This document shows positions 1-34,433 of a DNA stretch of 34,433 nt, piece after piece. Position numbers and translations under genes: made by a program. Position 1 is the stretch's first letter. The number at the start of each line of letters is the position of its first letter. The stretch is taken from the NCBI RefSeq assembly GCF_004146235.1, contig NZ_SELO01000039.1, positions 1-34,433 on the forward strand. Direction: 5' to 3'. Below the pieces are notes generated by a model. The model was given only the letters and a program-made list of their open reading frames with translations. It had not been told where the DNA came from and did not search any database. The DNA is from Tropicimonas sp. IMCC6043 (GTDB lineage Bacteria; Pseudomonadota; Alphaproteobacteria; Rhodobacterales; Rhodobacteraceae).

Positions 1-119
1 AAATCGAGCACCGCGCCCCGCCGAAGCTTCTTCTGCAAGACGACAGCGCCACAGGCATCCACCCCGTGAAGCTGAAAGACAGACTTGGCCAAGTCGATCC
101 CGAGTGTTGTAATTTCCAT
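1..119 (-). CDS. IS110-family transposase, N-terminal part (runs off window)
   Basis: The minus strand from 119 encodes a protein starting MEITTLGIDLAKSVFQLHG. The G-I-D-L-A-K core is the first motif of the RuvC-like DEDD domain of IS110-family transposases, with Asp9 as the likely first catalytic acidic residue. About 39 codons are visible and the gene continues off the left edge. A purine-rich ribosome binding site (AGGAAGGAG) lies just upstream on the minus strand. IS110-family enzymes act with an element-encoded bridge/seek RNA and insert without terminal inverted repeats. The start codon is followed outward by about 80 bp of non-coding end that abuts IS6 copy 1. A second copy of the same 5' end occurs near 32758-32862. 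The family call is firm; subgroup (IS110 or IS1111) cannot be decided from this fragment. Confidence 0.85.
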   Translation of the reverse strand, partial: MEITTLGIDLAKSVFQLHGVDACGAVVLQKKLRRGAVLD

Positions 120-203
120 GTGGTCGGCTCCTTCCTCAGCTGGTTCCAAACAGCACCAGCTTGGCACATCGCGATGCCGTTCGGGTGGAGCCGTCCACAC
201 CAT
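1..203 (-). mobile_element. 5' end of an IS110-family element abutting IS6 copy 1
   Basis: It comprises the transposase start (1-119) plus the non-coding end (about 120-203). The segment from about 203 down to 115 is closely similar to 32758-32849, and both copies end against an IS6 terminal repeat at the same base (just before CAGA). That shared boundary marks the outer end of the IS110 element. The rest of the element is outside the window. Confidence 0.65.
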
Positions 204-1013
204 CAGAAGAACGTGGCTTGAGATGGGGCAGGGGGCTGAGTAGCGCCCCCGGATGACGAAACGAAAACCGTTCAAATACTTCAAGACCAGCCCTGAGATC
301 ATCCGCCTGGCGGTGATGCTCTACATGCGCTTCCCTTTGTCGCTCAGGAATGTCGAGGATCTGCTGCACGAGCGTGGCATCGACATCAGCCATGAATCCG
401 TTCGGTTCTGGTGGAACCGGTTCGGCCCGATATTCGCCTCCGAGATCCGAAGGAAACGCGCCGAGCGGCTGCGTTCCGGACCGCAGTGGCAATGGCATCT
501 CGACGAAATGTTCGTGAAGATAAATGGCGAGCGGCACTATCTCTGGCGGGCCGTCGACCACGAAGGTGAGGTCCTGGAGAGCTTTGTGACGAAGGCACGG
601 GACAAGAAGGCGGCATTGAAGTTCCTAAAGAAAACAATGAAGCGCTACGGTCGGCCGCACGTCTTCGTAACAGACAAGCTTCGTTCGTATGGCGCCGCTT
701 TGAAGGAGGTCGGCGCGGCGGAACGGCAGGAAACCGGGCGCTGGCTCAACAATCGGGCGGAGAACTCGCACCTGCCATTCCGACGACGAGAACGGGCGAT
801 GCAACGGTTCCGGTGGATGCGAAGTTTACAGATGTTTGCCGCCGTCCACGCCTCGGTCTTCAACCATTTCAACTCGGAGCGCAGCTTCTCCTCCAGAGCC
901 AACTTCAAGAAGAACCGCGCCGCCGCCCTCGACGAGTGGCGTCAACTCGGCGCGGAATAAAGGGCAAGCTCACTGTCCATTCAGAGACCGGTTCGAATTC
1001 GTCTGGCAGCACC
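204..1013 (+). mobile_element. IS6-family insertion sequence, copy 1
   Basis: About 810 bp carrying one transposase gene. The right end TTCGTCTGGCAGCACC (998-1013) is the inverted complement, with a few mismatches, of the left end GGTGGTGTCAGAAGAA seen intact in copy 2. In copy 1 the outermost bases of the left repeat are missing and replaced by the IS110 end, so only CAGAAGAACG and inward remain. The sequence matches copy 2 closely from about 202 to 1016. No 8-bp target duplication can be recognised, which is common for IS6 elements that moved by replicative or conservative co-integrate routes. Confidence 0.8.
253..960 (+). CDS. IS6-family DDE transposase (copy 1)
   Basis: A 235-residue transposase of the IS6/IS26 superfamily. 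A short N-terminal helix-turn-helix-like region (LRNVEDLLHERGIDISHESV) precedes a DDE domain. Likely catalytic residues are Asp84 (WHLDEMF), Asp141 (VTDKLRSY) and Glu170 (NNRAENSH). Length and architecture are normal for the family. It forms co-integrates between its element and a target replicon. Compared with copies 2 and 3 it has unique changes: Trp in RFRWMRSL where the others have Arg, and Ser in SFSSRA where they have Tyr. It may therefore be drifting. A pseudogene is not indicated because the frame is intact. Confidence 0.93.
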   Translation: MTKRKPFKYFKTSPEIIRLAVMLYMRFPLSLRNVEDLLHERGIDISHESVRFWWNRFGPIFASEIRRKRAERLRSGPQWQWHLDEMFVKINGERHYLWRAVDHEGEVLESFVTKARDKKAALKFLKKTMKRYGRPHVFVTDKLRSYGAALKEVGAAERQETGRWLNNRAENSHLPFRRRERAMQRFRWMRSLQMFAAVHASVFNHFNSERSFSSRANFKKNRAAALDEWRQLGAE

Positions 1014-1285
1014 GCCACCGACAATCGTCTCGATTCCCCATGTCCATATCGCGCCGAATTGCGGCGTGTTTCCCGCCATTTAGGCGGTGCGCTCATGACC
1101 TGAGACGCACCTTTCCAGGCTATTCCCGGAGCAAAACTCGAGGTGTCTCAGTCGGCCCAAAGAGCCGGTCCGTTTTCAGGTGGCTTTCCCTGATCCGGCG
1201 CGATTTACAGCGTATTTTGATGACTTGCAGCGATTTCGGTTCGAAAGCGTGCTGTTTGTGGGAGCAATATCAATGCCTTGATGCC
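1014..1285. other. Gene-free spacer between IS6 copy 1 and the recombinase-side repeats
   Basis: About 270 bp with no credible coding sequence on either strand. Reading frames here are short and resemble no family. It is the junction between the IS-rich left edge and the prophage-like block. Confidence 0.5.
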
Positions 1286-1376
1286 GAATTCCCTGCGCGA
1301 CCGAACAGGGTATTTTCAGAATGGAACAGGGAATGTTTCTCGACGGAACAGGGAAGCCTGCTCGGCGATCAGGGAA
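1286..1376. repeat. Phased direct repeats (GAACAGGGAA) beside the serine recombinase
   Basis: Four near-identical decamers lie at 1303-1312 (GAACAGGGTA), 1324-1333 (GAACAGGGAA), 1346-1355 (GAACAGGGAA) and 1367-1376 (GATCAGGGAA). Start-to-start distances are 21, 22 and 21 bp, about two helical turns. An inverted copy of the core (ATTCCCTG) lies at 1288-1295. The array ends 6 bp from the recombinase stop codon. This arrangement suggests a protein-binding array, for instance the recombinase attachment or accessory region, or an iteron-like site. Repeat structure is read directly; function is inference. Confidence 0.65.
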
Positions 1377-1381
1377 GGTGT

Positions 1382-3052
1382 TCAGCCATGGAATCCGAAC
1401 GCCCGCTCCTGGTCACTCCACTCCAGTGGTGGGGTTGAACGCAGGAGGCGCTTCAGGGTCAGGTCGATGGGCTGTCTGCCTTCGACAATGGATGCCTGGA
1501 TTCGGGGCGAAAGGCCGGCCAGTTGAACGATACGGGCGAGGTAGCGCTCAGAGACATTCGCTTCGGACGAGAGCCGCTTGAGTGAGGTTCCGGACTTCAG
1601 GGCGTCGGACCAGCGATGCGCATTGCGGATCGCCCGGATCATTACGGGGTCAGGTTCCGGCGCGCGGCTGCCGGCGACGATCTTCATCTCGGCGCCACGT
1701 CGCCGGCAGGTGAACGGCCGGTCGAGTTCGAGCAGGTCGGGATCCATCGAGCTGGTCGGCAAACCCGTCGCATCGGCTAACGCCGCCGCGTCGAGCGAGA
1801 TCGCAATGCGGCCTCTATCGAGTGCTCCCCCGGCGATGAGCGTGGCCGCGACGTCGATGCCGTCTGTCCGAATTCGCTTCGCGAGGTCCGCCACGCTGTC
1901 CGAGGCTACGAGGGCATCCGCCGCGTTGACGGCGGCCAGAACGGCATGGCGGGTCGCGTGATCCGCGAAGTGATTGGCCATTGCCTCGGCAACGGCAGCC
2001 TCTAAAGACGGTGCGGGCAGACGCCACCCGGTCGGATCGGCGCCACCGGAGACCAACCGGTTCGATATGTAATACCGCAACTGCTTGCCGTTCTTTCGGG
2101 CGTGCGTCGGGGTCAGCAGATCCCCGGTCTCATCCCGGAACTTGCCTTTGAGCGGAGCAGCATCTTTGCTGGTGCGACCCGAGGGCACGCCACGCCGCTT
2201 TACACTGGCGGATTGCAGCAGGTCCTGCACCTTGTCCCACAGGGACTGGTCGATGATGGCCGGATGTTTGCCGGGGAAGGTCTTTTCCTTGTGCCGGATC
2301 ATCCCGAGATAGACCGGGTTGGTGAGGATCTTGTGGACCTGGCCCCGGCTCAGAACGTTGCCTCCCTGCTCCCGGCCCGTCGAGAAGACATGGCGCTTCG
2401 AACGCAGACCGAGGGCCTCGGCCTCGCCGGTGACGACATTGAGACATCTGTGCGTGGCATAGAGGGCAAAGATGTCCTGAACCACCTTGGCCTCTTTCTC
2501 GTTGACCACCAGTTCCCGGCGCATCGGGTCGGGATGCGGGTCGTAGCCGAGCGGCGGGACCCCACCCATCCAGAGCCCCTTCTTCTTCGAGGCGGCGATC
2601 TTGTCACGGATGCGCTCGGCAGTGACCTCGCGCTCGAACTGGGCGAAGGAGAGCAGCACGTTCAGCGTCAGCCGGCCCATCGACGAGGAGGTATTGAAGG
2701 CCTGGGTGACGGAGACGAAGGAGCAGTCTCTTTCTTCGAGCCGCTCGACCAGCTTGGCGAAATCGGCCAGCGACCGGGTGAGCCGGTCGATCTTGTAGAC
2801 CACCACCATGTCGATGCGGCCGGCGTCGATGTCGGCAAGAAGGCGTTGCAGGCCGGGGCGCTCGAGCGTGCCGCCAGAAATCCCACCATCGTCGTAGCGG
2901 CCGGGCAGCATCTTCCAGCCCTCGTGGCGCTGGCTTGCGATATAGGCGGCGCAGGCCTCGTGCTGGGCATCAAGCGAGTTGAAATCCTGGTCGAGACCCT
3001 CCTCGGAGGACTTGCGGGTGTAGATGGCGCAGCGGATCCGGGGCTTGCTCAT
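1382..3052 (-). CDS. Large serine recombinase (resolvase/recombinase family)
   Basis: A 556-residue large serine recombinase that catalyses site-specific integration or excision. The N-terminal resolvase domain contains YTRKSSEEG with catalytic Ser15, the arginine motif DRLTRSL, and SFAQFEREVTAERIRDK leading into helix E. A central Recombinase domain (LGYDPHPDPMRRELVVNEKEA, then NPVYLGMIRHKEK) follows. The usual zinc ribbon seems to lack its cysteines. The C-terminal third includes a helix-turn-helix-like stretch (LSSEANVSERYLARIVQLAGLS). The start at 3052 was chosen because it overlaps the upstream stop as ATGA and begins MSKPRIRCAIYTRKS; an upstream in-frame start at 3205 would run through the DUF2924 gene. 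It is the last gene of a coupled DUF3489-DUF2924-recombinase operon, a recurrent alphaproteobacterial trio in mobile elements. Confidence 0.93.
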   Translation of the reverse strand: MSKPRIRCAIYTRKSSEEGLDQDFNSLDAQHEACAAYIASQRHEGWKMLPGRYDDGGISGGTLERPGLQRLLADIDAGRIDMVVVYKIDRLTRSLADFAKLVERLEERDCSFVSVTQAFNTSSSMGRLTLNVLLSFAQFEREVTAERIRDKIAASKKKGLWMGGVPPLGYDPHPDPMRRELVVNEKEAKVVQDIFALYATHRCLNVVTGEAEALGLRSKRHVFSTGREQGGNVLSRGQVHKILTNPVYLGMIRHKEKTFPGKHPAIIDQSLWDKVQDLLQSASVKRRGVPSGRTSKDAAPLKGKFRDETGDLLTPTHARKNGKQLRYYISNRLVSGGADPTGWRLPAPSLEAAVAEAMANHFADHATRHAVLAAVNAADALVASDSVADLAKRIRTDGIDVAATLIAGGALDRGRIAISLDAAALADATGLPTSSMDPDLLELDRPFTCRRRGAEMKIVAGSRAPEPDPVMIRAIRNAHRWSDALKSGTSLKRLSSEANVSERYLARIVQLAGLSPRIQASIVEGRQPIDLTLKRLLRSTPPLEWSDQERAFGFHG

Positions 3053-3456
3053 GACCGGGACTTTCCACTGAGACCGAAGAACCGAGGTCCCGACCAGTGG
3101 GCGCCGGTGATCTCGCGGGCGATGACCGAGAGCGAGCGCCAGCACTGACCGTTCCAGCGGAATCCGTCCTCGGTGACCTCGACAACATGGGTGATGCCGT
3201 TCCATTCGCGCAGCAGGCGGCTGCCCGGTTCCAGTTTGGCTGTCTTTGAACGTTGTCCGCGATCGTTGCCCTGCATCAGCGCTTTCCGGACTCTGGCGGG
3301 CGGGCCGCCGGACCTGCGGGTCTGGATCTCGGTGGCAAGGAAACGTCGCAGGAAGGACTGGCTCAGCCCTTTCGGTACCGGCGTTCCGAAGGTTTCGGTC
3401 CAGGCCGCGATCAACGCGGCCCGGTCCATGGTGTCGAGATCGGCGACCCGGATCAT
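3049..3456 (-). CDS. DUF2924 family protein
   Basis: A 135-residue protein matching the DUF2924 family by its features: N-terminal helical start MIRVADLDTMDRAALIAAW, a central basic stretch, the conserved LEPGSRLLREWNGITHVVEV segment, and FRWNGQCWRSLSVIAREITG, where the last portion (SLSVIAREITGAHWSGPRFFGL) resembles a small DNA- or intron-associated fold. Function of the family is unknown. It is nearly always found beside large serine recombinases in alphaproteobacterial prophage-like islands, so a role as recombinase accessory factor is plausible but unproven. Its stop overlaps the recombinase start by 4 bp, and its own start overlaps the DUF3489 stop by 4 bp, implying translational coupling. 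Confidence 0.85.
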   Translation of the reverse strand: MIRVADLDTMDRAALIAAWTETFGTPVPKGLSQSFLRRFLATEIQTRRSGGPPARVRKALMQGNDRGQRSKTAKLEPGSRLLREWNGITHVVEVTEDGFRWNGQCWRSLSVIAREITGAHWSGPRFFGLSGKSRS

Positions 3457-3683
3457 TCGGTCACCTCGGGCTCGGCGGTGATCCGGTAGAGGGACGGGCC
3501 ACCCTTTTCCGTGGCCACTTGCCGCTCGACCGTGTAGCCGGCCCTGCGCAACCCGCTCAGGACCGCGCGAGCGGAATGCGGCTGCCAGCCGGTGGACTTG
3601 CAGATCGCATCAAGGCTCGTGCCCTCAGGGCGAGCGAGCATCGCGCGCACCTTGTCAGTCTTGGTCTGCTTGCGCTTGGTCAT
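3453..3683 (-). CDS. DUF3489 family small DNA-binding-like protein
   Basis: A 76-residue protein, MTKRKQTKTDKVRAMLARPEG..., with a winged-helix-like core: TSLDAICKSTGWQPHSARAVLSGLRRAGY followed by a beta-rich end (VERQVATEKGGPSLYRIT). This matches the DUF3489 family. A good ribosome binding site (GAGGAG) precedes the ATG on the minus strand. It is the first gene of the coupled operon and is likely a DNA-binding regulator or recombination directionality-type partner, by position and fold only. Confidence 0.85.
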   Translation of the reverse strand: MTKRKQTKTDKVRAMLARPEGTSLDAICKSTGWQPHSARAVLSGLRRAGYTVERQVATEKGGPSLYRITAEPEVTE

Positions 3684-4215
3684 TGGTCTTCTCCTCAGGT
3701 AGCGGGCCGGCGGAATGCCAGCCCCGGTACCGAGGAGAGCCCGATGTCTTCGGGCGTGATGTCAGTGACGCTCTGTTCGCGGCAGCAGTCCAGCGGAACT
3801 TGCGAAACGAGAATTAGCCCGAAGTTCTATGCCGTGTTCGTTCGCCGAGCACCGCTCGACTCCGGTTTTTCCGTGATGCCTCACATTGTTCATGACTTTG
3901 AAGCGTACCGTGCACCCGAAGGAACGCACACATACTGCACCCATGATTTTTGTTTATTTACAATTCATTAAGATAGTTTCATCTTGACGAGAGCACCTGT
4001 GCAATGCTAGGCATCCTCCTGCCTGCTTCATTACGGGGGCTAAATCGCCACCCTGGCAGCACTCACATGGGCACCGTGCCCAGCAGAGAGCATTCGAAGC
4101 GGCAACAAACCGGATCCATCGGTCCGGGGAGTTGCTGTGAATGCTCTCTCCGTATCCCCGAAGCGATCCATTCTGACCTTCGCCGTTCCCACGGCATCTA
4201 TGAATGGAGACGTAA
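3684..4215. other. Divergent intergenic region with AT-rich segment and long hairpin
   Basis: About 530 bp separates the recombinase operon (minus) from the methyltransferase operon (plus). A short AT-rich stretch (about 3930-3975) could hold divergent promoters. A 60-codon minus-strand reading frame at 3762-3944 has no recognisable family and no clear ribosome binding site, so it is not called. The only strong structure is the hairpin at 4085-4149. Confidence 0.5.
4085..4149 (+). repeat. Long inverted repeat (hairpin) upstream of methyltransferase
   Basis: An outer 11-bp perfect stem pairs AGAGAGCATTC (4085-4095) with GAATGCTCTCT (4139-4149). Inside it GCAAC (4102-4106) pairs with GTTGC (4131-4135), and CCGGA with TCCGG around 4110-4126. 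The structure sits 66 bp before the methyltransferase start and has no T-tract, so it looks like a leader RNA structure or protein-binding palindrome rather than a terminator. Confidence 0.5.
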
Positions 4216-5610
4216 ATGCGTGCCCGTCCCAAAAAACCCGCTGCCCCGGCATCGACCAAGGCTATCTGGATGACCGAGAAGGTCACCCAGACCCGGGTCG
4301 CCGACCTCAAACCCTATGCAAACAACAACCGTATCCACACGGCGAAGAACATCAGCAAGCTGAAAGCCTCGGTGGCGACGTTTGGTTTTGTCACGCCGAT
4401 CCTTGTCGATGGCGACGGTGTCATCATCGCTGGCCATGGTCGCTACGAGGCGGCCAAGTCGCTCGGGCTCACCACGGTTCCGACTGTCGTCGCAGATCAC
4501 CTGAGCCCGGCCGAGGTGCGGGCGCTGCGGATCGCCGACAACAAGCTGGCCGAACTCTCCGACTGGAACCCGGAGGCGCTGCAGATCGAGTTCGCGGAGC
4601 TCATGGACCTGAGCCTGGACGGTGACCTTGACTTCAGCCTCGATATCACCGGCTTCGAGGTGCCGGAGATCGACATCATCATCGGCGGCACCAGTGATGG
4701 CGATGAATCGCCTCTGGAAACCGTCGAGGAGCCGGATCCGGCGAAGCCGGCCGTCACGCGCCCCGGCGATCTCTGGATCCTCGGGGATCACCGGATCCTC
4801 TGCGGCAATTCGCTGGAGGAAGCCAGCTACGCCCGTGTCCTTGATGGCGGGATGGCCGGGATGGTCTTCACAGACCCGCCGTACAACGTCCCGGTGAACG
4901 GTCATGTCCGCTCGGGCAATGGTGGCGATCATCGCGAGTTCGCCATGGCGTCCGGCGAGATGTCGGACAGCGAATTCCGCACCTTCCTTGCGACCTTCCT
5001 TGCGGAAACTTGGGAAAAGATGGCCGAGGGCGCCATCGCCATGGTCTGCATGGACTGGCGGCACATCGAGGAGCTGATCGCGACCGGCAAGTCCGGCGGC
5101 TTCGAGCTGATCAACCTCTGTGTCTGGAACAAGACCAATGGCGGCATGGGCAGCCTCTACCGCTCCAAGCACGAGATGATCTGCATCTTCAAGAAACCCG
5201 GCGCACCGCATATCAACAATGTCGAGTTGGGCAAGCACGGTCGCAACCGGACCAATGTCTGGGACTATGCCGGCGTCAACAGCTTCGGCAAAGCTCGCGA
5301 GGCGGATCTCGCCGATCACCCGACCGTCAAGCCGACGGCATTGGTCGCCGATGCGATCATGGATGTGAGCCACCGCGGCAGTGTGGTGCTGGATGCCTTC
5401 GGCGGCTCTGGCGCAACGCTCCTCGCCGCCGAGAAAACCGGCCGCCGGGCCCGGCTGATCGAACTCGATCCGGCCTATGTCGATGTTGCCATCCGCCGCT
5501 GGCATGAGATGACCGGGAAAATGGCGGCGCATGCCACGACCGGCGAAACGTTCAACGACCGTGCCGCGGCTGTCGGTACTGCCAACCCGATGGAGGCGAG
5601 CAATGTCTGA
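4216..5610 (+). CDS. ParB-domain DNA (adenine/cytosine-N4) methyltransferase
   Basis: A 464-residue protein. Residues about 25-115 form a ParB/Sulfiredoxin-type N-terminal domain (VADLKPYANNNRIH, then FVTPILVDGDGVIIAGHGR). Residues about 185-430 form an amino-methyltransferase domain with catalytic DPPY at 220-223 and the AdoMet-binding FGGSG motif near residue 400. DPPY preceding FGGSG fits the beta class, which methylates exocyclic amines of adenine or cytosine. Such ParB-methylase fusions are typical of alphaproteobacterial prophages; none of the neighbours is a restriction endonuclease, so it is an orphan methylase. Start at 4216 is supported by GGAGA a few bases upstream. The next gene starts inside its 3' end. 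Target sequence cannot be read from the protein. Confidence 0.92.
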   Translation: MRARPKKPAAPASTKAIWMTEKVTQTRVADLKPYANNNRIHTAKNISKLKASVATFGFVTPILVDGDGVIIAGHGRYEAAKSLGLTTVPTVVADHLSPAEVRALRIADNKLAELSDWNPEALQIEFAELMDLSLDGDLDFSLDITGFEVPEIDIIIGGTSDGDESPLETVEEPDPAKPAVTRPGDLWILGDHRILCGNSLEEASYARVLDGGMAGMVFTDPPYNVPVNGHVRSGNGGDHREFAMASGEMSDSEFRTFLATFLAETWEKMAEGAIAMVCMDWRHIEELIATGKSGGFELINLCVWNKTNGGMGSLYRSKHEMICIFKKPGAPHINNVELGKHGRNRTNVWDYAGVNSFGKAREADLADHPTVKPTALVADAIMDVSHRGSVVLDAFGGSGATLLAAEKTGRRARLIELDPAYVDVAIRRWHEMTGKMAAHATTGETFNDRAAAVGTANPMEASNV

Positions 5611-6034
5611 TCCCGAAAAAGACTACGAGGTCGGCTACGGCCGGCCTCCGAAGCACACGCAGTTCAAGAAGGGCCAGTCGGGCAACCCGAAGGGCCGGCC
5701 GAAAGGAGCCAAGGGGTTCAACGCTAGCCTGCAGCGTGAACTCGAAACCAAAATCACCGTTCGCGAGGGCAATCGCGAGGTGAAGATCTCCAAGGCAGAG
5801 GCCGCGGCCAGACGCTTTGTCGCAACCGCGCTGAAGGGAGACATGAAAGCCCTTGCGTTACTTGCCCGTTTCGATGCCGACCTGTCCGGACGGCTCGACT
5901 CCGACGCCGAGGACGCTGCTCTCTCCGACACCGCCGAGCCGGTCGACTACGACATCCTTCGCCATTTGTTCGCAGAGGGTGGTGGCGACAATGCGACGAT
6001 TGACGAAGTGGAAACAGATAATGACGGCTCCTGA
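5603..6034 (+). CDS. DUF5681 family phage-associated protein
   Basis: A 143-residue protein with the DUF5681 signature near its start: TQFKKGQSGNPKGRPKGAK, residues about 14-32. This is followed by a helical segment (ITVREGNREVKISKAEAAARRFV) and an acidic C terminus. The family occurs immediately upstream of terminase genes in alphaproteobacterial prophages; a small-terminase-like or head-assembly role has been suggested by position but is not established. The start at 5603 overlaps the methyltransferase stop by 8 bp and gives the natural N terminus MSDPEKDYEVGYGRPPKHTQ; a start at 5531 would overlap much more. Its 3' end overlaps the terminase start by 14 bp. Confidence 0.85.
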   Translation: MSDPEKDYEVGYGRPPKHTQFKKGQSGNPKGRPKGAKGFNASLQRELETKITVREGNREVKISKAEAAARRFVATALKGDMKALALLARFDADLSGRLDSDAEDAALSDTAEPVDYDILRHLFAEGGGDNATIDEVETDNDGS

Positions 6035-7493
6035 TCCGCATCTGGTTCGTCTCGCCGCGCTTCAGCGCAGCCGGGAGGACTTCTTCTCGTTCGTGTGGAG
6101 GGTGTTCGACACCCTCCACAACGGGCCGAACGACCGGTTTGAACCGGTTTGGCACGTCCAGGCCATGTGTCACGAGCTCGACACTGTGCGCACCGGAGAG
6201 AACAAGCGGCTGGTTATCAACATCCCTCCGCGTTGTCTGAAATCGGTGACCGTGGCTGTTGCCTATGTCGCCTATATCCTGGGACACCACCCCGAAGCCA
6301 AGATCATCGTTGCGAGCTACGGTCTCGATCTCGCACGAAAACATTCCGACGATTGTCGGCGCGTCATGTCCTCCAGATGGTACCGGCAGATGTTTCCCGC
6401 GACCCGGCTCGCGAAGAAGGGCAACACTGCCGAGGAAATCCGGACAACGAAAGATGGCAGCCGCAAGGCCGTCTCGATCGGCAGTTCGGTCACCGGCCAC
6501 GGAGCAGACTACATCATCATCGACGATTTGCTGAAGGCCGGGGATGCGAACTCGGAAGCGGAACTCGTTCGGGCGCAGGAGTTCATCGAGGGATCTCTGC
6601 TGTCCCGGTTCAACAATCAGGCAGAGGGTCGCGTGGTGATGATCGCGCAACGGCTCCATGAACTGGATCCGCCGGGGTACCTGCTCGACAAGGGGACCTA
6701 TCGGCATCTCAACCTGCCGGCGATCGCCGAGGACAACGAGGTCGTCCCGATCGGGCGCGGCAAGGTTCATCGCCGTCGGCCCGGCGATCTCCTGTTTCCC
6801 GAGCGGCTCGATCGCGAGACGCTGGACCGAATGCGTCGGGAGATGGGATCCGCCGTTTTCAACTGTCAATACCAGCAGAACCCGATCGCCCCTGACGGGT
6901 CGCCCCTTCGCTGGGAATGGTTCGGCACGTATGAGAAAGTTGAAGACCGGCGCTGGTATCAGCTGGTCATCCAGAGCTGGGACACGGGAACCTCCGCAGA
7001 CCCTCAGTCGGATTTCTCGGCCTGTACCACTTGGGGATTCCGGCATGGTAGCTGGTACCTGCTGGATGTCTGGCGTGGCAAGCTGGACTATCCGCAACTC
7101 AAGGCGAAGGTCCTGCACTCGGTCAGTTTGTGGGATCCCGAAAAGGTCTTGATCGAGGATGCCGCCACTGGCCGGCCCCTTCTGCACGAGTTGTTTCAGG
7201 ATGATAAACGTTTCAAAAGCGTTACGCCCGAAAAGGAGAAGGAGATCCGCTTCGCGGCGGCCTGTGCGCCGGTGGAAGCGGGAAAGGTCTTCCTGCCGCG
7301 CGAGGCGCCTTGGCTGCCCGCGTTCAAGCGCGAGTTGCAGGGCTTTCCCCGAGGGCGCAACGACGACATGGTCGACAGCTTCAGCCAGTTCCTGAACTGG
7401 ACCAAGGGGACTGGCTTCTGGCGGGCTCTGCCGCGGGACCATCCGCTCAAGATCGAGCGCCGGGAACGGAGCCGGGAGCGGCCCCGGCGGTAG
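6021..7493 (+). CDS. Phage terminase large subunit
   Basis: A 490-residue DNA-packaging motor protein. The N-terminal ATPase has a deviant Walker A, PPRCLKS at 69-75 (INIPPRCLKSVTVAV), and Walker B-like YIIIDDLLKA. The C-terminal RNase H-like nuclease is indicated by SWDTGTSADPQSDFSA and EKVLIEDAATGRPLL, with acidic metal ligands, and by a late FPRGRNDDMVDSF segment, all typical of the Terminase_6C type. The start at 6021 (MTAPDPHLV) overlaps the preceding gene; the longer frame upstream is non-homologous. No portal, protease or capsid gene follows, so packaging functions are lost here. The stop is 13 bp before the initiator-tRNA fragment, suggesting the element was truncated or is a satellite. 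Confidence 0.93.
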   Translation: MTAPDPHLVRLAALQRSREDFFSFVWRVFDTLHNGPNDRFEPVWHVQAMCHELDTVRTGENKRLVINIPPRCLKSVTVAVAYVAYILGHHPEAKIIVASYGLDLARKHSDDCRRVMSSRWYRQMFPATRLAKKGNTAEEIRTTKDGSRKAVSIGSSVTGHGADYIIIDDLLKAGDANSEAELVRAQEFIEGSLLSRFNNQAEGRVVMIAQRLHELDPPGYLLDKGTYRHLNLPAIAEDNEVVPIGRGKVHRRRPGDLLFPERLDRETLDRMRREMGSAVFNCQYQQNPIAPDGSPLRWEWFGTYEKVEDRRWYQLVIQSWDTGTSADPQSDFSACTTWGFRHGSWYLLDVWRGKLDYPQLKAKVLHSVSLWDPEKVLIEDAATGRPLLHELFQDDKRFKSVTPEKEKEIRFAAACAPVEAGKVFLPREAPWLPAFKRELQGFPRGRNDDMVDSFSQFLNWTKGTGFWRALPRDHPLKIERRERSRERPRR

Positions 7494-7506
7494 TCTCGAT
7501 CATCGA

Positions 7507-7559
7507 CCTTCAGGCTCATAACCTGAAGGTCGTAGGTTCAAATCCTACCCCCGCAACGA
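7507..7559 (+). other. 3' half of initiator tRNA-Met gene (attachment-site remnant)
   Basis: The segment reads as an anticodon arm with CTCATAA loop (anticodon CAT, 7516-7518), variable loop, a T arm (GTAGG-TTCAAAT-CCTAC), and the 3' acceptor strand CCCCGCA followed by A. The CCCCGCA end, ending in A72, is the hallmark of bacterial initiator tRNA. The 5' acceptor strand and D arm are absent: upstream is the terminase end. A 3' tRNA half beside element genes is the usual trace left by integration into a tRNA gene. It is not expected to make a functional tRNA. Confidence 0.85.
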
Positions 7560-7933
7560 AAAATACAAAACAATATCAAACACTTGAAGTCGGCCTCGGC
7601 CGATCAATTTCTTGATGTCGCGTTTTACATCAACGCCACATCAACGTTTGATGAGTCCTGCGGACGGAACCGTAGGAATCGACGGTTCGGTCGGTTCCTC
7701 GTTCGGCAGAATGCGCATTCCTCATCCGGAAGAATGCAGAGCGCGTCGGCCTTCTGATACCCGAGATCCGTCTAGCACACCTCACAGCAGACATTGAGGA
7801 GAGCGCACTGCTCGCTCAAGGGCAGCGTCGGGTTCGACCTGAACGGCCCATTGGGGACTTCGGAAGGAACCTTCCTGGAAGGCGGTTCGTATTCCCTCTC
7901 GCCGCAAAAGCGGCCAGAGGGACATTGCTTAGG
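7560..7933. repeat. Gene-free junction with short phased repeats
   Basis: About 370 bp between the tRNA fragment and the OLD-family gene. Two direct copies of ACATCAACG lie at 7627-7635 and 7638-7646 (11-bp period), followed by a near-palindrome CATCAACGTTTGATG. Such spacing resembles accessory sites beside attachment cores, but nothing else supports that. No coding region is credible here. Confidence 0.4.
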
Positions 7934-10240
7934 TCATCCTATGCGGGCGATACGATCCTGCGAGACCGGCTCTGCTTCCGTCTTGCAGGGTAGAAGCCTG
8001 CTCATCAGTTGCTCTGCCAATTTCAACGTTGATTGGGGCAGCGCCATAGCATCTGTTTCAAGCAGACGGGCCTTTACCCGCGTTGCAAGTTGGAGCCGCC
8101 AGTCAGGCGGCAGCGAGATACGCTCTTGCGCGGCCCAGGCTTCGACCTGATCAACGAGCGGCAGGTCCGGTTTGACATGATCGATGAAGAGCCGATCCGG
8201 TCGGCGTTCGATCCGATCCACAAGTGGGGCCACAAGATCGAGCCCGATGAGATCCTCAATTTGCGCTCTCTTCATACCCACGATTTCGTCGAGCCCGATT
8301 ACCCGATCCGGGCAGGCTGCGTGGCTCGAAGCGCGCAGGCGTTTGGCCTGAACCCGCCCAGAATCCGATCCGTCGAGAAGAACTGGCGGCAGATCCGTGT
8401 CTTCGTTGGCGAGGAGAGCCGCCATGGCCTGCATGACGCGTTGCCCGGTCGCGGGAGCAAAGACGATCTCTCGCCGAGGTTTAAACCGGCCCTCGCCAAT
8501 GAGCAGAGTCTTGAGCAGGGAGAGATAGGTCTGGTCGGTTGTGCTGCCAACCAGCACCGGCTGGGCACCCCCGAGCATTGCCTCCGCCACCGCGATGTTC
8601 AGCGCTGAGCGCACTGCGAAGCTCGCACCTCGTTTTGTGTCTGATCCTTCCTCGGAGCGCAGATCGTTCGACACCAGGGTAGATCCATCCCGTCCAACAA
8701 AGACCTTTCGAGCGCGTTCAAGCCGATCGGCATCCACGAGGAATGGCGAATGGGTGGTGTAGACGATCTGGTTCGTTGCGGCGAGCCCGTCAAAGAAGGT
8801 GGAAAGATCGCGCTGCGCCAGCGGATGCAGCGAGTGCCCCGGCTCGTCCAGCAAAAGCACCGCGTTGCGATGCACACCCTGGCTTTCATGGAGAAAGACC
8901 AGGAAAAAGCTCAGGAACCACTGTAGTCCGGTCGAACGGTTCTCGAGTTCGACCTCCTGCGGCCGACGGGCATCATTGACCCAGATGCGGAAGTGGTTTC
9001 CATCGGCTTCGAACCGAAAGCGGTAATCGCCCTGTTTCCACCACTGGCCAAAGCGTTCAGTGAGTTTTGTGCTTGCCGATTGCAGCAGGATTGACCGAGT
9101 CCTCTTGGCCTCGGCAATCTCGCTCAGAAGCTGAGCGTCTGGGCCCTCGTCTGGTTTGCGCGACTGCTTTAGGAAAGCGAACAGTTTTCCAGCCTTGTTC
9201 TCTTCCGCAAGGCGCAATTCCGTGGCCTCGTCGCGGATTTCCCGAAAATCCCTGCCAAGTTGCAGGATTTCTTCCGCCTCCAGCCCGACGAAACCGAAGA
9301 GAACCCGGAGCGTGCGCGCCTTGGCTGCTTCTTTTGCACCGAGATCACCACGGCCCATGTTCTCGACGACATGGGGTAGGTAGATCTCCGCATCGAGGTT
9401 TCCGTAGTTCGAATAGTAGACGAACGTCGGCATCCGCGAGAGGACCGCGTCGCGAACATCGTCTATCTGGCCTGGATCAGGTTTCAAAATCGCGGCCATG
9501 CGCTTGCCCAGTTCGGTTTGGAGCGACCGGAGTTCTGCTACGATAACCGACGACGCGGGCGGATCCTCCGGAATGACCGCGGCGACCTTGTCGCGAAGTC
9601 GGATCAGGTCATTGGCCGTCAGAGGCGCACAACCGTCCAACTCGGTTTCCATCTCGCGAATTGTCTGCAATGCGGTCGACTTGAGATCGGCTTGGCTCTC
9701 CGGCGGGGCCACTTGCAGAATTCGGTGTTTTGAGGCTGACAGGATCGGGCTGACATCTACACGCTCTTCGAGCTTCTTCGGACGATACAAGGGAAAGCTG
9801 ACGGTGTAGCTGCCGTCGTAGTTTCGTCCGACACAGACGGTCGATGTGAACTCGACCGGTATCTTTGCAAGTTCGGCCAGCTTCGCGGCGTCCTCGCCGG
9901 TATCGAACTCGGCAGAGACAAACTGGAACGCATCGGGATTGGCGCGTATCGACCCGAAAAGGGCCTTGGGGAAGTCAGATGTCGGTTTGATCTCGCCGCC
10001 GCCCGCGGGGTTGAGCTTCCAGAGCGGCAAGAGAAGGTTGGTCTTGCCGGACTCGTTCACGCCGATCAGCGCGGTGACGTGATCCAGTTCGAGATACCCG
10101 GAGTCGGTGACGGACCGGAAGTTTGTGACACGGTAGCGACGCAGCTTGAAGCCGGTTTCCCGCTTGCGGACTGCCGTTTCCGGACACCCAGAAACAGCCT
10201 TCGAGCCCACTTCCGGGGCAATTGACTTGTCAAAATGCAT
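7934..10240 (-). CDS. OLD-family ATPase/TOPRIM nuclease-like protein
   Basis: A 768-residue protein with the layout of a class 1 OLD (overcoming lysogenization defect) nuclease. The ABC-type ATPase half has Walker A GVNESGKT (60-67), a long insertion (about 180-400), Walker B LLLDEP (462-467) with signature-like ENRSTGLQW before it, and a switch histidine in YTTHSPF. A TOPRIM-like half follows: VLVGSTTD (562-569) and LLDGSDSG (621-628). The first TOPRIM motif normally carries Glu (VEGxxD/E); here it is VGSTTD, so the metal-binding glutamate appears lost, while the DxD-like motif persists. OLD proteins act in anti-phage defence or DNA processing. The gene stands alone, has a strong AAGGAG site before ATG 10240, and is preceded by a sigma-module promoter motif at 10350-10374. 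Confidence 0.8.
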   Translation of the reverse strand: MHFDKSIAPEVGSKAVSGCPETAVRKRETGFKLRRYRVTNFRSVTDSGYLELDHVTALIGVNESGKTNLLLPLWKLNPAGGGEIKPTSDFPKALFGSIRANPDAFQFVSAEFDTGEDAAKLAELAKIPVEFTSTVCVGRNYDGSYTVSFPLYRPKKLEERVDVSPILSASKHRILQVAPPESQADLKSTALQTIREMETELDGCAPLTANDLIRLRDKVAAVIPEDPPASSVIVAELRSLQTELGKRMAAILKPDPGQIDDVRDAVLSRMPTFVYYSNYGNLDAEIYLPHVVENMGRGDLGAKEAAKARTLRVLFGFVGLEAEEILQLGRDFREIRDEATELRLAEENKAGKLFAFLKQSRKPDEGPDAQLLSEIAEAKRTRSILLQSASTKLTERFGQWWKQGDYRFRFEADGNHFRIWVNDARRPQEVELENRSTGLQWFLSFFLVFLHESQGVHRNAVLLLDEPGHSLHPLAQRDLSTFFDGLAATNQIVYTTHSPFLVDADRLERARKVFVGRDGSTLVSNDLRSEEGSDTKRGASFAVRSALNIAVAEAMLGGAQPVLVGSTTDQTYLSLLKTLLIGEGRFKPRREIVFAPATGQRVMQAMAALLANEDTDLPPVLLDGSDSGRVQAKRLRASSHAACPDRVIGLDEIVGMKRAQIEDLIGLDLVAPLVDRIERRPDRLFIDHVKPDLPLVDQVEAWAAQERISLPPDWRLQLATRVKARLLETDAMALPQSTLKLAEQLMSRLLPCKTEAEPVSQDRIARIG

Positions 10241-10349
10241 CGGTGTCTCCTTCAGATCCGTATTTGCCGCAATTTGGCAACTGTCGTGCGTCGCTCGATG
10301 CAGAACGCTTCGCTAGCGCCGTCGAGCATGAGAGTTGATTTATACGGAA

Positions 10350-10374
10350 AACGCGTGAGATCCGGTTTTCATCC
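10350..10374 (-). promoter_or_regulatory. ECF-type promoter motif upstream of OLD-family gene
   Basis: The minus strand reads GGATGAAA (10374-10367), a 13-bp spacer, then CGTT (10353-10350). It is the same bipartite pattern as upstream of the sigma operon and the DUF2333 operon. Predicted transcription would start near 10343, giving a leader of about 100 nt before ATG 10240. Confidence 0.65.
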
Positions 10375-10439
10375 CGACTTTCGCGCCTTGGTCGAGAAGA
10401 CGGTGTAGATCCCTTGAAACCCAGAAACCGGCCCCTTTC

Positions 10440-10479
10440 AAATGAAATGGCGCGCAGAGCCACGATGCCCTACGCGCCA
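10440..10479 (-). terminator. Possible terminator of the DUF2333-DUF1127-DUF1476 operon
   Basis: On the minus strand a 7-bp stem TGGCGCG/CGCGCCA (10479-10473 with 10454-10448) with an 18-nt loop is followed by TTTCATTT. It sits 25 bp after the last stop codon of the operon and before the OLD promoter. The long loop and interrupted T-tract make it weak. Confidence 0.35.
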
Positions 10480-10504
10480 GATGACTACCGAGGTGTGAGG
10501 ATAT

Positions 10505-10825
10505 TCAGCCAGCCTTGTCGTACAGAACCACGGCGCGCGCATCCTGGAGGAACTCATCTAGCTTGCGGCGCAATAATGACTCGTCAGCCAAGTCCCCAAG
10601 ATGTTCCTGGAGGATCGCAATGGCGCTGTCGTCGCCGGGCGCACGCATGTGCTCGCGGATCAGTCTCTCGACGAGCCTGTCCACTCCGTTTTCCGGATCG
10701 CCCTTCAACAAGGCGGCCCAGCTAGCCACGAAACGCAAACTCCGAATCCTTACCTGGAATTCCAGTTCCTCATCGCGCGCGAATTTCGCCTCTATCGATT
10801 TCTGGCGATGCTTAAATAAGGCCAT
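10505..10825 (-). CDS. F1-ATPase zeta-subunit-like protein (DUF1476)
   Basis: A 106-residue protein of the DUF1476 family, the natural F1-ATPase inhibitor (zeta subunit) of alphaproteobacteria. The signature EAKFARDEELEFQVRIRSLR (residues about 12-31) matches the family core E-x-K-F-x-x-D-E-E-L-x-F, followed by a WAALL segment and a C-terminal helix ending RRKLDEFLQDA. Zeta proteins block ATP hydrolysis by the synthase through the N terminus; here the N-terminal ten residues (MALFKHRQKS) differ from the typical TTFDDRE start, so inhibitory ability is uncertain. Start at 10825 is supported by AAAGGAG five bases upstream; a GTG at 10873 overlapping the preceding stop is the alternative. It is probably a stress-specific paralogue, being last in a sigma-linked operon. 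Confidence 0.75.
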   Translation of the reverse strand: MALFKHRQKSIEAKFARDEELEFQVRIRSLRFVASWAALLKGDPENGVDRLVERLIREHMRAPGDDSAIAILQEHLGDLADESLLRRKLDEFLQDARAVVLYDKAG

Positions 10826-10869
10826 CTTGCTCCTTTCCAAATGTGCTGCTTGATTGAAGTCGTTCAGGC

Positions 10870-11235
10870 TCACGCCACTTGCAGATCCTTTTTGTCGGTC
10901 GTTAGCTCGGGTTCGAAAGAAAGCATTTTCTGCGCTTCTGCTCGCGCTTCCACAGGCGCTTCGAGCAACGCAACGACCTCTTCTCCGAACGTGCGCTCCC
11001 GTTCCGCAGCAAGGATCATGTCTTCGACAGTATCGTAGAGGCTGCCGCGGGACACGCCGATCAGTTCAAGCTGGCGGTTCGAAAGGCGGTCAAAGGCAGC
11101 CATTATGGCGGCGATGTCACGTCCTAAACGCCAATCGTCATAGGCTTGCCGTAGGGCTGATAAGCCCCACCGGCGCGGTGCACCGTCCGCTTCGGGCCGG
11201 GATTGGCCAGAATTAGAGAGAAGGCTTCTGAACAT
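10870..11235 (-). CDS. DUF1127-like small protein
   Basis: A 121-residue protein. The middle segment, WRLGRDIAAIMAAFDRLSNRQLELIGVSRGSLYDTVEDMI, has the DUF1127 pattern (aromatic/basic start, L-S-x-R-x-L-x-x-I-G-x-x-R). DUF1127 proteins of alphaproteobacteria are small arginine-rich factors linked to RNA turnover, phosphate or stress responses; this one is longer than the usual 45-70 residues because of an N-terminal tail and a C-terminal acidic helix. AGGAGA precedes the ATG. The gene begins 33 bp after the DUF2333 stop, so both are likely co-transcribed. Confidence 0.6.
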   Translation of the reverse strand: MFRSLLSNSGQSRPEADGAPRRWGLSALRQAYDDWRLGRDIAAIMAAFDRLSNRQLELIGVSRGSLYDTVEDMILAAERERTFGEEVVALLEAPVEARAEAQKMLSFEPELTTDKKDLQVA

Positions 11236-11268
11236 CTTTGATGTCTCCTGCTATTATTAGGCCGCGGG

Positions 11269-12264
11269 TCAGACGGCGAGGACGTTGACAGCTTCTTCCA
11301 GCTGCAGGATCGCGCGTTTCATGTAGAATCCCTGCAACGCGAGATGATTGGCGAAGATCGACCTGTCACGGTCGCCATTCAGCACGACAAACGGTTGAAG
11401 CTGAGCGCCTTTTTCGAGACCGTAGAGCGCCTGGCTCCAGATCGGGCCAAGGCTGCGCTCCTGAATCACCCGGTCGAAGTCCTGCCCCAGTCCGGAGAGC
11501 AGAACATGGTACCCGTGCAGCATGCCCTTGTTGTGGTAGAATACGTCATCGGCGCGACGGCTGAAGATCCACCAGCCGGTGTTCTGCGCCCGCTCGAGTT
11601 GCGCAGTCTGCGCACCAATATCGGCGGAGATACGGGAGAGCGTGGCTGCCAGCGTATCGGCGCGCCGCTCGAACACGGCCTCGCCTTGGGCAAGGCGAAG
11701 ATTGTAACGCTCCAGCGCCGCGAGCCCCTGGCGATATTGCGATTCGGACGAGACTGAAGGCAGCAGCGAGCGAGACGGCTCCCAGATCCAGATATCGGGC
11801 GGAAATTGCAGGAAACCGGTTGCACGCTCCAGATCCGGATCGTCGCTCGACGATCCGCGGGTACGTGCGATCTGGTCGAGCATCTCGAAACTGAAGCGCC
11901 CGACCGCGTCGATAATCCCGGCCTGGAAATTCGGCATGTTGTCGAGCACCGTGGCCGGAGCAATAATCGGGTCGTTCGGCGTCCAGCCGTTTTCGTCGAG
12001 CTCGCGTCGGATGAGTGCGGCCGCGGCGGAGATGGCCGCACTTCCGCCACCATCCTTGGTCCCGTTTGCGGGCGGATCGGTGATGATCGAGTGCTTCAGT
12101 GCGCCGAAAACGCCATAGGTAATCACAGCCCAGAGCACGATCCCGGCCCCTAGGACACGCACAATCTGCAGAACAGGAAAACGACGGTGCCTGCGCCGCG
12201 AATTCACGGGCGCAGGCAGTAGCGATGCTCTGCGAGTGTCGGTTGGTGAGGTTTGGGTTGTCAC
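11269..12264 (-). CDS. DUF2333 family membrane-anchored protein
   Basis: A 331-residue protein resembling the DUF2333 family of unknown function. A basic N-terminal cytoplasmic tail (NSRRRHRRF) precedes one membrane segment (VLGAGIVLWAVITYGVFG) at about residues 36-53; the rest is predicted extracytoplasmic and helical, with the conserved stretches GWTPNDPI, FQAGIIDAVGRFSFEMLDQIARTRG, and a C-terminal YGLEKGAQLQPFVVLNG. The GTG at 12264 (MTTQTSPTD) is preferred over ATG 12345: AAGGGGA precedes it, and the sigma-type promoter at 12295-12319 lies between the two candidate starts. First gene of a three-gene operon divergent from the sigma gene; it may be an envelope component sensing or executing the stress response. 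Confidence 0.7.
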   Translation of the reverse strand: MTTQTSPTDTRRASLLPAPVNSRRRHRRFPVLQIVRVLGAGIVLWAVITYGVFGALKHSIITDPPANGTKDGGGSAAISAAAALIRRELDENGWTPNDPIIAPATVLDNMPNFQAGIIDAVGRFSFEMLDQIARTRGSSSDDPDLERATGFLQFPPDIWIWEPSRSLLPSVSSESQYRQGLAALERYNLRLAQGEAVFERRADTLAATLSRISADIGAQTAQLERAQNTGWWIFSRRADDVFYHNKGMLHGYHVLLSGLGQDFDRVIQERSLGPIWSQALYGLEKGAQLQPFVVLNGDRDRSIFANHLALQGFYMKRAILQLEEAVNVLAV

Positions 12265-12294
12265 TGGGCTTTCCCCTTGCGGCTTCAACCAAAC

Positions 12295-12319
12295 AACGCC
12301 GCAACAGCGGATTTCATCC
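12295..12319 (-). promoter_or_regulatory. ECF-type promoter motif for the DUF2333 operon
   Basis: Minus strand GGATGAAA (12319-12312), 13-bp spacer, CGTT (12298-12295). Transcription would begin near 12288, about 24 nt before the GTG start at 12264. Divergent from the sigma promoter 57 bp away. Confidence 0.7.
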
Positions 12320-12375
12320 GTGGAGATGAAAAAACATGACGCCAAGACCGGCTCGAAAAAAAATCCGCGGGCAGG

Positions 12376-12400
12376 GGATGAAAAGCTGGCGCCAGACGTA
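12376..12400 (+). promoter_or_regulatory. ECF-type promoter motif for the sigma/anti-sigma operon
   Basis: Plus strand GGATGAAA (12376-12383), 13-bp spacer, CGTA (12397-12400). The spacer contains a perfect 10-bp palindrome CTGGCGCCAG (12386-12395), a possible extra operator. Predicted start near 12407, about 32 nt before the sigma ATG. Suggests autoregulation. Confidence 0.65.
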
Positions 12401-12438
12401 TGTGTGTCAGGATGTGATTGTGGGAGTTTTCACTGAAG

Positions 12439-12948
12439 ATGGATGCGCGCAGCGAATTGGAAAAGAACCTTGACGAATATGTTGCCAGTCTGAAGCGGTA
12501 TGCGATGGTGCTGACGCGAAACCGGGACGCCGCTGAGGATCTCGTTCAGGAAACGCTTGCAAAGGCGATTGCCGCTGCCGATCAATGGCAGCCAGGCAGC
12601 GATCTGCGGGTCTGGTTGTTCCGCATTCTGCACAATACGCATGTGAGCGAGCGTCGTCGGCACAAGGTTCGCGAAGATGCTTGGCTCCATATTCCGGAAA
12701 CGGTCGAGAATACCGACCCGACCAAACGGATCGAGTTGCAGCAGGTGCTCGATGCCTTGCAGGAGTTGCCCGAAGCGCAGCGTCTGCCCATCGTGCTCAT
12801 TGCCATCAAGGAGATGAGCTACGCCGATGCCGCGCGTACGCTCGATCTTCCGCTTGGTACTTTTTACAGCCGCCTCGGGCGGGGCCGTGCAGCGCTCCGC
12901 AAGATCGTGGGTGGACTGAAATCGAAACGGCTGAAACTGGTCGTTTAA
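12439..12948 (+). CDS. ECF sigma factor
   Basis: A 169-residue extracytoplasmic-function sigma factor with only regions 2 and 4. Region 2 (about 14-75) holds LKRYAMVLTRNRDAAEDLVQETL and the DNA-melting/-10 segment LRVWLFRILHNTHVSERRR, resembling the EcfG/ECF15 type. Region 4 (about 100-155) holds LQELPEAQRLPIVLI and the helix-turn-helix MSYADAARTLDLPLGTFYSRLGRGR, which reads the -35. The ATG at 12439 starts the domain-aligned protein (MDARSELEKN); an earlier TTG at 12418 adds nothing. The stop lies 13 bp before the anti-sigma start. Recurrent GGATGAAA-N13-CGTT/A motifs around it are probably its recognition sites. Confidence 0.93.
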   Translation: MDARSELEKNLDEYVASLKRYAMVLTRNRDAAEDLVQETLAKAIAAADQWQPGSDLRVWLFRILHNTHVSERRRHKVREDAWLHIPETVENTDPTKRIELQQVLDALQELPEAQRLPIVLIAIKEMSYADAARTLDLPLGTFYSRLGRGRAALRKIVGGLKSKRLKLVV

Positions 12949-12961
12949 GGAGGCTGATACA

Positions 12962-13750
12962 ATGACAATAGAAGCCCAGGAAACATTGAATGCTTACGTC
13001 GATGGCGAGCTTGGTCCCGAGGAAGCCGCCGAACTGGAGGCGCGTCTGACCAGTGATCTGGACGCCCGCCAAACGCTTGAAGCTCTGTCACGTCAGAAAC
13101 GCCTTGTCGGCGACGCGCTGCAAGCGATCGATATCGGGCCAGCGGACTTGCAGACTGAGCGGTTGAAACGCCGGTTGGCCGACAGGCTGGCCCAGCGCAC
13201 CGTCCCGCGGCCTTACAGGCCCAGCCTCGGCTGGCTTCGCGCCGGCGCGCAGGTGGCCGCCGCGTGCGCCCTCATAGCCTTTGGCTGGTGGGGGCATGCG
13301 ACGGTCACCGCCCCGGTCACGGGGGTGCCTGAATATGTCTCGGAAGCTGTCGGGGCCCACCAGGTCTTTGCCGACGACCCCGACTACCCTGTCGAGTTCG
13401 CAGGTGCCGCGGTCGATGGTGTGGCCGACTGGTTCTCGGGAAAGGTCGGCGTTCCGATCACGGCGCCGGATCTTGCCGAATATGGAGTGGCGCTCGTCGG
13501 CGCGCGCCTTCTGGGCACCAAGGAGGGACCGCTTGCTCAGTATATCTATGAAGATGACAAAGGTGCGCGCTATTCGCTGACCTTGGCCCAGCATCCGAAG
13601 AAGGAGCCTATCGGGCCGCTTACCATCGTCGATTATCCGAACCGGTCGGTTGGATACTGGCGCACGGCCGATGTCGACTTCGCCCTCGTGGGCGAGGGCG
13701 GCAAGGCGGATGTCCAGAAGATTGCTATGGACCTTTCCAGCAAGATTTGA
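12962..13750 (+). CDS. Membrane-bound anti-sigma factor
   Basis: A 262-residue single-pass membrane protein. The cytoplasmic N-terminal part has the anti-sigma fold start (ETLNAYVDGELGPEEAAELEARL, residues about 7-29), without the His-x3-Cys-x2-Cys zinc motif. One membrane helix lies at about 93-112 (RAGAQVAAACALIAFGWWGH); the remaining 150 residues are predicted periplasmic. AAGGAGG, overlapping the sigma stop codon, precedes ATG 12962. It should sequester the sigma factor at the membrane and release it on an envelope or redox signal; the periplasmic domain shows no recognised sensor. A strong terminator follows. Confidence 0.85.
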   Translation: MTIEAQETLNAYVDGELGPEEAAELEARLTSDLDARQTLEALSRQKRLVGDALQAIDIGPADLQTERLKRRLADRLAQRTVPRPYRPSLGWLRAGAQVAAACALIAFGWWGHATVTAPVTGVPEYVSEAVGAHQVFADDPDYPVEFAGAAVDGVADWFSGKVGVPITAPDLAEYGVALVGARLLGTKEGPLAQYIYEDDKGARYSLTLAQHPKKEPIGPLTIVDYPNRSVGYWRTADVDFALVGEGGKADVQKIAMDLSSKI

Positions 13751-13815
13751 CCTTGGCCGCTCGCGATTTCCGCGAGCCAACACGCATCGTGGCGGCCAAA
13801 TGGGGTGGCCGCCAC

Positions 13816-13854
13816 AAAAGACGACCCGGACACTGTGTCCGGGTCGTCTTTTTT
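13816..13854 (+). terminator. Strong rho-independent terminator after the anti-sigma gene
   Basis: A 14-bp perfect G+C-rich stem, arms 13820-13833 and 13835-13848, flanked by A-tract upstream and six T's downstream (13849-13854 region). The A/T flanks make it work in both directions. It closes the sigma/anti-sigma operon 66 bp after its stop. Confidence 0.9.
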
Positions 13855-13876
13855 ACGTCCGCCCCCAGGACACTTG

Positions 13877-13901
13877 GGATGAAACCGGATCGCTATGCGT
13901 T
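13877..13901 (+). promoter_or_regulatory. ECF-type promoter motif downstream of anti-sigma gene
   Basis: GGATGAAA (13877-13884), 13-bp spacer, CGTT (13898-13901). Preceding base is G, as at the OLD and sigma sites. A second GGATGAAA at 13906-13913 lacks a matching CGTT. No gene starts soon after, but a terminator does, hence the small-RNA proposal. Confidence 0.65.
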
Positions 13902-13907
13902 CTTGGG

Positions 13908-14039
13908 ATGAAACACACGGGAGCGCGCGCGAAATCATCGCGAACAATCCGATACCCATCTGCCTGCGGAGCGTCCCCCTACCTGCTCACATCCTGCTCC
14001 GCACCTTGAGGGCCGACCGCTGCGTCGGCCCTCTTTTTT
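13908..14039 (+). ncRNA. Candidate sigma-dependent small RNA
   Basis: A transcript starting about 7 bases after the CGTT element and ending at the T-tract at 14039 would be about 130 nt. It lies between two terminators in a segment without a credible open reading frame. The 3' end is a strong hairpin. A pyrimidine-rich single-stranded stretch GTCCCCCTACCTGCTC (about 13973-13988) could pair with Shine-Dalgarno sequences. Promoter and terminator are read from sequence; the RNA itself is inferred. Confidence 0.5.
14008..14039 (+). terminator. Rho-independent terminator
   Basis: A 10-bp perfect stem GAGGGCCGAC (14008-14017) with GTCGGCCCTC (14024-14033), 6-nt loop, followed by six T's (14034-14039). 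It ends the candidate small RNA and insulates the antiporter operon. Confidence 0.9.
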
Positions 14040-14051
14040 GGCACTCGGCAG

Positions 14052-14076
14052 GGATGAGACCGCGCCCTCGGGCGTC
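14052..14076 (+). promoter_or_regulatory. Weak copy of the ECF promoter motif ahead of the mrp operon
   Basis: GGATGAGA (14052-14059), 13-bp spacer, CGTC (14073-14076): one mismatch in each half compared with the strong sites, with the same spacing and the same preceding G. It lies 13 bp after a terminator and about 157 bp before mrpE. Could be chance. Confidence 0.35.
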
Positions 14077-14232
14077 TTTTGAATGTTGGTCGCGCAGCCA
14101 ATGCCGGCCGCGCCCTGAAAAAACAACAGCAACTGAAGACCCGGATCCGGGCCCCTCTGGCAACCGAATGGCAGCCGGTTGCGATGTCGGATCCTTCGAA
14201 CAGCGCCGTTTGACGCTGCCCAAGGAGATCCG

Positions 14233-14814
14233 ATGAAAGTTCGTCATGAATTCCCGCGGGAACTGCACCTGCAAACCGATCACCTCGTAATACTGCCCCG
14301 ACGTTCGCGCCGGGCATCCGTCGGCGCTGGCAGGGTGCGGGCAATGCTCGGGACCGGCGCGGTGCTGGCCGCGATCTGGGCCGGGCTTCACTGGAACGAT
14401 CCCGGGAGCTGGGTGATCGGCCTGCCGACCGTGATCGCCGGTGCCGCGGCGACAAGCTTGCTGCCCGCCGCACCTCCACCAGCCATCTCGCTTTTTGGGG
14501 CATTGCGGCTGGCGTGGTTCGCCTTCGCGGGCGTTCTGCGCGGCGCGCGCGACGTGAGCCTGTTCAGCCTTGCGCCAGGTCGGCTGCGTTCGGGGTGCCT
14601 GACTGTTCGTACCCGCCTCCCCGAGGGCCGTCCGCGCAGGCTGTTTGCCCTGCTCATCACGCTCCTGCCCGGAACCCTAACCGCCCGGCTGGAGGATGAC
14701 CGGCTCACCGTTCATGCGCTCGATTGCGGTCCCGCAACACGGGCCGATCTCGATGCGCTGGAAACTCGCATCGCCGGTCTTTTCCGCCTGTCACTCGATG
14801 GAGACGTCTCATGA
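14233..14814 (+). CDS. mrpE: Na+/H+ antiporter subunit MrpE
   Basis: A 193-residue MnhE/MrpE-family membrane protein, a small subunit of the multi-subunit Mrp cation/proton antiporter. Two hydrophobic segments follow a basic N terminus (MLGTGAVLAAIWAGLHW and the following IGLPTVIAGAAATSLL), and then the family segment RLAWFAFAGVLRGARDVSLFSL and LFALLITLLPGTLTARLEDDRLTVHALD, which is the best-conserved MrpE stretch. AAGGAG precedes ATG 14233; an upstream in-frame start at 14179 is not supported. It overlaps mrpF by 4 bp. First of eight tightly packed genes transcribed together. Confidence 0.88.
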   Translation: MKVRHEFPRELHLQTDHLVILPRRSRRASVGAGRVRAMLGTGAVLAAIWAGLHWNDPGSWVIGLPTVIAGAAATSLLPAAPPPAISLFGALRLAWFAFAGVLRGARDVSLFSLAPGRLRSGCLTVRTRLPEGRPRRLFALLITLLPGTLTARLEDDRLTVHALDCGPATRADLDALETRIAGLFRLSLDGDVS

Positions 14815-15062
14815 TCCCGGAAATCCTCTCCCTGATAGCGCTTCTGGCGACCCTGGCCGTGTTGCCACGCCTCGTCCTCGCCAGAAACGCGGCGGACTGC
14901 ATCCTCGCCGTGCAACTGGCCGGTACTGGAACGGTGGCCATTCTGCTGCTGCTCGGCGCAGCGGAGGCTGCCCGGGTCATGTTCGACATCGCTCTTGTCT
15001 TTGCCGCGCTGGCCGCGGTCGCCGGCATCGCCTTCGTCGCGCTCGGACGGAGGAACGCATGA
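14811..15062 (+). CDS. mrpF: Na+/H+ antiporter subunit MrpF
   Basis: An 83-residue MrpF/MnhF protein with three predicted membrane helices: IPEILSLIALLATLAVLPRL, DCILAVQLAGTGTVAILLLL, and FDIALVFAALAAVAGIAFVAL. The R-N-A-A-D-x-I junction and the D-I-A-L-V motif in the last helix match the family. ATG 14811 overlaps the mrpE stop (ATGA), so translation is coupled. Small subunit required for assembly of the antiporter. Confidence 0.88.
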   Translation: MIPEILSLIALLATLAVLPRLVLARNAADCILAVQLAGTGTVAILLLLGAAEAARVMFDIALVFAALAAVAGIAFVALGRRNA

Positions 15063-15364
15063 CCGCACTGCTGCATTCCGCCGGACTGGTCCTGATGATT
15101 GCCGGGACCGCTTTTCTTGCCGTCGCGGCGCTCGGCGTCTGGCGCCTGCCGGACCTGCTCTCGCGCCTGCATGTGCTGACCAAGGCGGACACGGCCGGTG
15201 TCGCGTTGATTGCGCTCGGCGCGGCCTGCCTTGCGCAGAGCTTCACCGCGACGCTCTCGCTCTTGCTCTGCACCCTACTGGTGGCGTTGTCCGGAGCCAC
15301 GACCGGCCATCTGATCGCGCGGGATCACCTCGATTTCGCCTCATCTCAGGAGGACTCCCCGTGA
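15059..15364 (+). CDS. mrpG: Na+/H+ antiporter subunit MrpG
   Basis: A 101-residue MnhG/MrpG protein with three membrane helices. The family motif GVWRLPDLLSRLHVLTKADTAG, bridging helices one and two, is clear. ATG 15059 overlaps the mrpF stop by 4 bp. AGGAGG near its 3' end serves the next gene. Confidence 0.9.
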   Translation: MTALLHSAGLVLMIAGTAFLAVAALGVWRLPDLLSRLHVLTKADTAGVALIALGAACLAQSFTATLSLLLCTLLVALSGATTGHLIARDHLDFASSQEDSP

Positions 15365-16254
15365 TGATGCTGTTCGACAGTGTCATCGCCGCCGCCTGTC
15401 TCGGTGCCGCGGCGATGGCGCTCTTTGCGCGCGACCGGATCGCCGCGGTCGCCGCTTTCCTGGTGATGGGTCTGCTGGTTGCCTTGTCCTGGCTGCGCTT
15501 GGGCGCGCCGGATGTCGCACTGGCCGAAGCGGCCATCGGCGCGGGGCTGACCGGCGCCCTGCTCCTGCGCAGCGCGCGACGTGTTCCCAAGGCTTCGGCA
15601 AAGGCGCTGCCGCCCGCGCAGTGGCTTGGGGCCGCTTTGCTGTCGCTCGCCGTGAGCGGTGCGATCCTCTGGACAGCGCTGATAGTTGAAACCGCTGCGA
15701 TCTATCCGGCGCTCGTGAACGAGGCTCTACCGGAGAGCGGTGTGGAGAATCCCGTCACCGCCGTTCTGCTCAATTTCCGCGCCTGGGACACGCTGCTGGA
15801 GATCGCGGTGCTGTTCGCGGCGCTCGCCGTCATTGCCGTGGTCAAGCCGGTGCATCCGCGCATCGCGCCGCTCGGACCGATGATGCTGCCCTTTGCCCGC
15901 GTGGTCCTGCCGCTGACCATTTTTCTGGCCGGCCATCTGCTGTGGCAGGGCGGCCATGCTCCGGGCGGCGCATTCCAGGCCGGAGCCATTCTGGCCGGTG
16001 GCGCAATCGCGCTTGGCCTGAGCGGGATGGTTCGCCCGATCCGCTGGGGCCGAGCCGCACTCGCAGGGCTCGCAATCCTCGGCCTTGGCGCCTTCGTCGT
16101 GGCGGCCCTTGCCGCCGAACTGCTGACCGGCGCGTTGCTTGGGTATCCCGCGGGCGCCGCCAAGGCCTGGATCCTCGCGATCGAGAGCGCGCTCACCCTC
16201 TCCATCGCCGCAACGCTGCTCCTTCTGTTCATTGGACCCGCCGAAAGACACTGA
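15361..16254 (+). CDS. mrpB: MrpB with fused MrpA-C-type (DUF4040) region
   Basis: A 297-residue membrane protein fusing two pieces that are separate in classical Mrp operons. Residues 1-75 (CLGAAAMALFARDRIAAVAAFLVMGLLVALSWLRLGAPDVALAEA) match the DUF4040/MbhD-like region normally at the C terminus of MrpA. Residues about 145-297 are MnhB-like: ENPVTAVLLNFRAWDTLLEI, then HLLWQGGHAPGGAFQAGAILAGG. GTG 15361 overlaps the mrpG stop and follows AGGAGG by 7 nt; ATG 15364 is equally possible. In known structures the MbhD-like part carries charged residues of the ion path. The fusion shows the operon is of the MrpA-split type. Confidence 0.82.
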   Translation: MMMLFDSVIAAACLGAAAMALFARDRIAAVAAFLVMGLLVALSWLRLGAPDVALAEAAIGAGLTGALLLRSARRVPKASAKALPPAQWLGAALLSLAVSGAILWTALIVETAAIYPALVNEALPESGVENPVTAVLLNFRAWDTLLEIAVLFAALAVIAVVKPVHPRIAPLGPMMLPFARVVLPLTIFLAGHLLWQGGHAPGGAFQAGAILAGGAIALGLSGMVRPIRWGRAALAGLAILGLGAFVVAALAAELLTGALLGYPAGAAKAWILAIESALTLSIAATLLLLFIGPAERH

Positions 16255-16255
16255 C

Positions 16256-16531
16256 ATGATTTCTGACTTCGCCTTCCTCATCTCCGGAGCCGGATTGATC
16301 TGCCTTGCGCTCTTCCGGCTGGCCACCAGCGCCGACCTGCTGATGCGGGTGCTGGGGCTGAACGTGCTCGCCATCGGCATTGCAATGGTGCTGCTGGTGT
16401 CAGCGCGCGGCGCGGAGGGAACGGACGCCGTGCCGCAAGCCTTCACTCTGACCGGCATCGTCGTGCTCGTCGGTGTCACCGCCGCGCTTCTGGCGCTGGC
16501 CGAGCGAGTTGCGGAGGCGCGCGATGAGTGA
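16256..16531 (+). CDS. mrpC: Na+/H+ antiporter subunit MrpC (NuoK-like)
   Basis: A 91-residue NuoK/MrpC-like protein with three predicted membrane helices (FLISGAGLICLALFRLATSA, LLMRVLGLNVLAIGIAMVLL, FTLTGIVVLVGVTAALLALA). The GLNVLAIGIAM and QAFTLTGIVV segments match the family, as does the AxTA-like small-residue run. Start one base after the mrpB stop; the end overlaps mrpD by 8 bp. It is homologous to complex I subunit NuoK and forms part of the ion path. Confidence 0.86.
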   Translation: MISDFAFLISGAGLICLALFRLATSADLLMRVLGLNVLAIGIAMVLLVSARGAEGTDAVPQAFTLTGIVVLVGVTAALLALAERVAEARDE

Positions 16532-17933
16532 CATCTCGCTCATCGTCCTGCTGCCCCTTCTCGCGGCCGTGCTGACCGCGGCCCTGCCACGGCAGGCAGC
16601 CGCTATCGGGACCCTCGCCACTGGGCTCAATGCATTCCTCGCTGCAAATCTCGGCCGGCAGATCCTCCATAGCGGCACTGTCACCGAGGCAATCGGCGAC
16701 TGGACGGCACCGCTCGGCATCACCTTTGACGCCAACGGCCTCGCCAGCGTGATGCTCGCCATGGCCGCAATCGTCGGCCTTGCCGTCAGCCTGCAAGCCG
16801 CCGCAGGACCGGCGCGCGCGGGATTCTGGCCGCTCTGGATGGCGACATTGGGCGCGCTCAACGGGCTCTTTCTCTCCTCGGATCTGTTCAACATCTATGT
16901 CGCCTTCGAAATCCTCGGCCTGGCGGCAGTGGGCCTGACCGCCCTGGCCGGAACCCGTGCCTCCCTGCGCGCCGCCTTCGACTATCTGACCGCTGGCCTC
17001 GTCGGCAGTCTGCTGGTGCTGCTCGGCATAGCGCTCAGCTATTCGGTGACCGGCCGGGTGGACATGGAGGCCGTCGCCATGCTCACACAGAGCGACACCG
17101 GCCGCATCGCCCTGGCGCTGATCGCTGCAGGGCTGGTCGTCAAGGCCGCGCTCTTTCCGCTCCATTTCTGGATGCCGGGCGCCCATTCCAGCGCCGCCCC
17201 CGCGGCCAGTGCGCTGCTGTCGGCGCTGGTGGTGAAGGGCGCGCTCTACCTCGTGCTCCGGCTCTCGCTGGAAGGCGGCGCAGGCACGGAATTCCTGCGC
17301 AACACGCTGGCCGTCCTCGGCGCCGGCGGCATGCTCTGGGGCGCCTGGAACGCGCTGCGCGCGGAACGACTGAAGCTTCTTGTCGCGCATTCGACCGTGG
17401 CCCAGATCGGCCTGATCGCGCTGGCCATCGGGGTGGCGGGAAATCCGCTTGAAACCGGCCTCTGGCAAGCGGCAGCGCTCCTGATGCTCTCGCATGCTCT
17501 GGCCAAGGCAGCGATGTTTCTCGCCGTGGGGCGGATTGCCGAAGCCCTCGGACATGATCGGATTTCCGGCCTGAACCGCGAGGAACTGCGCCCGGGGCCG
17601 GCCGAGTTCGCCTTTGCCATCGCCGCGATCAGCCTCGTCGGCCTGCCGCCCACCGCCGGCTTCATCGGCAAGTGGTTCCTGATCGAGGGGCTAATCGACA
17701 AGGGCGGCATCCACTGGATCGCCCTGATCCTGCTCGGCACCGCGCTCTCGGCGGCCTACCTGTCCCGCGTCGTTTCGCGCTGCCTGCGCGGCGGCCCGCA
17801 TGTCTCGGCAACCGCGCGGCGCCCGCCTTGGCGCACCGGCGACGTGGCAGCCCTCGGCCTGGCCACCGGCGCCTTGCTGCTCGGGCTCGCCGCCGCCCTT
17901 CCCATCTCGCTTCTGGAGACCCCATTCGCATGA
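16524..17933 (+). CDS. mrpD: Mrp antiporter subunit MrpD (proton-conducting subunit)
   Basis: A 469-residue antiporter-like subunit related to NuoL/M/N. The TM5 glutamate is Glu129 in YVAFEILGLAAVGL. The TM7 lysine lies in GLVVKAALFPLHFWMPGAHSS, the TM8 lysine in SALVVKGALYLVL, and the histidine-type broken helix near ERLKLLVAHSTVAQIGL. All residues needed for proton translocation in the family are visible. ATG 16524 overlaps mrpC; the stop overlaps the next start by 4 bp. Confidence 0.9.
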   Translation: MSDISLIVLLPLLAAVLTAALPRQAAAIGTLATGLNAFLAANLGRQILHSGTVTEAIGDWTAPLGITFDANGLASVMLAMAAIVGLAVSLQAAAGPARAGFWPLWMATLGALNGLFLSSDLFNIYVAFEILGLAAVGLTALAGTRASLRAAFDYLTAGLVGSLLVLLGIALSYSVTGRVDMEAVAMLTQSDTGRIALALIAAGLVVKAALFPLHFWMPGAHSSAAPAASALLSALVVKGALYLVLRLSLEGGAGTEFLRNTLAVLGAGGMLWGAWNALRAERLKLLVAHSTVAQIGLIALAIGVAGNPLETGLWQAAALLMLSHALAKAAMFLAVGRIAEALGHDRISGLNREELRPGPAEFAFAIAAISLVGLPPTAGFIGKWFLIEGLIDKGGIHWIALILLGTALSAAYLSRVVSRCLRGGPHVSATARRPPWRTGDVAALGLATGALLLGLAAALPISLLETPFA

Positions 17934-19402
17934 GTTTCTTCCTGCCCCTTGCCATTCTGATGACCTCCCTTGGCGTCGCTCCGGTCATCCTGATGATGCC
18001 AGACAGCGCCCGCCGCCTGCGCACTGGCGTCAACCTTGCCGCCGCATCGCTGAAGGTCGCGCTTGTCGCGTGGCTTTCCTACGAGGTGGCACATGGCACC
18101 AGTTTCGATCTCCGGCACAGCATCGCGCAGGGGCTGGAACTGCACCTGCAGGCGGACGCCCTGTCGGTGCTCTTCCTCGCGCTCTCCTCCATCCTGTGGC
18201 TACTGACGACGATCTATGCCGTGGGCTATCTCGAAGGCGGCACGGATCGCAGCCGCTTCTTTGGTTTCTTCAGCCTGTGTGTCGCCTCCACCGTCGGAAT
18301 TGCCATGGCAGGGAACCTCTTCACCTTTCTGGTCTTCTTCGAACTGCTAACCTTGGCAACATGGCCGCTCGTTGTGCATCGCGGCACCTCCGAGGCGCAT
18401 CGCGCAGGGCGGATCTACCTCGCCTATACCCTTGGCGGCGGGTTGGCGCTGACGCTGGGAACGATCTGGCTCTACGCACTGGCAGGCGAGGTCGCCTTCG
18501 AGCCGCGCGGCGTGCTGGGCGACATTCCCGAAACGTCGCCGCTAGCGCTCACCGCGATCTTCGTGCTGTTGATCGCAGGTGTGGGCGTGAAGGCCGCGCT
18601 GGTGCCGCTGCATGGCTGGCTGCCGCTCTCCATGGTGGCGCCTGCACCGGTTAGCGCGCTCCTGCACGCGGTCGCGGTGGTCAAGGCCGGCGCTTTCGGC
18701 ATCATGCGGATCGTCTATGACGTCTATGGCGTCGAGACCGTTCAGGCATTGGGGCTTGCCGCGCCGCTCGCCGCGCTGGCGGCGCTCACAATCCTCTGGG
18801 GCTCCTTCCGCGCCCTGACGCAGGACGACCTGAAGAAGCGTCTCGCCTATTCGACCGTCAGCCAGGTGAGCTACATTACGCTCGGCGTTGCCCTGATCTC
18901 GCCGGTGGCCGCAATCGGCGGGCTGGCGCATCTCGTGCATCAGGGGATCATGAAGATTACCCTCTTCCTCGCCGCGGGCAATTTCGCCGAAGGCGAGGGC
19001 GTGAAGACCGTGCGCGCGATGGATGGCATGGGGAAACGCATGCCCGGCGCGATGCTCGCCTTTACCGTGGGCGCGCTCGGCATGATCGGCATCCCGCCGC
19101 TCGCCGGTTTCGTGAGCAAGTGGTATCTCGGCGCCGGCGGCCTCGATGCCGGCCAGCCAATGGTGATCGCGCTGCTCGCAGGCTCCAGCCTGCTCAACGC
19201 GGCCTACTTCCTGCCGATCCTCTATCGCGGTTGGTTCTGTGCACCGCCCGAAGGCGTCACGCCCGGCCGCCGCCTCGGCTGGATGCTCGCCATCCCCCCC
19301 GCCACCACGGCCACTCTGGTTCTTGCTGCCGGTCTGCTGGCCAGCGCACCCTTCAGCCCGCTCGGCTGGACCCGTTTCATCGTTTCATTGGAGTATCTAT
19401 GA
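17930..19402 (+). CDS. Second proton-conducting antiporter subunit (MrpD/NuoN-like)
   Basis: A 490-residue NuoL/M/N-type subunit with the expected 13-14 helices. TM5 glutamate is Glu138 (FLVFFELLTLATWPLV), TM7 lysine in VGVKAALVPLHGWLPLSM, TM8 lysine in AVAVVKAGAFGIMRI, and DDLKKRLAYSTVSQVSYITLG marks the discontinuous helix. It is a paralogue of mrpD rather than a copy. ATG 17930 overlaps mrpD (ATGA). A complete set of proton-path residues suggests it is active. In classical Mrp only MrpA and MrpD are of this type; this operon has three. Confidence 0.88.
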   Translation: MSFFLPLAILMTSLGVAPVILMMPDSARRLRTGVNLAAASLKVALVAWLSYEVAHGTSFDLRHSIAQGLELHLQADALSVLFLALSSILWLLTTIYAVGYLEGGTDRSRFFGFFSLCVASTVGIAMAGNLFTFLVFFELLTLATWPLVVHRGTSEAHRAGRIYLAYTLGGGLALTLGTIWLYALAGEVAFEPRGVLGDIPETSPLALTAIFVLLIAGVGVKAALVPLHGWLPLSMVAPAPVSALLHAVAVVKAGAFGIMRIVYDVYGVETVQALGLAAPLAALAALTILWGSFRALTQDDLKKRLAYSTVSQVSYITLGVALISPVAAIGGLAHLVHQGIMKITLFLAAGNFAEGEGVKTVRAMDGMGKRMPGAMLAFTVGALGMIGIPPLAGFVSKWYLGAGGLDAGQPMVIALLAGSSLLNAAYFLPILYRGWFCAPPEGVTPGRRLGWMLAIPPATTATLVLAAGLLASAPFSPLGWTRFIVSLEYL

Positions 19403-21096
19403 TCGCTCTACCGCTTTGGCTCGTCCCTGCCGCGCCGCTGGCGCTTATCCTCTTGTTCGCGCTGCCGCAGGCGCGCGACGCGTTGCGCAGCCTGCTGCCC
19501 CTTGCCGCACTGCCGGCACTGCTTGCCGCTCTGGCCGCGCCCGGTCCAATGCCGGTCCAGCTCGACTGGCTGCTTCTGGGCGCCGAATTCGCGCTGAACG
19601 ATACCGGCGCGGCCTTCCTCTTCTTCACCGCAGTCCTTTGGGGGCTTGCGGGCTGGCAGGCGCTGCGGCTTCTGGCCGATGACCCGCATCGGGATCGCTT
19701 CCTCGCCTGTTTCTTGCTCGCCATGAGCGGCAATTTCGGCCTGCTCGTCGCGCAGGACATGGCCTCCTTCTATAGCTTCTTCTCGATGATGAGCCTCGCC
19801 TCCTGGGGACTCGTTCTGCATGGCAGCGGCGTGGCGCAGCGCTTTGCCGGAAAGGTCTATATCGCCTTTGCCGTCGTCGGAGAGGTCGCGCTCTTCGCGG
19901 GGCTTGCCATGGGTGCCTTTGCCACCGGAGACCTCGCGCTCTCCGCGATGGCGGCTGAAGGCGTGCCGCCGCTGGCCGTAGCCCTCGCCGCGGGCGGGTT
20001 GCTCGTCAAACTGGGCGCAGTCCCACTGCATTTGTGGCTCCCCCTCGCGCATTCCGCAGCGCCCGCCCCGGCCAGTGCCGTCCTCTCGGGCGCCATGCTC
20101 AAGGCCGGTCTCTTCGGCCTGATGATTGTGCTGCCGCTCGGCGACGCCCCATGGCCCGCCGCCGCAGCCGCACTGGCCGCGATGGCGCTGGCCGGCCTGG
20201 TGCTGGCCCCGGCGCTTGGACTGGTGCAGGGCGATCCGAAATCCGTCCTCGCCTATTCCAGCATCGGCCAGATGAGCCTGATGGCGCTCGGCCTCGCAGC
20301 CGCCTTGGCCGCGCCGGGCAGTTGGACGCTGATTGCGCCCGCCCTTGTTCTACTCGCAATCCTCCACGCCTTCGCCAAGGCGTCACTCTTTCTCGGCGTG
20401 CCTGCGGTCTGGGCCTCGCCGCGCGGCGCTACCCGAAGGGCCGTCCTGCTCACGCTGGCTCTTCCGGCCCTCGCTTTGGCCGGGCTTCCGGGAACGGGCG
20501 GCTTCTTTGCCAAGAACGCTCTGAAAACTGCCATTGTGGACCTGCCGCAAGGGTGGATGCTCTGGCTCGTCCCGGCGCTTTTTCTGGCCAGCCTCGGGAC
20601 CGCGCTGCTCATGATCCGTGCCCTCCTGCTGCTTGGCTCTGCCAAACGCAAACCCTCTGTACCGGCAGATGTGCTTTTGCCCTGGTTCGGACTTGTCCTG
20701 TTCTCAGGCGTGGGCCTTTCGCTCGCGCCCGTGAATGGCGTGGCGCCCTTGTCCATCAAGCTCTCGGACTTTCTTCCTGTCGTGTTGGCCGGGACTTTTG
20801 CCCTGCTGGCGCTTGCACTCGCGCGCGCCGCGCACCTTCGGTTCGACCCTCCCACGCCAGGAGAAATCCTCGGCCTGTTCCGCCGCGAACCAGACCCAAA
20901 GCCCCTGCCGATGTTGCCGCCGCCCCCGCGCAGGTCGCGCGGCCTTGTCCTGTACCGCGGCCGATTAAGGACGACCCGTCCAGAGCAGGGATCGCTTGCG
21001 ATCCTTGGCATGACCGCCGCGCTTGCCCTGTTCGCTCTGCTGCCCACGCCGACGGTCGAGGTAACAGACCATCCGTCGGAGATCACCTCGCCATGA
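19399..21096 (+). CDS. Third antiporter-like subunit lacking the TM5 glutamate
   Basis: A 565-residue NuoL/MrpA-N-like membrane subunit. TM7 and TM8 lysines are kept (AGGLLVKLGAVPLHLWLPLAHS and SGAMLKAGLFGLMIVL), as is the broken-helix region (DPKSVLAYSSIGQMSLMALG). The TM5 glutamate is replaced: FYSFFSMMSLASWGLV has Ser129 where FFE occurs in the second subunit. The C-terminal tail is basic and proline-rich (PKPLPMLPPPPRRSRG) and ends with one more helix. The classical MrpA C-terminal extension is absent; that part is fused to MrpB. ATG 19399 overlaps the previous stop by 4 bp. Last gene of the operon. Confidence 0.85.
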   Translation: MIALPLWLVPAAPLALILLFALPQARDALRSLLPLAALPALLAALAAPGPMPVQLDWLLLGAEFALNDTGAAFLFFTAVLWGLAGWQALRLLADDPHRDRFLACFLLAMSGNFGLLVAQDMASFYSFFSMMSLASWGLVLHGSGVAQRFAGKVYIAFAVVGEVALFAGLAMGAFATGDLALSAMAAEGVPPLAVALAAGGLLVKLGAVPLHLWLPLAHSAAPAPASAVLSGAMLKAGLFGLMIVLPLGDAPWPAAAAALAAMALAGLVLAPALGLVQGDPKSVLAYSSIGQMSLMALGLAAALAAPGSWTLIAPALVLLAILHAFAKASLFLGVPAVWASPRGATRRAVLLTLALPALALAGLPGTGGFFAKNALKTAIVDLPQGWMLWLVPALFLASLGTALLMIRALLLLGSAKRKPSVPADVLLPWFGLVLFSGVGLSLAPVNGVAPLSIKLSDFLPVVLAGTFALLALALARAAHLRFDPPTPGEILGLFRREPDPKPLPMLPPPPRRSRGLVLYRGRLRTTRPEQGSLAILGMTAALALFALLPTPTVEVTDHPSEITSP

Positions 21097-21270
21097 TCAC
21101 AGGTTCGCGTCTATCAACTGCCGCACCAACGGATTGGGGAAGCGCCGGGGGAAGGTCATCGCCCAGAACCGCTCGGTCAAACCGGTCGTCTCGGCATGTT
21201 CGACCAGTCGCCCCGAGGCCAGTTCGTCCGCCAAAACGATCGGAGGCACCAGTGCAACGCCCATACCCGA
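21097..21270 (-). pseudogene. C-terminal fragment of a LysR-type regulator
   Basis: The minus strand encodes 57 residues ending at a TGA (21099-21097): GMGVALVPPIVLADELASGR, then a segment FWAMTFPRRFPNPLVRQLID. This is the end of a LysR substrate-binding domain. The upstream part is missing because the group II intron fragment begins at about 21261. It converges on the mrp operon and may once have regulated it; NhaR-like origin is possible but not shown. Confidence 0.8.
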
Positions 21271-21492
21271 CCTTCAAGTTCGACTTTCTCGGCTACACAT
21301 TCCGGCCGCGACTGGTGAGCAAGAAGAGCGGGGGCATGGGCGTCTCTTTCAGTCCTGCCGCCGGTCCGAAGGCGCTCAAGGCGATCCGGGGAACCGTCCG
21401 CCGATGGTCATTGCATCTTCGCAGCGATAAGGCTCTGGACGATCTGGCACGGATGTTCAACGCGTACATCCGGGGCTGGATCAACTACTGGC
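21261..21492 (+). pseudogene. C-terminal fragment of a group II intron reverse transcriptase/maturase
   Basis: An open stretch reads YPTFKFDFLGYTFRPRLVSK, then GMGVSFSPAAGPKALKAIR, and MFNAYIRGWINYW. These are the end of the RT domain and maturase (X) domain of LtrA-like proteins, F-x-F-L-G-Y/F-T-F-x-P-R and the Y-I-R-G-W-I-N-Y motif. The N-terminal RT core with YADD is absent, and homology stops near 21492 in unrelated sequence. No domain V was recognised just downstream. Remnant only. Confidence 0.85.
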
Positions 21493-21951
21493 CTGCCCCT
21501 ATCGGGTGGTCCGGTTTCAGTCTTAGTGCACGACGGGCCTGGGTGCTACGGTTGGGGCATTCCTTCATCCTCCAACTGGCTCGAAAGCCTACTTCTGGGA
21601 GGACCACTTTTCAGGGGGCAGACCAACGCAAGCTTGCCGGAGGTCGGCAACAAAATCGGCCGCGTCGAAGCCTTTGTCGGCGGCCAGCGTCAGCTGCCGG
21701 GGCGATCCGGGGGAGTGACGGTGGATCATGTCCAGCGCAGCGCGACGTTCGGCATGACCGCCCAATCCAAACTACCGGATTTGTGTAGTGAATCCCGGTC
21801 CAACCTTCGCGAAACGACGGCCTCCTGTTAGGTGGCGTGAAGCGCGAGCTGTGACACGTTGCCGAATTGACCCTGTTTCGGCGCAACTGCTACGCATTGG
21901 CCAATCCCGGTGTCCCCACGCGATAGCCCTCACCGGGTTGGGCCAAGCAAG
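21493..21951. other. Debris region upstream of torD
   Basis: About 460 bp without an intact gene. It contains an IS5-type transposase fragment (21625-21772) on the minus strand, otherwise unplaced sequence. A TTGACC (21867-21872) with 18-bp spacing to TACGCA (21891-21896) is a weak candidate promoter for torD. Confidence 0.5.
21625..21772 (-). pseudogene. IS5-type transposase fragment
   Basis: The minus strand encodes GHAERRAALDMIHRHSPGSP, then QLTLAADKGFDAADFVADLR. The L-T-L-x-A-D-K-G-F/Y-D motif holds the second catalytic aspartate of IS5/IS1182-type DDE transposases. Both ends are missing. It lies between the intron fragment and torD and confirms that this is a recombination scar. Confidence 0.75.
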
Positions 21952-22605
21952 ATGGATACGCTCAGAACGTTGCCAGAGGCAGCAGAGGACATTCGTCCCT
22001 CGCTGTATCTCTGGCTTTCGCGCGTAATGAAAAGCGAACAAACTCCTGATACTCTTGCCGGTTACCAATCGGAAGAGGGGCGGGAGGTAATGTTGGAACT
22101 AGCAGCGGTCCCGGAATTGTCCGAAGGTATCACCGAGATGATCGCGGTGGCTGACGGTTGGACCGATCTGGACAGGACAGCACGCGACCTCGCAGTTGTC
22201 TACGCTCGTCTTTTCCTTGGCGCCGGCGACCGGTCGCAGCAGGTGCCGGTGTACGAATCCGCTTTCACCAGTGAGAAAGGCCTCATCTGTCAGCAGGCCA
22301 CCGTCGAGATCGAGCGATTGCTGCGCGACCATGGGTTGAACACCGATGGCTGGCGCGAGCCGGCCGATCATATCGCTGTGGAACTGGAATTCCTCGCCTG
22401 GCTTGCCGGAAAGGCCGGCGAGACCAAGGACCCTGGCGCGGAAGCGGGCCAGCGCGAGCTGCTTTCCCGGCACCTGCTCCTGTGGGGGCCGGACTTCTGC
22501 GCGCTGTGTATCAAGCGCGACACCAGCGGCTTCTATGCCGCCGCCGCCCGCGTGCTGCACGACGCGTTGGGCAGCGAAAAGAGACGTCTGATCCGTCCCA
22601 AATAA
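21952..22605 (+). CDS. torD: TorD-family molybdoenzyme chaperone
   Basis: A 217-residue helical protein of the TorD family, the cytoplasmic chaperone that binds the TorA signal peptide and apoenzyme before cofactor insertion and Tat export. Family features are the first helix RPSLYLWLSRVM, the segment DLAVVYARLFLGAG with the following VPVYESAFTSEKGLICQQATVEI (the P-x-Y-E-S motif), and the later DHIAVELEFLAWL (the D-H-x-x-x-E-L motif). ATG 21952 starts the family-like N terminus (MDTLRTLPEAA); GTG 21910 is an alternative. It directly precedes torA. A hairpin follows its stop. Confidence 0.88.
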   Translation: MDTLRTLPEAAEDIRPSLYLWLSRVMKSEQTPDTLAGYQSEEGREVMLELAAVPELSEGITEMIAVADGWTDLDRTARDLAVVYARLFLGAGDRSQQVPVYESAFTSEKGLICQQATVEIERLLRDHGLNTDGWREPADHIAVELEFLAWLAGKAGETKDPGAEAGQRELLSRHLLLWGPDFCALCIKRDTSGFYAAAARVLHDALGSEKRRLIRPK

Positions 22606-22606
22606 C

Positions 22607-22637
22607 GCCCCTGGGCATTTGGTCGATGCGCAGGGGC
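22607..22637 (+). promoter_or_regulatory. Hairpin in the torD-torA intergenic region
   Basis: GCCCCTG (22607-22613) pairs with CAGGGGC (22631-22637), and inside it GCAT pairs with ATGC around a TTGGTCG loop. It starts one base after the torD stop and lacks a T-tract, so an mRNA processing or stability element that separates chaperone from enzyme dosage is more likely than a terminator. Confidence 0.45.
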
Positions 22638-22735
22638 AGTTACCGGATATCCGGAACACAGATTGCGTGCGGGCTTTGGCCTGCCAAGACCGGCATCAGC
22701 ATCACATGAGACTACCACGGAACAGAGGATTCATA

Positions 22736-25168
22736 ATGTCTACGCACAGCTATTTCACATCTCGCCGCTCGGTCCTGAAAGGGATCACGGCTCTCGGTGC
22801 CGGGACCCTCATGGCACCGGCGCTGCTTCGTCCGGCCCATGCTGCGGCCGGCGATCTGGTGGCTAATGGCAGCGTCATCAACGGTTCGCACTACGGCTTT
22901 GGTTTCGCCAACGTCCAAGACGGTCGCATCGTCGGCATGACGCCGCACGAAAGTGACCACGGGCCGAACGAGATGTTCGAAACACTGCCCGACTGGGTTT
23001 ATTCGCCGACGCGCATCAAATACCCGATGGTCCGCAAGGGGTTCCTCGAGAACGGGTACGAAAGCGATCGCACCGAGCGGGGCAAGGGCGAATTCGTCCG
23101 GGTGAGCTGGGACGAGGCGCTGGATCTGGTGGCCGCCGAACTGAAGCGGGTGAAAGAAACCCACGGCAACGGCAGTATCTATGGCGGATCCTACGGCTGG
23201 AAGACCCCAGGCCTGCTACACAACTGTTTCAACAATCTCTACCGGATGCTGAACCTTAACGGAGGCTTTGTCGACGATGCCCAGACCTATTCGACCGGCG
23301 CGATACGGGTCATCATGCCCTATGTGATCGGCGGTTCCTACTACAACTCGTCGGCCTGGCCCGGGATCATCGAAAACACCGAACTCATTGTCTTCTGGGG
23401 ATCGAACCCTGCACTCAACTGCCGGATCGGCTGGCAGGTTCCAAACCACGCAGGTCTCCGCTACCTTGACGCGTTCAAGGCGACTGGTAAGCCTTCGGTT
23501 GTCGTGGATCCGATCAGGAACGATACAGCTCAACTCCTCGGCAGCGACTGGATTGCACCACGGCAGGGTACTGACGTGGCGATGATGCTCGGCGTTGCAC
23601 ACACGCTGTTCAGCGAGGACCTGCACGACAAGGCTTTCCTGGCCGACTATTGTGTGGGCTTCGACGAGTTCTCGGCCTATTTAACCGGCGAGTCGGACGG
23701 CACTCCGAAAACAGCGGAATGGGCCTCTGAGATCTGCGGCGTCGATGCTGAAGAGATCAAGGAGCTTGCCCGCCTGATGGCCTCCAAGCGCACTCTCATC
23801 ACCATGGGCTGGTCGATCCAACGCCAGGACCACGGCGAGCAGGGGCCCTGGATGGCGTTCGCCCTGGCCTGTATGCTTGGTTACGTCGGTCTGCCCGGCG
23901 GCGGAGCGGACTACACTTTGCACTATGCCAACTACGGCACGCCGAAAGGCACAGCCCCGACGTTTCCCGGCTTCCCGGCCGGAGTATCCCCCGAAGGATT
24001 GCCGGCGCCGATTCCGGTATCCCGTGTCCCCTGGGCCATCGGCAATCCCGGTGCGGAATACGACTACGACGGCACGCGTTACACCGCACCCGATCTGCGG
24101 TTGGTCTACTGGGTGGGCGGCAACCCAATGCACCACCATCAGGATCGCAATAAGCATATCGAATATTGGCAGAAGCCGGAAACGGTCATCGTCAACGAGA
24201 TCAACTGGACCCAGACCGCACGCTTCGCCGACATCGTCCTGCCCGTCTGCACAAACTTCGAAAAGAATGACATGTCGATGGTCAGCGAGCAGAACGTCGG
24301 TATCGTTGCCATGAAGCAGGCGATCGAGCCTCTGTTCGAATCCAGATCGGACTTCGAAATCTTCACTGAGATTTCAAAACGGCTGGGCTTCGAGCAGGAG
24401 TTCAGCGAAGGCCGCGACGAGGCCGCCTGGCTGGAGCACATCTACAACGAAGGCCTGAAAGACGCCCAGACCAAGGGTGTCGATCTGCCCGATTTTGAGA
24501 CGTTCTGGACCGAGGCACCTTATCAGGAGTTCCCGGTGACGGAAGAAGCCCGGAATTTCGTGGAGCATAGCAAGTTCCGCGAAGATCCGCTTCTCAACCC
24601 GGTGGCGACACCGTCGGGGATGTTCGAGATCTATTCGCGCCGGATCGAGGGCTACAACTATGAGGATTGCCCGGGACATCCGACCTGGATGGAGCCAGTC
24701 GAACGCGTTGGCGGTGCCATGTCGGACAAATATCCGCTGCAAGTGAACACACAGCACCCAACCTACCGGCTGCACTCGCAGCTTGACAACAACACGGCGC
24801 TTCACCCGGCCTACAAGGTGCAAAACCGGGAACCTGTTTTCATAAACCCGGTCGATGCCGAAGCGAGGGGCATCGTCGATGGAGATGTCGTACGGATCTT
24901 TAACGACCGCGGTGAGGTTCTCGCTGGCGCGGTGATCTCCGACACGCTGAGTGCAAACCATATCCGTCTCTCCGAGGGCGGCTGGTATGACCCGCTGGAG
25001 CCCGGCGTCATCGGAACTCTATGCAAACAGGGCGACGTCAATGTGTTGTCGCTCGACAAGGGCACGTCGAGCCTGGCACAGGGCAACTGTGGCCATACGA
25101 TCCTAGCCGAAGTCGAGAAATACACCGGTGAGGTGCCGAAGGTGACAACCTTCGATCCTGTCCTCTGA
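22736..25168 (+). CDS. torA: Periplasmic DMSO/TMAO reductase, molybdopterin catalytic subunit
   Basis: An 810-residue Mo-bis-MGD enzyme of the DorA/TorA group that reduces trimethylamine N-oxide or dimethyl sulfoxide in the periplasm. A Tat signal (SRRSVLKG, residues 9-16, cleavage near AHA-A) is present. GGSYGWKTPG (150-159) carries the DorA-type Tyr153 and Trp155 at the active site. Ser186 in YSTGA is the expected molybdenum ligand. Other family blocks: YSPTRIKYPMVR, DLHDKAFL, SIQRQDHGEQGPWM, GGNPMHHHQDR, and the C-terminal EGGWYDPLEPG with GDVNVLSLDKGTS. No N-terminal iron-sulfur cluster, as usual for this group. Length matches DorA. ATG 22736 precedes the signal peptide. TMAO versus DMSO preference cannot be decided. 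Confidence 0.92.
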   Translation: MSTHSYFTSRRSVLKGITALGAGTLMAPALLRPAHAAAGDLVANGSVINGSHYGFGFANVQDGRIVGMTPHESDHGPNEMFETLPDWVYSPTRIKYPMVRKGFLENGYESDRTERGKGEFVRVSWDEALDLVAAELKRVKETHGNGSIYGGSYGWKTPGLLHNCFNNLYRMLNLNGGFVDDAQTYSTGAIRVIMPYVIGGSYYNSSAWPGIIENTELIVFWGSNPALNCRIGWQVPNHAGLRYLDAFKATGKPSVVVDPIRNDTAQLLGSDWIAPRQGTDVAMMLGVAHTLFSEDLHDKAFLADYCVGFDEFSAYLTGESDGTPKTAEWASEICGVDAEEIKELARLMASKRTLITMGWSIQRQDHGEQGPWMAFALACMLGYVGLPGGGADYTLHYANYGTPKGTAPTFPGFPAGVSPEGLPAPIPVSRVPWAIGNPGAEYDYDGTRYTAPDLRLVYWVGGNPMHHHQDRNKHIEYWQKPETVIVNEINWTQTARFADIVLPVCTNFEKNDMSMVSEQNVGIVAMKQAIEPLFESRSDFEIFTEISKRLGFEQEFSEGRDEAAWLEHIYNEGLKDAQTKGVDLPDFETFWTEAPYQEFPVTEEARNFVEHSKFREDPLLNPVATPSGMFEIYSRRIEGYNYEDCPGHPTWMEPVERVGGAMSDKYPLQVNTQHPTYRLHSQLDNNTALHPAYKVQNREPVFINPVDAEARGIVDGDVVRIFNDRGEVLAGAVISDTLSANHIRLSEGGWYDPLEPGVIGTLCKQGDVNVLSLDKGTSSLAQGNCGHTILAEVEKYTGEVPKVTTFDPVL

Positions 25169-25193
25169 CACCGGAATCAGTCCTCTCGAAACG

Positions 25194-25220
25194 GGCGGGC
25201 GCCGGTTGGTGCCCGCCTTT
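25194..25220 (+). terminator. Hairpin with short T-run between torA and torC
   Basis: GGCGGGCGCC (25194-25203) pairs with GGTGCCCGCC (25208-25217) with one G-T wobble and a GGTT loop, followed by TTT. It may attenuate transcription into torC rather than stop it fully, as torC starts 27 bp later. Confidence 0.5.
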
Positions 25221-25246
25221 GCTAGTTTGCGCAAGAACAATGGAAC

Positions 25247-26410
25247 ATGAACATGGCAGGCAGATTCAGAAATGCGATCCGCTCACGAATGTCCTGGGCC
25301 GCTTTTGGCGTCGTCCTGTTTGGCGGCATCATCGCAGGTATCGTGCTTTGGGGCGGCGTCCACACCGCCATGGATTATTCCAGCCGGACGGAATTCTGCA
25401 TTTCGTGTCATGAAATGCGCGATTTCGTCTACGAGGAATACAAGGAGACCCCGCATTTCTCTAACCCTTCCGGCGTTCAGGCCACCTGTTCGGATTGCCA
25501 TGTGCCCGAGCAATGGGGACCCAAGATCGTCGACAAGATCATGGCGTCGCGTGAGCTGTATGGATGGGCAATCGGTAAGATCGACACTCCTGAGAAGTTC
25601 GAGGCGCACCGGCTGGAGCTGGCCGAGCGCGTCTGGGACCATATGGAAGCTACGGATTCGCGCGAATGCCGTAGCTGCCATTCCGATCAGGCAATGGACT
25701 TTCACGCCCAGGCTCCGGAGGCGGCCAAGCAGATGCAGGTTGGTTTCGCCAAGGGCGAGACCTGCATCGACTGCCACAAGGGGATCGCCCACAATATGCC
25801 AGACCTGGCGAAACGCGCCCGCGAAGAGGCCATCGCTTTCATGGAAGGAACCGAGACGCTGGACTCTGACAACGTGTGGACGAAACGGACGACCGCTCTG
25901 TATGCCGCACCGGGGTCGGACGCGGACAAGCTTGGCACGGTGCTCCCGGGCGTCGAGATAGAAAAGCTGGACGGCGACGGTGATTTCGCGAAGGTCCGTG
26001 TCTCCGGCTGGCAGGCCGGCGAGGTAGTGCGTGGCCAATATGCGATGTTTGGGCATCGCATTCTCAACCTGTCCATTTCGGGCAGCGCGGTCGACGGGGT
26101 CGAAAAAGGCGACACCCGGTTTTATAGCGACGGCAATCAGGATTGGACCGAAAGCGCGTTGGAGGGATGGATCGCCCTGACGGATCTGACGGCGGACCCG
26201 GATAAGCTATGGACTGTCGCGAATGCGATATACGTGAGCCAATGCGGTGTCTGCCACTCGGCGGCGGCGCCTGACTCGCGCGGTGTGCTTGCCTGGCAGG
26301 CCGACGTGCAGGCCTACCAGCCACGCACCAGCCTGACGGCCGAGGAAGGCCGGCTGGTCCTGCGCTACCTGCAGTTGCATTCCTCCGACATTGCCGGGCA
26401 GACGAACTAA
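25247..26410 (+). CDS. torC: Pentaheme c-type cytochrome TorC/DorC
   Basis: A 387-residue membrane-anchored cytochrome that passes electrons from the quinol pool to TorA. An N-terminal signal anchor (about 18-38, AAFGVVLFGGIIAGIVLWGG) is followed by a NapC/NirT-type tetraheme domain with CXXCH at 51-55 (CISCH), 81-85 (CSDCH), 141-145 (CRSCH) and 173-177 (CIDCH). A fifth heme site CGVCH (333-337) lies in the C-terminal domain. The linker (about 205-330) contains SH3-like repeats (VWTKRTTALYAAPGSDADK). This five-heme layout is diagnostic for TorC/DorC. ATG 25247 and 25253 are both possible. No torS/torR/torT regulators are in the window. Confidence 0.92.
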   Translation: MNMAGRFRNAIRSRMSWAAFGVVLFGGIIAGIVLWGGVHTAMDYSSRTEFCISCHEMRDFVYEEYKETPHFSNPSGVQATCSDCHVPEQWGPKIVDKIMASRELYGWAIGKIDTPEKFEAHRLELAERVWDHMEATDSRECRSCHSDQAMDFHAQAPEAAKQMQVGFAKGETCIDCHKGIAHNMPDLAKRAREEAIAFMEGTETLDSDNVWTKRTTALYAAPGSDADKLGTVLPGVEIEKLDGDGDFAKVRVSGWQAGEVVRGQYAMFGHRILNLSISGSAVDGVEKGDTRFYSDGNQDWTESALEGWIALTDLTADPDKLWTVANAIYVSQCGVCHSAAAPDSRGVLAWQADVQAYQPRTSLTAEEGRLVLRYLQLHSSDIAGQTN

Positions 26411-26673
26411 CGGTCGTTCGTCGGCCAGCTCGAATTCCGGAAATGTCAGATCAACGCGCTCGGCTGCGCCGGAACGCTGTCAAGGGCGACGGAATGGGTG
26501 GTGTCAGTGCCGGAACAAGTGCATGGGGCTGACGCTGCACGGTATCGCCAGATTCAAAATGCGGCGCAGACCAAGTCCTTTCTACCGCCAAACGCGATAT
26601 CTGAAAAAGAAAAGCGGACTTCCGCTACAATGCGCACCAACAGCAGGACTGGGCCGTTCAGGACGGTCTGAAA
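26411..26673. other. Spacer with a possible orphan IS6 terminal repeat
   Basis: About 260 bp between torC and IS6 copy 2. GGTGGTGTCAG at 26497-26507 is identical to the first 11 bases of the IS6 copy 2 left end (26674-26684), so an earlier IS6-like insertion or one-ended event may have left this copy. No coding sequence is credible. Confidence 0.45.
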
Positions 26674-27491
26674 GGTGGTGTCAGAAGAACGTGGCTTGAG
26701 ATGGGGCAGGGAGCTGAGTAGCGTCCCCGGATGACCAAACGCGACCCGTTCAAATACTTCAAGACCAGCCCTGAGATCATCCGCCTGGCGGTGATGCTCT
26801 ACGTACGCTTCCCCTTGTCGCTGCGGAACGTCGAAGACCTGCTGCACGAGCGCGGCATCGACATCAGCCATGAATCCGTCCGGTTTTGGTGGAACCGGTT
26901 CGACCCGATGTTCGCCTCCGAGATCCGAAGGAAACGGGCCGAGCGGCTGCGTTCAGGGCCGCAGTGGCAATGGCATCTCGACGAAATGTTCGTGAAGATA
27001 AATGGCGAGCGGCACTATCTGTGGCGGGCCGTCGACCACGAAGGTGAGGTCCTGGAGAGCTTTGTGACGAAGGCACGGGACAAGAAGGCGGCATTGAAAT
27101 TCCTAAAGAAAACAATGAAGCGCTACGGTCGGCCGCACGTCTTCGTAACAGATAAGCTTCGTTCGTATGGCACCGCTTTGAAGGAGGTCGGCGCGGCGGA
27201 ACGGCAGGAAACTGGCCGCTGGCTCAACAATCGGGCGGAGAACTCGCACCTGCCATTCCGACGACGAGAACGGGCAATGCAGCGCTTCCGGCGGATGCGA
27301 AGTCTGCAGATGTTTGCCGCCGTCCACGCCTCGGTCTTCAACCATTTCAACTCGGAGCGCAGCTTCTACTCGAGAGCAAATTTCAAGAAGAACCGCGCCG
27401 CCGCCCTCGACGAGTGGCGTCAACTCGGCGCGGAATAAAGGGCAAGCTCACTGTCCATTCAGAGACCGGTTCGAATTCGTCTGGCAGCACC
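26674..27491 (+). mobile_element. IS6-family insertion sequence, copy 2 (complete)
   Basis: 818 bp with intact ends: left GGTGGTGTCAGAAGAA (26674-26689) and right, read inward on the minus strand, GGTGCTGCCAGACGAA (27491-27476), 13 of 16 identical. Flanking octamers are different (GTCTGAAA left, GCCACCCA right), so no target duplication remains, suggesting rearrangement after insertion. Same orientation as copies 1 and 3. Confidence 0.9.
26731..27438 (+). CDS. IS6-family DDE transposase (copy 2)
   Basis: A 235-residue transposase differing from copy 1 at about seven positions (for example Asp5 for Lys, VR for MR near residue 25, FDPM for FGPI near 59, Thr for Ala near 148, Arg for Trp, Tyr for Ser near the end). 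The likely DDE residues Asp84, Asp141 and Glu170 are present. The frame is complete and both inverted repeats are intact, so this is the best candidate for an active source copy. Confidence 0.93.
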   Translation: MTKRDPFKYFKTSPEIIRLAVMLYVRFPLSLRNVEDLLHERGIDISHESVRFWWNRFDPMFASEIRRKRAERLRSGPQWQWHLDEMFVKINGERHYLWRAVDHEGEVLESFVTKARDKKAALKFLKKTMKRYGRPHVFVTDKLRSYGTALKEVGAAERQETGRWLNNRAENSHLPFRRRERAMQRFRRMRSLQMFAAVHASVFNHFNSERSFYSRANFKKNRAAALDEWRQLGAE

Positions 27492-27677
27492 GCCACCCAG
27501 TCAAGCTATTGATATTAAATAGAAAAACCACGCATTGCGTGCCGCGAAATCCGTGGTTTGTCGTGCTGTCGCACCTGCAGAGACGGTATCCGAGCTTTGC
27601 GGCCTGGTCTCTACCCGTAGAATGGCTTGACGTAAGTGGTAGCCATCTAAACGGTGTTATGGAGTGTGGAGAACATC
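27492..27677. promoter_or_regulatory. Leader region of the four-gene ligase/hydrolase cassette
   Basis: This 186-bp segment holds a short AT-rich tract and an 8-bp inverted repeat, AAACCACG (27525-27532) with CGTGGTTT (27552-27559). TTGACG near 27627 could be a -35 element, but no convincing -10 follows. The right arm and its flank resemble 33189-33214 over about 25 bases. The promoter of the cassette is probably here, or supplied by the IS6 element. Confidence 0.35.
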
Positions 27678-28811
27678 ATGGACGACGAAGCATTCTCGAT
27701 TGGAATAGAAGAGGAATACCTGCTGGTGGACCCCGAGACGCGCGCTCTGTACGCGCGGCCGCCGCGGGAGTTCATGGCAAAATGCCAGAACCTCCTCGGA
27801 CCTAAGGTGGTTCATGAATTCCTGCAAAGCCAGGTTGAAATTGGCACGAACGTCTGCGGCACGATCGCCGAGGCACGTGAGGATCTTCGTCACCTGAGAG
27901 AAACCGTTGCCCAATGCGCCAAGGATTTCGGCATGCGCATGATCGCCGCGTCGACCCATCCCTGGGCACACTGGAGCGAGCAGGAACCGGTCGATATGGA
28001 GCGCTACCGGATCCTTGGTGCGGAACACCGGACGCTGGCCCGCCGTATGGCGATCTGCGGAATGCACGTACACGCCGGCATCAACGACAAAAATCTGAGG
28101 GTCGACCTGATGAGCCAGGTCACCTATTTCATGCCGCATCTGCTGGCGCTCAGCACGTCTTCCCCGTTCTGGGAAGGGCACGACACTGGCCTCAAATCGT
28201 TTCGCCCGATCATCATTGGTGACCTGCCGAGGTCGGGATTCCCCGAGGTGTTCGACAGTTGGAGCGACTGGACCGAAATGCTGGACGACCTGGCGGCCAC
28301 CGGACTGGTCGCGGATCCATCGAAGATCTGGTGGGACATCCGACCTTCCGGCAAGCATCCGACGTTGGAGATCCGCATTTGCGATATCTGCACGCATATC
28401 GAAGACGGACTGACAATCGCCGCGCTTTACCAGTCGATCCTCGCCTACCTATTTCATCTGCGGCGAAGCAACGAACGTCGTCGCACCTATCGCCGCATCC
28501 TGCTCGCTGAAAACAAGTGGCGTGCCATGCGTTACGGCGTCGAGGCCGAGATGGCGGACTTCGGCAAGCGAAAGCTGCTGGCATTCGCCGACCTGACGGA
28601 CGAACTGGTGGAAATCTTGCGGCCATTCGCCGAAGACCTCGGATGCATCAAGGAAGTCGAGCACGCCATGACAATTGCGCGTCGTGGCACCAGTTCTGAC
28701 GAACAACTGCGTATCTTCCAAGCGGCGCTGGCGGGCGGCGCGTCTGAGCACGACGCGCAGGTCGCCGTTGTTGATTGGCTCATCGAGGAGAGCGCCAGGA
28801 CGAGTGAATGA
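27678..28811 (+). CDS. YbdK/GCS2-family carboxylate-amine ligase
   Basis: A 377-residue ATP-dependent ligase of the GCS2 family (glutamate-cysteine ligase type 2, YbdK-like). Hallmarks: SIGIEEEYLLVDPETR (residues 7-22), QVEIGTNVCGTIAEAR, MRMIAASTHPWAHW, CGMHVHAGI with catalytic-type His, and the late PTLEIRICDICTH. Such enzymes activate a carboxylate as acyl-phosphate and join it to an amine; E. coli YbdK has only weak gamma-glutamylcysteine activity, so the true substrate of this branch is unknown. ATG 27678 was chosen over 27654 since homology begins at SIGIEEEY. First of four genes on the same strand; the next begins about 115 bp later. Confidence 0.88.
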   Translation: MDDEAFSIGIEEEYLLVDPETRALYARPPREFMAKCQNLLGPKVVHEFLQSQVEIGTNVCGTIAEAREDLRHLRETVAQCAKDFGMRMIAASTHPWAHWSEQEPVDMERYRILGAEHRTLARRMAICGMHVHAGINDKNLRVDLMSQVTYFMPHLLALSTSSPFWEGHDTGLKSFRPIIIGDLPRSGFPEVFDSWSDWTEMLDDLAATGLVADPSKIWWDIRPSGKHPTLEIRICDICTHIEDGLTIAALYQSILAYLFHLRRSNERRRTYRRILLAENKWRAMRYGVEAEMADFGKRKLLAFADLTDELVEILRPFAEDLGCIKEVEHAMTIARRGTSSDEQLRIFQAALAGGASEHDAQVAVVDWLIEESARTSE

Positions 28812-28926
28812 CCGTCCGCCCCCTCCCACAGCGTCGGCATTGTGCGCAACCGTCCGACCCCTTACGTCGAGTGCATGGAGCCGTGAGGTAACGCGGACGA
28901 ACGGAAACCGGCAGGTCACTAGTAGC

Positions 28927-30111
28927 GTGAACGTACCGACCATCATGGAGGATGTGCATCGCCCTGATCACGGGGCGGGCAATTTGCATCCACATCTGCA
29001 GGCTTTCCTTGCCGCCGCCGACAAGTCCACGCTCGCCGTCGACCGCTTCTTGTCCGGGATTTCGTCGCCGCTCATTGAACCGGGTGCATTGACGTTCCTA
29101 TGGCGCGGCGACGCGCATGCGGTCGAGATCCTGCGTTGGATCAATGCCGGAGTGGACAGGCATCGCTTTCAGCGCCTTCCTGGCAGCGACCTGTGGTTCC
29201 TCAGGCTCCCGGTCAAGGACGGAGGTCGGTTCGAGTATAAGCTGAACGTGGTAGGCGACCATGGCGAGGCCTGGATTCTTGATCCGGCAAATCAGCATCG
29301 CGCCGGCGATCCATTCGGCGAGAACTCCGTCGCAATGACATTCGGTTATGCCCGACCGGAATGGAGCCTGAACCGCGGCGCCCCGCGCGGACACATGGAG
29401 GAGATCACCGTCGATAGCGCCGTGTTCGGCCATGCCCGCAACGAGCGGGTTTATCTGCCAAACGCTTACGATAATGGTCGTGACTTTCCGTTGGTCGTGA
29501 TCCACGACGGCGGTGATTATGACGAATACGCGGACCTTTCCACGTCGCTGGACAATCTGATCGATGCCGGCGACATCCCGCCTCTCGTCGCGGTTCTGAT
29601 ACAGGCCGATGACAGGATGAGTGAGTACCCGCAAGGCCGGCGCCATGCGCGCTATGTCGTGGGCGAGCTCTTGCCGGCGGTGACCAACCGGTATTCGATC
29701 TCGACGAGGGTGCAGGATCGCGTGCTACTTGGCGCAAGTCTTGGTGCGGTCGCATCACTGGCGACGGCGTTTCGGTTCCGCGGGGTGTTCGGTGGCCTGA
29801 TCCTCAAATCCGGATCCTTTGTGCTGGACCCAGAGAAGCTGCGGCAACGTTCGAATCCGGTGTTCCATCGGGTTGCCCGCCTGGTGGAGGTCGTTCGCCG
29901 AGCGCCGGCGCCCGAGGCCACGAGGGCCTTTGTCTCAACCGGTGAACTGGAGGGGTTGGCCGCGGAAAACGAGGCTTTGGCCGAACTTCTCGCGGGTCGA
30001 GGGATTGATGTCTTGTTCCAAAGCTCGTGGGACGGCCATCATTGGCACAACTGGCGGGATCAGCTGCGGGACGCCTTGATGTGGGTCCTGCCGCGGCAGC
30101 CAAGAGAGTAA
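28927..30111 (+). CDS. Enterochelin esterase-like alpha/beta-hydrolase
   Basis: A 394-residue protein with an N-terminal beta-sandwich region (about 50-145; TFLWRGDAHAVEILRWINAG and LPVKDGGRFEYKL), typical of Fes/IroD esterases, followed by an alpha/beta-hydrolase domain. Features are RVYLPNAYDNGRDFPLVVIHDGGDY, the nucleophile Ser271 in GASLGA, and a C-terminal His in SSWDGHHWHNW. The acid residue is not assigned. Fes-type esterases hydrolyse ester or amide links in siderophores and peptides. The start is uncertain: GTG 28927 is chosen, with ATG 28945 the alternative; a longer upstream frame overlaps the ligase gene and lacks homology. No siderophore genes are nearby, so a different substrate is expected. 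Confidence 0.8.
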   Translation: MNVPTIMEDVHRPDHGAGNLHPHLQAFLAAADKSTLAVDRFLSGISSPLIEPGALTFLWRGDAHAVEILRWINAGVDRHRFQRLPGSDLWFLRLPVKDGGRFEYKLNVVGDHGEAWILDPANQHRAGDPFGENSVAMTFGYARPEWSLNRGAPRGHMEEITVDSAVFGHARNERVYLPNAYDNGRDFPLVVIHDGGDYDEYADLSTSLDNLIDAGDIPPLVAVLIQADDRMSEYPQGRRHARYVVGELLPAVTNRYSISTRVQDRVLLGASLGAVASLATAFRFRGVFGGLILKSGSFVLDPEKLRQRSNPVFHRVARLVEVVRRAPAPEATRAFVSTGELEGLAAENEALAELLAGRGIDVLFQSSWDGHHWHNWRDQLRDALMWVLPRQPRE

Positions 30112-30160
30112 TCGGCGTTCGATACGCGTGCGGCGCCGGAATGATTGGGGGGATATTTCC

Positions 30161-31420
30161 ATGGCCAGAAGCACCAAGAACATCGGGCTATCGCTGGGCG
30201 CCGACATCTGTTGGCCCATTGCCTATGAAAGCCTTTTCGAGGCGCTGACCCGCGACGGGCTGAAGTTTGGCAAGAAAACCTACGACTTCGCCGTGGAACG
30301 GGTGACGATCGAACCCTTCAGCCTTCACCAGCCGGTGAAATACGACGTGGTAATCGACCGGCTGACACATTGGTATTCGACCAGCCGCGAATGGATCAAG
30401 AAGGCCATCCTGATGGATGACCTCTACGTCTACAATAACCCCTGGTCACTGCAGTCGAACGAAAAACACACCAGCTATGCCGCGATGCTGCGGCTCGGCC
30501 TGCCAGTGCCCGAAACATGGATGCTGCCGCCCAAAGCCTATGACCCGTCGGACGACCTCGAGGCGACGCTGGTCAAGTATGCGCGGATGTTCAGCCTCGA
30601 CGAGATCGGCGACAAGATCGGCTATCCGTTCTTCATGAAGCCCTACCACGGTGGTGGATGGAAGGGCGTTACCAAGATCGACAATGCGCAGGAACTGCAC
30701 CGCGCCTACGATGCCAGCGGCACCGAGATCATGAACTTGCAGGCGGCGGTGCTGCCGCACGATTTTTTCGTCCGGAACGTCGGGCTTGGCCCGCAAGTCC
30801 GGCACGTGAACTATGATCCCGGCGCGCCTTTGCACGACCGTTACCGCCAGGACATCGAATTCCTGGACGCGGAAGACCAGCAGACGCTCAAGGATATGAC
30901 GCTGACGATCAACGCCTTCTTTGGTTGGGATTTCAACTCCTGCGAGGCGCTCCGTCAGAACGGAAACTGGCACCCGATCGACTTTGCCAATGCCTGCCCC
31001 GACAGCCAGGTCACGTCGCTGCACTACCATTTCCCGTGGCTGATCAAGGCCAACCTGCGCTGGTCACTGTTCTGTGCAGCAACAGACCGTCCGATGCGCA
31101 AGAACATGGATTGGTCGCCGTTCTACAAGATTGCCGACAGCGACCGGTCCCCGCGCGAGAAGCTGACCGAATATGCCAAGATCGCCCACAAACGGTTCGA
31201 GACGGAGAAGTTTCGGCGCTTCTGCAAGAACCAGCTGAAGGACCTGGACGAGCTCGCCTACGACTTCTTCGGATCGGAAAAGCTGCACGACGCAATCCGG
31301 CAGAAGGTCGAGGCGCTTTTTCCCCATCATGAGCACGAGGAGTTCACGCAGCTCTTCTGGGACAGGATCCAGCTGTGGCGCGAGCAGGAAGGAAAATGCG
31401 GTGACAAAGACGGTTTCTAG
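30161..31420 (+). CDS. ATP-grasp domain protein
   Basis: A 419-residue protein with an ATP-grasp fold of the RimK/glutathione synthetase superfamily. The ATP-binding lysine and glycine-rich loop are in FFMKPYHGGGWKGV (Lys160). The Mg-binding end of the fold is WHPIDFANACPDSQ, with D274 and N277 as the likely D-x-N pair. The N-terminal part (KYDVVIDRLTHWYSTSREWIK) is a pre-ATP-grasp segment; the C-terminal 100 residues are helical and charged. Such enzymes link a carboxylate to an amine, thiol or imino group. GGGGGGA eight bases before ATG 30161 supports the start. Its 3' end overlaps the next gene by 20 bp. The substrate is unknown. Confidence 0.82.
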   Translation: MARSTKNIGLSLGADICWPIAYESLFEALTRDGLKFGKKTYDFAVERVTIEPFSLHQPVKYDVVIDRLTHWYSTSREWIKKAILMDDLYVYNNPWSLQSNEKHTSYAAMLRLGLPVPETWMLPPKAYDPSDDLEATLVKYARMFSLDEIGDKIGYPFFMKPYHGGGWKGVTKIDNAQELHRAYDASGTEIMNLQAAVLPHDFFVRNVGLGPQVRHVNYDPGAPLHDRYRQDIEFLDAEDQQTLKDMTLTINAFFGWDFNSCEALRQNGNWHPIDFANACPDSQVTSLHYHFPWLIKANLRWSLFCAATDRPMRKNMDWSPFYKIADSDRSPREKLTEYAKIAHKRFETEKFRRFCKNQLKDLDELAYDFFGSEKLHDAIRQKVEALFPHHEHEEFTQLFWDRIQLWREQEGKCGDKDGF

Positions 31421-32132
31421 ATGGCGGTCGGACAGGCTCCATCGCGACATCTCGTTGGTCCGCTGGGGCACGTTTGGCCAACCTGTGCTGCTGTTTCCCA
31501 CCGCGGGCGGCGACGCGGAAGAGATAGAGAGGATGCATGTCATCAGTGTGCTGGATCCCCTCATCTCGGCCGGGCGCATCAAGGTCTATTCCTGCGACAG
31601 CGTCGCCGGCGCCGCGCTCGCGTCCAACGAAGGGTCGGTTGAACATCGCTGCTGGATACTCAATCAGTTCCACGAATACGTCGCATACGAGGTGGTCCCG
31701 GCGATCCGGACGGACTGCCGAGACGGCGGCATCGAAGTGGTTGCCGCCGGCGCCTCAATCGGTGCGTTCAACGCCGTGGCTGTTACGTGCCGGTATCCAC
31801 ATCTGTTCAGTACGGCGCTCGGCATGAGCGGAACCTATGATCTCGAACGGCTAATGGGGTTCCAGGGCAATCAGGACTACTATTTTTCCTCGCCGCTGTC
31901 CTTTGTGCCCGGGCTGGAGGGGCCGACGCTCGATACGCTGCAGCGCCGGTTTATCGTTCTGCCCGTCGGTCAAGGTCGTTGGGAAGATCCGTCTGAAAGC
32001 TGGCGGATGGCCGGTGTCCTTGGCGCAAAGGGCGTGCCAAATCGCGTCGACCCCTGGGCCGCGACCTACGATCACGACTGGCCGACCTGGCGCGAGATGC
32101 TGCCGCTCTACCTCGACGATCTCGTTGCCTGA
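31401..32132 (+). CDS. Esterase-like alpha/beta-hydrolase
   Basis: A 243-residue hydrolase. GQPVLLFPTAGGDAEEIE gives the oxyanion region, GASIGAFNA carries nucleophile Ser119, and a late YDHDWPTWREML provides a plausible catalytic His. It resembles small uncharacterised esterases (COG4947 type) more than depolymerases. GTG 31401 with AGGAAA upstream is the likely start, overlapping the ATP-grasp gene by 20 bp, so the two are translationally coupled. A longer frame from 31329 is not supported. Last gene of the cassette; 56 bp later a group II intron end begins. Confidence 0.78.
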   Translation: MTKTVSRWRSDRLHRDISLVRWGTFGQPVLLFPTAGGDAEEIERMHVISVLDPLISAGRIKVYSCDSVAGAALASNEGSVEHRCWILNQFHEYVAYEVVPAIRTDCRDGGIEVVAAGASIGAFNAVAVTCRYPHLFSTALGMSGTYDLERLMGFQGNQDYYFSSPLSFVPGLEGPTLDTLQRRFIVLPVGQGRWEDPSESWRMAGVLGAKGVPNRVDPWAATYDHDWPTWREMLPLYLDDLVA

Positions 32133-32187
32133 CATGGGAGCGACCCCTTGAACATCATCTTCATAGAACCGGCCGGCTGAACAATGG

Positions 32188-32257
32188 GAGCCGGATGATG
32201 CGAGAGTATCACGTCCGGTTCTGAGAGAGCGCGGGGGTGAAAATCCCCCGCGCCACT
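32188..32257 (+). ncRNA. Group II intron domains V and VI (3' end remnant)
   Basis: A 34-nt domain V (32188-32221): stem GAGCCGGA paired with TCCGGTTC, internal CGAGAG, and the AGC catalytic triad at its start. Domain VI follows: GCGCGGGGG (about 32229-32237) paired with CCCCCGCGC (32245-32253) around a TGAAAAT loop. The intron 3' end lies near 32254-32260 and the downstream exon is the IS6 transposase gene. The rest of the intron, including its maturase gene, is missing here. The upstream boundary is not visible; it lies between 32133 and 32188. Confidence 0.85.
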
Positions 32258-32261
32258 CGCC

Positions 32262-32713
32262 TGTTCGTGAAGATCAATGGCGAGCGATATTACATGTGGC
32301 GGGCCGTCGATCATGAAGGCGAGGTCCTTGAAAGTTTCGTGACGAAGACGCGGGACAGGAAAGCTGCATTGAAATTCTTGAAGAAAACGATGCGGCGATA
32401 CGGCCGTCCCGAGGCGATCGTGACTGACTTGCTCCGATCCTACGGCGCGGCCTTGAAGGCGATCGGCGCCGCGCAACTACAAGAAACGGGCCGATGGCTG
32501 AACAACCGGGCGGAGAATTCTCACCTGCCATTCCGACGACGAGAACGAGCAATGCAGCTGTTCCGGCGGATGCGAAGTTTGCAGATGTTTGCCGCGGTCC
32601 ACGCCTCGGTCTTCAACCATTTCAATTCGGAGCGCAGCTTCTACTCGAGGGCAAATTTCAAGAAGAACCGCGCCGCCGCTCTCGCCGAATGGCGCGGTCT
32701 TTGCGCGGCATAA
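32262..32713 (+). pseudogene. IS6-family transposase, 5'-truncated (copy 3)
   Basis: The reading frame matches copies 1 and 2 from the codons for LFVKINGERYYMWRAVDHEG to the end (151 residues, stop at 32711-32713) but lacks the first 86 residues, including the first catalytic Asp. The second Asp (VTDLLRSYG) and Glu (NNRAENSH) are present. It is more diverged than copies 1 and 2 are from each other (EAIVTDLLRSYG, AQLQETG, WRGLCAA). The 5' edge is the group II intron 3' end. Inactive. A frame from 32237 would initiate inside the intron and is not a real gene. Confidence 0.88.
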
Positions 32714-32740
32714 GGGGCAGCCATCCTGCTCTTGGTGAGA

Positions 32741-32862
32741 CACGTTCGAATTTGTCTGATGGTGTGGACGGCTCCACCCGAACGGCATCGCATTGTGCCA
32801 TGTTGGTATTGTGTGAAAGCCAACAAAGGAGAGGAGCCGACCACATGGATATTACAACGCTC
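32741..32862 (+). mobile_element. IS6 copy 3 right end joined to IS110-family 5' end
   Basis: The IS6 inner right repeat CACGTTCGAATTTGTCTG (32741-32758) runs directly into the IS110 end (from about 32756 TGATGGTGTGGACGGC), which matches the minus strand of 203-115 and contains the same ribosome binding site and a start codon at 32845 (ATGGATATTACAACGCT, like MEITTL). After 32862 the match stops, so only the first six codons of the transposase remain. Confidence 0.65.
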
Positions 32863-33431
32863 CCCCAGACACACCGGAGCGCGGCGATCACGAGGACAGC
32901 CGCGCTCCGAAGATTTTCTCGACACGATTTGATGCAGGACCGGGCGCCGAACCTCCCGGTCCCGCTCGACATCTCAGCCGCTGAACGAGGCGAAATGCCG
33001 AATGGTGCGGACCCGCGGACCCAAAATGCGGACCCTGGGTGCGGACCCAAAAAAATCCCTGTCGCTAGAGAACTTCCGGGCAAAAGCCCCCCGCATAGCG
33101 TGACCGGCCGCGAAGGACCCGAGCACGGGGAGGGGATCGGGCGCCGGGGGCCTCGCATCGGCCTCCCTCCCGATCATGCCATGAATATGCCCGCAAATCC
33201 GGTGGTTTGTCGCGCCGTTTGTTACGCGCGCGATGCCGTCAGGGCGGTGGATCGGACCCGCGCAGAGCCGTCGAAGGCACGGATGAATCCGGGGTCCCGG
33301 ACGCCAAAAACACTGAGCGGCCTTCGAGCCCTCGGCCAAGCCATTGTCCAGAATGGAATTAATCCACGCATCGCCCGGCGGCTTCACGCGGGCTGGGACA
33401 GAGCCGGCGGGGACCTGAACAGGTGAACTCG
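32863..33431. other. Gene-free region with hairpin and GCGGACCC repeats
   Basis: About 570 bp. A perfect 11-bp stem CGGAGCGCGGC/GCCGCGCTCCG (32875-32885 with 32899-32909) has a 13-nt loop. Four copies of GCGGACCC lie at 33007-33014, 33015-33022, 33028-33035 and 33041-33048. A long plus-strand frame covers the area but is Arg/Pro-rich, crosses the IS end and has no homology, so it is not called. Confidence 0.5.
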
Positions 33432-34421
33432 CTATGCTGGAAAGCGCTTGCCGTGCACTTCGAAGAGCATGACCTCAAAACGGAAGAGGTTGATGATCTG
33501 CAGAAATAGTATGGAGCACTTGGCAAGGTAGGCCGCATAGCCCATTTCCTGCTCCGGGCCAGTGCCACCTTTCCCTGACCGATAGACGATTTTGTTGTCA
33601 GGGGTGACCAGCTTGATCGATGCATGATGAGACGCATTTCTCAATTGATTGTCTCGTTCGACGCAAAGGTTCGCAAGCGCTGGGTTGTTGTCAAACGGGC
33701 CAAACCTCGCGGATTTGTCCAGCTCAAGGTACTTTTTTCTCGTCAATGTCTGAAACTGGTCAAACGACCGCCCGGAAGTAACATTGTTCAAATAGGCCAT
33801 GATATCTACGAGCGAAGAGAAAGTTTCAAATGCATTGCCGTAGAACATCTTCGTCTTGTCGAACTGTGCCGAGCTCACGCCCGCGTCCTCGTCGACCTTA
33901 AGTCCCTTCTTGACACGAAAAATGACTTGAGAGAAGACGTCATATCCCAAAAAGAACTCTCGGATTATCGCCAGATACTTCTCCGCACGGCTGGAAGCAA
34001 GGTTCCTATCGTACTCTTCGAAGAACGCCACAAACTCAGGTTTTTCGCGATTGTCCTGCGCAACTTTGAATGCGTCGCGAAATGGTTCTTCGAAAGCTGG
34101 TTGGCTAAAGAAAAGGCAGAAACGCCATAGCCAGTCATGAATATTCTTGAGTGGATCGTTCGCATAAAACTCCGCAGAGCCTTCTTTGATTTTTTTGTCG
34201 CTGAGCTTTACGTGACCGTTTCTGTGAATGACCTGCCCCCCGGAGCTCCCTCGTTCATAACGAGAGTCTGCGGGTCTGGTTTTCATATTCCTGGGTTTCG
34301 AACTGGTGACCTGCCCCCCGGAGTTCCCTCGTTCATAACGAGAGTCTGCGGGTCTGGTTTTCATATTACTGGGTTTCGAACTGGGCAAGCGCGCCGGGCG
34401 CGGAGCCCTCAAATTGCTCAA
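33432..34421 (-). CDS. Hypothetical protein with HEPN-like motif and duplicated N terminus
   Basis: A 329-residue protein not recognised as a named family. Residues about 70-329 are helical and less GC-rich than neighbours, suggesting recent acquisition. RDNQLRNASHHASIKL contains RN-x3-H, the catalytic motif style of HEPN ribonucleases, embedded in a four-helix-like context, so an abortive-infection type RNase is possible. The N-terminal 66 residues contain two tandem 26-residue units (SSKPRNMKTRPADSRYERG...), encoded by a 78-bp duplication, and may not be native: the ancestral start probably lay near GHVKLSDKK. The start at 34421 is only 12 bp from the window edge, so the real N terminus is uncertain. 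Confidence 0.55.
   Translation of the reverse strand: MSNLRAPRPARLPSSKPSNMKTRPADSRYERGNSGGQVTSSKPRNMKTRPADSRYERGSSGGQVIHRNGHVKLSDKKIKEGSAEFYANDPLKNIHDWLWRFCLFFSQPAFEEPFRDAFKVAQDNREKPEFVAFFEEYDRNLASSRAEKYLAIIREFFLGYDVFSQVIFRVKKGLKVDEDAGVSSAQFDKTKMFYGNAFETFSSLVDIMAYLNNVTSGRSFDQFQTLTRKKYLELDKSARFGPFDNNPALANLCVERDNQLRNASHHASIKLVTPDNKIVYRSGKGGTGPEQEMGYAAYLAKCSILFLQIINLFRFEVMLFEVHGKRFPA
34229..34384. repeat. Tandem 78-bp duplication
   Basis: Two head-to-tail copies, 34229-34306 and 34307-34384, differ at two or three bases. Each contains the palindrome CTCGTTCATAACGAG. The unit is 26 codons, so it keeps frame in the minus-strand gene. The palindrome suggests an intergenic repeat or binding site that became coding. 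Confidence 0.85.
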
Positions 34422-34433
34422 GCGTCCGGCGCG

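Follow-up and report, generated by a model that had tools for sequence, protein, structure and literature searches.

Small RNAs that depend on a sigma factor belong to envelope stress systems of the RpoE–RseA–RseB type, and the partners of EcfG (ECF15) sigma factors are NepR and PhyR. In the ECF26 group, the promoters of S. meliloti RpoE1, RpoE3, RpoE4 and RpoE6 share a GGAATA / GT consensus, going by the accessible part of PMC6180224, and an anti-sigma factor of the COG5662 type is usual, according to an excerpt of PMC3511301. The window that we analysed, a 34,433-nucleotide stretch of DNA from Tropicimonas sp. IMCC6043, resembles ECF26 systems in that a sigma factor gene is followed by an anti-sigma factor gene. 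The sigma gene (12439–12948, plus strand, ATG at 12439) encodes a 169 aa protein with matches to Pfam Sigma70_r2, Sigma70_r4_2 and PhyR_sigma2 above their cut-offs, and the protein is 95% identical to its counterpart in Tropicimonas marinistellae. Only sigma2 and sigma4 domains were found by Pfam in its roughly 170 aa, as is characteristic of the ECF family; so too are the adjoining anti-sigma gene, whose product has one hydrophobic helix in its model, and a motif before the operon, present in 31 of 33 loci compared.

The window sigma shares 35% identity with RpoE6 over 157 aligned residues (score 256) and 39% with the EcfG-type factor RpoE5 over 141 aligned residues, a higher percentage but a lower score (187). 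In a tree with RpoE6 as the sole ECF26 reference, the window sigma belongs to a clade of 22 rows (82/87) and RpoE6 to its sister clade of eight rows (84/74), these supports being unstarred; RpoE5 sits on a separate, very long branch. The tree thus places the window sigma, with modest support, in a clade neighbouring RpoE6. Its likeness to EcfG consists of the PhyR_sigma2 match and a CGTT-like −10, the latter in agreement with a preliminary description of this locus, which had called the second half of the motif EcfG-like. In contrast to EcfG, the −35 is GGATGA rather than GGAAC and the neighbouring gene encodes a membrane anti-sigma factor rather than NepR or PhyR. We ruled out a GGAAC promoter of the EcfG type after a scan for GGATGA and GGATTA, one or other of which lies on at least one side of the sigma promoter region in 33 of 33 loci.

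The promoter geometry is closer to that of ECF26. By our own count, two RpoE6 promoters printed in the part of PMC6180224 available to us have CGT at the same distance from the −35 as the window sites, while in one promoter each of RpoE1 and RpoE4 from the same pages it lies one base further away. The −35 differs (GGAATA in those ECF26 promoters, GGATGA here), as does the sigma4 helix (GTVMSRL in ECF26, GTFMSRL or GTFYSRL here), and the targets here, unlike those of ECF26 systems, are Mrp, DUF2333, SPW and DUF1127-like genes. Judged from sequence, this is an ECF26 promoter geometry with a changed −35. The suggestion of an undescribed promoter type therefore applies to the −35, which takes the form GGATTA in some relatives, and not to the geometry. 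Use of GGATGAAA as an ECF −35 was absent among the literature matches listed, a comparison that covered sources other than the main ECF reclassification. The locus offers a clean, testable ECF regulon with a −35 unlike those of the ECF26 and EcfG types characterised so far.

Within the window, GGATGAAA-N13-CGTW occurs on the minus strand at 10374–10350 and 12319–12295 and on the plus strand at 12376–12400 (as CGTA) and 13877–13901. A sequence scan recovered all four with the coordinates and strands given in the preliminary description, which had missed a fifth, variant site at 14052–14076 although its interval ended at 14076. The chance expectation for the window is 0.01 sites, none of 100 dinucleotide shuffles reached four, and scanning spacers of 10–17 added no site to the four. 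In the whole genome (5,460,374 bases) the exact pattern has four matches, all in the window, and the reversed pattern, used as a control, has none; shuffles, genome-wide count and specificity for spacer 13 together exclude a chance origin. When one mismatch was allowed in GGATGAAA-N12-GCGTW, 15 places were found genome-wide, the four sites and 11 more. Four of these 11 were read as possible further targets (on contigs C83, C91, C64 and C90, the last at 7199) and rejected, as all lie inside long ORFs.

To follow the motif across relatives we compared 33 loci, namely the window and those of 32 relatives that share 60% identity or more (L005–L035 and L045); nine loci at 40–50% (L036–L044) and 39 other ECF loci (L046–L084) served as comparison outside this set. 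Within 3 kb of the sigma gene the 33 loci hold 61 exact sites at spacer 13, none at spacers 9–12 or 14–17 and one at 18. Columns on which the sites had not been selected are also conserved: among 69 exact sites in 34 loci, a G precedes CGT in 63, a T-rich stretch follows CGTW, and the expected +1 is a purine in 63. A site lies upstream of DUF2333 genes in 28 of 30 cases, sigma genes in 22 of 23, mnhE in 15 of 17 (all but L018 and L034), SPW-type genes in eight of nine and OLD-like genes in five of six, against one of 277 other genes and none of 21 anti-sigma-type genes. Genes were called with a simple hexamer model, and those miscalled, absent or cut at contig ends were excluded, so that the denominators for sigma and DUF2333 are 23 and 30 rather than 33. 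The two DUF2333 genes without a site are those of L012 and L013. The motif is, at the sequence level, conserved in marine and soda-lake relatives, and the check at orthologous loci that the preliminary description had proposed thus came out clearly in favour of its central claim, that a promoter of sigma-factor type links the sigma gene, the DUF2333 operon, the OLD-like gene and possibly a small RNA.

The motif also tracks the sigma gene between genomes. The sigma is present in four of 60 genomes, the same four that alone have two exact sites within 5 kb, and among the 36 genomes of the window's family DUF2333 and this mnhE are restricted to those four. The regulon had been described as self-contained, which is so in this genome, where exact sites occur only in the window; in genome G032, on the other hand, OLD-like, 97-aa and DUF2333 genes, each with a site, lie on contig C2 and the sigma gene on contig C24.

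We regard it as highly likely that GGATGAAA-N13-CGTW is the promoter read by RNA polymerase containing the sigma encoded at 12439–12948, for the whole set of targets discussed here. The computational support covers the motif, its spacing, its position at orthologous genes, its co-occurrence with the sigma, and RNA covariation. A fixed bipartite spacing is typical of dimeric operators too, and the sites might instead be bound by an ordinary activator or repressor that controls the same genes. This is very improbable: the halves are neither inverted nor direct repeats, the second half resembles an ECF −10 and is soon followed by a conserved purine, the sites stand ahead of an ECF sigma gene and share its distribution, and the spacing is that of the two RpoE6 promoters counted from PMC6180224. 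Recognition by another ECF sigma of the cell, such as the paralogue with 45% identity on contig C215, is just as improbable. The genome does contain paralogues whose sigma4 helices are similar, but the clustered motif tracks the window sigma across 60 genomes, and upstream of the C215 ORF, ahead of another reading frame, stands GGAATAAT-N13-CGTA, so that the specificity of this paralogue may differ.

If the window sigma does read these sites, it would transcribe its own operon from the predicted promoter at 12376–12400 (plus strand, +1 near 12409), giving positive feedback and fresh anti-sigma factor. On this side, 31 of 33 loci carry GGATGA or GGATTA; in L018 and L031 neither was seen. The predicted promoter of the divergent DUF2333 operon (12295–12319, minus strand, +1 near 12286) likewise has a counterpart in 31 of 33 loci. 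We place the start of DUF2333 (11269–12264, minus strand) at GTG 12264, which is 22 nt past the predicted +1 and lines up with the starts called in L006 and L009. The first start codon of the ORF, TTG 12345, is upstream of the promoter, and the proposal that the 12295 site decides the start therefore holds. The protein has an N-terminal hydrophobic helix and matches Pfam PF10095 (81.6 bits), and its structure model is all-helical. In a fold search no PDB entry reached E 0.001, a sequence search gave nothing informative, and NCBIfam had no match for DUF2333. A comparison with the phage collection gave no match. Behind it lie a small protein gene (family 4, 10870–11235, minus strand), whose likeness to DUF1127 is weak (a match for seven of 22 members, best E 0.0045), and a gene for an ATPase-inhibitor-zeta-like protein (10505–10825, minus strand; Pfam PF07345, 57.8 bits), which ends the operon. 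The latter is accessory, occurring only in the window and L006 and in neither with its own site. Of 25 loci, 15 have a separate site for the family-4 gene, most of them being soda-lake-type MAGs, and the ten genes that lack one all lie on the same strand as DUF2333 and behind it.

The sigma would also transcribe the OLD-like AAA ATPase gene (7934–10240, minus strand; Pfam AAA_15/AAA_21) from the predicted promoter at 10350–10374 (minus strand, +1 near 10341). An OLD-type nuclease had been proposed for it, which says too much. The ATPase domain is there, but no TOPRIM domain matched by Pfam at E 0.01, and the alignment position that we take to be that of the first-TOPRIM-motif Glu holds G, R or Q in eight of eight aligned sequences.

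The anti-sigma gene (12962–13750, plus strand) encodes an N-terminal anti-sigma domain, matching Pfam zf-HC2 just above the cut-off, one predicted membrane helix and a C-terminal region with an RseB/MucB-like fold match, a topology deduced from the model. The first 12 Foldseek matches of the model are all MucB or RseB (best E 1.7e-4, probability 1.00, 18% identity), over about 95 columns at 16–19% identity and with a whole-chain TM-score of 0.27; sequence profiles gave no match to an RseB-like domain. A terminator-like hairpin follows at 13816–13855 (plus strand), seen in the sequence but absent from the pattern-scan listing; at this terminator Rfam gives weak matches far below gathering. An ECF sigma, a predicted single-span anti-sigma, an RseB-type fold match and a candidate sigma-dependent small RNA recall RpoE–RseA–RseB of E. 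coli and AlgU–MucA–MucB of P. aeruginosa, but here the RseB-like domain apparently lies within the anti-sigma factor itself, and promoter and regulon also differ. This fold match suggests that the anti-sigma factor senses envelope or salt/alkaline stress. It would hold the adjoining sigma inactive at the membrane until a signal from the envelope, most likely one of salt or alkaline stress, reached its RseB-like periplasmic domain and released the sigma. The odds that the signal is of this envelope, salt or alkaline kind are about even. The haloalkaline link is based on what the relatives are called, and the collection they come from has many soda-lake MAGs. If the stress switch reads its own promoter sequence, as it very probably does, it would bring a sodium/proton pump and membrane proteins, and perhaps also a small RNA, under common control. 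For the DUF2333, SPW-type and DUF1127-like proteins this predicts how they are regulated and, by association, hints at a part in ion or envelope stress.

The pump extends the regulon beyond what had been described. The variant site at 14052–14076 (plus strand), GGATGAGA-N13-CGTC, departs from the consensus at two places and has a predicted +1 near 14085; from it the sigma would transcribe an Mrp-type Na+/H+ antiporter operon. The first gene is mnhE (14233–14814, plus strand; Pfam MNHE), and the operon runs to about 21096 with E, F, G, MbhD/MnhB, C and antiporter subunits (Pfam MrpF, PhaG_MnhG, MbhD/MnhB, Oxidored_q2, Proton_antipo_M), in the order annotated in CP049029.1, the last subunit (to 21096) being taken from the ORF list alone. 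In relatives the site before mnhE reads GGATGAAA-N13-CGTC in L005 and L006, GGATGAAA-N13-CGTA in L012, GGATGAAA-N13-CGTT in L008, and GGATGAnn-N13-CGTn in L007, L009, L010, L011, L013 and L017. The leader holds a full-length match to the terC RNA (Rfam RF03067; 14139–14199, plus strand; 58.3 bits against a gathering score of 39.9), to our knowledge a candidate regulatory RNA with no known ligand. It recurs in L008, L009 and L017 among eight loci scanned, a set that leaves aside L045 and L120–L123. In the window this RNA stands before Mrp antiporter genes; in four relatives that lack the sigma it precedes TerC-family genes (three) or a gene of the Na/Ca exchanger family (one), which narrows the search for a ligand.

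Between the anti-sigma gene and this operon, the predicted promoter at 13877–13901 (plus strand, +1 near 13910) would give a small RNA of about 130 nt (13910–14039), comprising a conserved two-hairpin element (13956–14039) with a terminator stem at 14008–14033 by pattern scan. A site at this position is also found in L006, L007, L008, L010, L011, L012, L013 and L017. Four of five pairing measures for the element exceed those of 500 of 500 shuffles; the fifth, on further pair types, was reached by 103 of 500. Somewhat short of an even chance, in our estimate, is the alternative that no functional small RNA is made from the fourth site and that the element is a relict of an SPW-type membrane-protein gene since lost, consisting of its 3' end with the terminator. 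In L006, L007, L010, L011 and L013 it is indeed the 3' UTR of such a gene, and L014, L017, L019 and L023 have the SPW gene and no element; L005, which keeps the element with no site before it, makes this alternative more likely and the proposed small RNA uncertain. Against the alternative, there is no SPW ORF in the window, L008 or L012, yet site and element remain, and the upstream hairpin with its C/U-rich loop, unneeded for termination, covaries, with five of nine pairs changed on both sides. We also compared the loop with leaders of the regulon; in the window it has a 10-nt complement in the sigma leader. The pairing z-scores (100 mononucleotide shuffles each) are −2.15 in the window, −2.94 in L005, −2.04 in L012, −1.61 in L010 and −0.23 to 1.59 in the other five; the complement is not conserved, which again favours a relict, and the pairing led no further. 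The mmgR/suhB RNA (RF00519) reached 15.8 bits in the window against a gathering score of 41, and R1-like RNAs of genomes G025 and G030 were rejected as family members because their loci have no site.

The −35 itself varies, being GGATGA in the window clade, both GGATGA and GGATTA in Skermanella and GGATTA in Oleisolibacter. It tends to follow the type of sigma4 helix, GGAT[GT]A with GTF[MY]SR and GGAATA with GTVMSRL, a correlation confounded by ancestry and with GTL exceptions in L017, L145, L040 and L119. With −35 labels assigned by hand on the sigma tree, GGATGA requires six changes, and L141 (GGAATA, long branch) sits among GGAT[GT]A sigmas, so the tree does not fix the order of the changes. 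A more elaborate scheme would have an ECF26-related clade re-specify its −35 (GGAATA, GGATTA, GGATGA), with Val or Phe in the recognition helix of sigma4 following the change; in a two-layer ion-stress circuit, an anti-sigma factor with a built-in RseB-type envelope sensor would set Mrp transcription, while the terC RNA in the Mrp leader would gate the antiporter by intracellular ion or pH; a sigma-dependent small RNA from SPW mRNA would feed back on sigma mRNA; and plasmids would carry the module between alphaproteobacteria and haloalkaliphilic gammaproteobacteria. As a whole this scheme is unlikely, and the site-less element of L005 and the unfixed order of −35 changes lower its odds further. 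The promoters and sigma4 helices form a natural series of variants, material for reading the code by which sigma factors recognise promoters.

Scanning the window for the putative promoter GGATGAAA-N13-CGTW recovered all four sites claimed in the preliminary description, at minus 10374-10350, minus 12319-12295, plus 12376-12400 and plus 13877-13901, where shuffled sequences led us to expect 0.01 matches. No additional site was found in the window at spacers of 10 to 17, and no fifth exact match in the 5,460,374 bases of the organism's own genome. The surrounding gene block spans 7.9 to 21 kb. On the minus strand lie DUF2333 (11269-12264), a small family 4 protein of 121 aa (10870-11235), an OLD-like AAA ATPase (7934-10240) and, between the DUF2333 and OLD-like genes, a zeta-type ATPase-inhibitor-like protein. 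The plus strand carries the ECF sigma factor (12439-12948), its anti-sigma (12962-13750) and, 3' of the intergenic stretch behind the latter, an Mrp-type antiporter operon whose first gene is mnhE (at 14233). The exact sites are located ahead of the OLD-like gene, DUF2333 and sigma, with one in the anti-sigma/mnhE intergenic stretch. Also ahead of mnhE is a fifth site, weaker than these, with the sequence GGATGAGA-N13-CGTC (14052-14076, plus).

A search of the genome collection with the sigma protein yielded 103 loci, of which 80 were retained, and the 32 at least 60% identical to it form with the window a core set of 33. The motif is kept at these orthologous loci: within 3 kb of sigma its exact form occurs 61 times at spacer 13, never at spacers 9-12 or 14-17 and once at spacer 18, and for the relaxed GGATGA-N15-CGT there are 94 occurrences versus 1-5 at other spacers. 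For comparison, 39 further ECF loci totalling 649 kb contain the exact motif five times, and nine loci with 40-50% identity, 51 kb in all, contain it twice. GGATGA or GGATTA is present within 260 nt 5' of sigma in 31 of the 33 core loci (exceptions L018, L031) and, equally, on the divergent side of the sigma promoter region in 31 (exceptions L012, L013). Measured over 69 exact sites in 34 loci (L039 included), columns not used for selection are conserved as well, with G directly 5' of CGT in 63, a purine at position 33 in 63, and T at positions 25, 26 and 27 in 41, 42 and 47, the pattern expected of a promoter with a start near position 33.

Counting genes with a site within 300 nt upstream, the claimed placement ahead of sigma (22/23), DUF2333 (28/30) and the OLD-like gene (5/6) recurs in relatives, and sites also precede mnhE (15/17), a gene for an SPW-type membrane protein (8/9), family 4 (15/25) and a dynamin-like gene (1/2). 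None precedes the zeta-like (0/2) or anti-sigma-type genes (0/21), and a single one was found among all remaining genes (1/277). Every one of the ten family 4 genes without a site stands behind DUF2333 on the same strand; at L029, L032 and L035 family 4 forms a divergent pair with mnhE, and each of the two has its own site. Skermanella mucosa has a second site ahead of an operon holding the SPW and DUF2333 genes. The OLD-like protein had been described as a nuclease, a label we dropped because the ATPase domain is the sole Pfam domain shown and the aligned proteins have G, R or Q where the TOPRIM catalytic Glu is expected. The structure model of DUF2333 is all-helical, and a fold search with it gave no PDB match at E 0.001.

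Across 60 related genomes including the organism's own, all of them drafts in which site clusters divided across contigs may be missed, sigma (E 1e-30 or better) and at least two exact sites within 5 kb were each found only in the same four: its own, G001, G002 and G032. Of the rest, 30 have one to five exact matches, no two of which fall within 5 kb, and the other 26 lack exact matches altogether. Among the 36 genomes of the window's family, both DUF2333 and this mnhE type are confined to the four sigma-bearing ones. Four genomes of other families carry DUF2333 without this sigma (E 1e-30), and in these the roughly 1 kb ahead of it is free of sites. In G032, sigma and mnhE are on contig C24; DUF2333, family 4, the dynamin-like gene, a gene for a 97-aa protein and the OLD-like gene are on contig C2, which has one site each for DUF2333, the 97-aa gene and the OLD-like gene and a fourth directed away from DUF2333, at the usual place of sigma. 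The motif thus tracks target genes, not mere nearness to sigma.

In relatives further removed the −35 takes other forms at an unchanged distance. Oleisolibacter and Azospirillum lipoferum have GGATTA, Skermanella has either GGATTA or GGATGA, and Geminicoccus, where it goes with TGTT, shares GGAATA with L136, L138 and L141; L040 has GGAATA one base further off. GGATTA also occurs, again at that distance, at the sigma promoter of L015, L019, L026, L028 and L032, and GGAATAAT-N13-CGTA lies upstream of a 45%-identical sigma paralogue on contig C215. The sigma4 helix reads GTF[MY]SR in GGAT[GT]A sigmas (exceptions L017, L145, with GTL) and GTVMSRL in GGAATA sigmas including S. meliloti RpoE6 (exceptions L040, L119, with GTL), a correlation confounded by common ancestry. 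In a tree of 60 sigmas the window's falls in a 34-row clade (support 97/92) with GGATGA sites in all 34 members. GGATGA reappears outside it (L039, L132, L133, L144), requiring six changes of this label, and L141, with GGAATA, is placed among GGAT[GT]A sigmas. The order of −35 change thus does not follow from this tree. A 33-row tree that includes two reference sigmas places RpoE6 (ECF26) in the group sister to the window's (84/74 versus 82/87) and RpoE5 (ECF15) well apart from both, at the end of a very long branch. The −35 forms and the two trees lead us to label the predicted sigma factor ECF26-like with a variant −35, outside ECF26 by the promoter criterion.

No description of a regulon with the GGATGAAA promoter was found in open PMC literature, among the matches listed. 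A reclassification of ECF factors reportedly gives promoter predictions for ECF groups, and the motif may already be among these. The suggestion of an undescribed promoter type holds in part: the −35 differs from the ECF26 consensus, GGAATA/GT according to PMC6180224, but counted from sequences printed there the distance to CGT equals that in two RpoE6 promoters and is one base shorter than in an RpoE1 and an RpoE4 promoter.

The anti-sigma has an N-terminal zf-HC2 match barely over the Pfam cut-off, one hydrophobic helix and then a presumably periplasmic C-terminal domain (AlphaFold block means 80-95 pLDDT). Sequence profiles alone gave no match for this domain; with Foldseek the first 12 matches to the model were all MucB or RseB entries, the best at E 1.7e-4 (probability 1.00, about 95 columns). 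The model most naturally suggests an envelope-state sensor fused to the anti-sigma. Twenty of the 32 relatives, by hand count, are MAGs with sampling codes that we take to be those of soda-lake projects or isolates named haloalkaliphiles, evidence weakened by a collection rich in soda-lake MAGs. From these names and the Na+/H+ antiporter target, our leading guess for the signal, held with roughly even confidence, is haloalkaline or salt-linked envelope stress. The 97-aa protein (L118:6366-6659, on C2 of G032, and L007:2573-2866) resembles the anti-sigma N-terminal half without the membrane helix; its gene has a site about 200 nt ahead in L118 and none in L007. It is possibly a soluble second anti-sigma or a decoy controlled by sigma itself.

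Downstream of the fourth site, where a small RNA had been proposed, is a two-hairpin element (13956-14039). Aligned over eight loci, it has 97.9% of cells paired, with compensatory change in 8 of its 18 pairs where shuffles give 3.3 and slid partners 0-2. For four of the five pairing measures none of 500 shuffles comes up to the observed value; for the fifth, further pair types, 103 do. The derived model recovers all eight plus L008 among 44 sources and, over the 60 genomes, the four sigma-bearing ones, with weak matches in G025 and G030 and at another place in G032. The element may belong to such an RNA, but L005 has it with no site ahead. In L006, L007, L010, L011 and L013 it forms the 3' UTR of the SPW-type gene (under the Pfam cut-off in L006; annotated as SPW in the Skermanella record); no such ORF accompanies it in the window, L005, L008 or L012, and in L014, L017, L019 and L023 the SPW gene is present but the element is absent. 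A 10-nt stretch of its loop (13987-13996) is the complement of the first part of the sigma mRNA leader (12408-12417; z −2.15, and −2.94 in L005), a feature not kept in most relatives.

The mnhE leader in the window contains a terC RNA (Rfam, 58.3 bits), and each of the four sigma-bearing genomes has a single terC match, directly ahead of mnhE. An Rfam scan of eight loci found it in L008, L009 and L017 and not above threshold in L016, L029, L032, L034 and L035. In four sigma-less relatives it lies before TerC-family genes in three cases and before a gene of the Na/Ca exchanger family in the other.

At L143 (CP049029.1), sigma, anti-sigma, DUF2333 and the Mrp operon lie together on a mobilizable 391-kb plasmid, pSC52_1, with IS481 and IS5 transposases close by. 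The gammaproteobacterium Ectothiorhodospira haloalkaliphila (L034) has the module with the same motifs, and since its sigma is placed at the base of the rhodobacterial sigmas (60-sigma tree) or among them (33-row tree), horizontal transfer, in either direction, is likely. In the window, an IS6 family transposase (253-960) and a large recombinase (1382-3205; best NCBIfam match CcrB, far under cut-off) possibly mark a mobile-element border at the left contig end. A tRNA match at 7487-7555 is barely over the Rfam threshold (32 versus 29 bits) and is not confirmed by ARAGORN. Behind the Mrp operon lie a maturase-domain remnant (about 21375-21491), separate from a Group II intron RNA match (Rfam, 58.3 bits) at 32186-32261, and genes of TMAO/DMSO-type respiration (21910-26410) encoding a nitrate-reductase-delta/TorD-type chaperone, a molybdopterin oxidoreductase and a TorC-like cytochrome. 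Family 4 itself is weakly DUF1127-like.
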